Of a stretch of DNA of 64,000 nucleotides, positions 1-64,000 are shown in pieces. The stretch comes from Myxococcota bacterium (lineage in GTDB: Bacteria > Myxococcota > B64-G9). Location of the stretch: NCBI GenBank assembly GCA_022710975.1, contig JAKLGA010000001.1, positions 806,001 to 870,000 of the forward strand. Reading direction: 5' to 3'. Under the pieces are notes generated by a model. It made no database searches, was not told where the DNA came from, and saw nothing but the letters and a program-made list of their open reading frames with translations. A program made the translations under genes and the position numbers. Numbering within the stretch: the first letter of the stretch is position 1; each line of letters opens with the position of its first letter.

Positions 1-1
1 C

Positions 2-391
2 CTGGGCTGGAACCTGGGCAAGGTGCTGGGCTGGCCCGGGCTGTTCCTCAAGGCCGACCTGGACATGGTGATCGGCCGGAGCGCGCTGGGGGCCGAGTAC
101 CTCATGTTCGACGCCCTGTTCGGCTTCCTGGCACGCTTCCACCTGGGGCCGGTCTGCCTGCTGGTGGATCTGGACTTCGGGCTGCGGCACCTGGCGGTGA
201 CCCAGGAGGCCGCCGGGACCCCCACGCCCGTGGCCGGCTTCGGCGCCTCGGGCGGGCTGGGGCTGGAGGTGCCGCTGACCGACTTGTTTTCCTTGCACCT
301 GGGGGCCGATGCCAGGTACATGCGCGATCCGCTGACCCAGCGGTTCGAGTTCTCGACCGCGCTGATGGCCGGCGTGGGTTTCGTCTTCTAG
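2..391 (+). CDS. outer-membrane beta-barrel-like protein, C-terminal part
   Basis: The frame is open from the left edge, so the N-terminus lies outside the window. The visible 130 residues alternate hydrophobic and polar residues in short Gly-rich stretches, as expected for antiparallel membrane strands. The chain ends GVGFVF with a terminal Phe, the usual C-terminal signature of proteins handled by the BAM complex. No family was identified. It ends 40 bases before trigger factor on the same strand, but no functional link is evident. An outer-membrane porin or assembly-type barrel is inferred from composition alone. Confidence 0.5.
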   Translation: MGWNLGKVLGWPGLFLKADLDMVIGRSALGAEYLMFDALFGFLARFHLGPVCLLVDLDFGLRHLAVTQEAAGTPTPVAGFGASGGLGLEVPLTDLFSLHLGADARYMRDPLTQRFEFSTALMAGVGFVF

Positions 392-430
392 AAGCTCCTC
401 GAGTTTCTGGAGGAGAGGGAGAATCGACGG

Positions 431-1789
431 ATGAAGACCACGGTGGAAGTGAACGATGCCCTGCACAGGACGCTGACGGTCGAGATCCCCTGGAACATGC
501 TCCAGGAGGAGCTCGAGCGCGAGTACCAGGAGCTCGCCAAGAAGGCCGCGCTGCCCGGCTTCCGCAAGGGCAAGGTGCCCCACGGCGTGCTCAAGCAGCG
601 CTACGGTCGCCAGGTGAACGACGAGGTGCTGGCCCGGCTGATCCAGGACTCCTACGAGGCCGCCCTGGTGCAGAACAAGGTCTACCCGGTGGCCAAGCCG
701 GAGCTGACCCGGGGCGAGCTCAAGGAGGGTGAGCCCTACACCTACGTGGCCCGGGTCGAGGTGCGCCCGGAGATCGAGCTGAAGCAGCTCTCGGGCTTCA
801 CCTTCGCCGAGAAGAAGGTGGAGCTCCAGGCCGAGGCCGTGGAGCACGAGCTCGAGCACCTGCGCGACGGACGCGCGATCCTCAAGCCGGTCGAGGGCCG
901 GGAGGAGGCCCAGAAGGGCGACACCGCCATCCTGGACTACCGCGCCACCCGGGACGGCAAGCCGGTGCGCGGCGGGGAGCGGCAGGACCACCCCCTGCAG
1001 CTCGGCGGCGGCAACGCCGTGCCGGGCTTCGAGGAGGCGGTGCTGGGCATGAAGGTCGGGCAGCACAAGGAGTTCGAGCTGGTCTTCCCGGCCGAGGGCG
1101 TGGCGCCCGACCTGGCCGGCCAGACCGTGCGTTTCCATGTCGAGCTGAAGGCGCTGAAGCAGCGCGAGGTGCCCGCGCTCGACGACGAGTTCGTGCGCGA
1201 TCTGGGCGAGGAGGGCGTGAGCACGGTGGCCGAGCTCGAGGCCAAGATCCGGCGCACCCTCACGGAGCGGGCCGAGGCGCAGCTGCGGCGCGAGCGGCGG
1301 GACGAGCTCATCGACAAGCTGATCGAGGCCAACCCGTTCCCGGTGCCGCCCGCGCTGGTGGAGCGCCAGCAGGACGCCATGGCCCGCGAGATGCAGACCT
1401 TCCTGAGCATGCAGGGCCTCGATCCCAAGGAGCTGTCCCAGGGGTTCGAACGGTTGAAGAAGGACATGGCCGGGCGGGCCGAGCGCGAGGTGAAGGCCGC
1501 GCTGCTGCTGGCCGCGGTGGCCGCCCGCGAGAAGATCGAGGTGAGCGACGAGGATCTCGGGAAGCACATCCAGGAGCGCGCCGCCCGCTCCGGGCAGAAC
1601 GCCGCCCAGGTGCGCGCCTACCTCGACGAGCCCGAGCACCGCGAGGAGGCCCGGTTGGGGCTCCGGCGGGAGAAGGTGCTTGATCATCTGATGAAACTGT
1701 CTAACATGGAGCCCGCCGCGGCGGCCGCGGGCGCGCCGGCGACTCCCGCCGCGGACGAAGCGCCCGAGGCCCGAGGAGACAAGGCATGA
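431..1789 (+). CDS. tig: trigger factor, ribosome-associated chaperone and prolyl isomerase
   Basis: Trigger factor binds the ribosome exit tunnel and shields nascent chains. The 452-residue length fits the family (about 430-460). The N-terminal ribosome-binding domain contains the signature loop GFRKGKVP at residues 44-51. A central FKBP-like domain (about 150-245, [10 protein letters not shown] to [10 protein letters not shown]) and a helical C-terminal chaperone domain follow. The tail after residue 430 is Ala/Pro-rich and probably disordered. An AGGAGAGGGAG ribosome site precedes the ATG. Its stop overlaps the clpP start (ATGA), and the tig-clpP-clpX-lon order is the classical proteobacterial arrangement, so co-expression of folding and degradation functions is expected. 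Confidence 0.97.
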
Positions 1790-2397
1790 CCCTGGTACCC
1801 ATCGTCGTCGAGCAGTCTCACCGCGGCGAGCGCGCCTACGACATCTACTCCCGGCTGCTCAAGGACCGCATCATCTTCCTGGGCACCGAGATCGACGACC
1901 TCGAGGCGAACCTGGTCATCGCCCAGATGCTCTTCCTGGAGTCCGAGGACCCCGACAAGGACATCAACCTGTACATCAACTCCCCCGGCGGCAGCGTCAG
2001 CGCCGGGCTGGCCATCTACGACACCATGCAGTACGTCAAGTGCCCCGTGGCCACCATCTGCATGGGCCAGGCCGCCAGCATGGGCGCGTTGCTGCTCGCC
2101 GCCGGTCGCAAGGGCAAGCGCCACTGCCTGCCCAACGCCCGGGTGATGATCCACCAGCCGCTGGGCGGCTTCCACGGGCAGGCCTCGGACATCGAGATCC
2201 AGTCCAAGGAGATCATGCGGCTGAAGACCACCCTGGCCGAGATCCTGGCCGGGCACACCGGCCAGCCGCTGGACAAGCTGGTCAAGGACTCCGACCGCGA
2301 CTACTTCATGAGCGCGGAGGAGGCGGTGGCGTACGGCCTGGTGGATCTGGTGGTCGCGCGCAAGCCGGCCGGCGCGCCTGGCGCCGGGGCCCGGTAA
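1786..2397 (+). CDS. clpP: ATP-dependent Clp protease proteolytic subunit
   Basis: This is the serine peptidase that forms the tetradecameric barrel degrading substrates unfolded by ClpX or ClpA. The catalytic triad is visible: Ser98 in GQAASMGA, His123 in MIHQPLGG and Asp172 in SDRDYF, matching E. coli numbering closely. The 203-residue length is standard. The start overlaps the tig stop by four bases (ATGA), implying translational coupling. clpX follows after 15 bases, so the peptidase and its main unfoldase partner are made from one transcript. Confidence 0.98.
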
Positions 2398-2412
2398 GGA
2401 GGTCCGAGCGGC

Positions 2413-3663
<1,251 letters not shown>

Positions 3664-3710
3664 CGGCGGTCGGCCTCCGCCTGGCGCCCTCGCTCTCCGG
3701 GAGGCCCGAG

Positions 3711-6182
<2,472 letters not shown>

Positions 6183-6214
6183 GCGGAGATTCCCTCGCGA
6201 TTTCGATTTTTTGT

Positions 6215-6243
6215 TTGACAAGGCCGGGGCCGTTTGCTACCAA
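6215..6243 (+). promoter_or_regulatory. probable sigma-70 promoter for the tRNA pair
   Basis: TTGACA at 6215-6220 and TACCAA at 6238-6243 are separated by exactly 17 bases. A GC-rich stretch follows, of the kind that often accompanies stringently controlled stable-RNA promoters. It lies 65 bases upstream of tRNA-Val. The upstream T-run (about 6207-6216) adds an AT-rich element. Confidence 0.7.
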
Positions 6244-6307
6244 ATGCCGCTGCCCCCGCGTGGGGCTCGCTCTTTGGAGGTCGGCCAGGTTCGGATGGCA
6301 CGGGTCT

Positions 6308-6379
6308 GGGCGGGTAGCTCAGCGGAAGAGCGTCGGCTTTACAAGCCGGTGGTCGCAGGTTCAAGCCCTGTCCCGCCCA
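6308..6379 (+). tRNA. tRNA-Val(TAC)
   Basis: A full cloverleaf can be drawn. The acceptor stem GGGCGGG/CCCGCCC pairs perfectly, the D arm is GCTC/GAGC, and the anticodon stem TCGGC/GCCGG encloses loop TTTACAA with anticodon TAC at 6340-6342. The T loop is TTCAAGC. CCA is not encoded. It shares a promoter with tRNA-Asp 21 bases downstream. Confidence 0.95.
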
Positions 6380-6400
6380 TCGCGTCCAGGCCGCAGATAT

Positions 6401-6476
<76 letters not shown>

Positions 6477-6481
6477 CGGTT

Positions 6482-7624
6482 CTAGGCTGTAGAATCGCCC
6501 ACTTGAACGATGTTCAGGTGGGCGATTCGCTTTGGGGACCCAGGGGGGACCTGACTTTCCGTCTGACCGCTACTGGCTTGGTCCAGAACCATCACCGCCT
6601 CGCGCCGGACCTCCGGGCTCAAGTGGGCATACCTGAGGGTCATCCGGATGTCCGAGTGCCCCAGGAGTTCCTGGATGGCCTTCAGCGAGACGTTGCGCAT
6701 CGCCAGGTGGCTGGCGAAGGTGTGCCGCAGCACGTGCCAGCCGATGGAGCGCAGGTCCGCGCGCCTGCACAGGCGCTTCAGGGCCACGTCCGCCCGGCGG
6801 TGGATGTGCCGGCCGCCGTCCGGCTTGCAGAAGACCAGGGCTTCGGCGTCGAGGTGCCGGAGCTTTCTGGCCTCCTTCAGGACGCGGACCGCCTCCGGGG
6901 ACAGGGGGACCTCCCGCTCCTTGGCGTTCTTGGGCGGTGACACTCTGCCGCGGTAGAAGCTGCGCCTGACCAGGATGCGCCCGGCCACCAGGTCCACGTC
7001 TCCCCAGCGCAGCTCGGCGAGCTCGCCATAGCGCAGGCCCGTCTTGAGCGCCATGTGGACCATGCTGAACCACTGCGTGGTCTCGGCGGCCTTCAGGAGC
7101 CTCTCGGCCTCTTCGAACTCGAGGAAGTCGAAGTCGGTCTGCGTGGCCCTGGGCAGCTTGATGCGGGGGACCTTGACGATGAGCTCGCACTCCTCGGCGT
7201 AGTGCAACACCTTGCTCAGCACCCCCAGGGCGTTTCGCACGGTCTTGTCGGACAGCTCGCGCCCCCGCATGAGCGTCTTGATGTTGGCGACGTCCGTCCT
7301 GCCGATCTCGTCCAACCTCTTCCGTCCGACGACTGGCTGGAGGTAGAGGCGCAGGATGGCTTCGTCCGCGGCAACCGTGCTGGCCCGGTTCTCGTTCCGG
7401 GCGTACTCCTTCACGAACACCTCCGCGTACTGGTTGAGGGTGGGCACCTCCTTCCGCGGCGCTGTGGGGTGGAGGAGCTCCCGGATGAGCTCGCGCTCGT
7501 AGTCGCGCGCCCCGGCCACGGTCTGGTCGGGGGACCTCCTCTTGCGCCGGACCCTCGTCCCGTCGGGCAACTGTACGGTCACGTCCACCACGAGCCCTTT
7601 GGCCTCCTCTCTTCGCACGGCCAT
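6482..7624 (-). CDS. tyrosine recombinase/integrase
   Basis: Site-specific recombinase presumed to integrate and excise the element at tRNA-Asp. The 380-residue protein has an N-terminal arm-binding region (1-55), a SAM-like core-binding domain (about 63-155) and a catalytic domain. Catalytic residues are Arg198 (TGLRYGE), a Lys in PPKNAKER, the HxxR box His297/Arg300 (GWHVLRHT), His323 (LGHSD) and nucleophile Tyr332 (RYAHLS). The start ATG overlaps the stop of the upstream excisionase-like gene, so the two are probably co-translated. The 3' end holds a hairpin and the end-specific motif. Confidence 0.95.
   Translation of the reverse strand: MAVRREEAKGLVVDVTVQLPDGTRVRRKRRSPDQTVAGARDYERELIRELLHPTAPRKEVPTLNQYAEVFVKEYARNENRASTVAADEAILRLYLQPVVGRKRLDEIGRTDVANIKTLMRGRELSDKTVRNALGVLSKVLHYAEECELIVKVPRIKLPRATQTDFDFLEFEEAERLLKAAETTQWFSMVHMALKTGLRYGELAELRWGDVDLVAGRILVRRSFYRGRVSPPKNAKEREVPLSPEAVRVLKEARKLRHLDAEALVFCKPDGGRHIHRRADVALKRLCRRADLRSIGWHVLRHTFASHLAMRNVSLKAIQELLGHSDIRMTLRYAHLSPEVRREAVMVLDQASSGQTESQVPPGSPKRIAHLNIVQVGDSTA
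6492..6528. terminator. hairpin at the element's left edge
   Basis: A 17-base inverted repeat with one mismatch has arms 6492-6508 and 6512-6528 and a 3-base loop. It lies in the 3' end of the integrase gene, 18 bases after tRNA-Asp. It may end the tRNA transcript in place of the displaced native terminator; the T-run after it on the + strand is weak (TTT at 6531). Confidence 0.45.
6534..6556 (+). repeat. end-specific motif, left copy
   Basis: GGGGACC, four bases (CAGG), then GGGGACCTGACT. The same motif with a different 4-base centre (TATA) occurs in the same orientation at 48057-48079, inside the right end. Both lie close to an att core (57 and about 150 bases away), as expected for integrase or excisionase arm sites. 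The left copy overlaps the integrase 3' coding region. Confidence 0.55.
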
Positions 7625-8034
7625 CAGCCCCTCCTTCGGTTGGGCGATGGCGTGTGCTCGTTAGACCGCAACCAGTCTAGCAAGGCGGCCCGAGGGACGA
7701 TAGTGCGGCGGCCGATCCTCTTGCCTGGCAGCTCGCCGGCGGCGATTGCGGCGTAGACCGACTTGACGTTCATGCGGAGCATGGCGGCGACCTCGGCGAC
7801 GGTCAGGATGGGGGCGGGGTTATCGGGCTGGAGCTCTTCATGCGGTGAGCACTGCCCAGGAATGCCACCCTGCCGCCTGGACAGCTCGGCCATCAGCTCT
7901 TCGAGGAGCCCGAGCCCCTCGGCCGCATCAGCCAAGCCGGTCACCGCGCGCTGCCGGGCAGCCGTGGATTCGTCAAGGTCTGAAGCCTCTGGTCGCTGCT
8001 GGCGCATGCCACCGCCCACGAACCCTGGGTGCAC
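7624..8034 (-). CDS. excisionase-like helix-turn-helix protein
   Basis: The C-terminal half (about residues 75-130) reads ILTVAEVAAMLRMNVKSVYA then AIAAGELPGKRIGRR and ALLDWL. This is the winged-helix pattern of the HTH_17/excisionase family, small DNA-binding proteins that direct integrases toward excision or act as regulators. The first 75 residues are Gln/Glu-rich and not recognised. The stop overlaps the integrase start by one base. The start is uncertain: GTG at 8034 or ATG at 8007, neither with a strong ribosome site. Confidence 0.75.
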   Translation of the reverse strand: MHPGFVGGGMRQQRPEASDLDESTAARQRAVTGLADAAEGLGLLEELMAELSRRQGGIPGQCSPHEELQPDNPAPILTVAEVAAMLRMNVKSVYAAIAAGELPGKRIGRRTIVPRAALLDWLRSNEHTPSPNRRRG

Positions 8035-8648
8035 CTCACCCAGGCCTGGCGTCTAGGCAGCAGTGGCAGCAGATTTGGAGTCGAGACCTGCCACACCGCC
8101 TGGGACGCACTTTCACAAAATAAACTTCGTGTGCTTCCGTCGGCGACGTGGTGTCCGCCCAGAAGTGGCCTCACAAGACACATCTGGCGCGGACAATTCG
8201 AGACCTACAGGTCGAACGCAGCAATGTCAATGATGTCCGTAGCGAGCTGATTTCTATTGGCAAAACGACCTTGGTCGAGATCGCGGCAACCAGTCCTGTG
8301 CCGTCAGGAGCTCCCTCAGCATTTTCCACGGGTGCTTCCAGTCCGGGGATCGGGCGCCATGCAGGTGCTCGCGCAAGCCCGAGACGGCCAGCCTCTGGCC
8401 TCGCCCTCCGGCCACCCACCGGCTCAAGGCCTGCCCTGCGAGCGAACGCAGATGGAGCGCAAGGTCCACGCCATGCGATCACTGGTACGCATCCTCGCGA
8501 GCGTGAGCTGCGTGCATCGAGCGCCGACATCGCCCTGGCCATGGGCCGTGGCCGAGCTTCCGCTGCCAGCCCCGCAGCCGCCAGGCGCCGATGCCCGTCT
8601 CCGCGCCGCATCCTGGCTGACGTCGCGCCTCTGGGCCTCTGGCGGCAC
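8035..8648. other. 614-base stretch without a confident gene
   Basis: Only overlapping short open frames occur. On the minus strand a 74-codon GTG frame (8424-8648) starts right at the stop of the neighbouring HTH gene. It is overlapped in another frame by a 71-codon frame (8254-8469) whose tail, around HPWKMLRELLTAQDWLPRS, looks protein-like. A small frame-shifted or decayed gene is possible. No RNA or clear repeat was seen. Confidence 0.3.
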
Positions 8649-9161
8649 CTACTCGTCGAGTAGGTCTTGGACGTCCTCCACGTCATCGCCAGCGAGATCG
8701 ACCCAGGCGTCGGACTCCTCCTCAGCCCTCCGCTCTCGAGTCTCCTCCTCCGGATCAAGGCAGCGCTCGTCATGGCCTGGTCGGCCAAGTGGGGACTGGG
8801 GCGACGGAGACGATTCGACGCTGACCTCCGATCTCGCGCTTGGCTGTGGCATCGGTCGTTTCTCCTCTGGCCGATCGACTGGATTCGGGGGAGTCTCGCA
8901 CCTGTCCGACTGTTCGAGGCCGAACTCCGCGAGGAATCTGTCGAGCTCGTCGATGAAGAACACGTGCCTGCCGAAAAACCAGTGAGCAGGCAGCTGACCC
9001 CGCCTCACCGCCCGGTAGAGCTCAACGGTGGAGCTGAACCCGACCCAGGCTGCTGCGTCCTCCGGGTTCAGAGATCGCCGTGGCCCCAGATCAAGGTCAC
9101 CTGGCCCGGCGGTTTGTAGGTTTGCAGGGCGGTTACCGATACCACGGTTCTTTGTTGCCAT
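8649..9161 (-). CDS. HTH-like DNA-binding protein of the element
   Basis: 170 residues. Residues 28-80 (LNPEDAAAWVGFSSTVELYR, then AVRRGQLPAHWFFGRHVFFI and DELDRFL) resemble the excisionase/HTH_17 fold: a helix pair, a basic turn and a beta wing. The C-terminal half is acidic, Ser/Pro/Glu-rich and probably disordered. AAAGGAG lies before the ATG. It follows the Prim-Pol gene on the same strand, separated by a 12-bp inverted repeat. A regulator of replication or excision is inferred from the fold only. Confidence 0.55.
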   Translation of the reverse strand: MATKNRGIGNRPANLQTAGPGDLDLGPRRSLNPEDAAAWVGFSSTVELYRAVRRGQLPAHWFFGRHVFFIDELDRFLAEFGLEQSDRCETPPNPVDRPEEKRPMPQPSARSEVSVESSPSPQSPLGRPGHDERCLDPEEETRERRAEEESDAWVDLAGDDVEDVQDLLDE

Positions 9162-9239
9162 AAGAACTCCTTTCTATTGGCCTTTCTGGTTTGAAGGCCA
9201 GTTTGCTGGTTTGCAGAAAGCAGTAGACGTCGGTTGGTA

Positions 9240-9270
9240 GGTCTGCACCCCCCCTTAAGGGGTGCAGACC
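9240..9270. promoter_or_regulatory. 12-bp inverted repeat between HTH gene and Prim-Pol gene
   Basis: Perfect arms GGTCTGCACCCC (9240-9251) and GGGGTGCAGACC (9259-9270) surround a 7-base loop. It lies after the end of the Prim-Pol/helicase gene and upstream of the HTH gene, both on the minus strand. No T-run follows, so an operator or attenuator for the HTH gene is as likely as a terminator. Short GGTTTG-type repeats lie beside it (about 9110-9215). Confidence 0.5.
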
Positions 9271-9298
9271 AACCAGCTGACCAGGCTTGCTCGCGCAC

Positions 9299-11200
9299 TC
9301 ACTCTGGAATCTCATCGAAGTTCCCGCGGGCGAGATCGTCATCACCGACCTCGTCGTCCAACTCCGTCTCGCGGAGCTGGTAGATGCGCGCGTTGTTCTT
9401 CCGGGTGCGCTTGTCCTCCTCCACCATGCCGAGTTCCTCCAGGTGCCTGAGCCCCCGCTCGGCAACTCCGCGCCCGACTTTGGATGCAAGCGCACTTCGG
9501 TTTGCTGTCCCGCCCAGGTCGCGCAGGGCGCGTTCGACCGCCTCGGCCTCACGGCTGGTTCTTGGCGCCCGCTTCTCAGCGTGCAGTTCGGCTGCGGAGA
9601 GCATCTCGAAGCCCATCGTCTGGTCCTCGTCGTCGTGGACGAAGCGCAGGGCGAAGGGGCCGGTGTCGCCGAAGTCACGGTGGTTCCCGCTGACCTCGAT
9701 CACAGGAAGACGATGGTCATCCCGGCTGACGCAGATAACCGAGTCGACTGCCCCGGTGATCGCGGAAGATCCACGAGCAGTGTAGATGTCCGGACGACCT
9801 CTGGCAGCCTTGGTCGCGTGATGGATCGCGGCCACGCTGCATTTGAAGGTGTCGCGGATCTCCAGAAACGTATCCATGATCGGGGCCATCTCGGTGGCGT
9901 TGTTCTCGTCGGCTCGATGCAGTCGTGCGAGCGGGTCGAAGACGACGAGTTCCGGCTCGAAGTCCTCGATGGCGGCTCGGATGTGTGCGAGACCCTCAGG
10001 GTCGTCGAGTTTCGGAAGGAACCCGCCATCTGGCAGTGGCGTGAGAAGCCGGATCCGATCGAGGGCTTCATCCGAGACCCCGAGCCCGCGTTTGTGGCGG
10101 ATCACACGGTCCTGAAACGAACTCGGACCGATCTCGACCTGGACGTACAGAACCCGCTTCGGTTTGGAGCAATGGAAGACCCCGGAATTCGAGTTGCCAT
10201 CGGCCAAAGCGAGCATGCTGGCGATGACCAGCATACTCTTGAAACTCTTGGGCGGCGCGAAGAGAACGATGAATGCATTCGCAGGAAACCACCCTTCGAT
10301 CAGCCAGCTCTTGGGCGGAAGATTGCGCTTAAGAAAATCACGCGCTGAGATCGAAGCGGCGAACCCGCGCGGCTTGTCGCCGAGGACTACGCCTGGATCG
10401 GTCCCGGGCGGGTAATTCAGGACCGACTTCGCGAGCCGTTCGACCTCGGTGGAGTCCTCCGACGGCGAGCAGCAGCGTTCGTTGATCCCCGCGAGAGCGG
10501 CGGCGATGAGATCCGGCCGCACGTTCGCCCGCCGCAGCTGGCCGGCAACACGAAGAAGATCGGCGTGTCTGTGGCCGTCGACGATCATGTCGGAGGGACT
10601 GAAAGCTTCGACTCGAGCACCACCGTCGAGATTGGGCCTCCGACTGAAGAGCTCAAGCAGGCGCGCAGGTAGCTCTCGAACTTCGACCTCGTCAGGCCCG
10701 AATCCAGGCTTCCAGGCGTAGCGGCTGCCGGACACATGGAGTGAAGGAGGGGCGACTGCACAACCACCCGCCCCACGAACGTCGACGCCAGGGAGGCCCC
10801 CTGCGCGGCTCTTAAGCGGCGGTCGACCTACTGGTTGCAGAAAGTAAAGGTGGACACCACCGCCGCCCGTCGACACGGTCGGCGTTCTAAGCTCGTCCTC
10901 GGTGAGATCGAGCGATTCGACAGTCCCTCCGTGCCGCGGGTCGACGTCGACAACAGCGAGTCCCGACGGGCCGGTGGATATTCCGATGTTTCTACCAGCA
11001 GCGAGCACGTGGTCCACAGCCTGGGGCGTGAGGCCCTCGGCGTGCTGCCATCCGGTCCCAGTAGGGTGCTTGCCGGGAGATCTACAGCTCGCGCCACGCG
11101 AACAGGTGCAAGATCCCGTGGGGGAGACGCCGTGCAACTCGATGTAGACCGCGCCAGGCAGAAGGACAGCCGGTGGTGGGGTCTCTGTCTTCGAACTCAT
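9299..11200 (-). CDS. bifunctional primase-polymerase with RepA-like helicase domain
   Basis: The likely replication initiator of the element. The N-terminal 170 residues match the Prim-Pol domain. The Cys cluster and SPGKHPTGTGW motif lie near residues 26-52 after the chosen start; NIGISTGPSGLAVVDVDP and the TVSTGGGGVHLYF box follow. The C-terminal half is a RecA-like ATPase of the RepA/AAA_25 type: Walker A FAPPKSFKSML near residue 330, Walker B ELVVFDPLARLH, and AIHHATKAARG. ATG at 11200 is preferred over an upstream start because GGTGGA lies nearby and the Prim-Pol fold starts soon after it. Such fusions are common in plasmids, satellites and integrative elements. Confidence 0.85.
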   Translation of the reverse strand: MSSKTETPPPAVLLPGAVYIELHGVSPTGSCTCSRGASCRSPGKHPTGTGWQHAEGLTPQAVDHVLAAGRNIGISTGPSGLAVVDVDPRHGGTVESLDLTEDELRTPTVSTGGGGVHLYFLQPVGRPPLKSRAGGLPGVDVRGAGGCAVAPPSLHVSGSRYAWKPGFGPDEVEVRELPARLLELFSRRPNLDGGARVEAFSPSDMIVDGHRHADLLRVAGQLRRANVRPDLIAAALAGINERCCSPSEDSTEVERLAKSVLNYPPGTDPGVVLGDKPRGFAASISARDFLKRNLPPKSWLIEGWFPANAFIVLFAPPKSFKSMLVIASMLALADGNSNSGVFHCSKPKRVLYVQVEIGPSSFQDRVIRHKRGLGVSDEALDRIRLLTPLPDGGFLPKLDDPEGLAHIRAAIEDFEPELVVFDPLARLHRADENNATEMAPIMDTFLEIRDTFKCSVAAIHHATKAARGRPDIYTARGSSAITGAVDSVICVSRDDHRLPVIEVSGNHRDFGDTGPFALRFVHDDEDQTMGFEMLSAAELHAEKRAPRTSREAEAVERALRDLGGTANRSALASKVGRGVAERGLRHLEELGMVEEDKRTRKNNARIYQLRETELDDEVGDDDLARGNFDEIPE

Positions 11201-11455
11201 CGTCCACCAAGAAGAACGGCCGCCCGGCGCCCCCACCAGGGCGCCGAACGGCCGTCTGCCGGCCACATGTTCGTACCGCCCGGGTGGGCCGCACTCGCGG
11301 CGGGCGGGTTTTACTCTCACCTAGAGGGGAACGGTCCGGCCGGTCATGTGGACCGCTGGTGCGGGCGGGTCGGTTTAGGGTCGTAAAATCGCAGGGTTGC
11401 GGCCACATTGTTCTGTGGGATGGACCTCGGGTGCAGTCCGAATGAGAATTGAAAA
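11201..11455. promoter_or_regulatory. divergent control region between Prim-Pol and an unknown gene
   Basis: 255 bases between two divergently oriented genes, so both promoters should lie here. It holds a hairpin GGCGCCC/GGGCGCC (11226-11245) and GC-rich direct-repeat-like GGGCGGG tracts (about 11300-11370). An origin of replication next to the initiator gene would be a natural location, but clear iterons or a DnaA box were not seen. Confidence 0.35.
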
Positions 11456-12607
11456 ATGGGCAAGGTGAATCTGACCGTTCGGGTGCCTTGGTCACATACG
11501 CCGATCCAGGAGGATCTGGACGAGGACCTCGCACTGCAGCCCGTCCAGGCCGCTGGGAAATCGATCGGCGCTTCTGTGCGGTACTGGATGCTGCGCCCTG
11601 ACAGCCCGACTCTAGGCTCTCTTATCGAGCACCTTGCAGGCACTGGTGACGAGTCCTTTGCCGCTGCCCTGCTCGCGAGTGTCTGGCAGCCAGGTCGTGG
11701 GACAGTGGGTCGGGGGCAGCGGATCCAGGCATACCAGCGGTTCGAATGGAAGTCGTTTCGGAAACTCGGCGACCTGAGGGAAGCGCTCCGCCTTGATCGC
11801 GAATGCCTGGACAGCATCATTCGACGGGATGAAGAAGCTCACGTTGGACTGGAGAAGAAGCTCCAAACCCAGATGGCATTCAGGGACGATACCATCCGGC
11901 GGGCGGCGGAGCAGGCATTCGCACCAAGGGTCGGGGCCGATAAGACCCGGTTCAAGGCTAACAAGGCCATCTACCACGAGCTCCTGAACGAAGCTGTCCA
12001 ACAGCATAATGCCTACGCTCAGGCGCACCCCGACTTGAACCCCTGGACAGCATCACATCAGGCCGAGAAGGATTACCACCGCGCTCTGAGGACAGGCCTC
12101 GCCAGGTCCGCCAGGAGGAAGAAGTGGGATGAGCGGCAGACGAACGCTGCACTGCTCCGTGCGTTGGGCGTTGGAAGTCAAGTCGGCCCGCGCGCTGCGA
12201 AGTATGTATGGGCCGCGCTCAAGCTGTCGGTGGCACCCCCGCCGACCAGAGCCGAGCAGAAGCTGTTCTTCCTGATGTACGTCCGGACCTACACCCTTGC
12301 ATGTGGGGTAGTCCTGCGCCCGTTCGCTCGGGATCCTGTTCTGGAGAGCTTGTTCCGCGCGGTAAGCCGCTCTCTCATGGGGAAGATGCTGACCGTATTC
12401 ACTCAGCGCAAGGGTACCTACCCCGACGACTGGCGGTCCGACGTCAGACGGCACATCTGCGCCTACCTCAGGTTGTACTCCATCTACCTCGACCATATCC
12501 GGGAGTTCGAGCGGCTGAGGAAGAAACAGATCCCCGTAATCGATGTAGATGTGGACCTCAGTATCCTGAATAGAAGTAGGAAGGCGACGACCACACAAGA
12601 ATACTGA
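11456..12607 (+). CDS. unknown 383-residue protein
   Basis: No family recognised. The protein is rich in charged helices: a basic coiled segment near 120-230 with RDEEAHVGLEKKLQTQ and RTGLARSARRKKWDER, then a helical C-terminal half rich in Arg and Tyr (RRHICAYLRLYSIYLDHIRE). No membrane segment or signal. It is transcribed divergently from the Prim-Pol gene, the usual place for replication or partition accessories, but function is unassigned. Codon use fits the surrounding element. The ATG gives the only long frame here. Confidence 0.6.
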   Translation: MGKVNLTVRVPWSHTPIQEDLDEDLALQPVQAAGKSIGASVRYWMLRPDSPTLGSLIEHLAGTGDESFAAALLASVWQPGRGTVGRGQRIQAYQRFEWKSFRKLGDLREALRLDRECLDSIIRRDEEAHVGLEKKLQTQMAFRDDTIRRAAEQAFAPRVGADKTRFKANKAIYHELLNEAVQQHNAYAQAHPDLNPWTASHQAEKDYHRALRTGLARSARRKKWDERQTNAALLRALGVGSQVGPRAAKYVWAALKLSVAPPPTRAEQKLFFLMYVRTYTLACGVVLRPFARDPVLESLFRAVSRSLMGKMLTVFTQRKGTYPDDWRSDVRRHICAYLRLYSIYLDHIREFERLRKKQIPVIDVDVDLSILNRSRKATTTQEY

Positions 12608-12887
12608 TTCCTTGGATGCCAAGGTGGGGGCGCCCAGCGTCCATGCAAGCACATGCCCCTGCCGTTGCCTGGTTGCCTGCCTCATTCCGGAAGAAATGTT
12701 CCCGGCTGCCGATTGGAGACGACGCCCGCGTGCCCGCAGGGGCTTGATTTGTAATGGATTACCTAAACGGGTATGGGTGGAAGACCGCTAGTCTCGCGGA
12801 CCGTTCCCCTATTGGTTGGCCGGCCTACATTACCTCGTGGCCGTATTACCAACCCTCCGGTGGGAGGGTTCCAGAAAGGAATTTACC
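12608..12887. promoter_or_regulatory. 280-base gap with hairpin before a Cys-rich gene
   Basis: No gene seen. An 8-bp hairpin AACCCTCC-GGTG-GGAGGGTT at 12851-12870 sits 17 bases before the next start codon and shortly before the ribosome site. It could act as a leader hairpin or operator for the gene at 12888. The rest is unstructured, with a moderately AT-rich patch near 12745-12765. Confidence 0.35.
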
Positions 12888-13445
12888 ATGACGATCATTT
12901 CTCCGAAACTCGGTCACGAGCACGAAAAACAGGCTGATGGTGACCGATCCGATCAAGAAGCGCTTCATGACTGGCTACCTGGGATCTCAGCTCAGGTCCG
13001 AGATCCGCGGTACCTCCCTGCGGCGCCCGTCCTCGCCAGCCTTGAAGCCCTTGGTGCGCAGGTCGGTCATGACGTGGCTTCGGCCTTCCTGGCGCGATCG
13101 ATCTACAGCAGCTACTTGCTGAGCTCTGGCCTGCGCCCGACCAGTTCCTCTCGCGAGCAGTCCAAATGCGCCGCCTGGCTTTGGGGCGGACACTGCTCCT
13201 GCGAATCGGGCTGCTGTCCTGGGTGCGCTGTCCCAACACGGGACCACGCCCAGATGTTCGATGACGCCAGTGGGGAACCAGCGGCGCTCGTCTGGCATCC
13301 CTACGGGCTGGACGTCTCGCAGATGGCTCAGCTGGAAGCCTATGCAGCAGAGCACAACCTGACACTCCGTGTTTCCGCCGAGTCATGGTACTACCCCGGG
13401 CATGCCCTACGCGTCGAGCTGGGGCGGCAGAATCTCCGGCGATAG
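12888..13445 (+). CDS. unknown 185-residue protein with Cys cluster
   Basis: ATG at 12888 is chosen because AAAGGA lies eight bases upstream. The sequence is soluble and mixed helical. A dense Cys/His patch CAAWLWGGHCSCESGCCPGC lies near residues 98-117, suggesting a metal-binding knuckle. The C-terminal 60 residues (QLEAYAAEHNLTLRVSAESW) look like a small alpha/beta unit. No family recognised. It faces the gene at 13689-14225 across a terminator hairpin. Confidence 0.55.
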   Translation: MTIISPKLGHEHEKQADGDRSDQEALHDWLPGISAQVRDPRYLPAAPVLASLEALGAQVGHDVASAFLARSIYSSYLLSSGLRPTSSSREQSKCAAWLWGGHCSCESGCCPGCAVPTRDHAQMFDDASGEPAALVWHPYGLDVSQMAQLEAYAAEHNLTLRVSAESWYYPGHALRVELGRQNLRR

Positions 13446-13632
13446 TTGCCTGCACGGCGGTCGAGTCGTAGGCAGCCACCACACGGTCCACGGATACTTG
13501 GGGCTAGAAGACGCGGCCGGGTCCTTATGGTGCTGCTGGATGTCCGCCAGCCTGTCGGCAGGTGGCTGGTCCTCGCCATGCGTGGTTCAGCATCAAGACG
13601 ATCGAGGGACATTCCGTTTTCGGACAAGAAAA

Positions 13633-13660
13633 AGCCCGACCCGGAGCGACGGGTCGGGCT
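13633..13660 (-). terminator. rho-independent terminator for the gene at 13689-14225
   Basis: Perfect 11-bp stem AGCCCGACCCG/CGGGTCGGGCT with a 6-base loop. On the minus strand a T-run (CTTTTTC) follows the stem. It lies 29 bases after the minus-strand stop codon. It may also stop + strand readthrough from 12888-13445. Confidence 0.75.
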
Positions 13661-13688
13661 GGTCGGAGACCGAGTACACTCGGACGAG

Positions 13689-14225
13689 CTACTTCGCGTT
13701 CTTTCGGGAGCTGACCTTGCCGCCGTTGGTGGCCTTCTCTGCCGCCTTACCTCCGCTCATTCGATCGAGCGCCTTCTTCGAAGTGGTTAGCGCCTCACCC
13801 AACTCTTTTTGCACTTCGACGAGGAGTTCCTCCAGATGGGGCAGCGCAAGAATCCGGGCCTCCCGCGGGGCTGCCGAGAGTGGTCGCAAATCGACCTGCT
13901 TCGACACCTCGTATTCAGGGTGCTCGAAGTCGTCCTCGCACTCGAACATGCCATAGACCAGACACCAGTGGGCTCCGCAGCGCGCGAAGCCGATTTTGTT
14001 CTCACGAGTGAACGACTTCTTGGAATCGTCCCTCTCACTTTCTTCGGTGAACGTCGTCGAGGATAGGGTTGCTCCCCAGACCTCGATGCCAACTCCAGCC
14101 GCGGCTAACTCCGCGTTGAGCGCCTCGATGAGCTCTGTCGCCTTGTCGGCCTGTTCGTTCAGGTCGGTAGCGGTCGCCTTAATCGAAGCGAGAAGGGATT
14201 GTTGAGATTGCGAGAATTTGGCCAT
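13689..14225 (-). CDS. unknown 178-residue protein with N-terminal coiled helix
   Basis: Residues 5-50 form a long amphipathic helix (SQSQQSLLASIKATATDLNE and following). A compact middle domain contains GFARCGAHWCLVYGMFECED, and a helix and Lys-rich tail end the chain. No family recognised; it resembles small accessory proteins of plasmids and phages. The 5' leader (14226-14330) has two hairpins: GCCCGAAC/GTTCGGGC (14291-14317) and a CTGAGC/GCTCAG type near 14258-14277. Transcript-level control is possible. Confidence 0.6.
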   Translation of the reverse strand: MAKFSQSQQSLLASIKATATDLNEQADKATELIEALNAELAAAGVGIEVWGATLSSTTFTEESERDDSKKSFTRENKIGFARCGAHWCLVYGMFECEDDFEHPEYEVSKQVDLRPLSAAPREARILALPHLEELLVEVQKELGEALTTSKKALDRMSGGKAAEKATNGGKVSSRKNAK

Positions 14226-14415
14226 TTCCAGGGTCTCCTTCGGGCGTTTAGCCCAATTTGCTGAGCCTTCAGCTCAGCTCGGTCTAGGTCGCCCGAACAC
14301 TCCTCCGAGGTTCGGGCCGCTCGGTCTTCCGACCAAGGATAAGGGTAAGCCCAGACACTGGTCGTGGTCAAGGTGAAAATCGATACGGGCCGGGAACATC
14401 CCAGACCAGCTAGAC

Positions 14416-14444
14416 GCGGGCAGCCCCCTCTCGGGCTTGCCCGC
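14416..14444 (-). terminator. hairpin after a 30-residue ORF
   Basis: GCGGGCA (14416-14422) pairs with TGCCCGC (14438-14444), extended inward by GCCC/GGGC around a short loop. It lies immediately downstream, on the minus strand, of the tiny ORF at 14451-14543 and would close the MoxR-VWA-tiny ORF operon. No strong T-run follows. Confidence 0.5.
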
Positions 14445-14450
14445 CAGCAA

Positions 14451-14543
14451 CTACCGCTTGGTCAGCAGCCTCACCACCAGCACCGCCACCGCCTGCAGCG
14501 CGGCGCCCAGCGCAATCTCCCAGCCTTCATCTCGCTGACCCAT
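14451..14543 (-). CDS. 30-residue putative single-pass membrane protein
   Basis: The frame reads MGQRDEGWEIALGAALQAVA then VLVVRLLTKR and stops: a short polar start, one hydrophobic helix (about residues 10-27) and a basic end. A very good ribosome site (GGAGAGGAGG) lies four bases before the ATG. It is 24 bases after the VWA gene and followed by a hairpin. A role beside the MoxR-VWA pair is inferred from position only. Confidence 0.5.
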   Translation of the reverse strand: MGQRDEGWEIALGAALQAVAVLVVRLLTKR

Positions 14544-14567
14544 TCGTCCTCCTCTCCTGATTCCAGG

Positions 14568-15992
14568 TTACCGGCCGTCCAGGCCCACCACGGGCAGGAC
14601 GGCCTTCAAGTCCCCGATGTCGGTCACGTGCGTCATCGTCGTGGCGATGGGCCCCAGCGACGTACCGCAGGTCTCGCCGCCCACCAGCCCAACGGCGACC
14701 ACCATCCAGTTCACCCCCTCGGCCTTGCTCAACGCCTGCGCAGCCTCGACGGTCGCAGGCTCCAGCGTGTCCTCGCCGTCCGTGATGACCGCCACGTCGG
14801 CCTTGGCCATGGTCCTGCTGCCACGGATGATGTCCACCGCCCGCAGAATCGGCGCGTCGAAGTCCGTGCCTCCGGCGCACCGGTGGTCCAGGGCCTTCAC
14901 GATGTCGGCCACGTTGGCTTTGCCGGGCTGGACCTCGACTTCGCGAACGACCGACCCGTTGAAGGCGATGAGGTGCCAGGCCCGCTTCTGCCGGGTGGCC
15001 GTGTCCAGCAGCGCCAGGGTCACGGCCTTGGACCACACGTCCTTGCCGTCCTCGGCCATGGAGCTGCTCTCGTCCAGCAGCACGACCACCGGCCCGCGCC
15101 CCAGGGTTTCGCGGCTCTTCACGGCGTAACCCAGCGCCTGGTGCTGGACGAGCCGGACGAGCATGGACGTCCGGAGCTTCGGGTGGCACATTGCCAGCAG
15201 CTCGCTGGGCAGCAGCCTTGCGATGTCGCCCGTGCGTTCGATGCCGTGGACCTCGCTGACACCCGGCTTGATCTCGCTCTTGCGCTTGGCCGCAGCCAGG
15301 CGTTCGATGCGGCCGGCCAGCTCCGCGATGCGGCGGAGCTTGGGGTTCTTGGACAGGAGCCCGAAGGCTTCGCGAACCGCCTTCAGGTTGGCCGGGCCCG
15401 AGTCGGTCACGGTCAGGCTGCCCGGCGTGGACAGACGCAGCACATGGCGAACACCATCCAGCCCCTGCTCGGCGTCCTGGACGGCGTCACGGGCAGCGCG
15501 AGAGGCGGCCCGCAGGGCAGCGCGGATGTCGGCGTCGGACGGCGTGGGCTGCTCCGGCTGCCCCTGCTGCTTCTCGTCTCCTCCTTCCTGGTCCTGCTGC
15601 CCGGGTTCCCCGGCCGGCTTGCCCTCCGGGGCATCGGGGACCAGCGGCAGCAGCTCCTTGAGCATGGCCTCCGCGGCGATGCCCGCTGCGAAGCCGTTTC
15701 TCGCGCACATCGCCCTGAGCCTGCCCCACTCGCCCAACTCGGGCGCCAGCCGGTGCAGCCTCATCGCCCACTCTGGCGCGTCGGCCAGCTCGGCCGGGTC
15801 GCTGGGCAAGTAGAGCCTGGCGTGGATGTCGGCCGGGAACCCCGCGAACCCGGCGCCCTGTTTCTGGATGCCCGCCTGGACCAGCTCCAGCGCGGGCTCG
15901 CTGACCTCGAGGTGCTCGCGCCACAGGAGATCGAGCCAGCGGCTCGTGTCGTAGAGCATTCCCACGACGCACCACCCTGGCTCAGGCCCCAC
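14568..15992 (-). CDS. VWA-domain protein paired with MoxR ATPase (ViaA-like)
   Basis: The C-terminal third (about 300-474) is a von Willebrand A domain with an intact metal site: DESSS at 307-311, a Thr in AGGTDFDAP, and Asp in VITDGEDTL. The N-terminal 110 residues are helical, and a Gln/Glu/Gly linker (about 118-152) follows. In RavA-ViaA and other MoxR-VWA pairs, the ATPase remodels targets presented by the VWA partner. The start overlaps the ATPase stop by 11 bases if GTG at 15992 is used; ATG at 15959 is the alternative. Target unknown. Confidence 0.85.
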   Translation of the reverse strand: MGPEPGWCVVGMLYDTSRWLDLLWREHLEVSEPALELVQAGIQKQGAGFAGFPADIHARLYLPSDPAELADAPEWAMRLHRLAPELGEWGRLRAMCARNGFAAGIAAEAMLKELLPLVPDAPEGKPAGEPGQQDQEGGDEKQQGQPEQPTPSDADIRAALRAASRAARDAVQDAEQGLDGVRHVLRLSTPGSLTVTDSGPANLKAVREAFGLLSKNPKLRRIAELAGRIERLAAAKRKSEIKPGVSEVHGIERTGDIARLLPSELLAMCHPKLRTSMLVRLVQHQALGYAVKSRETLGRGPVVVLLDESSSMAEDGKDVWSKAVTLALLDTATRQKRAWHLIAFNGSVVREVEVQPGKANVADIVKALDHRCAGGTDFDAPILRAVDIIRGSRTMAKADVAVITDGEDTLEPATVEAAQALSKAEGVNWMVVAVGLVGGETCGTSLGPIATTMTHVTDIGDLKAVLPVVGLDGR

Positions 15993-17142
15993 CGGGGGCG
16001 ACGTGCAGCCTGCTGATGCTCTTCAGCGCCAGGCGGCCGAGCTCCCGGTGCCAGGTCTCGATGCGGCCGAGGGCCTGCTTCGCCCGGAACGTCCGCCGCT
16101 CCGGCGCCTGCAGGATGCGCTGCTCGAGCCGGGTGTGGATGTCCGCGAGCTGCCTGAGCAGCGGCTCCAGGGCCGGCGCCATGTCGGCCTGGTCGGCCTT
16201 GGGCTTCTGGTCGAAGAGGTCGCGGGCGGCGTCCTCGAGCTCGACGGCCTCGAGGCTCAGCGGGTTGGCGATCTTGCCCACCACCCGCTCCACGGTCCGG
16301 ACCTGGGCCGGCTCGGACCAGAGGGCGTGGACCAGGATCTCGGCGTGGTCGCTGAGGGCCTCGTTCTCGCCTTCCAGCCAGGCCCGGGCGCGGACCAGCC
16401 GGGCACAGGCCGCCCAGCGGCGGTCGCTGGCCTGGACGCCCTCGGCCGCCAGCTCGTGTCGGAGGGTCAGCAGGGCGTCCCGGGCGTTCTGGCTCAGCGG
16501 CACCTTGCGGACCAGGTCCTGGGCGGCCTTCAGCTCGGCGATGGTGATGGTGGCCGCGGGCACCTTGGGCTCCAGGTCGAGCAGCGCAGCGAAGCTGGCG
16601 TCGTCGGCGAGGTACGGCAGCTGGACTCTGAGCAAGAACCTGTCGAACAACGCCGCGAGGGAGCTGTCCTCCGGCAGCTCGTTGGAAGCGCCGACGAGGC
16701 TGAGCAGCGGCACGGGCTGGGCCTGGCCGTTCTCGTGGAACACCCGCTCGTTCATCAGGCCCAGCAGGCAGTTCAGGATGCTCGAGTTGGCCTTGAAAAC
16801 CTCGTCCAGGAAGGCCACGTGGGCCTCGACCAGCGTGCCGCTGGTCACCCGGCAGTACGTGTCGCGCTCGAGCGCGGCGATGGACAGCGGGCCGAACAGT
16901 TCTTCGGGCGTAGAGAAGCGGGTCAACAGCCGCTCGAAGTAGCGCCCACCCTCGATGCGGGCGCACAGCCCCCGGGCCAGCAGGCTCTTGGCCGTGCCCG
17001 GCGGGCCGAGGAACAGGATGTGCTCGCCGCAGAGCAGCGCCAGCAGCGCGGCCTGGATGGCCACCTCGCGCTCGAGCAGGCCATAGGCCAGGTCGGTGGC
17101 CAGAGCCTGCAGCTTGGTCACCAGGGTGTTCACCTGATTCAT
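15982..17142 (-). CDS. MoxR-family AAA+ ATPase, RavA-like
   Basis: 386 residues. Walker A GPPGTAKS at 46-53, Walker B VAFLDEVFKA at 109-118, followed by SSILNCLLGLMNER, sensor-1 GASNELPEDS and the arginine-finger region LFDRFLLR. The C-terminal half carries the lid and a helical tail. Spacing and the STPEELFGPLS box resemble the RavA subfamily. AAAGGA precedes the ATG. It is the first gene of a tight operon with the VWA gene and a tiny membrane ORF. Such ATPases act in complex assembly; on mobile elements a conflict or maintenance role is possible but unproven. Confidence 0.88.
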   Translation of the reverse strand: MNQVNTLVTKLQALATDLAYGLLEREVAIQAALLALLCGEHILFLGPPGTAKSLLARGLCARIEGGRYFERLLTRFSTPEELFGPLSIAALERDTYCRVTSGTLVEAHVAFLDEVFKANSSILNCLLGLMNERVFHENGQAQPVPLLSLVGASNELPEDSSLAALFDRFLLRVQLPYLADDASFAALLDLEPKVPAATITIAELKAAQDLVRKVPLSQNARDALLTLRHELAAEGVQASDRRWAACARLVRARAWLEGENEALSDHAEILVHALWSEPAQVRTVERVVGKIANPLSLEAVELEDAARDLFDQKPKADQADMAPALEPLLRQLADIHTRLEQRILQAPERRTFRAKQALGRIETWHRELGRLALKSISRLHVAPGGA

Positions 17143-17175
17143 GGGCTTTTTCCTTTCTGGGTTGAGGAGAGACGA

Positions 17176-17216
17176 AGAGCGCGCCGCCCAGCCGGGTATC
17201 GGCCGAGCGGCGCTCT
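17176..17216. terminator. hairpin between metallophosphoesterase and MoxR genes
   Basis: AGAGCG (17176-17181) pairs with CGCTCT (17211-17216), extended by CCGC (17184-17187) with GCGG (17207-17210) across a 2-base bulge. It lies downstream of the minus-strand metallophosphoesterase gene and upstream of the MoxR gene, so it probably separates the two transcription units. No T-run is obvious. Confidence 0.45.
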
Positions 17217-17284
17217 CTTCTGTGGTCAGGATCTGGTCTTCGAATGCGGGGTGGACTTGGCTGAGAGCCGATCGGCCCCAGGCC

Positions 17285-18175
17285 CTATCTCGTCACACGG
17301 ACCGTGCGCCAGCGCAGTGGGCCTGACCTCGGAATGCTCAGGACCCCGATGGACGGTGTTGCGCCGTCCATGCCGCCGGTCCTGCCCATCATGTACGCCC
17401 GCGTGCTCTTCCCGACACGCCAGCTCCAGGGTTCGCCCCCGTTGGTGTGGATGTGCCCGCACAGAATCGCATCGAGGCCCACACCATCGGCGAGTCGGGC
17501 AAGGCGCTTGAAGTCCGCAGAGGGGAACCCGAAAGAGATCTTCTGGTCGGCGTGAATCCTTCGCGCCTGCGTGATCAGGTTCTCTTCTTCGCCCTCGTAG
17601 GGCGGGTGATGGATGGCCAGAAGTCGCCGCTGGCTGGCATCTGCCAGGCCCCGGCGCACTGCAGAATCATCGGCCTTTCGCCAGTAGCCGATCGTCGAAG
17701 TCCAGGTACTGTGGGCGGTGGTATCAGCCCCGACGAGCGTGACGTCGCCCAGGTCCTTCCGGAACGGGAACCTGTCGCCCTTCGCGAGGAGGTCATCTGC
17801 GTCGAGGAGATCATCGATCCAGTGGCAGAACATCTCGTAGTGGCGCTGGGCGCGGCGGCCGAGAGCCTTGAGAACTCGCCTGACCTTCCCCCAATCGGAG
17901 GACCGGCCTGCGAGGTGGAAGATGTCGTGGTTGCCGACGATGATGCTGAGTCGGTCGCGGTGCCAGAGCCCGAGCTTGCGCAGTGCCTGGCTCACCTTCT
18001 CCCGGTCGCGCACCATGACGCTGGCACCGTCGAAGATGTCACCGCAGATGACCACGTGATCGGCCCTGGTCTTGGCGGCGAGAGCGAACGCGCGCTTGGC
18101 AAGTTCCCAGGAAGCCGGATGGTCCTCGAGGTCAATGTGCAGGTCGGAGAGCACAGCGAGCGTTGTGGCCTGCAT
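17285..18175 (-). CDS. calcineurin-like metallophosphoesterase
   Basis: All metal-binding signatures of the family appear in order: SDLHID (10-15), GDIFDG (45-50), GNHDIFH (about 82-88), a His in AIHHPPYEGEE and GHIHTNG near the C-terminus. Length 296. Members hydrolyse phosphomonoesters, phosphodiesters, nucleotides or nucleic acid ends; mobile elements often encode such enzymes for DNA processing. Without a partner domain the substrate cannot be told. GGAGG lies upstream of the ATG. Neighbours on the same strand are the DUF6744-like gene upstream and MoxR downstream. Confidence 0.88.
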   Translation of the reverse strand: MQATTLAVLSDLHIDLEDHPASWELAKRAFALAAKTRADHVVICGDIFDGASVMVRDREKVSQALRKLGLWHRDRLSIIVGNHDIFHLAGRSSDWGKVRRVLKALGRRAQRHYEMFCHWIDDLLDADDLLAKGDRFPFRKDLGDVTLVGADTTAHSTWTSTIGYWRKADDSAVRRGLADASQRRLLAIHHPPYEGEEENLITQARRIHADQKISFGFPSADFKRLARLADGVGLDAILCGHIHTNGGEPWSWRVGKSTRAYMMGRTGGMDGATPSIGVLSIPRSGPLRWRTVRVTR

Positions 18176-18256
18176 GAAGGAGCCTCCAAGGGTTCTCCAA
18201 ATGACCGCACTGGATGAGGCTGTTTGTCAAAGCTGCATGCCTCACCGTTCACAGGG

Positions 18257-19162
18257 TCAAGCGGCGGCGGTCTGGACCGGGTCGATGCCTGCGCTCGCGT
18301 TGTTGCCGCCCCGGTGGACGACGGTCTGGAGGCGGACGTCGAGCAGGCCCTGGACCTTGGCCTCCAGGCTGGCCAGGACGTTCTGAGCAGCCTCGACGCC
18401 GACACCGAGGGCGTCCCTGTACAGCGTCGCCCGCTCCCGGAGGCGCTGGTAGGTCTCCAGCCGCCGGGTGAACGTGCTGGGCTTCTCCTTGCCGTCGAAG
18501 GCCTCGGCCTCCGCCTGGAGCTGCTCGAGCTGGTCGGCCAGGCTGTCCGAGACGACCTCGTGGACGATGGTCTTCACCTCGGGCTCGAGCTCGCACAGGA
18601 CCAGGTCGATGCCCACCGGGGCGAGGAGCTGACCGAGCTTGCGGACATCGCCGAGGCGGGTGGGCGGCACCCAGAAGATCCGCCCGTCCGAACGCACTGA
18701 AGCGGCGTCGTGGGCCTCGAGGAAGCTCGAGATGCTGCTCGCCCAGTCCTCGGCCACGACCTTACCCCGGAAGCTCGCGTAGGCCTGGGCGACCTCCTGT
18801 GCCACGATGTGGCTGCCCTGGACGACCGCCGGGTCGGGCTCCGCCGTCCAGCGGACCAGGTCGAGCTGCTCGTGGTCGACGCGCTCGGTCAGGGAGTCCT
18901 TGCGCTCCCGGACGACCGCGTAGAGCACTTCCGAGGCCGTTCTGCGAAGGGGGCGGAGCAGGAAGCCCCGGCGCTGCAGGCCGCGCTCGGTGGCCGTGAT
19001 GGCCCTGCCGATGGCCGCGCGGTCACCGGCGTAGGTCGGGACGATGGCCGGGTCGAAGCCCGCGGCCTTGGCCAGGGCCCGGAGCTCCTCGGGCTCCTTG
19101 GGCTGGACGCCCTTGGCGCGGGTGAACACGAAGGCGCCGGAGGCGAACTTCTTCTCCTTCAT
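18257..19162 (-). CDS. mobile-element protein of unknown function (DUF6744-like)
   Basis: 301 residues. The chain starts with a basic segment (EKKFASGAFVFTRAKGVQPK), has a central alpha/beta region with FWVPPTRLGDVRKLGQLLAPVG, and a long C-terminal coiled helix (about 205-270). I associate this layout with the DUF6744 family of plasmid and phage proteins from memory; the assignment is tentative. AAAGGAG precedes the ATG, and the start overlaps the stop of the small gene at 19159-19422 (ATGA), so the two are coupled. Confidence 0.65.
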   Translation of the reverse strand: MKEKKFASGAFVFTRAKGVQPKEPEELRALAKAAGFDPAIVPTYAGDRAAIGRAITATERGLQRRGFLLRPLRRTASEVLYAVVRERKDSLTERVDHEQLDLVRWTAEPDPAVVQGSHIVAQEVAQAYASFRGKVVAEDWASSISSFLEAHDAASVRSDGRIFWVPPTRLGDVRKLGQLLAPVGIDLVLCELEPEVKTIVHEVVSDSLADQLEQLQAEAEAFDGKEKPSTFTRRLETYQRLRERATLYRDALGVGVEAAQNVLASLEAKVQGLLDVRLQTVVHRGGNNASAGIDPVQTAAA

Positions 19163-19422
19163 CGGATGTCTCCTTTCTTGGACTCGAACGAGAGGTAGGC
19201 CCAGGTCTCGTGTTCACGCTCCAGGATGTCGTTCTGGAGCAGCTTGGCCTCGGCCGGCTGCAGCTTCCTGAGGATCAGGAGGTCGCTGCCGGGGAAGCGT
19301 TCGAGCAGGTCTTCGAGGATCTGCTTGAGGGGCGGAACGCCCTCGGAGTCGTCGAGCGTGAAGTTCTCGATGACGTGGGGCTCCCCGTCCACCCAGCAGA
19401 AGGGTGAACCGGTGGTCTTCAT
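19159..19422 (-). CDS. small 87-residue protein coupled to the DUF6744-like gene
   Basis: Starts MKTTGSPFCWVDGEPHVIEN and continues as an acidic protein with a predicted helix (PLKQILEDLLERFPG) and LLILRKLQPAEAK. ATG at 19422 is chosen for its AAAGGGA ribosome site; longer upstream frames lack one. The stop overlaps the next start by four bases. No family recognised. Confidence 0.6.
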   Translation of the reverse strand: MKTTGSPFCWVDGEPHVIENFTLDDSEGVPPLKQILEDLLERFPGSDLLILRKLQPAEAKLLQNDILEREHETWAYLSFESKKGDIR

Positions 19423-19570
19423 GGTGATGTCCCTTTCGTTACGTGTGGGTAGGTCGGCACAGAGGGGCGCCACAGGGCCTGAAGGAGTATCGAGGGTTCG
19501 TGTCACCCCCCATTTGCTTGTTGCTGGTAAGCCCCAGGGCTATGCTTCTGGAGTACGGGAGGTCGCGGTA

Positions 19571-19813
19571 ATGGCCAGGGAGCAAGTCGAGGGGGAATTC
19601 GGGAACTCGTCGGCGGTAAGGGCGACGATCATCCTCCAGATCGAGGCTGCGGACTTCGATGGTGCCTGGGCGCAGGTGCTCAAGTACATGCAGAGATTCC
19701 ACGGGGTGAAAGACGAAGAGATCAAGTGCTTGAAGAAGACACGGGACTCGCGAGGCTCATGGTGGATCGAGGTGGAACACCCCGCTTGGAGTGGTGACCT
19801 GATCGACTTCTAG
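19571..19813 (+). CDS. small 80-residue protein
   Basis: MAREQVEGEFGNSSAVRATI begins a compact alpha/beta chain (VRATIILQIEAADFDGAWAQ, KYMQRFHGVKDEE) that ends HPAWSGDLIDF. GGGAGG lies about eight bases upstream of ATG. It is the only + strand gene in this stretch and is divergent from the gene starting at 19422; the 148 bases between should contain both promoters. The last four bases overlap the end of the zinc-ribbon gene on the other strand. Family unknown. Confidence 0.55.
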   Translation: MAREQVEGEFGNSSAVRATIILQIEAADFDGAWAQVLKYMQRFHGVKDEEIKCLKKTRDSRGSWWIEVEHPAWSGDLIDF

Positions 19814-20010
19814 GTGTTCTCCGGCGGCTCAACGCTCTCGACGTCAGTCAGCGTGTACACGTCCTGCCAGACGGCTTCGCACTTGAGGCAGGTCACTTCC
19901 TGGGTGGCCTCTCCGGCGCTGATTTCGACAGGCCCGCCTTCGATGTCGTCCGCGTGGCAGTGCGGACAGAACACGCCGCCCGAGGCCAGGTACTCCGTCT
20001 TGTGCTTCAT
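19810..20010 (-). CDS. 66-residue zinc-ribbon protein
   Basis: Two knuckles are visible: CPHCH near residues 15-19 and CLKC near 42-45, spaced as in small zinc ribbons. The rest is acidic. It lies 12 bases after the sliding clamp gene on the same strand, so it probably shares its transcript. Binding of nucleic acid or a protein partner is possible; function is unassigned. Confidence 0.65.
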   Translation of the reverse strand: MKHKTEYLASGGVFCPHCHADDIEGGPVEISAGEATQEVTCLKCEAVWQDVYTLTDVESVEPPENT

Positions 20011-20022
20011 GGCCGACCTCGG

Positions 20023-21093
20023 TCAGAGGCGGACTGGCATCACGATGCTGAGACGGCCGCCCGGCAGGTCGATGCGGACGGGGTCGATGGCGTCGCCGAA
20101 GCCCACGCGGACGGTCTCGTCCGCGGTGCCCAGAGCCTCGACCAGGTAGGCCGGGTTCACGCCGATGACGAGGTCCTTCCCGGTGTGGCTGTTCTCCGTC
20201 GGCTTGATGACCGCGGTGGCCTGGTTGGCGTCGTGGTCCTGGATGGACAGCGAGAGCGCGCCGTTCAAGGTGACCTTCACGTTCGCCTTGGGCGCCAGCC
20301 GCTTCAGACGCTGCAGCTCCCGCCGGATGGGGGCGCTCGGCAGCAGGATGACCGAGGTGGCCTCGTTGGCGCCAGGGACGACCTGGGTGTAGTGCGGGTA
20401 GGTTCCGTCCATCTCCTTGGACATGAGCACCCAGTTGCCGCCCTCGAAGCGGCTCCAGCCCTCGGCGCGGGACAGGTTCACCGGGCCATCGCAGGCGAGC
20501 TGGGCCAGGATGCTGGCCGCGGCGCCGGGGAGCAGGAGCGACTTGGGCAGCTTGGGCTCCAGGGCGTGCCAGTGGAGCCTGTGGCCGTCGGTGGCCACCG
20601 CGCGGCCGGAGTCGAAGTAGACCCCGCCCAGGTGCGGCCGGGTCTTGTCGTGGGAGACCGCGGGCAGGACGAAGTCGAGCGACCGCCGGAGCAGGTCGCC
20701 GTCCCAGACGACGTTCGGCTTGAAGTCCCCGGGCGCCACGGGCCAGTCGGGGAAGTCGAGTGGGACGTAGCAGGCCACCCGGGACTCGGCGCCGGCCACC
20801 TCGACCCGGACCTGCTTGTCGCTCATGGGTTCGATGACGACCTCGCCGTTCTGCTTGGCGGACTCGGGCTTGACCAGGTCGCGGAGCAGCTTCACCGGCA
20901 GGCAGGTGGTCAGCTCGCCCTCCGCGGGCAGGCGGTAGGTCAACCGGGTCTCGAGGTCGGTGGAGGTCAGCGTGGCCAGGCCGTTCCGGACCTCGATCAG
21001 CACCATGGTCAGGACGGTCAGGGCGTGCTTGATGGGCACCACCCGGGTGAGCTCCTTCAAGGCCTCGTACAGCGGGCGTTGGGCGACTTTCAT
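20023..21093 (-). CDS. dnaN: element-encoded DNA polymerase III sliding clamp (beta subunit)
   Basis: 356 residues, close to the usual 366. Three similar clamp subdomains are seen, with landmarks LTMVLIEVRNGLATLTSTDL, SRVACYVPLDFPDWPV, VYFDSGRAVATDGHRLHWHA and the C-terminal DPVRIDLPGG to IVMPVRL that lines the partner-binding pocket. ATG at 21093 has AAGGAG six bases upstream. A host chromosome always has its own dnaN, normally near dnaA, so this is an extra copy within the mobile element. It may serve the element's own replication or recombination, alongside the Rad52-like protein and nuclease upstream. It follows the gene at 21105-21665 by 11 bases. Confidence 0.88.
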   Translation of the reverse strand: MKVAQRPLYEALKELTRVVPIKHALTVLTMVLIEVRNGLATLTSTDLETRLTYRLPAEGELTTCLPVKLLRDLVKPESAKQNGEVVIEPMSDKQVRVEVAGAESRVACYVPLDFPDWPVAPGDFKPNVVWDGDLLRRSLDFVLPAVSHDKTRPHLGGVYFDSGRAVATDGHRLHWHALEPKLPKSLLLPGAAASILAQLACDGPVNLSRAEGWSRFEGGNWVLMSKEMDGTYPHYTQVVPGANEATSVILLPSAPIRRELQRLKRLAPKANVKVTLNGALSLSIQDHDANQATAVIKPTENSHTGKDLVIGVNPAYLVEALGTADETVRVGFGDAIDPVRIDLPGGRLSIVMPVRL

Positions 21094-21104
21094 GGCTACT
21101 CCTT

Positions 21105-21665
21105 CTAGGCCGCGGCTTTCGGGGCCTTGGCGGGCTTGTTGGTGTTCTTCTTCGGGCGGACTCGCTGCTTGGCCGCCTCGAACTTCTGTCGCTGCTCGTC
21201 GATGAAGTCCCAGGTCGTCTTCCACTCGATGCCCTTGGCCGTCACGAACATCGCGCCACCGCCGAACTCGCCGACGCGCATCCGCGAACAGGTGCCCGCC
21301 CAGGACAGACCGAAGCAGGCGTTTGGTCGGAAACGAGCCAAGAAGCGCTGGGCGACGTTCGCCAGGTAGTCGAGGTTGGCGGACTCGTCGGCGTAGAGCC
21401 AGACCTCGGTGCCGCCGTTCACGGTCTTCTGGAACGCGAACTCGAACCCGGGCCAGCAGTCGAACAGGTCCACGAAGCGGGCGCTCCCGTCCAGGTCGGT
21501 GATGCCGCGATCGCGGAACCAGCGCTTGGCGAGAGCCTCCTGCTCGTTCCGGTCGGTCATGTGGTTGGGGAAGGGCGGGCCGTGGAGCTCGGCCTTGAGC
21601 CAGTCGACCTCTTCGGAGGTGAGGTCCCTGATGGCCTCGCTGAACTGGGTGTAGCTGTCGGCCAT
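21105..21665 (-). CDS. unknown 186-residue protein in the recombination operon
   Basis: Begins MADSYTQFSEAIRDLTSEEV. The middle has FVDLFDCWPGFEFAF and a WLYADESANLDYLANVAQRF segment, followed by FGLSWAGTCSRMRVGEFGGG. The tail is Lys/Ala/Pro-rich. Similar proteins with a FSWA.TCSKPR-type box are common in phages and plasmids but, to my knowledge, have no assigned function. It lies between a tiny membrane ORF and the sliding clamp gene, all on the same strand with short spacing, so it belongs to the replication/recombination operon. Confidence 0.7.
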   Translation of the reverse strand: MADSYTQFSEAIRDLTSEEVDWLKAELHGPPFPNHMTDRNEQEALAKRWFRDRGITDLDGSARFVDLFDCWPGFEFAFQKTVNGGTEVWLYADESANLDYLANVAQRFLARFRPNACFGLSWAGTCSRMRVGEFGGGAMFVTAKGIEWKTTWDFIDEQRQKFEAAKQRVRPKKNTNKPAKAPKAAA

Positions 21666-21669
21666 GGCT

Positions 21670-21765
21670 TCACCTCCCGGTGATCCAGCCAGCCAGCAGG
21701 ACGAAGGCCAACTTGCCTGCCAGGTGGAGCAGGCCGAGAAACAGGCGAACGAGCTTCTTCTTCAC
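21670..21765 (-). CDS. 31-residue putative membrane peptide
   Basis: GTG-started frame: MKKKLVRLFLGLLHLAGKLA then FVLLAGWITGR and stop. Three lysines precede a continuous hydrophobic helix, the classic topology of a tiny inner-membrane protein. A GAGGT ribosome site lies seven bases upstream, and the stop is five bases before the next gene's start. It is the second such ORF in the element (see 14451-14543). Confidence 0.45.
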   Translation of the reverse strand: MKKKLVRLFLGLLHLAGKLAFVLLAGWITGR

Positions 21766-21801
21766 TGATGACCTCGCTTTCTGAGATGGGTTGTGGTGGC
21801 T

Positions 21802-22614
21802 TCAGCCGGCCAGGCAGGGCCCGGCGTACTGGCACGAGCGGCACTGCCAGCCTTTGATGGGGTAGTACGCGCCCGCGTCGATGGCCTTGAGGACTCCGCA
21901 GGCGACGCGTAGGAAGTCGCGCTGGTCCTGCTCAGAGCGGGTCAGCCTGTGGATGGAGAGAGCCGGCGTCTTCTGCTTGAGCAGAATCTGGAGCTGGACG
22001 GTGGCGTCGCCGAGGCCCATCGACGGCGCGGCCAGCGTGTAGGCCGTGACCTGGTGATCGTTGGCCAGGCGGTCCTCGGCCCAGCGCTTCGCGGCCGTCT
22101 TGTGTTCGATTACGGCGTAACGGCCGTCTTCCTCCTGCGCGACGACGTCGAACGCGCCCACCAACTTCACGGGTGGGACCTCGCCGGTGTCGGGGTCGTG
22201 GATCTCGACGGAGAACGGCTCTTCGACGCCGACCACCCGGTAGGGACGAGGGGCGGCTTCGTGGAAGATCCTGAGGATTCCGAGGCCAGTCTCGAGCAGG
22301 CTCTCTTCGGTCTGGTCGTTGTCCAGCAGCACCGGCGGGGACTCCGAGAAGCTGCGCTTCAGGGCGGCACTGAACGCGGCCTGGATGGCTTCCAGGCTGG
22401 GCTCGGGCTTCCGGTCGCGGAGCGAGAGGTAGAACTGCGCCAGGGCCTCGTGGACCGCGCCACCGAAGGCCAGCGGACCGGGGCGATGGGTGGGCTTGAA
22501 CTGCAGGATGTAGCGGTAGCGGTAGGCGGCCGGGCAGGTCAGGTAGCTCGTCAAGGCCGAGGCGGAGACGTGCCGCTCGGCCCTGAGCAGTGCCAGGGCA
22601 GACGATGCGGTCAT
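21802..22614 (-). CDS. PD-(D/E)XK nuclease, RecB/Cas4-like
   Basis: 270 residues with the Cas4/RecB-exonuclease layout. An N-terminal Cys in SYLTCPAAYRYRYILQ and three C-terminal Cys in WQCRSCQYAGPCLAG form the expected iron-sulfur cluster. Nuclease motifs are GGAVHEAL (motif I), LVGAFDVV (Asp) and YAVIEHKTA (ExK). These enzymes resect DNA ends. It is adjacent to and downstream of the Rad52-like annealing gene, forming an exonuclease/annealase pair analogous to phage Red systems. It is separate from the cas4-cas1 fusion at 35.9 kb, so a role in spacer acquisition is not implied. Confidence 0.85.
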   Translation of the reverse strand: MTASSALALLRAERHVSASALTSYLTCPAAYRYRYILQFKPTHRPGPLAFGGAVHEALAQFYLSLRDRKPEPSLEAIQAAFSAALKRSFSESPPVLLDNDQTEESLLETGLGILRIFHEAAPRPYRVVGVEEPFSVEIHDPDTGEVPPVKLVGAFDVVAQEEDGRYAVIEHKTAAKRWAEDRLANDHQVTAYTLAAPSMGLGDATVQLQILLKQKTPALSIHRLTRSEQDQRDFLRVACGVLKAIDAGAYYPIKGWQCRSCQYAGPCLAG

Positions 22615-22639
22615 GGCTCGTTCTCCTTGTGGGTTGAGG

Positions 22640-23332
22640 TCAGACGGGGGCGCCGCCGAGCTCGTCGGAGAACTCGGAGATCAGCGACGAGGCGTCGGCG
22701 CGGGAGAGGTGCTCGGGCTGCTGCTTGAAGAGCTGGACCGCTCGCTCGCGGATATCGTCCGCGGTCATCTGGAGCTTGCGGCCGAGGCTCCAGAGAGCGC
22801 TCAACTGCTTTTGCGTCAGGCGCGCGCCGTTGGAGCCGGGGCTGGAGCTGTGGCTGGGGCTGGGGCTGGTCTGGGCGGCACGGGCGCGGCCGTTGCCGTT
22901 TCCGTTGCCACCGTTGCTGCCGTTTCCGCCGTTGCCTGAGGCCTTGGGCTGCTTCGACGTCGGGGCGGCGTCGCTGTACAGGTGGAGGCCGATGCCGAAC
23001 ATCGAGCACGCCTTCTTCAAGCTGTCAGTCGCGGCGGCCTTCAGATCGTCGGCCAGGGAGATGCGCTCGCCGGTCTCGGAGTGGACGGTGATCGAGCTGC
23101 CGCCGAACGCCGTCTTGACGACGCCAGCAGCGCTGAGCTTGCCGAGGACGACGACCTCGTTCTCGTGGATGGCGTGCTCCAGGACCTCGAAGCTCCACTC
23201 GCCGGCAAAGGCCTCATTGAGGCGGCGGACGTACTCGCTGCCCTCCGCATACGAAAGCACCTGGCCGAAGTTGCCCTTGCGGGTCTTCAGTACGGACGGG
23301 TCGAACGGCTTCTCGAGGATGGACATGTCCAT
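22640..23332 (-). CDS. Rad52/22-like single-strand annealing protein
   Basis: 230 residues. The N-terminal 130 match the Rad52/Rad22 DNA-binding fold as seen in phage annealing proteins: YAEGSEYVRRLNEAFAGEWS, VVVLGKLSAAGVVKTAFGG, and the helix LADDLKAAATDSLKKACSMFGIG. A Ser/Gly/Asn-rich linker (about 138-178) and a helical C-terminal segment (LTQKQLSALWSLGRKLQMTA) follow. ATG at 23332 is chosen because AAGGAGG lies seven bases upstream. It is the first gene of a minus-strand series annealase-nuclease-(tiny ORF)-unknown-clamp-zinc ribbon, suggesting homologous recombination during element replication or transfer. Confidence 0.85.
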   Translation of the reverse strand: MDMSILEKPFDPSVLKTRKGNFGQVLSYAEGSEYVRRLNEAFAGEWSFEVLEHAIHENEVVVLGKLSAAGVVKTAFGGSSITVHSETGERISLADDLKAAATDSLKKACSMFGIGLHLYSDAAPTSKQPKASGNGGNGSNGGNGNGNGRARAAQTSPSPSHSSSPGSNGARLTQKQLSALWSLGRKLQMTADDIRERAVQLFKQQPEHLSRADASSLISEFSDELGGAPV

Positions 23333-23599
23333 GGGCGGGCCTCCTTGCGAAAGGCGCACGGGTAGCGTGCGCGTAGGGTTCGGGGTCTGGTTTGGGGACA
23401 GGGGCTAAGGCGTTTGCGGCGAGGGCACGAACGACGAACAGGGCCTGTTGGAGGGGATGGTCGCTTCCATCTTCTTATACCCGAATTCGGTGCGGGATTT
23501 TGAAGCTCTAGCGGTTTACTCCTGCCACGCCGCCTCGGGGCCTTGTGTTATGGGTTCCAACGGGTGGATCATGAGACAGGCTCTCCAGGAGGGATGGGA
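23333..23599. promoter_or_regulatory. divergent intergenic region
   Basis: 267 bases separate the annealing-protein gene (minus) and a lipoprotein gene (plus), so promoters for both are expected. A moderately AT-rich patch lies near 23468-23520. No distinct operator, RNA or repeat was seen. Confidence 0.3.
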
Positions 23600-24340
23600 A
23601 TGAAGCTCGGGTACGCCATCCTCGGGATCTTCCTCACTGGCCTGGTCGCGGGCTGCGAGCGGGGCTCCACGGAATCGACTGCACCCGACGTGGCCGGCCA
23701 CGACCCCGCGCATCCACCCATCGACTGTCCGCTGGCCAAGGCGGGTGTTGATGCGAGTCACCTCCGCCCATTCGAGGACGTGGAGAAGTACATCGCGTTC
23801 CTGGAGCGGGCGGACCGCGCCGTGTGGCAGAAGCCCGACGAGGTGGTCGCGGCGCTCAAGCTCCAGGGGACTGAGACCGTTTTCGATCTCGGGGCCGGCT
23901 CCGGCTACTTCAGCTTCCGCCTGGCAAGGGCTCTGCCCAGCGGGAAGGTCATTGCCGCCGACACCGAGCCCGAGATGGTCCGCCACCTGCACCACAAGAT
24001 CCTCGGCGATGGCCTCTCCAACATGGAGGCTGCCCTGATCCAGCCCGGCGACCCGGGCATCCCCAAGGACGCTGATCTGGTGTTCGTCTGCGACGTGCTC
24101 CACCACGTCACGGATCGGTCGACCTGGCTCGCCAAGCTGACCTCCGAGATGAAGCCGGGCGCGCACCTGGTGCTTATCGAGTTCAAGGAGGGAGACCTGC
24201 CCGAGGGGCCTCCCGAGTCGGTGAAGATCACCCGGGCGCAGTTGGTGGAGCTGGTTACTCGGACCGGGCTGGCGCTCACCACCGAGCGCGTCGAGCTGCT
24301 CCCATATCAGACGTTCCTCGTCTTTCGGAAACCGGGCTGA
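23600..24340 (+). CDS. lipoprotein with class I SAM-dependent methyltransferase domain
   Basis: A lipoprotein signal (MKLGYAILGIFLTGLVAGC, lipid Cys19) is followed by about 45 flexible residues and then a Rossmann methyltransferase: motif I TVFDLGAGSGYFSFRLA, KVIAADTEPEMV, DLVFVCDVLHHVTDRS and HLVLIEFKEGDLP. ATG at 23600 has AGGAGG seven bases upstream. A methyltransferase anchored outside the cytoplasm is unusual because SAM is cytosolic, but such predicted lipoproteins recur in deltaproteobacteria. Substrate unknown. No operon partner. Confidence 0.8.
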   Translation: MKLGYAILGIFLTGLVAGCERGSTESTAPDVAGHDPAHPPIDCPLAKAGVDASHLRPFEDVEKYIAFLERADRAVWQKPDEVVAALKLQGTETVFDLGAGSGYFSFRLARALPSGKVIAADTEPEMVRHLHHKILGDGLSNMEAALIQPGDPGIPKDADLVFVCDVLHHVTDRSTWLAKLTSEMKPGAHLVLIEFKEGDLPEGPPESVKITRAQLVELVTRTGLALTTERVELLPYQTFLVFRKPG

Positions 24341-24483
24341 CGGCCAGCATTGTAGCTGGCTGTTGTTCGAAACCCAGGCCCTACGCTCCAGGCCTGAATC
24401 TACTGCACCGGACTTGAGGATGCGGACTGGGTCTCGCCAGCAGGGAGAACCTTGGATAGCGCCTGGCCCGCGCGGGGCCCACT

Positions 24484-24804
24484 CTAGGGAGCCAGTAGCC
24501 GCAGCGCCTGGATGACGGCCTTTCGTTTCTTCGCCGGCCACTTCTCAAGCAGCTCCTCGAGCTCCTGGGCGAGCTGGCCGGAACCGGATCCGTGACGGGA
24601 GTCGAGAAGGGCGCCAAGCCGCACATGCAGGGCTGTCGCAAGCCGATCCAGAGCCTCCAGCGAGAGCGTCTTCGCGCCGCGTTCGACCTGGGACAGGTAG
24701 GTCGTGTCCAGCTTCACCCGTTCGGCGAGCACGGCTTGGGTGAGGCCGAGCGCCTTGCGATGGCTTTGAATGCGGGCGCCGATTTCCTTGGAATCGATGG
24801 GCAT
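24484..24804 (-). CDS. XRE-family helix-turn-helix regulator
   Basis: 106 residues. Residues 8-62 carry a canonical Cro/C1 HTH: IGARIQSHRKALGLTQAVLA, then LDTTYLSQVERGAKTLSLEA and LDRLATALHV. The C-terminal part (LAQELEELLEKWPAKKRKAV) is a helical, possibly dimerising tail. GGAGGGA precedes the ATG. It is divergent from the DUF1232 gene at 24932; the 127 bases between probably hold its operator. Confidence 0.88.
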   Translation of the reverse strand: MPIDSKEIGARIQSHRKALGLTQAVLAERVKLDTTYLSQVERGAKTLSLEALDRLATALHVRLGALLDSRHGSGSGQLAQELEELLEKWPAKKRKAVIQALRLLAP

Positions 24805-24931
24805 TGGTTCCCTCCAGTACCGCGGAGGGTGGCAGCGGGGAAGGTGCTACGGGCACTGGTTGACGTAGTGCTAAAAGAACGGGTACCTTCTTTGTGAGTG
24901 AATCAAACCAATCGGGGAAGGGAGAATCCGC

Positions 24932-25294
24932 ATGACCAAGAAGGGGCAGTCCGGCAAGAAGACGAAGGACCCTGCTGGCCACTACTCGGAGCAGGGTTTC
25001 TGGAGGAAGGTGAAGAAGTACGCGAAGGCAGCAGGGGTGGAGGTTATCGAGAAGTCGCTGCAACTCTACTACGCTGGTCTCCGTAAGGAGTGCCCAGCAT
25101 GGGCCAAGGCCGCCGTTGGTGTGTCTCTCGGCTACTTCATCTGGCCATTGGATGTGATTCCAGATGCCCTCCCCGTCATCGGATTTTCAGATGACCTTGG
25201 CGTGCTGACGGGCGCCATCCTCACGATCAACTCGTACATCAACGCCAATGTGAAAAGGCAAGCGGCAGCGAAGGTGAAGGACTGGTTCGGTTGA
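24932..25294 (+). CDS. YkvA/DUF1232-family membrane protein
   Basis: 120 residues with a very basic N-terminus (TKKGQSGKKTKDP) and the DUF1232 signature region VSLGYFIWPLDVIPDALPVI and GFSDDLGVL, which contains the short hydrophobic helices. Family members are small inner-membrane proteins of unknown role. It is divergent from the XRE regulator, which may control it. Confidence 0.85.
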   Translation: MTKKGQSGKKTKDPAGHYSEQGFWRKVKKYAKAAGVEVIEKSLQLYYAGLRKECPAWAKAAVGVSLGYFIWPLDVIPDALPVIGFSDDLGVLTGAILTINSYINANVKRQAAAKVKDWFG

Positions 25295-25370
25295 CCGGCG
25301 AATGGATGCCTGTCGGCGTCTGGGCGCGTTTTCCAGGGCGCCAAGAGGATCTCGGCAACGGGGAGGTACC

Positions 25371-25466
25371 ATGAAGTCCATCCTTCTTCTGTCGGTGCTG
25401 TGCCTTGTTGGGTGTGCGCGCGATGGGATGGATGGGACCATCGTGTGGATCACTGGATCCCGGTAA
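25371..25466 (+). CDS. 31-residue small lipoprotein
   Basis: Reads MKSILLLSVLCLVGCARDGM then DGTIVWITGSR and stops. A Lys plus a hydrophobic stretch ends in a lipobox-like LVGC with Cys15. GGGAGG lies four bases before the ATG. It precedes the Cys-rich lipoprotein by about 40 bases on the same strand. It is entericidin-like in size, but no family is claimed. Confidence 0.55.
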   Translation: MKSILLLSVLCLVGCARDGMDGTIVWITGSR

Positions 25467-25508
25467 TACTGGGTCGCAATGGGTCTGGTTGTGACAAAGG
25501 GGGCCGAG

Positions 25509-27554
25509 ATGCCAAACCTGGGTCGCGTGGGCTTGTGCTTGGCGTTGGTCGCCGCAATGGGGACTGCCGGCTGTGGCGGAGGAGGGGAGACCTGCACCCC
25601 GGAGGCCAGCACAACCTGTGTCCAGGGCGTGACCTACTGGCTCGACTCCTGCGGCGGACGGGGCGAGGTAGACCAGAACTGCATCTGCGGTTGCGCCGAT
25701 GACGGCCTCGCGTGCCGTAGCCAGTGCCCCTGTGTGCCCGACTGCGCGGGGAAGGAGTGCGGGGACGACGGTTGCGAAGGCTCCTGCGGCACCTGCACAG
25801 CGCCCGAGGCTTGCGACGAGGCGGGCCGGTGCGTGTGCACCCCGGCTTGTACGGACAAGTGCTGCGATAGCGACGGTTGCGGCGGGACCTGCCCCGACGC
25901 CTGCGCCTCGGGCACCCACTGCGAGGCCGGCACCTGCGACTGTGCGCCGGACTGCACGGACGGGGCCATGCGCTGCACAGGTGAGGTTCTCGAGACCTGC
26001 ACCTCGAACGTCTGGCACACGGTCGTGGACTGCGCCACCGCGGCCCAGGTGTGCGAGGGTGGGGCGTGCGTTACCTGCCACAGCGGGGATTCGCAGTGCA
26101 ACGCGGACGCGGTCGAGGTGTGCACGGCCGGGAGCTGGACGCAGGCTCTCGACTGCACCGTTTCCAACAAGATTTGCCACGAGGCAGCGTGCCTCACCTG
26201 TGTGCCAGCCAGCGTCCTTTGCACCGGTACGATGGTCGAGACCTGCGCGAACGACTCCTGGGAGGCGGTTGTGGATTGCGCGCTCGCCGACCGGGAGTGC
26301 GTGGACGGCGAGTGCATCCCCTGCACCAATGGCACGCTCCGCTGCACCGAGGACGTGCTGGAGATCTGCACGGCCGATGCATGGCAGACCGTGATCGACT
26401 GCGCCGCCCAGGGCCAGATGTGCCTGGATGAGGCGTGCCAGGCAATCTGCACGCCGGACTGCGCAGGGAAGAACTGCGGCTCGGACGGTTGCGAGGGGAG
26501 CTGTGGCGACTGCACGGCGCCCGAGTTCTGCGACGCCAGTGGACAGTGCCAGCCGGAGCAGTGTCAGCCGACCAACGAAGGGATCGAGGCCTGCGACCAG
26601 GTGGACAACGACTGCGACGGTCAGGTGGACGAGGACTTCGCGACCGGCACTGCTTGCGACGGTATCGGCGAGTGCGGCCAAGGCCAACTCGAGTGCCTAA
26701 CCACCGATTCGGCCATCTGCAGCACTGACCTGGGCGGCTCGCAGTTCATACTGCTGCCGGAGCTCTGCGACGGTCTGGACAACGATTGCGATGGAGAAGT
26801 AGACGAGGAATTGGCGCCCAGCGATACCTGCGAGGCAGGCCTGCAGGTCCACGATGGAATCGACAACAACTGCAACGGGTTGGTTGACGAGCCGGGGGGC
26901 TGTATGGTGCCCATTCCAGGCAGCAGTGTGTGGATCGACTCGTTCGAAAGTACCGTCTTTGGGAACGCCGACTGCACGGGCGCGCGCTACGGGGAGAGCG
27001 CAGACGACTACCCAGCCGGCTGGCCGGCCGATGGCCTAGCCACGACTGTGCTCTACGCCTGCTCGCTGCCTGGGCTGGTGCCCTCGGGCCGCCTATCCTG
27101 GTACCGGGCCCAGCGCGCCTGCCAGGCCCAGGGAAAGCGCATGTGTTCCCGCGCTGAGTGGACTGCGGCCTGTGGCGGGCTCTCCTTGCAGGCCTTCCCT
27201 TACGGCGAGTCGTTTCAGGTCGGTACGTGCGGGGACTTCAGTATTGGCGGTCAACCGCAGGAGGCGGGTACGCTTTCTGGGTGCGTGTCTCCGGCCGGGA
27301 GCAACGACATGAGCGGTAACCTGACCGAGTGGGTCGCGGACGTGTGTTCCTGGGACGCGTCCATGACGACCCAGATGGGCGGCTCGGTCTTCTGCGACTA
27401 CTCCGGCTCAGCCTGCGACGCTGGGAGCCCGGAGCAGGCCGACTTCCTTCTTGAGCTGTATGGCTGCGGACAGCCAGGAACCAACTCGTGGTGCGATTCA
27501 CCGGCCTCAAGCCTGGCCTACTACGGGGGCCGCTGCTGTTGGGATGGACCTTGA
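25509..27554 (+). CDS. Cys-rich lipoprotein with MopE-like repeats and FGE/SUMF1-like C-terminal domain
   Basis: 681 residues from ATG at 25509. The signal peptide ends at a lipobox (MGTAGC). Cys-rich modules of the C.PDC.GKECG.DGC.GSCG type (about 60-350) follow, then two calcium-type MopE motifs (LDNDCDGEVDE and a VDNDCDGQVDE relative) and an IDNNCNGLVDE variant (about 355-465). The C-terminal 215 residues resemble the formylglycine-generating/SUMF1 fold (RACQAQGKRMCSRAEW, NDMSGNLTEWV). It is probably a surface-exposed binding or display protein; enzymatic activity is not claimed. Its first about 110 residues closely match the protein at 49603-52296, outside the element. Confidence 0.8.
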   Translation: MPNLGRVGLCLALVAAMGTAGCGGGGETCTPEASTTCVQGVTYWLDSCGGRGEVDQNCICGCADDGLACRSQCPCVPDCAGKECGDDGCEGSCGTCTAPEACDEAGRCVCTPACTDKCCDSDGCGGTCPDACASGTHCEAGTCDCAPDCTDGAMRCTGEVLETCTSNVWHTVVDCATAAQVCEGGACVTCHSGDSQCNADAVEVCTAGSWTQALDCTVSNKICHEAACLTCVPASVLCTGTMVETCANDSWEAVVDCALADRECVDGECIPCTNGTLRCTEDVLEICTADAWQTVIDCAAQGQMCLDEACQAICTPDCAGKNCGSDGCEGSCGDCTAPEFCDASGQCQPEQCQPTNEGIEACDQVDNDCDGQVDEDFATGTACDGIGECGQGQLECLTTDSAICSTDLGGSQFILLPELCDGLDNDCDGEVDEELAPSDTCEAGLQVHDGIDNNCNGLVDEPGGCMVPIPGSSVWIDSFESTVFGNADCTGARYGESADDYPAGWPADGLATTVLYACSLPGLVPSGRLSWYRAQRACQAQGKRMCSRAEWTAACGGLSLQAFPYGESFQVGTCGDFSIGGQPQEAGTLSGCVSPAGSNDMSGNLTEWVADVCSWDASMTTQMGGSVFCDYSGSACDAGSPEQADFLLELYGCGQPGTNSWCDSPASSLAYYGGRCCWDGP

Positions 27555-27602
27555 CAAAGCGTTCTGGTGCAGCGGGTTGAAGGGGTTTGAGGTGCGAAGG
27601 AT

Positions 27603-27941
27603 CTAGGCTGCTGGGGAGGCTACCGTTCGCTGCAAGACCTGGCTCCGGTACTTGGCGGCGCAGGCCACCTGCAGGCACCTCGTGCAAGTCAACCCCGGTC
27701 CATGCTGCACGATGCGGAGCACCCTGCACGGTCGCCCACAGGTCGGGCACGCGAACAGCAGCTCCTCGCCCCCGAGGACACCGGGCCGGCGGGCGATGGT
27801 GATCTGGACCTCGCGGCCCTCGGGTAGCAGCACCGTCACGCTGCTCGCCGCGGCCAGCTTGCGCCTGCCGCCGACCTGACGGCGGACGTCCTCCAGGTGG
27901 AGCGCGGGCAGATCCTCGAAGTAGGTGCGGGGCCTGGTCAT
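27603..27941 (-). CDS. 112-residue zinc-ribbon-like protein
   Basis: A C-terminal pair of Cys knuckles, CPTCGRPC and CTRCLQVAC (about 66-95), indicates a zinc ribbon. The N-terminal part contains a basic stretch and a VTVLLPEGREVQITIARRPG strand pair. It overlaps the upstream gene's stop by four bases (ATGA). It resembles small plasmid or phage proteins; function is unassigned. Confidence 0.6.
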   Translation of the reverse strand: MTRPRTYFEDLPALHLEDVRRQVGGRRKLAAASSVTVLLPEGREVQITIARRPGVLGGEELLFACPTCGRPCRVLRIVQHGPGLTCTRCLQVACAAKYRSQVLQRTVASPAA

Positions 27942-28435
27942 CGCGGTTCACCTGTGCCGATCAACACGGCGGCCTGGTTGGCGCGCACGCTGATGGCCGG
28001 GGCAGGGCTGTCGAGGCGAGCCAGCAGCTCGAGCGACGTGATCATGCGCCGGTGCTCGGCGTCCACGATTCTCCCGAGCACCTTCACCAGCTTGTCGCTC
28101 GCTTGGCCCTTGCACATCTTGTTGACCATGTTGTTCAGCAGGCTCTGATGGTAGCGGAGGATGACCCGGCCTGTCGCAATATCGCGGGCGAGGAGCCGAC
28201 GAGCAGCAGCTCCACGGCCACCTTCGTTCGTGAGGTCGGTTGCCGTGCCCACCAGGTGGCCTTCGGTGCACTCCAATACCTCGGGGAGGGTGCTAGAGAC
28301 GGCGACCTTGTCCATGGTGTCGAGGACGACCCGCAACGACAGGTCGGGCGCGGCCTGGTCGAGAGCCACCGCGGGAGACGGGCAGGTTGGTCCAGTGCAG
28401 TGCCCGGTTGGTTGAACTTGGGCTGGATCGTCCAT
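27938..28435 (-). CDS. unknown 165-residue protein, terminase-small-subunit-like in layout
   Basis: ATG at 28435 is preferred; longer frames lack support. The chain has an N-terminal polar segment and a helical body (VLDTMDKVAVSSTLPEVLEC, YHQSLLNNMVNKMCKGQASD, LVKVLGRIVDAEHRRMITSL). All-helical proteins of this size next to zinc-ribbon genes occur on phage-like elements, but no family was recognised. An imperfect palindrome ACCTAAAGTATAGGT (28434-28448) overlaps the start and could be an operator. Confidence 0.5.
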   Translation of the reverse strand: MDDPAQVQPTGHCTGPTCPSPAVALDQAAPDLSLRVVLDTMDKVAVSSTLPEVLECTEGHLVGTATDLTNEGGRGAAARRLLARDIATGRVILRYHQSLLNNMVNKMCKGQASDKLVKVLGRIVDAEHRRMITSLELLARLDSPAPAISVRANQAAVLIGTGEPR

Positions 28436-28732
28436 ACCTAAAGTATAGGTGAATTGTTTCGTCGAAACAAGGGGATGGGATGGTTTCGGGAGGTCGACAG
28501 GGCTGCGCGGCGCGGACAAGTCCGGAAGCAATGTGACCTGGTCGGAGGCGAGCGCGCCGGGGGACCTGGTGAGGCGGTGGGTTGAGGGGATCTCGAGGGT
28601 CTGAGGCGATGGAACTGGCCCAGGTCGCCATGAACTCCATCGTCATCATCGGCTTACCGCTGTTTCCGTTGACCATGTCAGACCTGGCTGGTACCGTTCG
28701 TCCATCAGGTTCGAGGTCGAGACCGGGGCGAG
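28436..28732. promoter_or_regulatory. divergent region upstream of the CRISPR-Cas operon
   Basis: About 300 bases between the minus-strand gene and the small ORF preceding cas7. The cas promoter should lie here. Apart from the ACCTA/TAGGT palindrome at the left edge and an AT-richer patch near 28640-28675, no clear motif or gene was identified. Confidence 0.3.
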
Positions 28733-28954
28733 ATGGGACGCACGGGCCGCAAGGCCATGTTGAGGGTGGCCACCGAGAGGTGCGGAGAGCGGCAAGGCCA
28801 CAGGTGGGTACTCGGCTTCGACGGCCAGAGCGAGGTGGTCAAGCCCGAGAAGCTCCGGAAGAAGATGCACTGGGAGCATGCGGCGAACATGAGACGAATG
28901 AATGTGCCGAAAAGTCAGGGCACCCTTCCAAGGAAAGGAGAAAGCGATGACTGA
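28733..28954 (+). CDS. 73-residue basic protein overlapping cas7
   Basis: Reads MGRTGRKAMLRVATERCGER and ends GTLPRKGESDD. It is strongly basic, with a central WVLGFDGQSEVVKPEKLRKK stretch reminiscent of the C-terminal strand and helix of WYL-domain regulators, which often accompany CRISPR loci. A GGGGCGAG site precedes the ATG. Its stop overlaps the cas7 start region by eight bases, so translation could be coupled. A stop lies in frame 61 bases upstream, so it may be a remnant of a longer regulator. Tentative. Confidence 0.45.
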   Translation: MGRTGRKAMLRVATERCGERQGHRWVLGFDGQSEVVKPEKLRKKMHWEHAANMRRMNVPKSQGTLPRKGESDD

Positions 28955-30179
28955 GAAATTGACGCTCGACCAGCTCAGGGAAGCCGTGAACACGGCGGCG
29001 GCATTCCGCTGTCGACGGAGGCTCCAGCCAGCCGGAGGTGCAGGAGACAAAGTGTTCCCACCGACTTTCTCGGGTGCTGTCTACGCCGAGGAACAGAGGC
29101 GTGTGCCCGGACGAGAGCAGCCGGTGACCTGCGTGCTTCTGGACAGCGTCCAGAGCCAGGCCAACCGCATGGAGCTGGCGCTTCAGGATGCCATGGAAGC
29201 CAAAAGGCTACACATGCCTCTGTTGGTGGTTGACTTCTCAGATTTCGATCCGACGGGCGATCTCGATGCCGACGAGCAGCACGGCCGATTGGTCGACAAG
29301 GTCGGCAAGCTCACCAGCCTGCAACTCCCTCATCGGCTCGCCGACGCCATTCTCCGGGACAGCGAGCTCGACAAGGTTCCCTTCCGCCTTTCGGACAAAG
29401 GCAGGACCCTGGACGAGGCCAGCTTCGCCAACGCGACGCCCTTGTTCGAGCTTTGTCCCACGGCGCTGGTCTTTGGGATGTGGGACTCGACTGGCCCCAA
29501 GGGCAGCCTCGGTCCCAAGTTCGAGCGAGCAATGGTTTCTGAGATCGTCGGCATCGGGGCCGCGCTTGATACGGACCACATGAACCGCGGGGTACGCCGC
29601 GACCCACTGGAAATCAGGGCAAACATCGGCGTGATCAAGAACCCCGACAAGTCCTGGAAGGTAGCGGAGGCCGGCTCGAAGAAGAATGACAAACCGTCCG
29701 CGATCAACCACGGCAGCGTTCCATTCGCCAGGCCAAATGCGGGCGTGACCATCGAGTACGCCGAGCAGGTGACCACGCTGTCGCTCATCGGTTTGAGGCG
29801 TTACCGCTTCCCGCTGAAGGGCCAGGATGGGTTAATGAATGATGTCGATCAGGCCGCAAGGGTTGCGCTTGCCGCGCTGGGGCTGTGCGCCGCGACGCTG
29901 GCGTTCGAGAAGGGCATGGACCTCCGTTCCCGTTGCCTGCTGTGGCCCGAAGGCGTGATGATGTGGGAATTGCTTGAGAAGCCCGGTCAGGAGCCTCGCA
30001 GCTTCGTCCTCGACGGTGAGACGACCATCGACCTCCACAAGGCGGCGGTGAAGGCGGCGCGGGCGCATGGCCTCCCTTGCCCCGAGCAGGCACTTGTCCT
30101 CAAGCCGAATGCGGAGCTCGTCAAGCTCGTCCGCCTGAGCCAGCTCGAGTGGACCAAGGAAGATAAGGAAGGGAAGTGA
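28947..30179 (+). CDS. cas7: Cas7 backbone subunit, type I-G (Csb1/GSU0053 family)
   Basis: Forms the repeated backbone of the type I-G Cascade that coats the crRNA. The 410-residue protein matches the Csb1 family: CVLLDSVQSQANRMELAL near residue 60, LPHRLADAILRDSELD, FRLSDKGR and LVFGMWDSTGPKGSLGPKF. ATG at 28947 has AGGAG eight bases upstream. It is the first Cas gene; cas5-cas6 starts one base after its stop. Codon use is less GC-biased here than in the left flank, consistent with acquisition. Confidence 0.92.
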   Translation: MTEKLTLDQLREAVNTAAAFRCRRRLQPAGGAGDKVFPPTFSGAVYAEEQRRVPGREQPVTCVLLDSVQSQANRMELALQDAMEAKRLHMPLLVVDFSDFDPTGDLDADEQHGRLVDKVGKLTSLQLPHRLADAILRDSELDKVPFRLSDKGRTLDEASFANATPLFELCPTALVFGMWDSTGPKGSLGPKFERAMVSEIVGIGAALDTDHMNRGVRRDPLEIRANIGVIKNPDKSWKVAEAGSKKNDKPSAINHGSVPFARPNAGVTIEYAEQVTTLSLIGLRRYRFPLKGQDGLMNDVDQAARVALAALGLCAATLAFEKGMDLRSRCLLWPEGVMMWELLEKPGQEPRSFVLDGETTIDLHKAAVKAARAHGLPCPEQALVLKPNAELVKLVRLSQLEWTKEDKEGK

Positions 30180-30180
30180 G

Positions 30181-31746
30181 ATGCTCACCCTCGGCATCCG
30201 CTACTTGATGGGGTTCTCCGCGGCCGCCGAATTCTCCGATCCGACAAGCCCCGAGTGGCCTCCGCATCCCGGTCGCGTGTTCATGGCCATGGCTTCAGCT
30301 CACTTCCAGACCGGCGAGGAGCCCGCCGAAAGACGGGCGCTGGAGTGGCTCGAGTCGCTACCTTGCCCACCCCGCATCCATGCGCCCGAAGTATTTCGCC
30401 GCCTCCTGGTCACGCACTATGTCCCGGTCAATGACGAGCACAAATCCCATAAAGACAAGACTATCCCTCTATCGTTCCACGCCATCCCGCGACCAAGGCA
30501 GCCGCGCACATTTGCGCGGTGCTGGCTCGAACGTGAGAATGTTTTTCTCATTTGGCCAGATCAAGAACCGCCGCCAGAAATACATCAGTCCCTAACCCAA
30601 ATCTGCAGCAAGGTGACCCGGATCGGCCATTCGTCCTCCCTGGTTCATATGTGGTGTGCAACTCCCGCAGAACTCCGACCACCGAACTGGCTTCCGGACG
30701 AGGAGCGCGCAACGGTTCGCCTGAGGCTGCCGACCGAGGGCACGCTCTTGGAGCTCGAGCGTCGCCACGCAACCGAGCGACGCGAACGATATGGGCAACT
30801 CCGGTGCGCGCTGGCATACGCTTCAACCGCCAAGGAGAAGAGATCCGCGAAAAAGTGTATGGAGGAGGAGTTTTCCGATGGCGAGCCACTCTTGCTTCGT
30901 CCCTTTCTCGCCATGGACTGCGGCTATGCCCGCGCCGAGACCGCTGCGGCTATCTCTGTGAGGGGCACGGTGTTCAGCCCCCACCTGTTGACCTACACCC
31001 TGGAGGCCTCCCAGAACCCCTCGGGCTACAAGTACCTCGATCTGCCATGCGCGCCGCAGGTCATCCAGCGTTGGCGTGAGGCTCTCTGCGCAGCCAGTAA
31101 CGATCTGGGTGCGGAGGTTCGCCTCATCTTGAGCGGCCACGCTCTTGATGGCAAGCCGCTCGATCGTCCACACTTGGCTTTTCTGCCTCTGGCATTCGTG
31201 GGCCACGAGCATGCCGATGGCAGGCTGGTCGGCATGGGGTTGGTGCTCCCAGTGGGCCTCCCTCGAGACGTCCGGAGAGGTGTGCTCGTGGCGGTCGGCC
31301 GGGTCCGGGAGCTGAGGTTGGGTCGACTCGGTGTGTGGCAGGTCGGGCCGGTGCTCGAGGACCGCCAGTTGCTCAACCTCCAGACCGACGTTTGGACGGG
31401 GGATGCTGCGGGTGCCCGCCGCTGGGCCAGCGTGACACCGGTGGCATTCGATCGCCACCCGAAGTCGAGAGACCGTTCAATTCGTCTGACAGAGGCCGAG
31501 GCGATGCTCCGTGAGGCCAGCAAGAGGATCGGTTTGCCGGTGCCCCTTGAGGTGATCGTCACGCTGGTCTCGGCCCATCCAGGCTCACCGCTGTCTTGTG
31601 ATTTCCCACCACTCACCCGAAAGGATGGCGGGCAGCGACAGCATGCCCACGCCATTCTGGTGTTCAACGAACCGGTCCGAGGCCCCGTGCTCTTGGGCGC
31701 TGGTCGATACAAGGGATATGGGGTTTTCCGTCCGCTCGAAGGATGA
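30181..31746 (+). CDS. csb2: Cas5-Cas6 fusion, type I-G (Csb2/GSU0054 family)
   Basis: 521 residues. The N-terminal Cas5-like part starts MLTLGIRYLMGFSAAAEFSD and includes PEWPPHPGRVFMAMASAHF, a hallmark of Csb2. The C-terminal Cas6-like part has SAHPGSPLSCDFPPL and ends with a Gly-rich loop HAILVFNEPVRGPVLLGAGR then YKGYGVFRPL. In type I-G the fused Cas6 domain cuts pre-crRNA and Cas5 caps the 5' handle. The ATG follows the cas7 stop by one base. Parts of the gene (for example 30400-30650) are AT-richer than neighbours. Confidence 0.9.
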   Translation: MLTLGIRYLMGFSAAAEFSDPTSPEWPPHPGRVFMAMASAHFQTGEEPAERRALEWLESLPCPPRIHAPEVFRRLLVTHYVPVNDEHKSHKDKTIPLSFHAIPRPRQPRTFARCWLERENVFLIWPDQEPPPEIHQSLTQICSKVTRIGHSSSLVHMWCATPAELRPPNWLPDEERATVRLRLPTEGTLLELERRHATERRERYGQLRCALAYASTAKEKRSAKKCMEEEFSDGEPLLLRPFLAMDCGYARAETAAAISVRGTVFSPHLLTYTLEASQNPSGYKYLDLPCAPQVIQRWREALCAASNDLGAEVRLILSGHALDGKPLDRPHLAFLPLAFVGHEHADGRLVGMGLVLPVGLPRDVRRGVLVAVGRVRELRLGRLGVWQVGPVLEDRQLLNLQTDVWTGDAAGARRWASVTPVAFDRHPKSRDRSIRLTEAEAMLREASKRIGLPVPLEVIVTLVSAHPGSPLSCDFPPLTRKDGGQRQHAHAILVFNEPVRGPVLLGAGRYKGYGVFRPLEG

Positions 31747-31767
31747 GCCTTTGAGGAGGGATTCGAC

Positions 31768-34719
31768 GTGAACGGATTGCCTTCCTTCGCCGAGGTGTTC
31801 GAGGCCCTGTGGGGCATTGTGCCTTTTCCCTGGCAGGAGATGCTCGCCGCCCGTCTCTCAGGCCGTGGCTGGCCGCGGGCGATCGATCTTCCGACCGCCG
31901 CCGGCAAGACCGCCTGCATCGACGCTGCAGTCTTTGCCCTCGCCGCCCAGGTCGGGCTTCTCCCCCAGGATCGCACGGCACCACGGCGGATCTGGTTCGT
32001 GGTCGATCGACGCATCGTGGTCGACGAGGCCCATCGCCGGGCGGAGGCGATCGCCGAGGCGCTCGCCTCCGCGCGCGAGGGCCCTCTGGCTTGCATCGCG
32101 GCGCGGTTACGCGAGCTCAGCGGCACCGAACGACCGCTGGCCACCGCCAGGCTGCGCGGCGGGATGCTGCTCGACGACGGCTGGGCGCGGATCCCGAGCC
32201 AGCCCGCGGTCATCGCCACCACCGTGGACCAGCTTGGCTCCAGGCTGCTCTTCCGCGCCTATGGCCACGGTCATCGAGTGGCCTCCGTGTTCGCCGGCCT
32301 GTCGGCCAACGACAGCCTCATCCTCCTGGACGAGGCCCACTGCTCCGTGCCGTTCCTGCAGACGCTGCAGACGATCGAAGCGCTTCGCAGCCAACGCTGG
32401 GCCGAGACGCCGATCGCCACGCCCTTCGCCTTCGCCGTACTGAGCGCCACCCCACCCCACGGGATCCCCGCCGAGGGGATCTTCCCGGGCGCTGCGCGGG
32501 AACCCGCGCTGGCGAATGCGACGCTTCAGCAACGATTGAAGGCCCGAAAGCCAGCGAAGCTGGTCCCCGTCGAGGGATGTCGGAAGGGCAGTGACCCGCT
32601 GGTCGGCAGGGCGATCCAGATTGCAACGGCCTGGGTCAAGGCGGAGGGGCGCAGAAGAGTTGGCCTGATCGTCAACCGGGTGGCCACGGCCCGAGCGCTA
32701 ACTGAAGGCTTGCGGAGATCTCTGGAAAGCAGCGCTGATGTGCTCCTCCTCACAGGGCGCATGCGGCCCGTCGACAGGGACCTCCTCCTTCGACGCTGGC
32801 TCCCGTACCTGCGCGCGTCGAAGCCCGAAGAGCCCGCGAGGCCCATGGTGGTGGTGGCCACCCAGTGCCTCGAGGTAGGCGCGGACTTCAGCTTCGATGC
32901 CCTGGTCTCGGAGTGCGCCAGCCTGGACAGCCTACGCCAGCGTTTCGGCCGTTTGAACCGCATGGGGCTCGCGGGCGACGCGCCGGGCGTCATCCTCGCC
33001 CGAACGGACCAGGTCGGTCCCGAAGCCACAGAGCCAGGTGCCGAAGATCCCATCTACGGATCGGCGCTACGTGACACCTGGAACTTGCTCAATTCCTGGT
33101 CCGGCGGAAAAGGCGCACCCGACGCCGCGGGCGTGGTAGATTTTGGGGTGGAGTCCATCGAGCGGCGCCTGCGAGAGGTCGCCGACCTTGAGGATCTGGA
33201 CCGTTGCCTCGCGCCCCATCCGGATGCACCGCTGCTTCTCCCAGCCCACCTGGACCTGCTGTGCCAGACAAGCGGTGACGTCCAACCCGTTCCCGACATC
33301 GGGCCTTTCCTGCACGGCAAGGACCGAGGCTCACCAGAAGTGCGCGTGGTCTGGCGGACGGACCTCGACCCCGAGCGCCCCGAGGACTGGATCGACATCG
33401 TGGTCCGCTGTCCGCCCGTGAGCGGCGAGATGCTGTCGCTCCCACTCTACCTGCTGAGGGCTCGGCTTCAAGCCCAGGAAGTGACCGACCGCGGAGGCGA
33501 CGTGGAAGGTGAAGTCGTCCGCGAGGAGATCGAGGGGCGAATCCGGCCCGTGCTCGTCTATCGCGGCCGGGACCACTCCCGGTGGGTCGACGACTCCGCG
33601 GACATCTACCCTGAGAGCGTGGTCGTCATGCCCGCAGCCTACGGCCCGCTGGACCTTGGCGAGACCATCGGTGAACAAGCGTTGGGGACGGAAGGACTGG
33701 ATGTGTGGGAGACCGCCCGGGCCGCCACGGGGAAAGGGATCACCCTGCGGCTCCAAAGAGACGTGCTCGCGCCCTGGGCAGCATGGCAGCCCCTGGCCGA
33801 GGTGCTCGGGCTGGTCGAGAGCCCTACCTTCGAGCGGGAAGACCTCATGCAGGCCCTCGACCGAGTGCTGGCGACAGACGCCGCCGATGCGGAGGCCCAG
33901 CAGCCCCCCGCCTGGTGGCTGGAATTGCTCAAGAGGGCAAGGGCAGGGCGCCTGGTCGCGCACCCTAGTGGAGGCGCCGTCCTGATCGCCAGGCCATCCG
34001 CAGATGCGCGCTCCGAGGAGGAAATGGACCTCTTCGCGGACGACGACGACTGGGCCTCGGCCGGCGGTGTCGAGGTAGGGCTGGATGCGCACACCGAGGC
34101 CGTCGTGCGGGCCGTTGAGAAGGTGGCAGCCCGCTGCCTGCCCGCGGAGCTTGTACTGCCGCTGGTCAAGGCGGCGCGCTATCATGACCTTGGCAAGCTC
34201 GATGAGAGGTTCCAGCTCCTTCTCCGCCGGGGAGACACCCCGCTCTTGCGCGCACCGATCGCCAAGTCCAACAATATGCCCGACTCGGCATCCATGAGGC
34301 GCAGGCTTCGGGAGGAGAGCGGCTTGCCCGCAGGTTTTCGCCACGAGATGCTGTCGGCCCAGATTGCGGAGTCGATGCTCAAGGCGGATGAGGCGGTGGA
34401 TCTCATCGTGCACCTCATCGCCAGCCACCACGGCTTCGCGCGCCCCTTTGCACCGTTCTGCCGAGACGACGCGCCGCCGCCCATTTCCAGTGAGTTTCTT
34501 GGAGAATCCATCGCACTTTCCGAAGAGAAGCGCCGGTCTCGACCCATGCACCGCCTGGACTCCAACGTGCCCGAGCGCTTCTGGCTCCTCACCCGGCGCT
34601 TCGGCTGGTGGGGGCTCGCCTATCTCGAGGCGCTCCACAGGCTCGGCGACTGGTACGGGAGCCAGCACGTCATACGACCCGAGGCCCTTCCACGCAACAA
34701 CAAGGGGGACCCGACATGA
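31768..34719 (+). CDS. cas3: Cas3 helicase-nuclease with C-terminal HD domain (type I-G)
   Basis: 983 residues. The helicase domain comes first: Walker A PTAAGKT at 42-48, DEAH at 188-191, VLSATPP, and the second RecA domain with VVATQCLEVGADFSFDALVS and RQRFGRLNRMG. The HD nuclease is at the C-terminus: His806-Asp807 in RYHDLGK, then SHHGFARPF. Helicase first and HD last is characteristic of type I-G Cas3. The start is GTG with GAGGAGGG upstream. It unwinds and degrades target DNA after Cascade binding. The stop overlaps the next gene (ATGA). Confidence 0.95.
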   Translation: MNGLPSFAEVFEALWGIVPFPWQEMLAARLSGRGWPRAIDLPTAAGKTACIDAAVFALAAQVGLLPQDRTAPRRIWFVVDRRIVVDEAHRRAEAIAEALASAREGPLACIAARLRELSGTERPLATARLRGGMLLDDGWARIPSQPAVIATTVDQLGSRLLFRAYGHGHRVASVFAGLSANDSLILLDEAHCSVPFLQTLQTIEALRSQRWAETPIATPFAFAVLSATPPHGIPAEGIFPGAAREPALANATLQQRLKARKPAKLVPVEGCRKGSDPLVGRAIQIATAWVKAEGRRRVGLIVNRVATARALTEGLRRSLESSADVLLLTGRMRPVDRDLLLRRWLPYLRASKPEEPARPMVVVATQCLEVGADFSFDALVSECASLDSLRQRFGRLNRMGLAGDAPGVILARTDQVGPEATEPGAEDPIYGSALRDTWNLLNSWSGGKGAPDAAGVVDFGVESIERRLREVADLEDLDRCLAPHPDAPLLLPAHLDLLCQTSGDVQPVPDIGPFLHGKDRGSPEVRVVWRTDLDPERPEDWIDIVVRCPPVSGEMLSLPLYLLRARLQAQEVTDRGGDVEGEVVREEIEGRIRPVLVYRGRDHSRWVDDSADIYPESVVVMPAAYGPLDLGETIGEQALGTEGLDVWETARAATGKGITLRLQRDVLAPWAAWQPLAEVLGLVESPTFEREDLMQALDRVLATDAADAEAQQPPAWWLELLKRARAGRLVAHPSGGAVLIARPSADARSEEEMDLFADDDDWASAGGVEVGLDAHTEAVVRAVEKVAARCLPAELVLPLVKAARYHDLGKLDERFQLLLRRGDTPLLRAPIAKSNNMPDSASMRRRLREESGLPAGFRHEMLSAQIAESMLKADEAVDLIVHLIASHHGFARPFAPFCRDDAPPPISSEFLGESIALSEEKRRSRPMHRLDSNVPERFWLLTRRFGWWGLAYLEALHRLGDWYGSQHVIRPEALPRNNKGDPT

Positions 34720-35858
34720 AGGCACCCGGGGTGGAAATCGAGCTCAACGGGCTCGACGGCCTGAACCCACTAGGATACTTGGCCGCGCTCGGCGCGCTCT
34801 GTGTTGCCCATCGAACCGGAGAGCGTGAAGCGCGCCTGAAATGGACACGACAGGCGACCTGGCGGCCGGTCTTGACCGGGCTCGCTTTGACCGAACGAGG
34901 TGAGCTGTGCCGCCAGATGGCCGCAGTCTTGCGCGGGAAGGACGTGCCCGAGGAAGCCGACAAGATCCGCGCTGCGGCCAAGAGTGTGTTCGAGGTGGCT
35001 AAGACGTGCGTCAAGGACAAACGCGTTGAGATCCAAAAACGGAAGCTCGACAAGCAGGAGAGGGCCACCGCCCTCGAACAGGAGCTCGCGCCGCTCGAGG
35101 CGGAACGAGAGATCAGGCGCGAAGAGTTCCTGGCAGCGCTTCGAGTCGCCGTCCCCAGCCCGGAGCTCGCGCTAGGCCAACGGATCGACTGCACGAGCGA
35201 CGAATACCGTAGCCACGCCGAGGACAGCTTCCGCGATGCGGGGTCACGGAATCGCGACGCCATCGACCTCTTGGCCGCATTTGCTAACGAATCCGTCACC
35301 GACCGGGGAAAGGTGGTCCCTACGCCCTTCTGCTTCATTACCGGTTCGGGCCACCAATTCTTCCTTGAGACTGTTAGGCAGCTCATGGCCCTCGTCACGC
35401 CGGAGCGGATCGCCGAAGCTCTGTTCGAAGCCTGGCGTTACAGGGATGAGAAGCTGTCCATGCGGTGGGATCCTATGGACAACCGACAGTACGCCTTGCT
35501 CGACCGCGACCCGACGGCGGCGGACAACCGAAGCCAGACGGTCTGGATGGCCAACCTTCTCGCCTACCGGTCGCTCTGCCTGTTCCCTTTGGTGATGCAG
35601 CGCGGCGCTCTGGCCGCGACAGGTTGGAGCCTGAGCCGCGAGGATCGACCCTGGCAATGGACCTGGCCGATCTGGGAGTTCCCCATCGGTATCGACTGCG
35701 TCCGATCGCTCTTGCAACTGAGAGAGCTTCAAGAGGCTCGACCGGATCATGCGCGGCTACGCGCCCTCGGTGTTTCGGCGGTGTTTCGCGCTTCCCGGAT
35801 CAAGGTCGGACAGGGCGCCAACTTCAAGTTGAACTTCACCCCCGCACGCGGGGTGTAG
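34716..35858 (+). CDS. Cas8-type large subunit, type I-G (Csb3/Csx17-like)
   Basis: 380 residues from the ATG that overlaps the cas3 stop by four bases. The N-terminus VEIELNGLDGLNPLGYLAAL resembles the opening of Csx17/Csb3 proteins. A charged coiled segment lies at about 95-150, and a conserved-looking FITGSGHQFFLETVRQLM region follows. In type I-G this position is occupied by the large subunit (Cas8g) that recognises the PAM. It is shorter than typical Csx17, so Csb3 is the closer name. Assignment relies on motif resemblance plus strict gene order. Confidence 0.75.
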   Translation: MKAPGVEIELNGLDGLNPLGYLAALGALCVAHRTGEREARLKWTRQATWRPVLTGLALTERGELCRQMAAVLRGKDVPEEADKIRAAAKSVFEVAKTCVKDKRVEIQKRKLDKQERATALEQELAPLEAEREIRREEFLAALRVAVPSPELALGQRIDCTSDEYRSHAEDSFRDAGSRNRDAIDLLAAFANESVTDRGKVVPTPFCFITGSGHQFFLETVRQLMALVTPERIAEALFEAWRYRDEKLSMRWDPMDNRQYALLDRDPTAADNRSQTVWMANLLAYRSLCLFPLVMQRGALAATGWSLSREDRPWQWTWPIWEFPIGIDCVRSLLQLRELQEARPDHARLRALGVSAVFRASRIKVGQGANFKLNFTPARGV

Positions 35859-35872
35859 TAGGAAAGGATGCC

Positions 35873-37591
35873 GTGATACCGCGAGTGGACTACGGCGACT
35901 CCGTCCCCGAGCTTCTCCCGGCCCGGATGCTCAACGAGTACGCCTACTGCCCCAGGCTCGCGTATCTTATGTGGGTGGAGAGCGAGTTCGATCACAACGC
36001 CTTCACCCTCGACGGCCGGCGGGTCCACGCGCGGGTGGACTCGGGCCCACAGGCGCTCCCGGAGGCCGACGAGGCCCAGGAGGGTGAGGAGACCGAGGAC
36101 GCGGAACCGGCCGAGAGCATCCGCGCCCGATCGGTCATGCTGTCCGCCCCGACCGAGGGGCTGATCGCCAAGATCGATCTGGTCGAGCTCGAGGGCCAGG
36201 TCGCGACCCCCGTGGACTACAAGCGCTCGAAGAAGCCGGACACCTCCCAGGGCGCCTGGGAGCCGGAGCGCGTGCAGCTCTGCGCCCAGGGCCTCATCCT
36301 GCGCGAGAACGGTTACCAGTCCGATCGGGGGGTCCTCTACTTCGCCGGCTCGAAGGAGCGCGTGGAGATCGATTTCACAGCCGGCCTAATCGAGCGCACC
36401 CGGGAGCTGGTCCTCGAGTTCCGCCGGGTGGCCGCCATACCCGAGCGGCCCGCGCCGCTCCACGAAAGCCCGAAGTGCGGCGGCTGCTCGCTGGTCGCCA
36501 TCTGCCTGCCCGAGGAGACCGCGCGCCTCCAGGCCGAGGGCGAGCCCACCGAGGCGGAGATGCGCCGCTTGCTGCCTGCGCGGGACGACGCCCTGCCGCT
36601 CTACGTCCAGACCCACGGCATGCAGGTCGGCAAGCAGGGCGAGGTCCTGGTGGTGAAGGAGAAGGGCAGCGTGAGGGCCGAGGCCAAGCTCGTGACCACC
36701 TCCCAGGTGTGCCTGTTCGGCAACATCGGCATCACGGCCCAGGCCCTCCACGAGTGCTGCGACCGGGGCATCCCCGTCTGCCACTTCCAGGCGAGCGGCT
36801 GGTTCCACGGCATCACGACCGGGCTCGGCCCGCGGAACGCCATGGCCAGGCGCATCCAGTTCCGGGCCGCGGACAATCCGGCGATCTGCCTGGCGGTGGC
36901 CCGGCGCATCGCCAGCGCCAAGATCCAGAACCAGCGCACTATGCTCAGGCGCAACCACCCGGAGCCTCTGCTCCTCGATCTGCGGGCCCTCGACGAGCAG
37001 GCCGAGGCCGCGTCGCGGGCCGAGTCACTCGAGTCGCTCCTCGGCCACGAGGGGAGCGCGGCCCGCATCTACTTCGGCGCCTTCCCGGGGCTGCTCAAGC
37101 CCAAGGTGGAGGCGGGCTTCGAGTTCGACTTCGAGGGCCGGAACCGCAGACCGCCCCGCGATCCGGTCAACGCCATGCTCTCCTTCGCCTACGCCATGCT
37201 GGCCAAGGATTGCACCACGACGCTCCTCGGGGTGGGTCTCGACCCCCACGTCGGCTTCTACCACCAGCCGCGCTTCGGCCGGCCCGCGTTGGCGCTCGAT
37301 CTCATGGAGGAGTTCCGGCCGCTGGTGGCCGACTCGGTGGTGCTCACCTTGGTGAACAACGGCATCGTGGCGCCGGACGGATTCCTCAAGGTCGGGCGCT
37401 CGGCGGCCATGAAGCCCAAGACACAGAAGGTGCTCATCGAGGCCTACGAGCGGCGCATGGACCAGCTCGTGACCCACCCGGTGTTCGGCTACCGCGTGAG
37501 TTACAGGCGCACCTTGGAGGTCCAGGCGCGCTTGCTCACTCGCCACCTGGCCGGCGAGATCCCCAACTGGCCGCCGTTCCTGCCGAGGTAG
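35873..37591 (+). CDS. cas4-cas1: Cas4-Cas1 fusion protein, spacer acquisition
   Basis: 572 residues. The Cas4 half (about 1-215) has Cys26 in EYAYCPRL and the cluster Cys202, Cys205, Cys211, plus nuclease motifs GLIAKIDLVE and TPVDYKRSKKP. The Cas1 half (about 230-572) starts LPLYVQTHGMQVGKQGEVLV and carries VNAMLSFAYAML, the GLDPHVGFYHQPRFGRPALA stretch and DLMEEFRPLVADSV, holding the Glu/His/Asp metal site. Fusion of Cas4 and Cas1 is typical of type I-G, as in Geobacter. GTG at 35873 has GGAAAGGA upstream. Cas4 trims prespacers and sets PAM orientation; Cas1 integrates them. Confidence 0.95.
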   Translation: MIPRVDYGDSVPELLPARMLNEYAYCPRLAYLMWVESEFDHNAFTLDGRRVHARVDSGPQALPEADEAQEGEETEDAEPAESIRARSVMLSAPTEGLIAKIDLVELEGQVATPVDYKRSKKPDTSQGAWEPERVQLCAQGLILRENGYQSDRGVLYFAGSKERVEIDFTAGLIERTRELVLEFRRVAAIPERPAPLHESPKCGGCSLVAICLPEETARLQAEGEPTEAEMRRLLPARDDALPLYVQTHGMQVGKQGEVLVVKEKGSVRAEAKLVTTSQVCLFGNIGITAQALHECCDRGIPVCHFQASGWFHGITTGLGPRNAMARRIQFRAADNPAICLAVARRIASAKIQNQRTMLRRNHPEPLLLDLRALDEQAEAASRAESLESLLGHEGSAARIYFGAFPGLLKPKVEAGFEFDFEGRNRRPPRDPVNAMLSFAYAMLAKDCTTTLLGVGLDPHVGFYHQPRFGRPALALDLMEEFRPLVADSVVLTLVNNGIVAPDGFLKVGRSAAMKPKTQKVLIEAYERRMDQLVTHPVFGYRVSYRRTLEVQARLLTRHLAGEIPNWPPFLPR

Positions 37592-37594
37592 GCC

Positions 37595-37885
37595 ATGCGG
37601 AAGGCGTACGTGGTCTCCTACGACATCTGCGACCAGAAGCGCTGGCGCCGGGTGTACCGGACCATGCGCGGCTTCGGGGACCACGTGCAGTACTCGGTGT
37701 TCGTCTGCGAGCTGGCAGACGCCGAGCGGGTGCTGCTGATCACCGCGCTCGACAAAGTGATCCACCACGGCGAGGATCAGGTCCTGATCATCGACCTTGG
37801 GCCGGCCGAGGGCCGGGGAGGCGACTGCATCGAGGCCCTTGGCAAGGCATTCACTTGCCCGGAGCGGCACGCGATCGTGGTGTAG
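37595..37885 (+). CDS. cas2: Cas2, spacer acquisition
   Basis: 96 residues. The family opening RKAYVVSYDICDQKRWRRVY includes the conserved Asp after beta-1 and the RRVYRTMRGFG helix; QYSVFVCEL and ALDKVIHHGEDQVLIIDLG follow. Cas2 dimers form the core of the Cas1-Cas2 integrase. It starts three bases after the cas4-cas1 stop and is the last gene before the leader and array. Confidence 0.96.
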   Translation: MRKAYVVSYDICDQKRWRRVYRTMRGFGDHVQYSVFVCELADAERVLLITALDKVIHHGEDQVLIIDLGPAEGRGGDCIEALGKAFTCPERHAIVV

Positions 37886-38111
37886 ATGTCGATCTGCCCG
37901 GGCCGGTCGCTCTTTGACAACCGGAGCAAGCGTTTCGAGCGCGAAGGTGGCGAGGAAAACCCGGGACGCGCTCGAAGGAAGGAACCGGTTGTCCTGAAAG
38001 GAAATTCAGGTGGCGTCCGAGAGGTCGTCAACGCCATGTGTGCCTGGTTGTCAGTACCGCTCGAAAGCGGTGTTGCAGCCCAGGGAAACAACGAGGAGAA
38101 TAGCGACGGCT
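37886..38111 (+). promoter_or_regulatory. CRISPR leader
   Basis: 226 non-coding bases between cas2 and the first repeat. A TTGACA hexamer at 37914-37919 is a candidate -35 element, without an obvious -10 at 17 bases. Leader position on this side is supported because the opposite end of the array carries the degenerate repeat. New spacers should be added at 38112. Confidence 0.75.
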
Positions 38112-39376
38112 CGATCCGCTCCCTCCGGGGAGCGGCCCCATTGAAGCCCGACGCCGGGGAACCAGCCGGCCGCCTTCAGCGACCGATCCGCTCCCTCCGG
38201 GGAGCGGCCCCATTGAAGCGACATGTACGGGTCCATGGCTCAAGAGCAGTGGGACCGATCCGCTCCCTCCGGGGAGCGGCCCCATTGAAGCCTCAGGTCA
38301 GCTCAGCAGCCGTCACGCGCTCAGTTCGATCCGCTCCCTCCGGGGAGCGGCCCCATTGAAGCATCCTATCCTTGGGTGAGGTGCTGTGTGGCTGGCTCTT
38401 CGATCCGCTCCCTCCGGGGAGCGGCCCCATTGAAGCCGTTCTTGGCCTTCACCACCTCGTACCCCGTAGGCGTCGATCCGCTCCCTCCGGGGAGCGGCCC
38501 CATTGAAGCACCGTGGGCCCTGGCGGGGCGCACGTCGAGTACGAGGCGATCCGCTCCCTCCGGGGAGCGGCCCCATTGAAGCTGGATCGAGGACCCGCAG
38601 CCTGGAGACGACCACGCGCCCGATCCGCTCCCTCCGGGGAGCGGCCCCATTGAAGCTCGGCACGGTCACCCATGTCCGTTCAGCCCCTTCCTGCGATCCG
38701 CTCCCTCCGGGGAGCGGCCCCATTGAAGCGGGTGCGCCTCCAGGTGAAGCGCCTCGGGCGCTCGCGGCGATCCGCTCCCTCCGGGGAGCGGCCCCATTGA
38801 AGCTCGATTGGACCGTGTCGAATAGACGTTCGACGATGAACGATCCGCTCCCTCCGGGGAGCGGCCCCATTGAAGCGTCGGGCTCTGGTTCAGGGTCTTC
38901 ACGTCGGACAGCGATCCGCTCCCTCCGGGGAGCGGCCCCATTGAAGCGAGTTCGGGAAGCCAGTTCGGCGCACGCTTCGCAACCGATCCGCTCCCTCCGG
39001 GGAGCGGCCCCATTGAAGCGACGTGTAGTGCGACGAGAGAGCACCCATCACAGCCCGATCCGCTCCCTCCGGGGAGCGGCCCCATTGAAGCGTGTCCTGG
39101 TCGTCGTCGGCCTTGGCCCACGGAGCCCGATCCGCTCCCTCCGGGGAGCGGCCCCATTGAAGCATGGCCCTGGTAACCAAGTCGGCGTGGTAAATCTTCG
39201 ATCCGCTCCCTCCGGGGAGCGGCCCCATTGAAGCGGTGTGGTGGTGCCGTGGGCGTGCGTGGATGAGCGGCGATCCGCTCCCTCCGGGGAGCGGCCCCAT
39301 TGAAGCTGGCGGCCGACGAGCGTCTCGTTGCGCCAGATCTGCGGCGATCCGCTCCCTCCGGGGAGCGGCCCCATTG
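38112..39376 (+). CRISPR. type I-G CRISPR array: 18 repeats, 17 spacers
   Basis: The 36-base repeat begins CGATCCGCTCCC and ends CCCCATTGAAGC. Seventeen copies are identical; the 18th (39345-39376) matches only through CATTG and then diverges. Repeat starts: 38112, 38184, 38256, 38327, 38401, 38474, 38547, 38621, 38694, 38768, 38841, 38912, 38984, 39056, 39128, 39199, 39271, 39345. Spacers are 35-38 bases and all different. Each repeat can form a perfect 8-bp stem CCGCTCCC/GGGAGCGG with a TCCG tetraloop. No spacer matches the rest of the window by eye. Confidence 0.98.
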
Positions 39377-39437
39377 GTGACCGGTCCGGATGGGATGTCC
39401 GATGCGTTTTGCTGCCGACCCGAACAAGGAGGTCGCG

Positions 39438-40955
39438 ATGGTTCCCTTGCTGATCGCTTCAGCTGCCACAGCGCTTGTCCTCGCAGTGGTTCTCGTCTGG
39501 GTGGTTCGGAGCTACCTCCGGGAGAGGGCTCGCGTGAAGGCGGTGGAGACCCGCTTCAAGGGCATCCTCGACGTGGACGCCGAGATCGCAGCGCGCCGCG
39601 CCGCCCAGCAGCAGGCTGAGAAGGAGTTCGTCGGCAAGCTGGAGGCCTACCGCAACGAGGCCAACAACCAGGTCGCCGCCGGCCGTGCTGCTCTGGCGAA
39701 GGCCGAACAAGAACACGTGAAGACCCTCGAGGCCATCCAGGCGAGCAAGCTGCAGGTGGAGAAGGACATCGAGAACCTACGGGGCGACTACAAGGAGAAG
39801 CACGGCGTATTAGACCGGCTGAAGGCGGAGCTGGCCCTGCTCGAAGAAGCCGAGGAATCCGCCTCCTTCGGCATCTACAAGCCTGCCTACACCTTCGATG
39901 CGCCCGAGAGGTACAAGGAGGAGCTCGAACGCATCCGCGACAGGCAGAAGGCGCTCATCAAGGAAGGCCGGGTCGCGACCTGTGACACCCAGTGGCAGGT
40001 CGGCGGCAGCCTGGCGGCCGGCAAGCGCATGACCGCCCACTACACCAAGCTGATGACCCGGGCTTTCAACGGGGAGTGCGATGCGCTCATCTCCGGCGTG
40101 CGCTGGAACAACGTCGAGCGCATCGAGGAGCGTATCCGGTCTTCCTTGGCGGCCATCAACAAGCTCGGGAAGGACCACCAGATCACCATCACGGATGCGT
40201 ACCTGGAGCTGAAGCTGGCCGAGATGCGCCTGGTGTACGAGTACGCCGAGAAGGTGCAGCAAGCCAAGGAGGAGCAGCGCCAGATCCAGGCTCAGATCCG
40301 CGAGGAAGAGAAGGCTCAACGGGAGATCGAGCGTGCCCTGAAGGAGGCTGAAGACGAGGAGATGAGGTACGCCAAGGCCCTCGAGCAGGCCCGCGCCACC
40401 GTCGAGAGCGCCAAGGGGCAGCAGCTTGAGAAGCTGAACGATAAGATCGCCCACCTGGAGCAACAGCTCCAGGATGCGCAGCAGAACAAGGCGAGAGCCA
40501 TCTCCCAGGCCCAGCTCACCAAGTCGGGGCACGTCTACGTGATCTCCAACGTGGGTTCCTTCGGCGAGAACGTCTACAAGATCGGGATGACCCGGCGGCT
40601 GGAGCCCATGGACCGCGTGCGAGAGCTGGGCGACGCCTCCGTGCCGTTCGAGTTCGACGTCCACGCAATCATCTACTCGGAGAACGCCCCTGCCCTCGAG
40701 AACGCCTTGCAGAAGGCCTTCCACGAGAGCCGGCTCAATCTGGTTAACCTGCGCAAGGAGTTCTTCAGGGTGACGCTCCCGGAAATCGAGAAGGTCGCCA
40801 AGCAGCAAATGGCGGACATCGAGTTCACCCAGATCGCCGAGGCCCGCGAGTTCCGTGAGTCCATGGCCATGCGCGAGCGAAGGAGCATCCCGCCCGCCAT
40901 CGACCAGCCACAGCAAGCGCTGCACTCGGCGGATCTTCCCGAGAGCCTCGACTAG
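39438..40955 (+). CDS. DUF4041 protein with C-terminal GIY-YIG (T5orf172/MUG113) nuclease domain
   Basis: 505 residues from ATG at 39438, with AAGGAGG upstream. An N-terminal transmembrane helix (VPLLIASAATALVLAVVLVW) and long coiled coil (about 25-140, and again 280-365) enclose a DUF4041-like region (SFGIYKPAYTFDAPERYKEE, NGECDALISGVRW). The C-terminal domain starts GHVYVISNVGSFGENVYKIG, the GIY-YIG core, followed by MTRRLEPMDRVRELGDAS. Similar proteins occur in phages and near defence genes. It directly follows the array's old end. Nuclease activity against incoming DNA is plausible but inferred. Confidence 0.8.
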   Translation: MVPLLIASAATALVLAVVLVWVVRSYLRERARVKAVETRFKGILDVDAEIAARRAAQQQAEKEFVGKLEAYRNEANNQVAAGRAALAKAEQEHVKTLEAIQASKLQVEKDIENLRGDYKEKHGVLDRLKAELALLEEAEESASFGIYKPAYTFDAPERYKEELERIRDRQKALIKEGRVATCDTQWQVGGSLAAGKRMTAHYTKLMTRAFNGECDALISGVRWNNVERIEERIRSSLAAINKLGKDHQITITDAYLELKLAEMRLVYEYAEKVQQAKEEQRQIQAQIREEEKAQREIERALKEAEDEEMRYAKALEQARATVESAKGQQLEKLNDKIAHLEQQLQDAQQNKARAISQAQLTKSGHVYVISNVGSFGENVYKIGMTRRLEPMDRVRELGDASVPFEFDVHAIIYSENAPALENALQKAFHESRLNLVNLRKEFFRVTLPEIEKVAKQQMADIEFTQIAEAREFRESMAMRERRSIPPAIDQPQQALHSADLPESLD

Positions 40956-41038
40956 GCGTTTGTGGGCGGGTCCCGGTGCGTGCGTATTTGCAACCCAGGG
41001 TGCGGCCGCATTGAACCCAATCGAAGGAGGAGGCTTAC

Positions 41039-41794
41039 ATGCAGGCCAAGTGGATCGGGGACGTCGGGGACTTCGCCAAGCTCGCCCTGCTGCGCTGGCT
41101 CGCGGGGCACACGTCGAATGACGGGAAGACGAAGCTCAGGGTGGGGATCTGCTGGTGCCTCAACGACGATATGAGGGGGAGACGGGATCTGACCAAAAGC
41201 GGGTTCAAGTACCTCCAGAAGGACTATTCCGAGGGACACGGTCTTCCCGGAGCCGACTGTAGGTTGTGGAGCCACGCGCAGAAGCTCGGGGACATGAAGA
41301 ACCCGTCTATGAGCGATTTGGAGGACGCCACGCAGGACCTTCTGGACCATCGCGTTGAATTCGTCCGTTTGGCGGGGGAGCAAGGATACCTGGGCGCGAT
41401 CCTGCAGCGCGAGAGGAATCACAGGTGCGAGGTCGTCTTCCTCGATCCGGACAACGGAATCAAGCTCGGTGTTGGAGCCGGTGCGGCCGGGAAGGAACAC
41501 GTTGCCATCGGGGACATCAAGGGCTTCCTGGAGAATGGACGCACTGTCGTCGTGTACCAGCACGCCAACCACAAGGTGAAGTTCGATGAGCTGCTCGATG
41601 GGCTTTGCAAGGAGTTGGCGCAAGGCGATCGGTGGACGGTACGTGCACTGCGCTGGCATCGCCAGATCGCCCGCGCGTTCATCGTCGCCATGCCACAGAC
41701 GGGCGACCCGGTCGGTTTGGTAGGCAAACGGATCGACGCGCTTGTGGGGTCCGGGGACTGGCATGCGCACTTCACCGAGACGACGCTCGCGTGA
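41039..41794 (+). CDS. unknown 251-residue protein with FLDPDNG motif
   Basis: Belongs to a recognisable but unnamed family of mobile-element proteins: an N-terminal WIGDVGDFAKLALLRWLAG box, VGICWCLNDD, a central VVFLDPDNGIKLGVG box and VVVYQHANHKVKF. The LDPDNG strand-loop sits where Rossmann methyltransferases place their catalytic (D/N)PP motif, but no SAM-binding motif I is obvious. GGAGGAGG lies upstream. It is the second gene of the possible post-CRISPR cassette. Confidence 0.65.
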   Translation: MQAKWIGDVGDFAKLALLRWLAGHTSNDGKTKLRVGICWCLNDDMRGRRDLTKSGFKYLQKDYSEGHGLPGADCRLWSHAQKLGDMKNPSMSDLEDATQDLLDHRVEFVRLAGEQGYLGAILQRERNHRCEVVFLDPDNGIKLGVGAGAAGKEHVAIGDIKGFLENGRTVVVYQHANHKVKFDELLDGLCKELAQGDRWTVRALRWHRQIARAFIVAMPQTGDPVGLVGKRIDALVGSGDWHAHFTETTLA

Positions 41795-42045
41795 CGCAGG
41801 GCTGCGTGTGGGCATGGGCAGCCTGCCCGGTTTCAACGCTGCAGCCCTTCGAGCTCGCGCGACTTCAGCCTCTCGGTCGCCCGGATGGCTGAAGGGGTTG
41901 GGTGGAAGGAGTGCCAGGCTTTCTGGTCGAGCGGAAGGTCGGAGACAGGTTCAATTGCTACGGCCGGCACGCGGGGCGGCCGTTGCGGCTGACCTCTGGC
42001 AGAGGTACGCTGCTCCAAGCATCACCAGGAAGAAGGAGGGATACC

Positions 42046-42507
42046 ATGCTGGGAACGAGAATGCTGATCGTCCTCGTCGCCGTCTGCTGCGCACAGGGCT
42101 GCACCGTCGATCGGTCCTACTTGCTGCGGAAATCGGCTGAGAATCTCAAGTGCGATCGCGGCGAGATCACCATCGTGTCCCAGACCGAGAACGATGGTGG
42201 GGGCAACTTCGATTGGGTTGCGAGGTACAAGGGCAGGGACTACCACTGCGAGCATCGCTGCCCAGCCCACGTCTGTAGCTCGACCTGCAAGGAAACCGAG
42301 TCGTCCAACGCCGAGACGCAGAAGAAGGTGGCGATCGACCGGCTGTCGCTGGAGACCGGCTGCGCCGCTGACGGCATCAGGGTGCTCTCCCAGTCCGAAT
42401 GGTCGAGCGGAGGCGAGGTGGCGTACCGCATCGAGGCCTGCGGGAAGACCTACGTCTGCACCCAGGCGCCTGGTCGCACGGAGTGCAAGGAGGCCCTCGC
42501 ACAGTAG
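42046..42507 (+). CDS. Cys-rich lipoprotein, 153 residues
   Basis: Signal MLGTRMLIVLVAVCCAQGC with lipid Cys19, then two similar halves. Each has C...I.V.SQ(T/S)E and (Y/A)..(K)..C patterns (KCDRGEITIVSQTENDGGG and DGIRVLSQSEWSSGGEVAY), suggesting an internal duplication of a small disulfide domain. AAGGAGGG precedes the ATG. About 110 bases after its stop, in another frame, a plausible peptide ends EGFKRYVTDMVQELTRD, perhaps a frame-shifted tail. Function unknown; periplasm- or surface-anchored. Confidence 0.65.
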   Translation: MLGTRMLIVLVAVCCAQGCTVDRSYLLRKSAENLKCDRGEITIVSQTENDGGGNFDWVARYKGRDYHCEHRCPAHVCSSTCKETESSNAETQKKVAIDRLSLETGCAADGIRVLSQSEWSSGGEVAYRIEACGKTYVCTQAPGRTECKEALAQ

Positions 42508-42650
42508 CCATCCGGGAGGCGGCAACCCATTCCACCCAAGTGTGCAAGCAGTTCGTGGAGAACGAGGGGTTCAAGCGCTACGTGACCGACATGGTGCAGG
42601 AACTCACCAGGGACTGAGCGGGCGTGCCGGCCGGTTGGAGGTGCTCCGCG

Positions 42651-43466
42651 ATGACGATTCCGTCCTTCCCCGCGGCCCAGGTCGAGCAGCTCGCCCGATG
42701 CCTGGCGCAGGCGAAGTCGCACTCGCAGCTCACCGACCTGTTCGCTGAGCTTGGGATGGACGCCCCCGGCCCGAGCCAGGGCGCCAAGTGGTTAAGGATT
42801 CGTGAGGCGCTGGCAGCGCGACAGAAACGGGACGGGGTTGGCAACAATGTTGGCACCTTCGTCCAGACCGTCCTGTCACCCGTCAACTTCGTCAAGGCCA
42901 GCGAGGGCTACTACGAGAGGCTGAGGGCCGAGGTGAACTTGATTCTCGCTTTCTGCGGCCTCCATGTCGACGAGGCGGGGAAGCTCTGCCCTGTGCCGCT
43001 GGCCAGAACGCTCGACGAGGCAGCGCGGCGAGCGAGCGAGCTCCGGGCCAAGCTGGTCCAGCGAGCGGTGCACCCTGAGGTCCTGTCCTTCTGCAGGCCG
43101 GAGCTGCTCGACGGGAACTACTTCCACGCGGTCCTCGAAGCCAGCAAGAGCGTGGCCGACAAGGTCCGGAACAAGACCGGGCTGCCATGTGACGGCGCCG
43201 AACTCTTCCAGCGAGCGTTCGGCGGCAAGGCGCCGCTGCTCGCCATCAACACCCTGACGACCGACACCGAGAAGTCCGAGCAGGCGGGTTTCGCCAACCT
43301 CTTGGTTGGCCTCTTCGGAACCTTCAGAAATCCCACGGCTCACGCGCCGAAGGTGCACTGGCCGATGTCGGAGCAGGATGCCCTCGACCTGCTGTCGCTC
43401 GTGTCCTACGTCCACCGCAGGCTCGACGGCGCGGTGAGCACCAACCCCACGCTGGTGGGCACTTGA
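42651..43466 (+). CDS. TIGR02391-family protein (Ymh-like)
   Basis: 271 residues from ATG at 42651 (GGAGG upstream). The C-terminal 130 residues fit the TIGR02391/Ymh pattern: HPEVLSFCRPELLDGNYFHA, VLEASKSVADKVRNKTGL, DGAELFQRAF, INTLTTDTEKSEQAGF and GTFRNPTAH. The RNPxAH-type box recalls HEPN-like RNases, though a catalytic RxxxxH is not clearly present. The family is frequent in defence islands and restriction loci. It is the last of four + strand genes after the CRISPR array. Confidence 0.75.
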   Translation: MTIPSFPAAQVEQLARCLAQAKSHSQLTDLFAELGMDAPGPSQGAKWLRIREALAARQKRDGVGNNVGTFVQTVLSPVNFVKASEGYYERLRAEVNLILAFCGLHVDEAGKLCPVPLARTLDEAARRASELRAKLVQRAVHPEVLSFCRPELLDGNYFHAVLEASKSVADKVRNKTGLPCDGAELFQRAFGGKAPLLAINTLTTDTEKSEQAGFANLLVGLFGTFRNPTAHAPKVHWPMSEQDALDLLSLVSYVHRRLDGAVSTNPTLVGT

Positions 43467-43555
43467 CTCGTGTTCAGTCGGACGGGAGAGGCTTGCTGAG
43501 GTGCCCATCGGACCCTATTCCGTGCTACCATAAGCATTGGAAGCTGGGCCATCGC

Positions 43556-43589
43556 GGAAAGTTGGAAACCGGGGAGTTTCCGAACTTCC
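43556..43589. repeat. inverted repeat ending at a tRNA-like relic
   Basis: GGAAAC (43564-43569) pairs with GTTTCC (43576-43581), extended outward by GGAAAGTT (43556-43563) with AACTTCC (43583-43589), with two single-base bulges. The right arm ends exactly where the Ser-like tRNA acceptor stem stops pairing. Confidence 0.5.
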
Positions 43590-43671
43590 GGGGTGGCCGA
43601 GAGGCTTAAGGCGCCGGCCTGAAAAGCCGTTGGGCCGAAAGGCCCCATGGGTTCGAAACCCATCCCCTCCG
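43587..43671 (+). pseudogene. class II (Ser-type) tRNA relic with GAA anticodon
   Basis: Clear tRNA-Ser features: TGGCCGAGAGGC D arm, long variable arm GGGCC-GAAA-GGCCC, and T arm ATGGG-TTCGAAA-CCCAT. Acceptor pairs 4-7 form (GGGG with CCCC) but pairs 1-3 are mismatched (TCC against TCC), and pair 27-43 is C/T. The 7-base anticodon loop CTGAAAA reads GAA, one base from Ser GGA. It is probably inactive; if charged by SerRS it would misread Phe codons. No CCA is encoded. Confidence 0.6.
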
Positions 43672-43677
43672 TCATTC

Positions 43678-43709
43678 GCCCGGGGCCACAGAGTACCGTG
43701 GCCCCGGGC
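43678..43709. terminator. 12-bp hairpin after the Ser-type tRNA relic
   Basis: GCCCGGGGCCAC (43678-43689) pairs perfectly with GTGGCCCCGGGC (43698-43709) around an 8-base loop. The position, seven bases after the tRNA 3' end, is typical of a tRNA terminator, although no long T-run follows. Confidence 0.6.
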
Positions 43710-43840
43710 ATTCGGTTGTTAACAAGCCCAAATGGCCCGCCAGGTTCATTACCCACTCAACCTATCGAAAATGCTGCCGATCCGGGGCGCCCGGGGAACG
43801 GTTTTTCAGCCTAACTGCCCGTAACTCCAGCCAACGGGGG

Positions 43841-43885
43841 TGAATGGCATTCAAGAGGCCGTCTGTTCGATCCCGGTCAGCTCCA
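43841..43885 (+). pseudogene. 3' fragment of tRNA-Ala(GGC)
   Basis: From anticodon loop ATGGCAT onward the sequence follows tRNA-Ala(GGC): TCAAG stem half, variable loop AGGCC, T loop TTCGATC, and end CCGGTCAGCTCCA. The 5' half (acceptor GGGGC, D arm) is absent upstream. The break near the anticodon loop is a known tRNA integration sub-site, so this may be a spent attachment site. Confidence 0.6.
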
Positions 43886-43897
43886 TGACTTGAGAAG

Positions 43898-43920
43898 GGA
43901 CCCACCTTCCTGGTGGGTCC
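43898..43920. terminator. 9-bp hairpin after the tRNA-Ala fragment
   Basis: GGACCCACC (43898-43906) pairs with GGTGGGTCC (43912-43920) around a 5-base loop. Its location 12 bases past the tRNA-Ala fragment suggests the fragment kept the terminator of its source locus. Confidence 0.6.
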
Positions 43921-44130
43921 ACACACGCGCGTGAAGATGAACCGAGCCCCTGGGACACCGCCTGATGGGCGGCCGATTGGGCTCTCCCCACAGCACGTGG
44001 GGCTGAACCGCTCGGCTGCGTGGTCCTACTGGCCTGCGCGGCCCTCCCTCCCCACGCCCCCGTGGGGCGGGACCGATCAACTTGCGCGAATCCCGCGGAC
44101 CCATTCCGCTCAGAATGGGGCTCGAAATGG
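43921..44130. other. non-coding stretch with five short perfect hairpins
   Basis: No gene. Palindromes: CACGCGCGTG (43924-43933), CCGCC/GGCGG (43958-43972), CCCCAC/GTGGGG (43986-44002), CCCCACG/CGTGGGG with CCCC loop (44050-44067), and CCCATTC/GAATGGG (44100-44119). The last lies just past the end of the NYN gene on the minus strand and could be its terminator. The series could be a structured RNA or a recombination relic. Confidence 0.4.
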
Positions 44131-44133
44131 GCT

Positions 44134-44715
44134 CTAGTCGAGACGTTTCACCCTACTAACCAAGGCTGCATCGATTGGGAAGCACTCATCGCACGCTTGA
44201 TGCAATTCCGGTGAGTACTTGCACTCGTCACAGGTTCCCATCCCGTGAAATAGCCTGGTGATCACGCCTGCATCTTTTGCAACTTGAATCAGGGGTTGGT
44301 AGTCCCCATCGCCTGCCAGAAGGGCAATCATCGCGGCGTTTTTTTGAAGAACAACACGTACAACGTCGATTGCCAACTGAACATCAACCCTCTTCTGCTG
44401 AAAGATGGTATTCCCATTTTCGTCGGTACCGCGGGGCCTAAGGATTCCGAGACGTACTTCGAACCGATCCATCGAGCGAATTCTCGCAAAAAACGACTGT
44501 TGAGTGTTGTATGCCTTTTTCTGCTCAAGAGTTGGGTTTGTGGGTGGCATCCACCTTGGGCAGTGGTAGTAGTACGCGCGGTGGCGCTCTTGGCCCATTG
44601 CCATTTCTGTTGCCAACTTGTCGATATCGATTCGTGCCCTGTTGTGCTCTAACAGGGTCAACTTGTCGAGGTATCCACCGTCGATAAAAATGGCGATTGG
44701 TCCGCTAGCAGCCAT
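44134..44715 (-). CDS. NYN-domain (LabA/DUF88-type) putative RNase
   Basis: 193 residues from ATG at 44715 (GGGAGGGG upstream). The PIN-like NYN fold is marked by its acidic residues: IFIDGGYLDK (11-15 region), KRVDVQLAIDVV in the middle and ALLAGDGDYQPLIQVAKDAG. The C-terminus has a small Cys cluster (CDECKYSPELHQACDEC). NYN proteins are metal-dependent ribonucleases, often of tRNA or mRNA. The gene is markedly AT-richer than its surroundings, with runs of A, indicating a separate origin. It stands alone on the minus strand. Confidence 0.85.
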   Translation of the reverse strand: MAASGPIAIFIDGGYLDKLTLLEHNRARIDIDKLATEMAMGQERHRAYYYHCPRWMPPTNPTLEQKKAYNTQQSFFARIRSMDRFEVRLGILRPRGTDENGNTIFQQKRVDVQLAIDVVRVVLQKNAAMIALLAGDGDYQPLIQVAKDAGVITRLFHGMGTCDECKYSPELHQACDECFPIDAALVSRVKRLD

Positions 44716-44929
44716 GTCCCCTCCCGAAAAAAAATGGCAGCGTAGGACACGCTGCCAGAAATACTTGCCTACCGTAATCACCTCGGTCGCATAGCGCCGC
44801 GGGTCACGGCAGGCGAAATTCTGGAATGATGCTAGGTTCGGAACGATTCCTTGTCAAGGGAAAAATACCCCAGCAAGGATCGACCCGAAGTCCTCCGGGT
44901 CCTGCCTCTGCGACAACTGCAAGGCTCTC

Positions 44930-45271
44930 TTGAAGGAGCAGCTTGCCGCCAAAGAGGTGAGGCTGAGGGTCCTTCGAGAGGGCGCCGCCAAGATACTGGT
45001 GACGACGACCGGCAGCATCGACGGCCGCCGGGTCGCAGCCTACCTGGGCGTCGAGTGCACCGAGAGCACGGTTCTCACATTCAATGGGCACTTGACTGGG
45101 GACGAGTGCCGGAGCGCCGAACAGGACGCGCTCGAGGCCCTCAAGATACTCGCCGTGGAGAAGGGCGCCGATGCCGTGGTCGGGCTCGGCCTTTCCATGA
45201 CCCGATTCTCCGAAGATATGCTTATTTTGGCCCTGATCGGCACCCTGGTGCGGCTGGAGCCGGTCAAGTAG
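44930..45271 (+). CDS. YbjQ/DUF74 (UPF0145)-like protein
   Basis: About 113 residues from TTG at 44930. The core ILVTTTGSIDGRRVAAYLGV and LEALKILAVEKGADAVVGLG matches the YbjQ fold, a pentameric beta-rich family of unknown function. The same frame stays open upstream and encodes CLCDNCKALLKEQ, a zinc-knuckle-like lead-in, but has no ATG or GTG there. The true start may be non-standard, or the gene may be 5'-truncated. Confidence 0.65.
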   Translation: MKEQLAAKEVRLRVLREGAAKILVTTTGSIDGRRVAAYLGVECTESTVLTFNGHLTGDECRSAEQDALEALKILAVEKGADAVVGLGLSMTRFSEDMLILALIGTLVRLEPVK

Positions 45272-45387
45272 GCCCTGCCCAGCCCGCTGGCAGGTGGTGG
45301 GTGATGGGACCTGCGGCGGCAGGCGGGGCTTGCCCACCCAGGTAGGCAGGGCTACCATCTTTCCCAGGATCAACTCGGAGGACCGGG

Positions 45388-47922
45388 ATGCGTACAGCCC
45401 ACCTGGCAGCCGCCTTGCTCAGCTCGAGCATCGCCCTGACAGCTACCATCGCCCTCGCCCAAGACCGCCCCATCGTGGCGGTGTTCCGCATCGAGGACAA
45501 GGCCCACGCCGCCGACAAGGCGACCCTGGACCAGCTCACCGACTACCTGGGCGCGGCCATCGCCGAGGGCGGGGTGTTCAGGCGGGTGCCGCCGGGCGAC
45601 CTGGTCAAGGCCCTCATGGCCCAGACCACCGAGAGCTACAAGGAGTGCTACGACCAGAGCTGCCAGATCGAAATCGGGCGGGAGGTGGCGGCCACGAAGT
45701 CCCTGTCCACCCGCATCCTGAAGCTGGGCAGCACCTGCACGGTGACCGCGGAGCTCTACGACCTCAAGACCAAGGCGACCGACGTGACCGCAAAGGAGAG
45801 CGGGCCCTGCGGGGTCGATGGGCTCATGGCCTCCCTGGACAAGGTCGCGGCCACCCTGCGGGCCTACGGCTCGACCGGCAAGGTCTCCGGCTTCCAGGAG
45901 GGCAAGTTGGGCGGCAAGACCGAGACCTGGGACGTCGGCAGCGGCGAGGAGGTGGTCGTCGCCTTCACCGCCCGGCCCGAGGCCGCGCTGGTCATGGTCG
46001 ACGGGAAGCTCCTCTGCCAGAAGACGCCCTGCTCGAAGAGCTTGCCCTCGGGCGCGCACCAGGTCTCGATGCAGTCGGAGCGGTACCAGGAGCGCAGCGA
46101 GCGTGTGGTGGTGGTCAAGGGCGCCAGGCTCGACTGGGAGCTCAGGCCGGCCTTCGGCTGGCTCACCGTCCGCTCGGCGCCAGCCGGGCTGCCGGTCAGC
46201 ATCAACGGCCAGGCGTCCGGGAACACTCCCCTGGAGAAGAAGGAGCTGGCGCCCGGTGGCTACGAGGTACTGGTTGGCGGGCCCTGCCACGCGGAGGCCG
46301 GCGAGCGGGTAAAGGTGGAGCTCGGCCAGGTCCGTGAGGTGGCGGTAAGCCCGGCGGCCAGGGAAGCAGGCCTCGAGGTGAAGGCCAGGGACGGTGCGGG
46401 CAACGACCTCGAGGCGGACGTCCTGGTGGACGGGCAGAAGGTAGGCGTGACCCCGGGCAGGTTCAAGGTCTCGGTGTGCGCCAAGGAGGTCGAGCTGCGG
46501 CACGCCAAGGTAGGGTCGGTGAAGAAGGCGCTCAGCCTCGTGGAGAAGCAGGTCAGCAAGGTGGAGGTGGAGCTGAAAGCTATCCCGGATGGAATGGTTC
46601 TCATTCCGGCAGGGGAGTTCATGATGGGCTGCAGCCAGGGGGACGGAGAGTGCCTTCTTAACGAGAAGCCGCAACACCGGGTTTGGGTGAGCGAGTTTCT
46701 GCTAGATGCGACCGAGGTGACGGTGGCGGCGTATGCACGATGCGTGGAGGTCGGGCGGTGCAATGTGCCGAGAGCGGTAGGCGCTCGCACCTGGGGCGCA
46801 GTGGGGAAAGAGCAGCACCCGGTGAACTGCGTGGACTGGAGCCAGGCCAAGGGTTACTGCGAGTGGGCTGGCAAGAGGCTGCCGACTGAGGCAGAGTGGG
46901 AGAAGGCGGCGCGGGGAGGGGCCCCGGGGGCGAGGTACGACGACCTCGAGGCGATTGCCTGGTACGAGGGCAACTCAGGCGGGGCGACCCACCCCGTGGG
47001 CAAGAAGCAGCCGAATGCTTTTGGACTGTACGACATGCTGGGGAACGTGTGGGAGTGGTGCGCGGATCGGTATGAGGAGGGCTACTACAAGGACTCACCG
47101 AACCGCGACCCGGTCGGGCCGAGCATTGGGGAGGACCGAATTCTGCGGGGCGGGTCCTTTGACAACGGCACGTGGGGCGAACGCGCCTCCTTTCGTTTCA
47201 AGTATCACTCGAGCGACGGGCTCGGCAGTCTCGGCTTTCGTTGCGCTGGGTCCGCGTCCCCCGGCGAAGAGATGCTGGCCGTGGAGCCAAAGGCGGGCGT
47301 CAGGGCAGCTGGTCTTCAGGGTGGCAGCCACGCGCTCGATTGGATCTTCAGCCGCCCGGCCGGTATTGAGTTCACCAAAACCGAGGTGACTGTGGCGCAG
47401 TACAAGGCCTGCGTGGAGGCGGGCAAGTGCAGCGCGGTAGACGCTGGAGATTCTACGAAATACTGCAACTGGGACCAAGTCGGCCTGGAGGCTCACCCAG
47501 TCACCTGCGTGGACTGGAACCAGGCGGTAGCCTTCTGTGAGTGGGCTGGCGGCCGGCTGCCGACGGAGCAGGAGTGGTACGCGGAGGCTTCAGATGGCGG
47601 CAAGAGGAGGTACCCCTGGGGTGACCAGGAAGTGAGCTGTGACCGGGCGATCTGGGAGCAGGGAGGCGAAGGCTGCGGGAAAGACGCGACCTGGCCGGTG
47701 TGCTCGAAGCTCGCGGGGAACAGCGTGAGTGAGCTGTGTGACATGAGCGGGAACGTCTGGGAGTGGACCTCTTCCTCGGAGGGCTCCAACCGGGTGTTGC
47801 ACGGGGGCTCGGGTAGCAGCGCCGATCCGGGCGACCTGCTCGCATCGGCCCGGACCGGAAGCGACCCGACGTCCAGGTACAACCGCGATGGGTTCCGGTG
47901 CGCGCGGTCGGCGAAGCCCTGA
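45388..47922 (+). CDS. exported PEGA protein with two FGE/SUMF1-like domains
   Basis: 844 residues. Signal peptide (1-24, ending ATIALAQ). A CsgG/TolB-like N-terminal region (VAVFRIEDKAHAADKATLDQ) is followed by PEGA-type repeats (about 200-300, FGWLTVRSAPAGLPVSINGQ). FGE-like domain 1 (about 398-625) has GMVLIPAGEFMMGCSQGDGE, KRLPTEAEWEKAARGG and LYDMLGNVWEWCAD. Domain 2 (about 645-844) has RLPTEQEWYAEASDG and CDMSGNVWEWTSS. SUMF1-fold domains activate sulfatases or, when diverged, bind ligands; catalytic Cys use cannot be judged here. It is the last gene before the element's right end. Confidence 0.85.
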   Translation: MRTAHLAAALLSSSIALTATIALAQDRPIVAVFRIEDKAHAADKATLDQLTDYLGAAIAEGGVFRRVPPGDLVKALMAQTTESYKECYDQSCQIEIGREVAATKSLSTRILKLGSTCTVTAELYDLKTKATDVTAKESGPCGVDGLMASLDKVAATLRAYGSTGKVSGFQEGKLGGKTETWDVGSGEEVVVAFTARPEAALVMVDGKLLCQKTPCSKSLPSGAHQVSMQSERYQERSERVVVVKGARLDWELRPAFGWLTVRSAPAGLPVSINGQASGNTPLEKKELAPGGYEVLVGGPCHAEAGERVKVELGQVREVAVSPAAREAGLEVKARDGAGNDLEADVLVDGQKVGVTPGRFKVSVCAKEVELRHAKVGSVKKALSLVEKQVSKVEVELKAIPDGMVLIPAGEFMMGCSQGDGECLLNEKPQHRVWVSEFLLDATEVTVAAYARCVEVGRCNVPRAVGARTWGAVGKEQHPVNCVDWSQAKGYCEWAGKRLPTEAEWEKAARGGAPGARYDDLEAIAWYEGNSGGATHPVGKKQPNAFGLYDMLGNVWEWCADRYEEGYYKDSPNRDPVGPSIGEDRILRGGSFDNGTWGERASFRFKYHSSDGLGSLGFRCAGSASPGEEMLAVEPKAGVRAAGLQGGSHALDWIFSRPAGIEFTKTEVTVAQYKACVEAGKCSAVDAGDSTKYCNWDQVGLEAHPVTCVDWNQAVAFCEWAGGRLPTEQEWYAEASDGGKRRYPWGDQEVSCDRAIWEQGGEGCGKDATWPVCSKLAGNSVSELCDMSGNVWEWTSSSEGSNRVLHGGSGSSADPGDLLASARTGSDPTSRYNRDGFRCARSAKP

Positions 47923-48056
47923 CGAAGTGGGGCCGTGGTGGGGCTGTGACTCTGCACCACAGGACGGTTCCAGACGGACCAGGACGAGGAAAGCATGGCC
48001 CTGAGGAGAGGCCCAACGGCTGACCGCCCATGGCAGGCGGATACCGGCGTCCGTCT

Positions 48057-48079
48057 GGGGACCTATAGGGGACCTGACT
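48057..48079 (+). repeat. end-specific motif, right copy
   Basis: GGGGACC, four bases (TATA), then GGGGACCTGACT, matching the copy at 6534-6556 in sequence, spacing and orientation. It lies in a 280-base gene-free stretch (47923-48208) before attR, where integrase arm sites would be expected. Confidence 0.55.
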
Positions 48080-48208
48080 CTGCGGAACTGGAGGGTACGA
48101 GGCGGCACAGGACGGAACCAGACGGGACGAAGCATCTCGGCGTCTGCACAGTGAAAATGGTCTAACGGCACACGCCATCATCGTTTATTGAAAAGCAGCT
48201 CGGACAAA

Positions 48209-48230
48209 TTCGAGTCCCGTCCACCCCGTA
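48209..48230 (+). repeat. right attachment site (attR), 22-bp direct repeat
   Basis: Identical to 6455-6476, the 3' end of tRNA-Asp plus two bases. The sequence upstream (CAGCTCGGACAAA) is unrelated to the tRNA, so only the 3' segment is present. The next base begins the tRNA-type terminator. Confidence 0.93.
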
Positions 48231-48272
48231 ACTTCAACAGCCCCCTACCTCCTGGTAGGGGGCTGTTGAAGT
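48231..48272 (+). terminator. native tRNA-Asp terminator, displaced by the element
   Basis: Perfect 19-bp stem (48231-48249 with 48254-48272) around TCCT, starting ACTTCAACAGCCCCC. It directly abuts attR and would have directly followed tRNA-Asp before integration. Some T residues follow the stem. Confidence 0.85.
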
Positions 48273-48360
48273 TTCGGGCTCGCCGGTCTCAACTCTCACT
48301 CATGCGGGCAGCGAGCGAAGCGAGCTGTACGGGCCCCGGTCGGAGACCGGGGCCCGTGTG

Positions 48361-48405
48361 AGAGTCCCGCCATCGCAGGACGACGGCGGCGAGGACGCCG
48401 TCCAC
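48361..48405 (+). repeat. dispersed repeat family 2, copy 1
   Basis: Starts AGAGTCCCGCCATCG and contains the palindrome GACGGCG...CGCCGTC. About 40 of 45 bases match the copy at 52316-52359. Found only in the right flank within this window. Confidence 0.55.
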
Positions 48406-48595
48406 CCATGATCTGACGGCCAACTCCGTTCCTTGCTCCCGCGGTTCGGCCCGTACCGCGGGCTGAAGCCGGCGAAGCCGTCCCATGGGGTTGGGGACCG
48501 CGGCCACGATGCCCGGCTTCGCTGGGCAAGCCCCCTCGGGGGGCTGGGAGCAGAGGCCTGGGGTCAAACACCACTGCAACGAGCGCTCGCCCCGT

Positions 48596-48671
48596 CGCTC
48601 CGCGGGCCTCCTCATGGCTCGGGCGGTCGAGGAAGAACCGCCCTTCGCCCGGTGAGACCCACTCCGCCTCG
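48596..48671 (+). repeat. dispersed palindromic repeat family 1, copy A
   Basis: About 76 bases: GCTCCGCGGGCCTCCTCA, then GGCTCGGGCGGT, a short loop and AACCGCCCTTCGCCC, ending GAGACCCACTCCGC. The centre folds into a hairpin. The motif CTGGGGTCAAACACC lies about 36 bases upstream. Confidence 0.65.
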
Positions 48672-48731
48672 CCCCCTGGGTGTCAGCCACCCAGGCGGCG
48701 GGGGATCCGTGGGACCGGTGCCTGCGTGCGC

Positions 48732-49208
48732 CTACCGGGCCGAGAGGATCTGCTTGACCTCGGCTCGCACGAGCTGCGCCACGCCGTCGGCGACCTTCGT
48801 CATCCCGGCCGCCGAGAGCATGTAGACCTTCCCCTCCGCCGACACCGGCGAGATCACCAGCAGGTCGTTGTCCGGGGGGCGGATGCTCACCGTCGCGCCG
48901 GTGCGGAGGGCCGCCGCCTGCTCCTCGGTGGCGCCCTGCACCTTGAGCATCGCCGCGGGCGGGAGCAGCCCCGCGATGATCGCCTTCCCGTCCACCATCA
49001 CCCCCTGCGTCTCGCGGGCCCACATGTCGAGCCAGGTCCCCGCGAAGCCGGGCAGCCGCGCCGCGAGCGCGTCCCGCGGCAGCCCCTTCACCAGCGCCTT
49101 GGTGAGCCCGAGCGGGCCCATCTTCGCGTCGTCCACCTGCGGGAAGGGCAGTTCGGCCGCGGTCGCCAGCTCGCCGAGCGCGCTGCGGATCTCGTTCTTC
49201 GGGTCCAT
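48732..49208 (-). CDS. unknown 158-residue protein
   Basis: ATG at 49208 with GGAGGAG upstream; longer frames are unsupported. Mostly helical, with AALGELATAAELPFP-type segments, a middle WLDMWARETQGVMVDGKAII and a C-terminal VYMLSAAGMTKVADGVAQLV. No signal, metal site or known family was recognised. First gene on the right side of the element, flanked by dispersed repeats. Confidence 0.6.
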   Translation of the reverse strand: MDPKNEIRSALGELATAAELPFPQVDDAKMGPLGLTKALVKGLPRDALAARLPGFAGTWLDMWARETQGVMVDGKAIIAGLLPPAAMLKVQGATEEQAAALRTGATVSIRPPDNDLLVISPVSAEGKVYMLSAAGMTKVADGVAQLVRAEVKQILSAR

Positions 49209-49602
49209 GGTGATCTCCTCCCCCCGCTGGGTTCGCCTGGAGCGGGGTGGCCAGGCCGGCTGTTGGACGGAGCTCTCCGGGACTTTCCTGATTCCCCATC
49301 GCCCAGGTGCCTGCCTCTTGATGACGCCTGGTGACGCGCCCTCGACACGCGCCCATCGAACAAGATCGAGGGGGGAATCGGCCGGCACCCGCGAGGGGGG
49401 GAGACCCACTCCGCTCGTGGCAGGTGATCTGCCTGGGGAGGCCGCCCCTCCAGGCTTCGACGCCCTTCTGCTTCTCCCTTGTAGAATGCCCGGATGGGGG
49501 CGCACGGACGATCGGCGAACGTCCGGCCGGGTTCCCGGGTGCCCCGACCTGCGGGAAGTGGTACTATCGGTTCGAACCGGATTCGAGGGAAAGGGGACGG
49601 AG
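49209..49602. other. 394-base gap with partial family-1 repeat
   Basis: No gene seen. The right end of the family-1 repeat (GGGGGAGACCCACTCCGCTC) recurs at about 49396-49420. The region upstream of 49603 should contain the promoter of the Cys-rich lipoprotein gene. Confidence 0.4.
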
Positions 49603-52296
49603 ATGCCGAACCTGGGGCGTGCAGGCTTGTCGCTGGTGCTCGTTGCTGTTCTCGGCTCTGTGGGCTGCGGCGGGGGAGGAGAGACCTGCACACCCGAGGC
49701 CAGCACGATCTGCATCCAGGGCGTGACCTACTGGGTGGACTCCTGCGACGTGCGGGGCGAGGTGGCCGAGAGCTGCCTGTGCGGCTGCGCCGAGAGCGGC
49801 CTCACCTGCCGCGGCGCGTGCCCCTGCGAGCCCGAGTGCGCGGGCAAGGTGTGTGGGGGCGACGGCTGCGGCGGGAGCTGTGGGGAGTGCACTGCCCCCG
49901 CGGTCTGCCAGCCGGACGGCACCTGCGCGTGCATCCCCGCGTGCACCGGCAGGGAGTGTGGGGACGACGGCTGCGGCGGGAGCTGTGGGGAGTGCACTGC
50001 CCCCGCGGTCTGCCAGCCGGACGGCACCTGCGCGTGCATCCCCGCGTGCACCGGCAGGGAGTGTGGGGACGACGGCTGCGGCGGGAGCTGTGGGGAGTGC
50101 ACTGCCCCCGCGGTCTGCCAGCCGGACGGCACCTGCGTGTGCATCCCCGCGTGCACCGGCAGGGAGTGTGGGGACGACGGCTGCGGCGGGAGCTGTGGGG
50201 AGTGCACTGCCCCCGCGGTCTGCCAGCCGGACGGCACCTGCGCGTGCATCCCCGCGTGCACCGGCAGGGAGTGTGGGGACGACGGCTGCGGTGGGAGCTG
50301 CGGCGAGTGCCTGGGTGGCCTCGTTTGCTGGGAAGAGATCGGCATGTGTCAGGGAGATGTGCCCTGCTGCGCAGCCGGCCAGGAGTGCGGTCCGGATCCC
50401 TGCTACGGGGTCTCCTGCGGCACCTGCGACGCGGGCGAGCACTGCGACGTGGACAACCACTGCGTCCCGGACTGCGTCCCGGACTGCGCCGGCAAGGAGT
50501 GCGGGGACGACGCCTGCGGGGGGCAGTGCCCGAGCGCCTGCAACCAGTGGCAGACCTGCGACGCGGAGACCTCCCTGTGCGCCTGGGGCGGCTGCGACAG
50601 CCACCTCGAGTGTCGCGCCCGGTACGACGAGAACTGGTACTGCGAGCCGCTCACCCTCACCTGCCGCTGCCTGCCCGAGTCCGTGTGCAACGGCGTGTGC
50701 TGCGCCCCGGGGCTGGAGTGCCACCCGCTGAGCGGGCTGTGCGAGGAGCCCTGCGTCCCCGACTGCAGCGGCCGCGAGTGTGGCCCGGACCCCGCGTGCG
50801 GGACCTCCTGCGGGGGCTGCCTGGCGCCCGAGACCTGCGGTGGTCTGGGCCTGTGCGTGTGCAACCCCGGCTGCGCCGGGCGCGAGTGCGGACCCGATCC
50901 CCAGGGCTGCGGCACGTCCTGTGGCACCTGCAGCGTGAACGAGGTCTGCGATGCCGCTGGCCAGTGCATCCCGAACTGCAGCCCGGACTGTGCGGGGCGT
51001 GAGTGCGGGGACGACGGATGCGGCGGCTCCTGCGGCATCTGCGCGGGCGCGGGCGAGGTGTGCGTGCTCGACACGGGCACGTGTCTGGTCTGCACGCCGG
51101 ATTGCATCGGGCGCGAGTGCGGCCCGGACCCCGTGTGCGGCAGCTCTTGCGGCGCGTGCCTCGCCAGCGAGCAGTGCGACGTGAGCGGCATGTGCGTGCC
51201 CGTCCAGGAGGCGGGCGAGCCGTGCGAATTCGACAGCGTGAATGTCGGCAGCGGGGAGTGCGGAGCCGGGCTCACCTGCCTGGGCATGTGGCCCGATGTG
51301 GACTCCGCCCCCTGTTCCACGACCGCGGACTGCGCCGGTTACTTCCCCGGTTCCTACAACCCGGATTGCGTGGGTGGCGGTTGTGGCTTCTCGTTCTGCG
51401 CCGGCGAGTGCGCGGCGGGCTCGTGTGAACAAGGGTTCGAGCCAATCTTCATCTCGGGCACCTGCTTCTGCGTGCCCAGCCCTCCGTGCGTTCCGGACTG
51501 CGGCGACCGGGTGTGCGGTCTGGATCCGGTCTGTCTCGAAGTTTCCTGCGGCATCTGCGGAGTCGGGGAGGCCTGCGACCAGTTCTCGGGCACCTGTTTC
51601 CCTTGCACCCCGGACTGCGGAAGCCAGGAGTGTGGTCCGGATCCCGTGTGCGGGACCCAGGACTGCGGCACCTGCCCCGCAGGCGAGGAATGCGACGCGA
51701 GCGGCATGTGCGCGCCCGCCCAGGAGGCGGGAGAGCCGTGCGAATTCGACGGCGTGAACATGGGCTCGGGGATCTGCGCGGTCGGGTTGGCGTGTCTGGG
51801 AATGTCGCTGGACCCCTACGACTATCCCTGCACCGTGGATGGAGACTGCAGCGCCTACCTGAACCCGGCCTGGAACCCGGACTGCGTGGGCGGCGGCTGC
51901 GGCGCGAGCTTCTGTTCGGCCCCGTGCGTGGGGGGCACCTGCGAGCCGGGCTATGATCCAACATACGTGGGCGGTGCCGATTGTTACTGCGTCCCCGCGA
52001 GCGCTCCGGGAGGCCAGCAGGCCGGCGAGCCCTGCGCTTTCGATGGCGTGAACGCCGACGCGGGCAACTGCGGCGCCAGGCTCACCTGCCTGGGGATTCC
52101 CACGGATATGTTCGACTACCCCTGCGACGTGGACGGCGACTGCGACACCTACTTCACCCCGCTGTGGAACCCGGACTGCGTGGCCGACCGCTGCGGCGTG
52201 AGCTTCTGCTCCCCGCAGTGCGTGGGCGGCGCGTGCGATCCCGGCTACTACCCCGAGGACTTGTCCGGCACCTGCTACTGCATCCCGTCCCCTTAG
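49603..52296 (+). CDS. large Cys-rich lipoprotein with tandem repeats
   Basis: 897 residues. Lipoprotein signal (MPNLGRAGLSLVLVAVLGSV then GC), then a head closely matching the protein at 25509-27554 (GGGGETCTPEAST, GVTYW.DSCD). Four 35-residue modules encoded by near-identical 105-bp repeats (residues 83-222), further C.PDC.G.ECG.D..CG.SCG modules, and three about 90-residue C-terminal units, each starting AGEPC(E/A)FD. Cys content suggests a rigid disulfide-bonded rod on the cell surface. No enzymatic domain. The GGGGACGG upstream is a weak ribosome site. Confidence 0.8.
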   Translation: MPNLGRAGLSLVLVAVLGSVGCGGGGETCTPEASTICIQGVTYWVDSCDVRGEVAESCLCGCAESGLTCRGACPCEPECAGKVCGGDGCGGSCGECTAPAVCQPDGTCACIPACTGRECGDDGCGGSCGECTAPAVCQPDGTCACIPACTGRECGDDGCGGSCGECTAPAVCQPDGTCVCIPACTGRECGDDGCGGSCGECTAPAVCQPDGTCACIPACTGRECGDDGCGGSCGECLGGLVCWEEIGMCQGDVPCCAAGQECGPDPCYGVSCGTCDAGEHCDVDNHCVPDCVPDCAGKECGDDACGGQCPSACNQWQTCDAETSLCAWGGCDSHLECRARYDENWYCEPLTLTCRCLPESVCNGVCCAPGLECHPLSGLCEEPCVPDCSGRECGPDPACGTSCGGCLAPETCGGLGLCVCNPGCAGRECGPDPQGCGTSCGTCSVNEVCDAAGQCIPNCSPDCAGRECGDDGCGGSCGICAGAGEVCVLDTGTCLVCTPDCIGRECGPDPVCGSSCGACLASEQCDVSGMCVPVQEAGEPCEFDSVNVGSGECGAGLTCLGMWPDVDSAPCSTTADCAGYFPGSYNPDCVGGGCGFSFCAGECAAGSCEQGFEPIFISGTCFCVPSPPCVPDCGDRVCGLDPVCLEVSCGICGVGEACDQFSGTCFPCTPDCGSQECGPDPVCGTQDCGTCPAGEECDASGMCAPAQEAGEPCEFDGVNMGSGICAVGLACLGMSLDPYDYPCTVDGDCSAYLNPAWNPDCVGGGCGASFCSAPCVGGTCEPGYDPTYVGGADCYCVPASAPGGQQAGEPCAFDGVNADAGNCGARLTCLGIPTDMFDYPCDVDGDCDTYFTPLWNPDCVADRCGVSFCSPQCVGGACDPGYYPEDLSGTCYCIPSP
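49849..50310 (+). repeat. 105-bp tandem repeats, about 4.4 copies
   Basis: Units start at 49849, 49954, 50059 and 50164, with a partial unit from 50269. The middle copies differ by only a few bases (for example GCG to GTG in CACI/CVCI). Each encodes a 35-residue Cys module. Near-identity implies recent expansion or gene conversion and possible length variation. Confidence 0.85.
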
Positions 52297-52315
52297 GGCC
52301 GAGGCCTCATGCAAC

Positions 52316-52359
52316 GAGTCCCGCCATCGTGGGACGACGGCGGCGGAGACGCCGTCCAC
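52316..52359 (+). repeat. dispersed repeat family 2, copy 2
   Basis: GAGTCCCGCCATCG followed by GACGACGGCGGCGG and CGCCGTCCAC, matching 48361-48405. It lies just after the Cys-rich gene and can form a GACGGCG/CGCCGTC hairpin that might also act in termination. Confidence 0.55.
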
Positions 52360-52393
52360 TCAGCCCGTGGCTCCAGGGGCGAGGAGGTTTGCC

Positions 52394-52792
52394 ATGCCGG
52401 TCGATGAGAAGGTCCTGGCGGCGGTCAAGGCCCAGCTCCGGGCCGCCCTCGAGCAGCCGACGTTCCGCACCACCCTGCAGCTCGGGGACGCCCCCGGCGA
52501 GGACGGCGAGGACGAGCGCGAGGAGGAGGAGCAGGGGAGCGGGGGCGAAGCCGGGGGAGACGGCGAGCTGACGATCGAGGTGGGCTTCTCGGTCGGCGCG
52601 ATCGTCGCCCAGGGGGATGCGGAGATCCTCTTCGACGTGTGGGTGGCGGTCCGGGAATGCCCGGAGCACGCCCAGGAGGACGCGGTGAGCCTGGTGGAGG
52701 AGACCTGGCTCCCGCAGGCCGTCGGGGCGGTCTGCGGGGAGCACCCGGGGCTCGAGATCCGGACGCGCGAAGTCGAGTACTCCTGGCCCTGA
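52394..52792 (+). CDS. unknown 132-residue acidic protein
   Basis: Starts MPVDEKVLAAVKAQLRAALE with GAGGAGG before the ATG. A very acidic low-complexity linker (about 32-58, EDGEDEREEEEQ) joins an N-terminal helix to a strand-rich C-terminal region (ELTIEVGFSVGAIVAQGDAE, FDVWVAVRECPEH). No family recognised. Confidence 0.6.
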   Translation: MPVDEKVLAAVKAQLRAALEQPTFRTTLQLGDAPGEDGEDEREEEEQGSGGEAGGDGELTIEVGFSVGAIVAQGDAEILFDVWVAVRECPEHAQEDAVSLVEETWLPQAVGAVCGEHPGLEIRTREVEYSWP

Positions 52793-52924
52793 GCGACGCG
52801 CCCTCCCTCGCCGGTGCCACCGACCCGCAGCAAGGGGTTCGCGCCGGTGGACGTTTCGTTGGGGGGATCCCTGGGGTCAGACACCTTTACCTTTCACTTG
52901 AGGGAGCATCCTACTGATCGTCGG

Positions 52925-52987
52925 TCGCTCCTCCGGCTCGGGCGGTTGAGGGGAAACCGTCCTTCGCCTGAGGAGACCCACTCCGCT
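52925..52987 (+). repeat. dispersed palindromic repeat family 1, copy B
   Basis: GGCTCGGGCGGTTGAGGGGAA, then ACCGTCCTTCGCCTGAGGAG and ACCCACTCCGCT. It is preceded at about 52871 by CTGGGGTCAGACACC, the same motif that precedes copy A. Confidence 0.65.
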
Positions 52988-53051
52988 AGCTCAGCTCCCT
53001 GGATGACTGCCACCTGCGTACGGGTGGGGGCGTCGTGGTAGTTTCCAGGAC

Positions 53052-53573
53052 ATGCAGGGCAGGATCGTCCGCTTCAGGCTCGCGCCCATGTCGCGGCCCA
53101 TCGCCTGGATGACCGTGGGGTGCCTGTGCTTGCCGGCGCTCCTGCTGATCGCGGCGCTGGGGGCGCCGATCCCGCCGGTGCGCGCGCTCCTGTCTGGCAC
53201 GGTCGTCCTGGTGCTGCTGCTCTACCTGGGGATCTGGCTCTTCCTGCGGCCCACGCGCTTCGAGATCGGTGACGGGGAGCTCAGGCTCCTGTGGCCGCTC
53301 CGCGCGCAGCGCCTCCCGCTCTCGGAGGTGACCCGGGCCGAGCTCACGGACGCCACCCGGCTGCGGGCCGAGTTCGGGCGCGGCGCGCGTTTCGGCGCGG
53401 GCGGGCTGTGGGGCGGCTTCGGCTGGCTGCTCACCCCCCGGGGCAAGCTGAGCATGTACGTCTCGCGCTCGGAGCCCATGGTGCTCATCCGCTTCCGCGC
53501 GCGCCAGCCGCTGCTGATCACCCCGGAGCAGCCCGAGCGCTTCCTGGCCGCGCTGACCGCGGCCCGGCCCTGA
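53052..53573 (+). CDS. membrane protein with bacterial-PH-like domain
   Basis: 173 residues. Two transmembrane helices near the N-terminus (about 17-37 and 47-66, ending LGIWLFLRP), then a beta-rich domain TRFEIGDGELRLLWPLRAQR and LPLSEVTRAEL, with a closing helix PEQPERFLAALTA. This layout fits bPH/PH-like membrane proteins. No clear ribosome site. It lies between dispersed repeats and the WGR operon. Confidence 0.65.
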   Translation: MQGRIVRFRLAPMSRPIAWMTVGCLCLPALLLIAALGAPIPPVRALLSGTVVLVLLLYLGIWLFLRPTRFEIGDGELRLLWPLRAQRLPLSEVTRAELTDATRLRAEFGRGARFGAGGLWGGFGWLLTPRGKLSMYVSRSEPMVLIRFRARQPLLITPEQPERFLAALTAARP

Positions 53574-53613
53574 CCCACGTCTTGCGGACGGGCATCCGCG
53601 GGAGGGGCTCCGG

Positions 53614-53693
53614 CGCTCCGTGGGCCTCCTCAGGGCTCGGGCGGTTGAGGGAAAACCGCCCTTCGCCCGAGGAGACCCACTGCGCTCGTGGCG
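53614..53693 (+). repeat. dispersed palindromic repeat family 1, copy C
   Basis: About 80 bases with the most complete palindrome: GCTCGGGCGGTT, a short loop, AACCGCCCTTCGCCCGAG. Ends GAGACCCACTGCGCTCGTGG. It lies between the bPH gene and the WGR gene. Confidence 0.7.
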
Positions 53694-53786
53694 GCTTGTC
53701 CTCCCGGCTTGACCGCGCCGGGCCGGGTCGCTACGCTCCTCCCACCGAGTCCACGGCTGGGGCTTCTTCGAATCAGGAGGGAGAGC

Positions 53787-55070
53787 ATGCGGCGCTTCGA
53801 GTTCTCCGACGGGTCCTCGAACAAGTTCTGGGAGATCGAGCTCGACGGCAAGTCGTTTACCGTCCGGTACGGACGGATCGGCGCCGACGGGCAGACCCAG
53901 GAGAAGAGCTTCCCCACGCCCGAGAAGGCCAAGGCGGAGCACGACAAGCTGGTCCGGGAGAAGCTCGGCAAGGGCTACCAGGAGGTCGGCGCCGGGGGCG
54001 CCGCGGTGCCGGCGGCCAAGGCGACCAAGGCGACCAAGGGCGGGGCCGCGAGCAAGGCCCCCGCCAAGGCCGCGAAGGCCAAGGCCGGGCAGGCCAAGGC
54101 CGGGAAGGCCGACCAGGCCGCGGACACGGGGGCGCCGGCCTCCCTGCCGACCGCGGAGGGCGGCCTGGTGATCAAGGGCTACCGGATCACCCTCGACGAC
54201 TCCCTCGAGCCCAGGATCACCAACCCGGCCGGGAACGTCCTGTCGAGCGTGCCGGACGCCGTGCGCAAGAGCGACGAGTGGCAGCAGATCATCGCGCTGC
54301 GCGAGAACCACCGGAACCGCCTGAAGGCCAACACGCTGACCATCGAGGGCTGGATGCTCGGCCGGCGCACGATCTCCTCCGCGCGCCTCTTGCCGCTGCT
54401 CCAGGATCCGGCCTGGGCCAGGCCCCTGGGCTCCTTGCTGGTCACCTCGGGCGACTCCGTCGGCTTCGTGGTGGGCGGGGACCCCGGGAAGGGCCTCGGC
54501 CTGCTGAACCGCGACCTCGAGACCGAGTGGGTCAAGCGCGACGCCTGGCGCATCCCGCACCCGCTGGATCTGCCCGACCTCGAAGCCTGGCAGAGGATCG
54601 CCGCCGAGAACGGGCTCCGGCAGGGCGTGCTCCAGCTCATGCGCCCGCTCCACCGGCCCGAGTCCAAGGAGGCCACCGACAAGAGCACCGACCGCTTCTC
54701 GGAGCGGGAGTTCTCGAGCACCATCCAGCTCTCCTACGCCTTCGGCGCCCGCGCCTGGGCGGCCAGCCGCGGCACGGCCTCGAGGACCTTCGAGATGCTC
54801 GAGGGGGAGGAGCTGGTGCGGATCTCCGCCGAGTTCGAGTACGCCAAGGGCATGGAGGACTACGGGGACATGAACGGCGAGTGCACGACCGGGGGCCTGT
54901 CGTTCTTCGCCGTGAAGGCCGAGTCGGATCGCGGCGACCAGGACGACGAGGACGGGTTCCTGTGGAGCTACCGCAAGGACAAGGCGCTGCAGCTCAAGGA
55001 GATCCCGCCGTCCATCTTCTCCGAGGCGTGCTGCGACGTCGAGACGGTGCTGGCGTCGATCCGCAAGTGA
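53787..55070 (+). CDS. WGR-domain protein
   Basis: 427 residues from ATG at 53787 (GGAGGGAG upstream). The N-terminal WGR domain (1-70) includes DGSSNKFWEIELDGKSFTVR and YGRIGADGQTQEKSF, a nucleic-acid-binding module found in PARPs and MolR. An Ala/Lys-rich linker (about 75-115) joins a larger C-terminal region of unknown fold (GYRITLDDSLEPRITNPAGN, FDLP-type strands). It is first in the operon with the 1388-residue protein nine bases downstream. E. coli YehI fuses a WGR domain to a large C-terminal region; here the two are split. Confidence 0.85.
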   Translation: MRRFEFSDGSSNKFWEIELDGKSFTVRYGRIGADGQTQEKSFPTPEKAKAEHDKLVREKLGKGYQEVGAGGAAVPAAKATKATKGGAASKAPAKAAKAKAGQAKAGKADQAADTGAPASLPTAEGGLVIKGYRITLDDSLEPRITNPAGNVLSSVPDAVRKSDEWQQIIALRENHRNRLKANTLTIEGWMLGRRTISSARLLPLLQDPAWARPLGSLLVTSGDSVGFVVGGDPGKGLGLLNRDLETEWVKRDAWRIPHPLDLPDLEAWQRIAAENGLRQGVLQLMRPLHRPESKEATDKSTDRFSEREFSSTIQLSYAFGARAWAASRGTASRTFEMLEGEELVRISAEFEYAKGMEDYGDMNGECTTGGLSFFAVKAESDRGDQDDEDGFLWSYRKDKALQLKEIPPSIFSEACCDVETVLASIRK

Positions 55071-55079
55071 GGTGCCCAG

Positions 55080-58000
55080 ATGCTCACCCAAGAAGCCAAG
55101 AAGCTGCTCGCCCGGGGCGAGCTCGTCGAGCAGGCGTTCGAGCCCCAGGCCCTGCCCGAGGGCCTGGACGGCGTGTACCGGGTGGTGTGCGAGCACCCGC
55201 TGGCGACAGGCGCGCGGCGGGTGGACGAGGTTCCCGGCGCGATGCGCCTGGCGCACCGCGCCGAGGTCGAGGCGCTCGGCTACCGGGTGGTGGCCGAGGA
55301 GCCTATCGGCCTGCTGCCGGCCCGGCCGCTCCTCTTCCCCCGGAGCGCCATCCCGTCCTTCCCCAAGGCGGTGAACGAGCTGCTGGCGATCGAGCGGGCG
55401 TTCGAGCGCGAGCGGGCCACGGCGGCCGAGAAGCCGGGCCGGGCCGAGGCGACGCTCTACGAGAAGGTGCTGCCCAGGGTGGAGGCCATCGACGCCTCGC
55501 TGGTGCCGGCCTTCTACGACCGGCTGATCGACTTCTACCTGGAGGTGGGCAGCGAGCACTACGCCAACCGCCAGGCCAAGGAGGCCGTGGCGGCCATGGC
55601 CCCGGGCAAGGGCAAGGGCAAGGGCAAGGGCAAGGGGAAGGGCAAGCAGGCGGGCGGGGCCTCGCTCGACTGGCTCACCAGGCGCTGCCGGCAGCTCATC
55701 GACAAGGGCTTCTACAGCTCGCTGCTCGCGGAGGCGGCGCTCGACAAGGCGGAGCAGGAGGAGGGGCCGGACGCGGCCTTCGATCTGGCGCTCGAGCTGC
55801 TCGAACGGCTGCTCACGGGGGCGCTCGAGCCCAACGAGGGCCTGTTCGCCGCGCTCAAGAAACGGGCCGGTACGGCCGAGGCCCGGGCCGAGATCACCGC
55901 CATGCTGCTGCGGCACACGCAGAACGGGCTGCTCCTGTCGGCCAGCAAGAAGAAGGAGGTCAAGGTCCTGCGCGACGCCATGCTGGCCGCGGTGGACGGG
56001 CTGCCGGCCAGGCAGCGGCTCGAGACCCTCTCGGCCATGGCCGAGCACGCCCGGGGCTCCGACGGCGATCTGCCCAAGCGGGTGGCCATGTGGCACGTGC
56101 TCACCGAGCGGGTCGGGGAGACCCCCGAGCTCGAGGACGCGCTCATCCGGCTGTCCTCCAAGATCTGCAAGAACATCAAGATCGGAGACAGCCACTCCAG
56201 GGCCGGGGCCGACGAGGACTTCCGGGCCCGGGTCGGGCAGTTCCTGCAGAAGGTGAGCCGGGAGGCGTTCCGGCGGCAGTTCGACTTCTGGGCGCAGGAG
56301 CTGGACGGGTACGAGGACTGGGCCCGGAAGTGGTTCTTCGACGCCTTCCTGACCATGGAGGAGATGGAGGAGGCCCACCCGGATCTCTTCAAGCACCCGG
56401 GGATCGTGCGGGCCTGCACCAAGGGGCTGCTGCTGGGGGTGAAGCTCGCGGAGAACAAGGAGGAGTTCCTCGAGAAGCTGATGATGTTCCTCGAGCTCAC
56501 GGACGGCCAGGGCGCGCGCGCGGAGGACATGCTGGGGGTGGTCGTCGGCCTGTTCGAGGGGGACCGCGGGGCGGAGGCCCGGCCGCTGCTGGAGAAGCTG
56601 GCGGTGGAGGCGCCCGACGTGCTGCAGGAGGTCCTGGTCGGGCTGGCGGCCGAGGCGGCGCGGCGGCCGGGGCAGGGGCTCGGGCTGCTCGGGCTGCTCC
56701 GGGAGTGCGCCGGCTGGACGCGGGCCGCGACCCGCGCGCGGGTGCGCGAGGCCCTGGCCGGGGCCGAGGTGTGGCGGGGTTTCCTGGAGCTCGCGCTCGA
56801 CAGCGCGGCCACGCTCACCCCGCAGGAGGTGTGGATGGACCTGGCCGCGCTCGAGCGGCTGGGCCACAGGCACGATCCGCTCGACGTCCGGCTGCGCGGG
56901 GGCGCGCGCTACTTCCTGGTGGGGAAGACCGACTACAACTGCGTCCTGTGGGTGCTCAAGGACGGTGAGCTCCTGCACTCCTGGCCGCCGGCGGCGAAGG
57001 GCGGCGACGACGACGACGACGACGCGGCCGGCAAGCTGAAGGCGGCCAGGTTCGTGGAGCTGGGCGGCGAGCTCAGGCTGCAGCTCGTGGTCGACGCGAG
57101 CACCTACCGGGAACAGAAGCCCTGGACGCTCACGACCTGCGACCCCGACGGCCGCAACCGGGTCGAGCAGGAGCTGGGCGAGCTCAAGGAGCTCTTCTTC
57201 CCGCGGCACGCAGCATGGATGGCGCTGGTCACGCCGGGCAGGATCACCGTCCGCGACGCGTCCGGGCAGCAGGTGCTCGCGGACCACGAGTTCACCGCCA
57301 AGGGCGATCCGACCCAGCTGCGCTCTCACCTGGCCTTCGCGGGGGAGGAGTCGACGCTGCTGCTGGGCGACGATCCGGCCAGCCCGGTCGTGGTGCCCCG
57401 GGCGGTCGAGGGCTTCTTCTCCGACGGCACGCGGCTGCTCGGGGTGTGCAAGAGCGGCAAGGTGGCCGGGGAGATCATCACCCTGGGCGGCGCCCTGGTC
57501 GCGCGGCAGAGCGTGCTGACCGGCCTCCGTCAGTGCGGCCAGTGCGAGGAGTGGCACGAGCGCCGCTGGACGCCCTGCAACCTGCGGGGGCTGCCCGGCG
57601 ACGAGCTGCTGGTGCGCGAGGAGTACAAGTACTGGCAGATCGAGGACGCCGCGGGCGGCCGGCACGGCCGGGTCGACACCGACATGGGCCCCGAGCAGGA
57701 CGAGTACACCGACATCCTGGTGCGCGATCTGGACGGCGACGGGTTCGAGGAGGTCTACGTCCTGGACCACCGCCGCAAGCGGGTGGGGTGGGTCGTGGAC
57801 CGGGCGGCCCGCTCCCGGGCCGCGGTGGCGGCGGCCCGGGCGGCGCTCGCGGGGCTCGGGCAGCCCGGCCTGCGCCTGCTGGGGACCGCGCCCGAGGCCC
57901 TGGACGCCCACCTCGACGCGGCCATCCAGAAGGCGCCCGCGGCGGCCCGGGCGGCGCTCCAGGACCCCGGCTTCGCCCCCGCGCGGGAGCTGCTGCAGGC

Positions 58001-59246
58001 CTCCCGGGCGGCGATCGACGCCCTGGCGGCGGCCCTCGAGACCGCGCCGGAGGGCTTCCCGCCCAAGGTGCGGCGGGAGCGGGTCAAGATCCCGGCCACC
58101 GAGCTGAAGCGGCTCGTGGCCACGTACTTCGACGACTCCAACCTGCGCGGCTACCCCTTCCCCCAGGCGGTCCTGGCCGGCAGCGTCGAGCCCTACCGTC
58201 CTCACTGGACGCGCAAGGAGTCCGGCCACGAGGACATGGCCTACATGCGCCGGATCCTCGCGGTCCACATGGACATCGCCCGCGAGACCGGCCTGGCCCC
58301 GGTGCTGCGCGCCCGGGTGCTCGATCTCGCCTCCCAGATCCTCGACACGGCCCTCGCGCCCACGAACTGGCTCGGGCTGGCCGAGGCCTGGCAGACCTCC
58401 AAGGACCTGAACGCGCAGACCAAGGTCAAGGAGGTCTCCAAGACCCGCTCGATCGCGCCAGTGGCCGAGCTGCTCGCCAAGCTCGCGGAGAAGTGGGGCT
58501 TCGGGCCCATGGAGCTGGTCTGGGGCCCGGAGCAATCCGGGGATCCGGAGATCTTCTGCACGGCCCACGTCGGCGAGGCGCTGGTGCGGGTGCCGATCCG
58601 CTTCTACAACTTCGGCGCGACCCACTGGGATCCGCCCTCCGTCCTGTGTCCCTGGAAGGACGCCGAGGCGCTCAGGCCGAGGCTGCGCACGCTGGTCGGG
58701 GCCAAGGACGACACCCCGGCGAAGCTCTGGCCCAAGGGCAAGCCCGCCTGGGCGCCGCTCGACGAGTGGTTCCTCCCGGAGGAGATCGAGTCCACCCGCC
58801 GGGAGATCGAGCGCCTGCGCGCGCTCCCGCCCGCGGAGACCACGGTCGGCCGCGCGGCGAACGCGGCGGTGGTCGCCGAGCTGGCCGCGCGCTTCGAGGT
58901 CAAGGAGGACACGGCCGCGGTGCTGGCGGGCTGCGTGGCCGGCGCGCTCGTGCCCGACAAGGACAACCTGGCGGCCTGGGCCGGGGTGAAGCGCGACCAC
59001 GTGCACGACCACCTGAAGAAGCTGGAGAAGGCGGGCGCCGTCTCCAAGCAGGGCAAGGAGCTGCGGCTGGCGGTGGCGCACGAGGGGCTGCGCTACGAGG
59101 GCGACGACGACCAGGTCGCGGCCTTCAAGCGGCTGTTCTGGAACCGCTACCTGGGCTCGTCCTCGGACCTGGAGAAGTACCGCACCAAGACCGCGCGCCG
59201 CTTCCTCGAGGAGGACGTCCTGCGCGAATACCTGAGGCACGTGTGA
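55080..59246 (+). CDS. 1388-residue protein of the WGR-MoxR-VWA operon (MolR/YehI-like companion)
   Basis: Mostly helical repeats through about 620, with a Gly/Lys hexanucleotide-encoded stretch at about 176-190. A beta-rich middle (about 620-880) includes an FG-GAP-like calcium loop VRDLDGDGFEEVYVL. The C-terminal 340 residues have DDSNLRGYPFPQAVLAGSVE and a winged-helix-like end (VHDHLKKLEKAGAVSKQGKE). No catalytic motif recognised. The last bases overlap the MoxR start (GTGA), so it is coupled to the ATPase gene. It is probably the large scaffold or client-binding partner of the ATPase module; the family name is uncertain. Confidence 0.7.
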   Translation: MLTQEAKKLLARGELVEQAFEPQALPEGLDGVYRVVCEHPLATGARRVDEVPGAMRLAHRAEVEALGYRVVAEEPIGLLPARPLLFPRSAIPSFPKAVNELLAIERAFERERATAAEKPGRAEATLYEKVLPRVEAIDASLVPAFYDRLIDFYLEVGSEHYANRQAKEAVAAMAPGKGKGKGKGKGKGKQAGGASLDWLTRRCRQLIDKGFYSSLLAEAALDKAEQEEGPDAAFDLALELLERLLTGALEPNEGLFAALKKRAGTAEARAEITAMLLRHTQNGLLLSASKKKEVKVLRDAMLAAVDGLPARQRLETLSAMAEHARGSDGDLPKRVAMWHVLTERVGETPELEDALIRLSSKICKNIKIGDSHSRAGADEDFRARVGQFLQKVSREAFRRQFDFWAQELDGYEDWARKWFFDAFLTMEEMEEAHPDLFKHPGIVRACTKGLLLGVKLAENKEEFLEKLMMFLELTDGQGARAEDMLGVVVGLFEGDRGAEARPLLEKLAVEAPDVLQEVLVGLAAEAARRPGQGLGLLGLLRECAGWTRAATRARVREALAGAEVWRGFLELALDSAATLTPQEVWMDLAALERLGHRHDPLDVRLRGGARYFLVGKTDYNCVLWVLKDGELLHSWPPAAKGGDDDDDDAAGKLKAARFVELGGELRLQLVVDASTYREQKPWTLTTCDPDGRNRVEQELGELKELFFPRHAAWMALVTPGRITVRDASGQQVLADHEFTAKGDPTQLRSHLAFAGEESTLLLGDDPASPVVVPRAVEGFFSDGTRLLGVCKSGKVAGEIITLGGALVARQSVLTGLRQCGQCEEWHERRWTPCNLRGLPGDELLVREEYKYWQIEDAAGGRHGRVDTDMGPEQDEYTDILVRDLDGDGFEEVYVLDHRRKRVGWVVDRAARSRAAVAAARAALAGLGQPGLRLLGTAPEALDAHLDAAIQKAPAAARAALQDPGFAPARELLQASRAAIDALAAALETAPEGFPPKVRRERVKIPATELKRLVATYFDDSNLRGYPFPQAVLAGSVEPYRPHWTRKESGHEDMAYMRRILAVHMDIARETGLAPVLRARVLDLASQILDTALAPTNWLGLAEAWQTSKDLNAQTKVKEVSKTRSIAPVAELLAKLAEKWGFGPMELVWGPEQSGDPEIFCTAHVGEALVRVPIRFYNFGATHWDPPSVLCPWKDAEALRPRLRTLVGAKDDTPAKLWPKGKPAWAPLDEWFLPEEIESTRREIERLRALPPAETTVGRAANAAVVAELAARFEVKEDTAAVLAGCVAGALVPDKDNLAAWAGVKRDHVHDHLKKLEKAGAVSKQGKELRLAVAHEGLRYEGDDDQVAAFKRLFWNRYLGSSSDLEKYRTKTARRFLEEDVLREYLRHV
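55604..55649 (+). repeat. GGGCAA hexanucleotide repeat
   Basis: About seven units, one altered, encode a Gly-Lys run within the 1388-residue protein. Copy changes would stay in frame and only alter the length of a basic linker. Confidence 0.7.
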
Positions 59247-60397
59247 GCCCGAAGAGGGGCGACAGGTCGGCCAGCCAGGCCGCGGCGGAGGCCCCCGGGC
59301 CGCGCCCCGCGCGCGACATCCTCCGGCCGCCGGCGGAGGTGCTGTACGCGGACGAGCTCCGGCGGCTGGCCGCGGACGATCGCGAGGCCCGGCCGCGGGG
59401 CTGGGCGCTCTCGCCGCGGGCGGTGCGCGACTTCATCCTGGGCGACGAGGCGCGCGGCCTGCAGCCCAAGTTCGTGGGGCCGGCCGCGGTGGTGGAGCGG
59501 GTGATCGTCGGGCTGCTCGGCTCGCGCGGGCTGATGCTGGTCGGCGAGCCGGGCACGGCCAAGAGCATGCTGTCGGAGCTCCTGGCCGCGGCCATCTCCG
59601 GCGACTCGACCCTCGTCATCCAGGGCTCGGCCGGGATCACCGACGAGCAGGTGCGCTACTCCTGGAACTACGCGCTGCTGCTGGCCCGGGGCCCCAGCCC
59701 CGAGGCCCTGGTGCCCTCGGCGCTCTACCGCGGCATGCGGGACGGCAAGCTGGTGCGCTTCGAGGAGCTGACCCGCTGCTCGCAGGAGGTGCAGGACATC
59801 CTGGTGTCCATCCTGTCGGAGAAGCTGCTGCAGGTGGCCGAGCTGGGCGCCCCGGGCTCGCTGTTCGCCGCCCGGGGCTTCAACGTGATCGCCACCGCGA
59901 ACACCCGGGACCGCGGGGTCAACGAGATGAGCGCGGCCCTGAAGCGCCGCTTCAACTTCGAGACCATCCGGCCGATCGCCGATCTCGCCGCCGAGACCGC
60001 CCTGGTGCTGCGGGAGAGCGAGAAGATCCTGGCCGCGGCCGGGCTGCCGCCGCCCCGGGACGGCGCGCTGGTCGAGGCGCTGGTCACCATCTTCCAGGAG
60101 CTGCGCGCGGGCCGTACCCGCGAGGGCGCGACCTTCGAGCGCCCGAGCACGGTGATGAGCACCGCCGAGGCCATCGCGCTCTTCTGCTCTGCCTGCCAGG
60201 CCAACCACAGCTTCGGGCGGGGCGAGGTCAGCCCCGGGGACGTGGTCGGCCACCTCCGGGGTACGGCCATCAAGGACGCGGAGGAGGACGCGACCCGGGT
60301 GCACGACTACTTCCGCACGGTGGTGAAGGCCCGCGCGGAGACGAGCGAGCTGTGGGCGGCCTTCTACGAAGCGCGCGAGCGGATCGCCGCCGGGTAG
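59243..60397 (+). CDS. MoxR-family AAA+ ATPase, YehL-like
   Basis: 384 residues starting at GTG 59243, which overlaps the preceding stop. After a 75-residue lead, Walker A GEPGTAKS is at 101-108. The Walker B region reads KLVRFEELTRCSQEVQDIL, with Glu-Glu replacing the common Asp-Glu, then sensor-1 VIATANTRDRGVNEMSAALK and KRRFNFETI with the Arg finger. Layout and neighbours match the YehL subfamily. Its partner VWA gene follows immediately. Likely a remodeller acting with the WGR and VWA proteins. Confidence 0.88.
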   Translation: MSPKRGDRSASQAAAEAPGPRPARDILRPPAEVLYADELRRLAADDREARPRGWALSPRAVRDFILGDEARGLQPKFVGPAAVVERVIVGLLGSRGLMLVGEPGTAKSMLSELLAAAISGDSTLVIQGSAGITDEQVRYSWNYALLLARGPSPEALVPSALYRGMRDGKLVRFEELTRCSQEVQDILVSILSEKLLQVAELGAPGSLFAARGFNVIATANTRDRGVNEMSAALKRRFNFETIRPIADLAAETALVLRESEKILAAAGLPPPRDGALVEALVTIFQELRAGRTREGATFERPSTVMSTAEAIALFCSACQANHSFGRGEVSPGDVVGHLRGTAIKDAEEDATRVHDYFRTVVKARAETSELWAAFYEARERIAAG

Positions 60398-63300
60398 CGC
60401 GGGGCGCGCCGGCGGAGCTGCTGGCCGCCGGCCGCTTCCACGTCCTGCCGATCGCCCACGCGAGCCCCTGGTGCGCGGCGCGCGTCGAGCGGGCCTTCGC
60501 GGCGCTCGCGCCCGGGCAGGTGTGCCTCGAGCTGCCCGTGGACGCCCAGCCGCTCCTGCCCTACCTGCGCGCGGCCAGGAAGCTGCCGCTGGCCATCTTC
60601 GGCTTCGAGCCCGGGGCGGCGCCCGCCGGGGCCGGCGCGGAGCCCGGCGCCGGACCCGCCCGCGCCACGCGCGGCTACCTGCCGCTCGGGGACTTCTCGC
60701 CCGAGCTGGCGGCCCTGCGGGCCGAGATCCCGGTCGCCTTCGTCGACCTCCCGTTCGAGCACCTGCTCGCGGAGCCGGCGCCCCGCGCGTTCCCCGGGCT
60801 CGAGCTCGCCTGCCGGCGGCTCCGGTGCCGCGACGCCGCCGAGCTGGCCGAGCGCCTGCTGGGCGACGAGCGGGCGGCCGGATGGCTCCTCGAGCTCGCC
60901 GGCTGGGGCGGGACCGGGCCCAGCCCGCGCGAGCGGTTCATGGCGGCCAGGATCCGCGCGCTCGCGGGGCAGGGGCCGATCCTGGTGGTGGCCGGAGCCG
61001 CCCACGCCCGCGCGCTGGCCGACCTGCTCCGCGAGGGCGGCGCCGGGCCCGCGCCGGACGTGCCCCCCAGCGCCTGGGAGCTCTTCCTCGTGCCCTACGA
61101 CGAGGCGCGGCTGCACCGGACGGGCGCGGCGCCCTTCCCCCGCTGGCGGAGGCTCTGCCGGGACCGGGCGGGCGAGGCACTCGTCCCCGGGCTGGCGGTG
61201 GCCATCGGCCGCGCGGCCCGGCGCGCCGGCCTGCTCGCGAGCGTGTCCGATACGCTCGAGCTGGTGCAGGTGGCCCGCTCGCTGGCCCACCTGAGGGCCG
61301 AGCGCGGTCCGGGGCTCCGGGACCTGCTCGACGCCGTGCGCCTCACGCTGGTGCGCGACGCGGCCGGCGAGGGCGGGGAGGAGGATCTGTCCGCGGCCGG
61401 GGCCTTCGGCCCGCTCGGGCCGATCGTGGAGCGCATCTGCGTCGGGGCCCGCCGCGGCGCGCTGCCCGTGGGCACGCCCGAGGTGCCGATCGTGGCCGAC
61501 GTCCGCCGCCGGCTCGCGGCCGCCCGCCTGCCGCTCGACCGGCCCGCCCGGCCGGAGCTCGACGTGGTGCGCTCCCGCCTGGACCGCGAGAGGAGCCGGC
61601 TGCTGCACGCGCTCGCCTACGTGGGCAGCCCGGGCGTGCGGTTCTGGAAGGGGCCGGACCTCGCCGCGGAGCGGGACGTCCACCTGCTGTTCGAGCACTG
61701 GGCGCTCGGCTGGGACGAGGCGGCGGAGAGCCAGCTGCTCGAGCTCGCACCCCGCGGGGAGACGCTGTCCGAGGTCGTGCGCTCGCTCCTGCGCGAGCGC
61801 CTGGGTCACCCCCTGGCGGGGGTCGAGGAGGTCAGCCGCGAGCTGGTCGCCGCCCTGGTCATGGGCCTCGGGCACGAGCTGGGGCCGCACCTGGGGACGC
61901 TGGCCCGGCTGGCGGCCCGCGAGCCGGACCTGGTCCCCCTGTGGCGCGCGGCCAGCAGGCTCGGCCAGGCCCGGGTCCTGGCGCAGGAGCCCGCCGCGCC
62001 CCTGGCGCTCGGTCGCGTCGAGGACCTGCTCCTGGCGCGCGCCCTCGAGGTGCTGGCGACGACCACCCGCGATCCGGGCGAGGGGGAGCTGCTCGACTGG
62101 CTGGACTGCGTGCACGGCCTGCGGGTGCACGTGGCCACGACCGGCGAGCGCCGGGACGAGCTGCTCGGCGCGGCCCGCTCGCTCGCGGAGCGCGGGCCGA
62201 GCCCGCTGCTCCTGGGGGCGGCCAGCCTGCTGCTCCTCCGGCTCGGGGCGCTCTCGGAGGCTGAGCTCCTGGAGCGGTTCGAGATGCAGTGCCGGATCGG
62301 TGCGCGGGATCCCGAGGCGCTGTGCCGCTTCCTGCTCGGCCTGCTGCTGCCCGGGCGGAGCCTGCCGATCCAGGTCCCCGCCCTTCTCGACGCGCTCGGC
62401 GAGGTGCTCGAGGCCCTGCCCGACGAGGTGTTCGCCGGCGCCCTGCCGGAGCTCAGGTTCGCCTTCTCCGCCCTGTCGCCGCGCGAGCTCCGGCGGCTGT
62501 CCGCGGCGCTCGTCCCGCCCGCGGCCGCGGGCGAGCCCACCCTCCCGGCCGGACACGCGGCCGCCCTGGCCCGGGAGCTCGGGCGCCTCGGCCTGCTCGC
62601 GCCCGGGCCCGAGCCCGCGCTGCCCGGCGAGGAGGCCCACCCGCGCCCGGCCATCGGCCCGCTGCGCGCGGAGCGCTTCCGGCTGGTGCTCGGCGGGTAC
62701 GCCACGGCCCTGCCGCCCCCGGCCGACGAGCGCGGGCGGCAGCGGGAGCGGCTGCTCGACTTCCTGTACCGGCGCGAGTTCCAGGGTCGGCGCGGCGGCG
62801 AGCGCGCGCCGGGAGAGGCCGCGGACCCAGGCGGCGCGGGATCCGAGGGCCCGCCCGCGGAGGGGGCCGATCCGGGCGCCGCCCTGGCCTGGCTGCGCGA
62901 CATCCGCGCGGCCTTCCCCGGGGCCGCGGCCGACACCCTCGAGCGGCACGCCATCGAGCGCTACCGGCTGTACGAGATGCTCCGCGATCCCCGCATGCTG
63001 GGCCAGATGACGCCCTCCATGGAGCTGGTGCGCGGGCTGCTGGCCGTCCACCGCGACGTGCCGCCCGAGGTGCTGGTCGAGATCCGGCGCATCATCCGCG
63101 CCTACACCGGCGGGCTCCGAAGAGCCCTCGAGCGGGAGCTCGCCCCGGCCTTCGCCGCGGCGCTGCGGGCGCCCGGGCGCTCGCCCCTCAGGCTCGCGCG
63201 GAACCTGGATCTCGGCCGCACGCTCCGCCGGAACCTGAAGCGGACCGATCCCGAGACCGGGCAGCTGGTGCTCACCGAGTTCGTCTTCCGCGACCGGGTG

Positions 63301-63807
63301 CGTCGCCGGAACCCCTGGCGGCTGGTGCTGCTGGTCGATCAGTCGGGCAGCATGGCGGACGCGCTCGTCCAGACCGCGGTCCTGGCCGGCCTGTTCGGCA
63401 GCCTGCCCTCCCTCTCGACGCGGCTGGTCGTCTTCGACGAGCAGCCCCTCGATCTCAGCGACAGGCTGGACGATCCGGTCGAGGTGCTGCTGGCCACGGG
63501 CCGGGGCGGGGGGACCTGCATCGCCCGGGCGCTCGCCTACGCGGCCCGGCTGCTGAGCGAGCCGGCGCGCAGCCTGGTGGTGCTGGTGACCGATCTGGCC
63601 GAGGGCGGCCCGGTCGAGGAGCTGCTGCTCGAGATCGGCCGGCTGAAGGAGGCCGGGGCGAGGCTCCTGGTCCTCAGCGCGCTCGACCCGCGCGGCAGGG
63701 CCGCGGTCGATCCGGTCGTGCGGCGGCAGGTGCTCGAGCTCGGCGTCCCGGTCGGCGCGCGCTCGCCGGCCGAGCTCGCCGCCTGGGTCGCGGAGCAGCT
63801 CCGGTGA
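60352..63807 (+). CDS. DUF5682-VWA fusion protein
   Basis: 1151 residues if GTG at 60352 is used, overlapping the ATPase by 46 bases; a start slightly downstream is possible. The N-terminal about 280 residues resemble DUF5682 (FHVLPIAHASPWCAARVERA, QVCLELPVDAQPLLPYLRAA, VAGAAHARALADL). A helical middle follows, and the C-terminal 170 residues are a VWA domain with metal site DQSGS (LVDQSGSMADALVQ), GGGTCIARAL and LVTDLAEGG. In E. coli the corresponding functions are on separate genes (yehM, yehP). The stop overlaps the next start. Confidence 0.82.
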   Translation: MGGLLRSARADRRRVARGAPAELLAAGRFHVLPIAHASPWCAARVERAFAALAPGQVCLELPVDAQPLLPYLRAARKLPLAIFGFEPGAAPAGAGAEPGAGPARATRGYLPLGDFSPELAALRAEIPVAFVDLPFEHLLAEPAPRAFPGLELACRRLRCRDAAELAERLLGDERAAGWLLELAGWGGTGPSPRERFMAARIRALAGQGPILVVAGAAHARALADLLREGGAGPAPDVPPSAWELFLVPYDEARLHRTGAAPFPRWRRLCRDRAGEALVPGLAVAIGRAARRAGLLASVSDTLELVQVARSLAHLRAERGPGLRDLLDAVRLTLVRDAAGEGGEEDLSAAGAFGPLGPIVERICVGARRGALPVGTPEVPIVADVRRRLAAARLPLDRPARPELDVVRSRLDRERSRLLHALAYVGSPGVRFWKGPDLAAERDVHLLFEHWALGWDEAAESQLLELAPRGETLSEVVRSLLRERLGHPLAGVEEVSRELVAALVMGLGHELGPHLGTLARLAAREPDLVPLWRAASRLGQARVLAQEPAAPLALGRVEDLLLARALEVLATTTRDPGEGELLDWLDCVHGLRVHVATTGERRDELLGAARSLAERGPSPLLLGAASLLLLRLGALSEAELLERFEMQCRIGARDPEALCRFLLGLLLPGRSLPIQVPALLDALGEVLEALPDEVFAGALPELRFAFSALSPRELRRLSAALVPPAAAGEPTLPAGHAAALARELGRLGLLAPGPEPALPGEEAHPRPAIGPLRAERFRLVLGGYATALPPPADERGRQRERLLDFLYRREFQGRRGGERAPGEAADPGGAGSEGPPAEGADPGAALAWLRDIRAAFPGAAADTLERHAIERYRLYEMLRDPRMLGQMTPSMELVRGLLAVHRDVPPEVLVEIRRIIRAYTGGLRRALERELAPAFAAALRAPGRSPLRLARNLDLGRTLRRNLKRTDPETGQLVLTEFVFRDRVRRRNPWRLVLLVDQSGSMADALVQTAVLAGLFGSLPSLSTRLVVFDEQPLDLSDRLDDPVEVLLATGRGGGTCIARALAYAARLLSEPARSLVVLVTDLAEGGPVEELLLEIGRLKEAGARLLVLSALDPRGRAAVDPVVRRQVLELGVPVGARSPAELAAWVAEQLR

Positions 63808-64000
63808 GCGGCGCGGACTTCAAGGCCTGGCTGGAGGCCTACCTGGCGTCCCTCGACGAGGAGGCGCTGCTCGGCCACGCCAGCGCCGCCATGCTGGCCA
63901 AGGCGCGCGCGGACGCCGCGGCGCACGGCGCCGGCGCGGTCGTCGAGCTCGGGCCCGAGGCCGCCCGGGTGACGCTCGGCGAGAACACGGTCGAGCTCGA
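63804..64000 (+). CDS. start of a further operon gene, probably SWIM protein
   Basis: GTG at 63804 overlaps the VWA stop (GTGA). Sixty-five residues are visible (VSGADFKAWLEAYLASLDEE onward) before the window ends. The helical start and VVELGPEAARVTLGENTVEL fit the N-terminus of SWIM zinc-finger proteins that close yeh-type operons, but the Cys/His motif itself lies outside the window. Assignment is by position. Confidence 0.5.
   Translation, partial: MSGADFKAWLEAYLASLDEEALLGHASAAMLAKARADAAAHGAGAVVELGPEAARVTLGENTVEL

What the first reader, a model, noticed from the sequence alone, without database searches (positions are those of the whole stretch)
28733..39376. Full type I-G CRISPR-Cas as cargo of the mobile element
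All effector and adaptation genes plus a 17-spacer array lie well inside the element, so immunity would move with it. Its spacers may serve competition between elements. The array reads outward from cas2, and the terminal repeat is degenerate, fixing its polarity.
Basis: partly seen in the sequence, partly recalled or inferred. Interest (0 to 1): 0.65.

Follow-up and report, generated by a model that had tools for sequence, protein, structure and literature searches.

The report
Type I-G CRISPR-Cas inside tRNA-Asp element
A complete and ordinary type I-G CRISPR-Cas system sits, beside other anti-phage genes, inside a 41.8-kb DNA element inserted at a tRNA gene, so this immune system looks like carried cargo, but its targets could not be found and there is no evidence that it fights other elements.

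Summary
A complete, intact type I-G locus (cas7-cas5/6-cas3-cas8g-cas4/1-cas2, 28902-37885) is followed by 18 repeats and 17 spacers (38112-39381), read away from cas2. It lies inside a 41,754-bp element bounded by a 22-bp repeat of the tRNA-Asp 3' end (6455-6476, 48209-48230), next to an intact tyrosine integrase. That repeat occurs nowhere else in the genome. The cas locus is not fixed in relatives: none of 8 family genomes has I-G Cas4/1, and the nearest Cas4/1 is about 54% identical. Other elements with this integrase family have the same kind of tRNA-end repeats; some carry other defence genes (IetS, a cytosine methyltransferase), none a cas locus. A 10.4-kb block of the element recurs at 88% identity elsewhere in the same genome without cas. 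The cargo reading is therefore well supported. The competition reading is not: no spacer matched phages, plasmids, own genome, phylum genomes or sibling elements above chance, and 6 tested spacers had no IMG/VR match. No second element with this locus was found, so movement with the element is inferred from one copy, and the empty site could not be shown. CRISPR-Cas on integrative elements is already documented; this is a new member of a known kind.

The parts
6400..6475 (+). tRNA-Asp (gtc), integration target
   Evidence: ARAGORN
6455..6476 (+). left attachment repeat (22 bp, tRNA-Asp 3' end)
   Evidence: exact repeat
48209..48230 (+). right attachment repeat (22 bp)
6482..7624 (-). tyrosine integrase, R-H-R-Y motifs visible
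   Evidence: Pfam PF00589 E 3e-35
7624..8034 (-). HTH_17 protein, excisionase/regulator-like, paired with the integrase in many related elements
8649..9161 (-). excisionase/regulator-like protein
   Evidence: phrog_66 E 2e-5 (weak)
9299..11320 (-). Prim-Pol / AAA_25 primase-helicase
14459..24867 (.). 10.4-kb block repeated at 88% nt on contig C24 of the same genome: VWA, MoxR ATPase, metallophosphatase, DUF6744, DnaN-like clamp, PD-(D/E)XK nuclease, Rad52-like protein, methyltransferase, HTH
28902..30179 (+). cas7 (csb1)
   Evidence: PF09617 E 3e-51; TIGR02570
30181..31746 (+). cas5-cas6 (csb2)
   Evidence: TIGR02165 E 1.5e-80
31768..34719 (+). cas3g, C-terminal HD domain
   Evidence: TIGR02621 E 2e-200; motifs
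34716..35858 (+). cas8g (cas8u-like; NCBI 'Cas3-extension family'); ATG overlaps the cas3 stop
   Evidence: NF049934 E 1.3e-69; PDLC01514 Cas8g; start
35873..37591 (+). cas4/cas1 fusion (likely GTG start)
   Evidence: NF049935 E 5e-224; PDB 7mi4 Cas4/1 E 7e-168
37595..37885 (+). cas2
   Evidence: PF09827 E 2e-17; PDLC01756 Cas2g
37886..38111 (+). presumed leader
   Evidence: position between cas2 and first repeat; inferred
38112..39381 (+). CRISPR array, 18 repeats (36 nt), 17 spacers (35-38 nt), degenerate last repeat
39390..40955 (+). PD-Lambda-1 (DUF4041 / T5orf172) defence gene
   Evidence: PDLC03976 E 6e-172
42624..43466 (+). PD-Lambda-3 B-like (Hypoth_Ymh) gene
   Evidence: PDLC03987 E 2e-82

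Best explanation
This is an integrative element that inserts at the 3' end of tRNA-Asp through its tyrosine integrase, copies the tRNA end on insertion, and carries a defence cluster: a complete type I-G CRISPR-Cas system, PD-Lambda-1 and a PD-Lambda-3-B-like gene. The CRISPR-Cas part should work as other I-G systems do: Csb2 cuts the pre-crRNA at the repeat hairpin, Cas7/Cas8g/Cas3 bind and degrade matching DNA, and Cas4/1-Cas2 add PAM-selected spacers at the cas2-proximal end. Shown here: gene content, intact frames, array, attachment repeats, absence from close relatives, other defence cargo in sibling elements. Inferred: activity, excision, transfer, and what the spacers target.
For: Complete I-G gene set and single matching array. 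Repeat hairpin folds better than shuffles (z -2.6). 22-bp tRNA-end repeat unique in the genome. The integrase family, often with the HTH partner, sits beside tRNA-Gly, Leu, Asp, Ser and Glu genes and tmRNA in other genomes. Five of those elements show 23-38-bp tRNA-end repeats 6-24 kb away, and two of four scanned carry known or candidate defence genes. Left-flank synteny up to tRNA-Asp is kept in six family genomes, whose DNA beyond it differs; G005 has a related integrase at the same tRNA-Asp. No I-G Cas4/1 in 8 family genomes. The 10.4-kb block recurs on C24 without cas or integrase.
Against: Only one element with this cas locus is known, so co-movement is not observed. The right flank has no clear family counterpart (one protein tested), so an empty site could not be shown. 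No conjugation, packaging or structural gene was recognised, so the means of transfer is unknown, and the element may be immobile now. The G+C content of the cas region (0.62-0.69) is close to that of the left flank, giving no compositional sign of recent arrival.
Confidence: 0.82

Rival explanations
1. The element uses the CRISPR-Cas as a weapon against rival elements: its spacers are drawn mainly from competing integrative elements or plasmids.
For: CRISPR arrays on ICEs/IMEs of ESKAPE species target prophages (61%) and other ICEs/IMEs (38%) (PMC9841420). Related integrases use the same tRNA-Asp in other genomes, so competition for the site is plausible.
Against: No spacer match above chance to the sister block on C24, the sibling elements, 193 phylum genomes, plasmids or phages. 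Six spacers tested gave no IMG/VR match.
Confidence: 0.12
2. The cas locus is an old lineage-specific chromosomal locus around which the element boundaries only appear by chance, or the island is a decayed, immobile accretion.
For: The region beyond the right repeat also looks variable in the family, so the whole stretch downstream of tRNA-Asp may be a general hotspot. The element is larger (41.8 kb) than the five siblings measured (6-24 kb) and may be composite.
Against: Unique 22-bp repeat and intact integrase in the expected place. No I-G Cas4/1 in 8 family genomes.
Confidence: 0.12
3. The island is the remnant of a prophage or phage satellite that happens to carry CRISPR-Cas (this overlaps with the best explanation: it concerns only the kind of element).
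For: Prim-Pol, DnaN-like clamp, exonuclease and Rad52-like annealing genes resemble phage replication-recombination modules (PHROG and Pfam hits).
Against: No terminase, capsid, portal or tail family among the proteins scanned.
Confidence: 0.2

Closest known systems
Type I-G CRISPR-Cas of myxobacteria (csb1-csb2-cas3-cas8u1 with Cas4/1-Cas2; PMC11237760)
   Same: Gene set and order of the effector module, Cas4/1 fusion, 36-bp repeat ending in TTGAAGC, array beside cas.
   Different: Here the locus lies inside a tRNA-Asp element; its Cas4/1 is at most about 54% identical to other loci of the phylum.
Thioalkalivibrio sulfidiphilus type I-G effector (PMC9638904)
   Same: Cas7, Csb2, Cas3 and Cas8g composition.
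   Different: Cas7 and Cas8g found no solved chain by phmmer, so they are diverged from anything solved.
Cas4/1 fusion structure 7mi4
   Same: Full-length match, E 7e-168.
   Different: Only sequence divergence.
CRISPR-Cas on ICEs/IMEs (ESKAPE survey, PMC9841420)
   Same: CRISPR-Cas as cargo of an integrative element.
   Different: Different hosts; there spacer targets were found, here none was; no conjugation genes recognised here.
Sibling tRNA-targeting elements of the same phylum (G051, G064, G080, G089, G100)
   Same: Related integrase (HTH partner in some), tRNA-end direct repeats; defence genes in two.
   Different: 6-24 kb, no cas locus.

Membership tests
Type I-G CRISPR-Cas | Csb1 (Cas7) and Csb2 (Cas5-Cas6) present | tested here: met
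Type I-G CRISPR-Cas | Cas3 of the I-G family with helicase first and HD last | tested here: met
   TIGR02621 over cut-off; HD at residue 806
Type I-G CRISPR-Cas | Cas8g (Cas8u/Csx17) large subunit | tested here: met
   PDLC01514 Cas8g E 1e-74; NF049934 E 1e-69
Type I-G CRISPR-Cas | Cas4/1 fusion and Cas2 | tested here: met
   NF049935, 745 bits against a cut-off of 560
Type I-G CRISPR-Cas | G-type repeat, 36 bp, tail TTGAAGC | tested here: met
   PMC11237760
Type I-G CRISPR-Cas | Interference at targets with the right PAM | not testable with these tools
   no protospacer found, so no PAM could be derived
tRNA-targeting integrative element | Intact tyrosine integrase next to a tRNA gene | tested here: met
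tRNA-targeting integrative element | Direct repeat of the tRNA 3' end at the far boundary | tested here: met
   22 bp
tRNA-targeting integrative element | Empty site in relatives | tested here: inconclusive
   left flank conserved, DNA beyond the tRNA differs in the relatives and the right-flank protein tested has no clear family counterpart
Integrative and conjugative element | Relaxase and type IV secretion genes | tested here: not met
   none among the proteins scanned with Pfam and PHROGs; small unknown ORFs not excluded
Prophage | Terminase, capsid, portal or tail genes | tested here: not met

The most novel reading that the evidence does not exclude
The element is a non-conjugative, non-phage integrative element with its own DNA-replication and recombination module (Prim-Pol, clamp, exonuclease, Rad52) that spreads type I-G immunity between bacteria of this phylum and uses it against elements competing for the same tRNA-Asp site.
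Probability: 0.06. Interest if true: 0.6.

Novelty: new member of a known kind. Interest (0 to 1): 0.3.

Why it matters
It is a clear case of a complete adaptive immune system lying within the bounds of an integrative element together with other defence genes. It belongs to an integrase family that inserts at many tRNA genes in this phylum and, in some cases, brings different defence cargo, which would help explain the patchy distribution of type I-G systems there (20 of 195 genomes over the Cas4/1 cut-off). It does not change how I-G is thought to work.

Tried and rejected
Spacers against phages and plasmids (best E 0.8 and 3, partial matches, chance), own genome (only the array), 193 phylum genomes (best E about 0.002 per genome, which over 193 genomes is chance), C24 and C2 contigs and sibling elements (no better than reversed-spacer controls where these were run). 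Spacers of the second array (contig C2) against the element: chance level. IMG/VR exact-seed scans for six spacers: none. The search for related loci with the clamp in viral contigs: none; with the primase: only distant, mostly helicase-domain matches; with Cas4/1 in genome contigs: one, a Nevskiales genome at 49%. Cas4/1 tree: the window pairs with G018 at 94/87 support but over long branches, so it gives no donor. Tried to reconstruct the empty site from family genomes: right flank not found there.

Full report
What is there. The window is G000:C1:806001-870000 of a 7.1-Mb genome. Six cas genes read on the + strand: cas7/csb1 28902-30179, cas5-6/csb2 30181-31746, cas3 31768-34719, cas8g 34716-35858, cas4/1 35873-37591 and cas2 37595-37885 (starts of cas8g and cas4/1 chosen from overlap and ribosome-binding context). 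Catalytic motifs are visible and frames are open. The array (18 repeats, 17 spacers) follows 226 bp after cas2 and ends in a repeat whose last bases differ. The repeat has the 36-bp form with the -TTGAAGC tail of myxobacterial G-type arrays (PMC11237760), which fixes the direction of reading independently of the degenerate end. No other copy of the repeat lies in the genome.

The element. ARAGORN finds tRNA-Val and tRNA-Asp at 6307-6475. A 22-bp exact copy of the tRNA-Asp 3' end lies at 48209-48230; for 200 random 60-bp pieces of the window the longest exact repeat was 17 bp, and the genome search shows no third copy. The integrase ORF ends 6 bp beyond the left copy. Inside are an HTH protein, a Prim-Pol primase-helicase, a block with VWA, MoxR, metallophosphatase, DnaN-like clamp, PD-(D/E)XK nuclease and Rad52-like genes, the cas locus, PD-Lambda-1 and a PD-Lambda-3-B-like gene. 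No conjugation or virion gene was recognised.

Comparison with relatives. The family is thinly sampled (8 other genomes, 8 genera). None has I-G Cas4/1. Synteny left of tRNA-Asp is kept in six of them, and DNA beyond the tRNA differs; in G005 a related integrase lies at the same tRNA-Asp, where the contig ends. In the phylum, 20 of 195 genomes have I-G Cas4/1 over the family cut-off, all at most about 54% identical to this one. The same gene order occurs in G074. The integrase family is common (83 of 195 genomes at E below 1e-40) and sits beside tRNA-Gly, Leu, Asp, Ser and Glu genes and tmRNA. Five such elements show 23-38-bp tRNA-end repeats at 6-24 kb. None of the stretches read carries cas together with this integrase; of four elements scanned in part, one carries IetS and a cytosine methyltransferase and one carries candidate PDC-S54 and an HNH nuclease. 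Within the same genome, block 14459-24867 recurs on contig C24 at 88% nucleotide identity, without cas, PD-Lambda genes or this integrase in the 80 kb read. The element is therefore modular, and the cas locus is one module of it.

Spacers. No match above chance in phages, plasmids, own genome, 193 phylum genomes, sibling elements or the C24 block; six spacers tested by seed pattern in IMG/VR gave nothing. This absence is weak evidence, since phages of this group are poorly sampled, but it leaves the competition idea without support. The host has a second, larger array on contig C2 whose spacers do not match the element either.

Verdict. Observation confirmed; cargo reading well supported by anatomy and comparison; competition reading unsupported. 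CRISPR-Cas on integrative elements is documented (PMC9841420), and I-G is common in myxobacteria (PMC11237760).

Noticed in passing
window 14459-24867 and G000:C24:7912-18682 (L167): A 10.4-kb block (VWA, MoxR, metallophosphatase, DUF6744, DnaN-like clamp, PD-(D/E)XK, Rad52-like, methyltransferase, HTH) occurs twice in the genome at 88% nucleotide identity in different surroundings; its clamp has no close relative in the other phylum genomes searched. Function as a unit unknown.
   Followed up: partly
L031 13296-20000 and L170 1-1720 (G000:C2): Second CRISPR locus of the genome: about 87 repeats ending in TTGAAAC beside cas1 and cas2, with some duplicated spacers (identical 114-bp copies at 16982 and 17351).
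   Followed up: partly
L124 (G080:C1:4925001-4945000): Two tRNA-Leu-end repeats at 5.9 and 12.9 kb from the tRNA suggest two elements inserted in tandem.
   Followed up: no
L089-L097: Diverged Cas4/1-like matches in nine phylum genomes (all genus g65) each read through a single TGA in the search, so Cas4 and Cas1 are probably separate adjacent genes there rather than a fusion, or the gene is interrupted.
   Followed up: no
window 25479-27554 and 45388-47922: Two FGE-sulfatase-domain proteins (one with a MopE-type metal-binding motif, one with PEGA domains) inside the element, not obviously related to defence.
   Followed up: no
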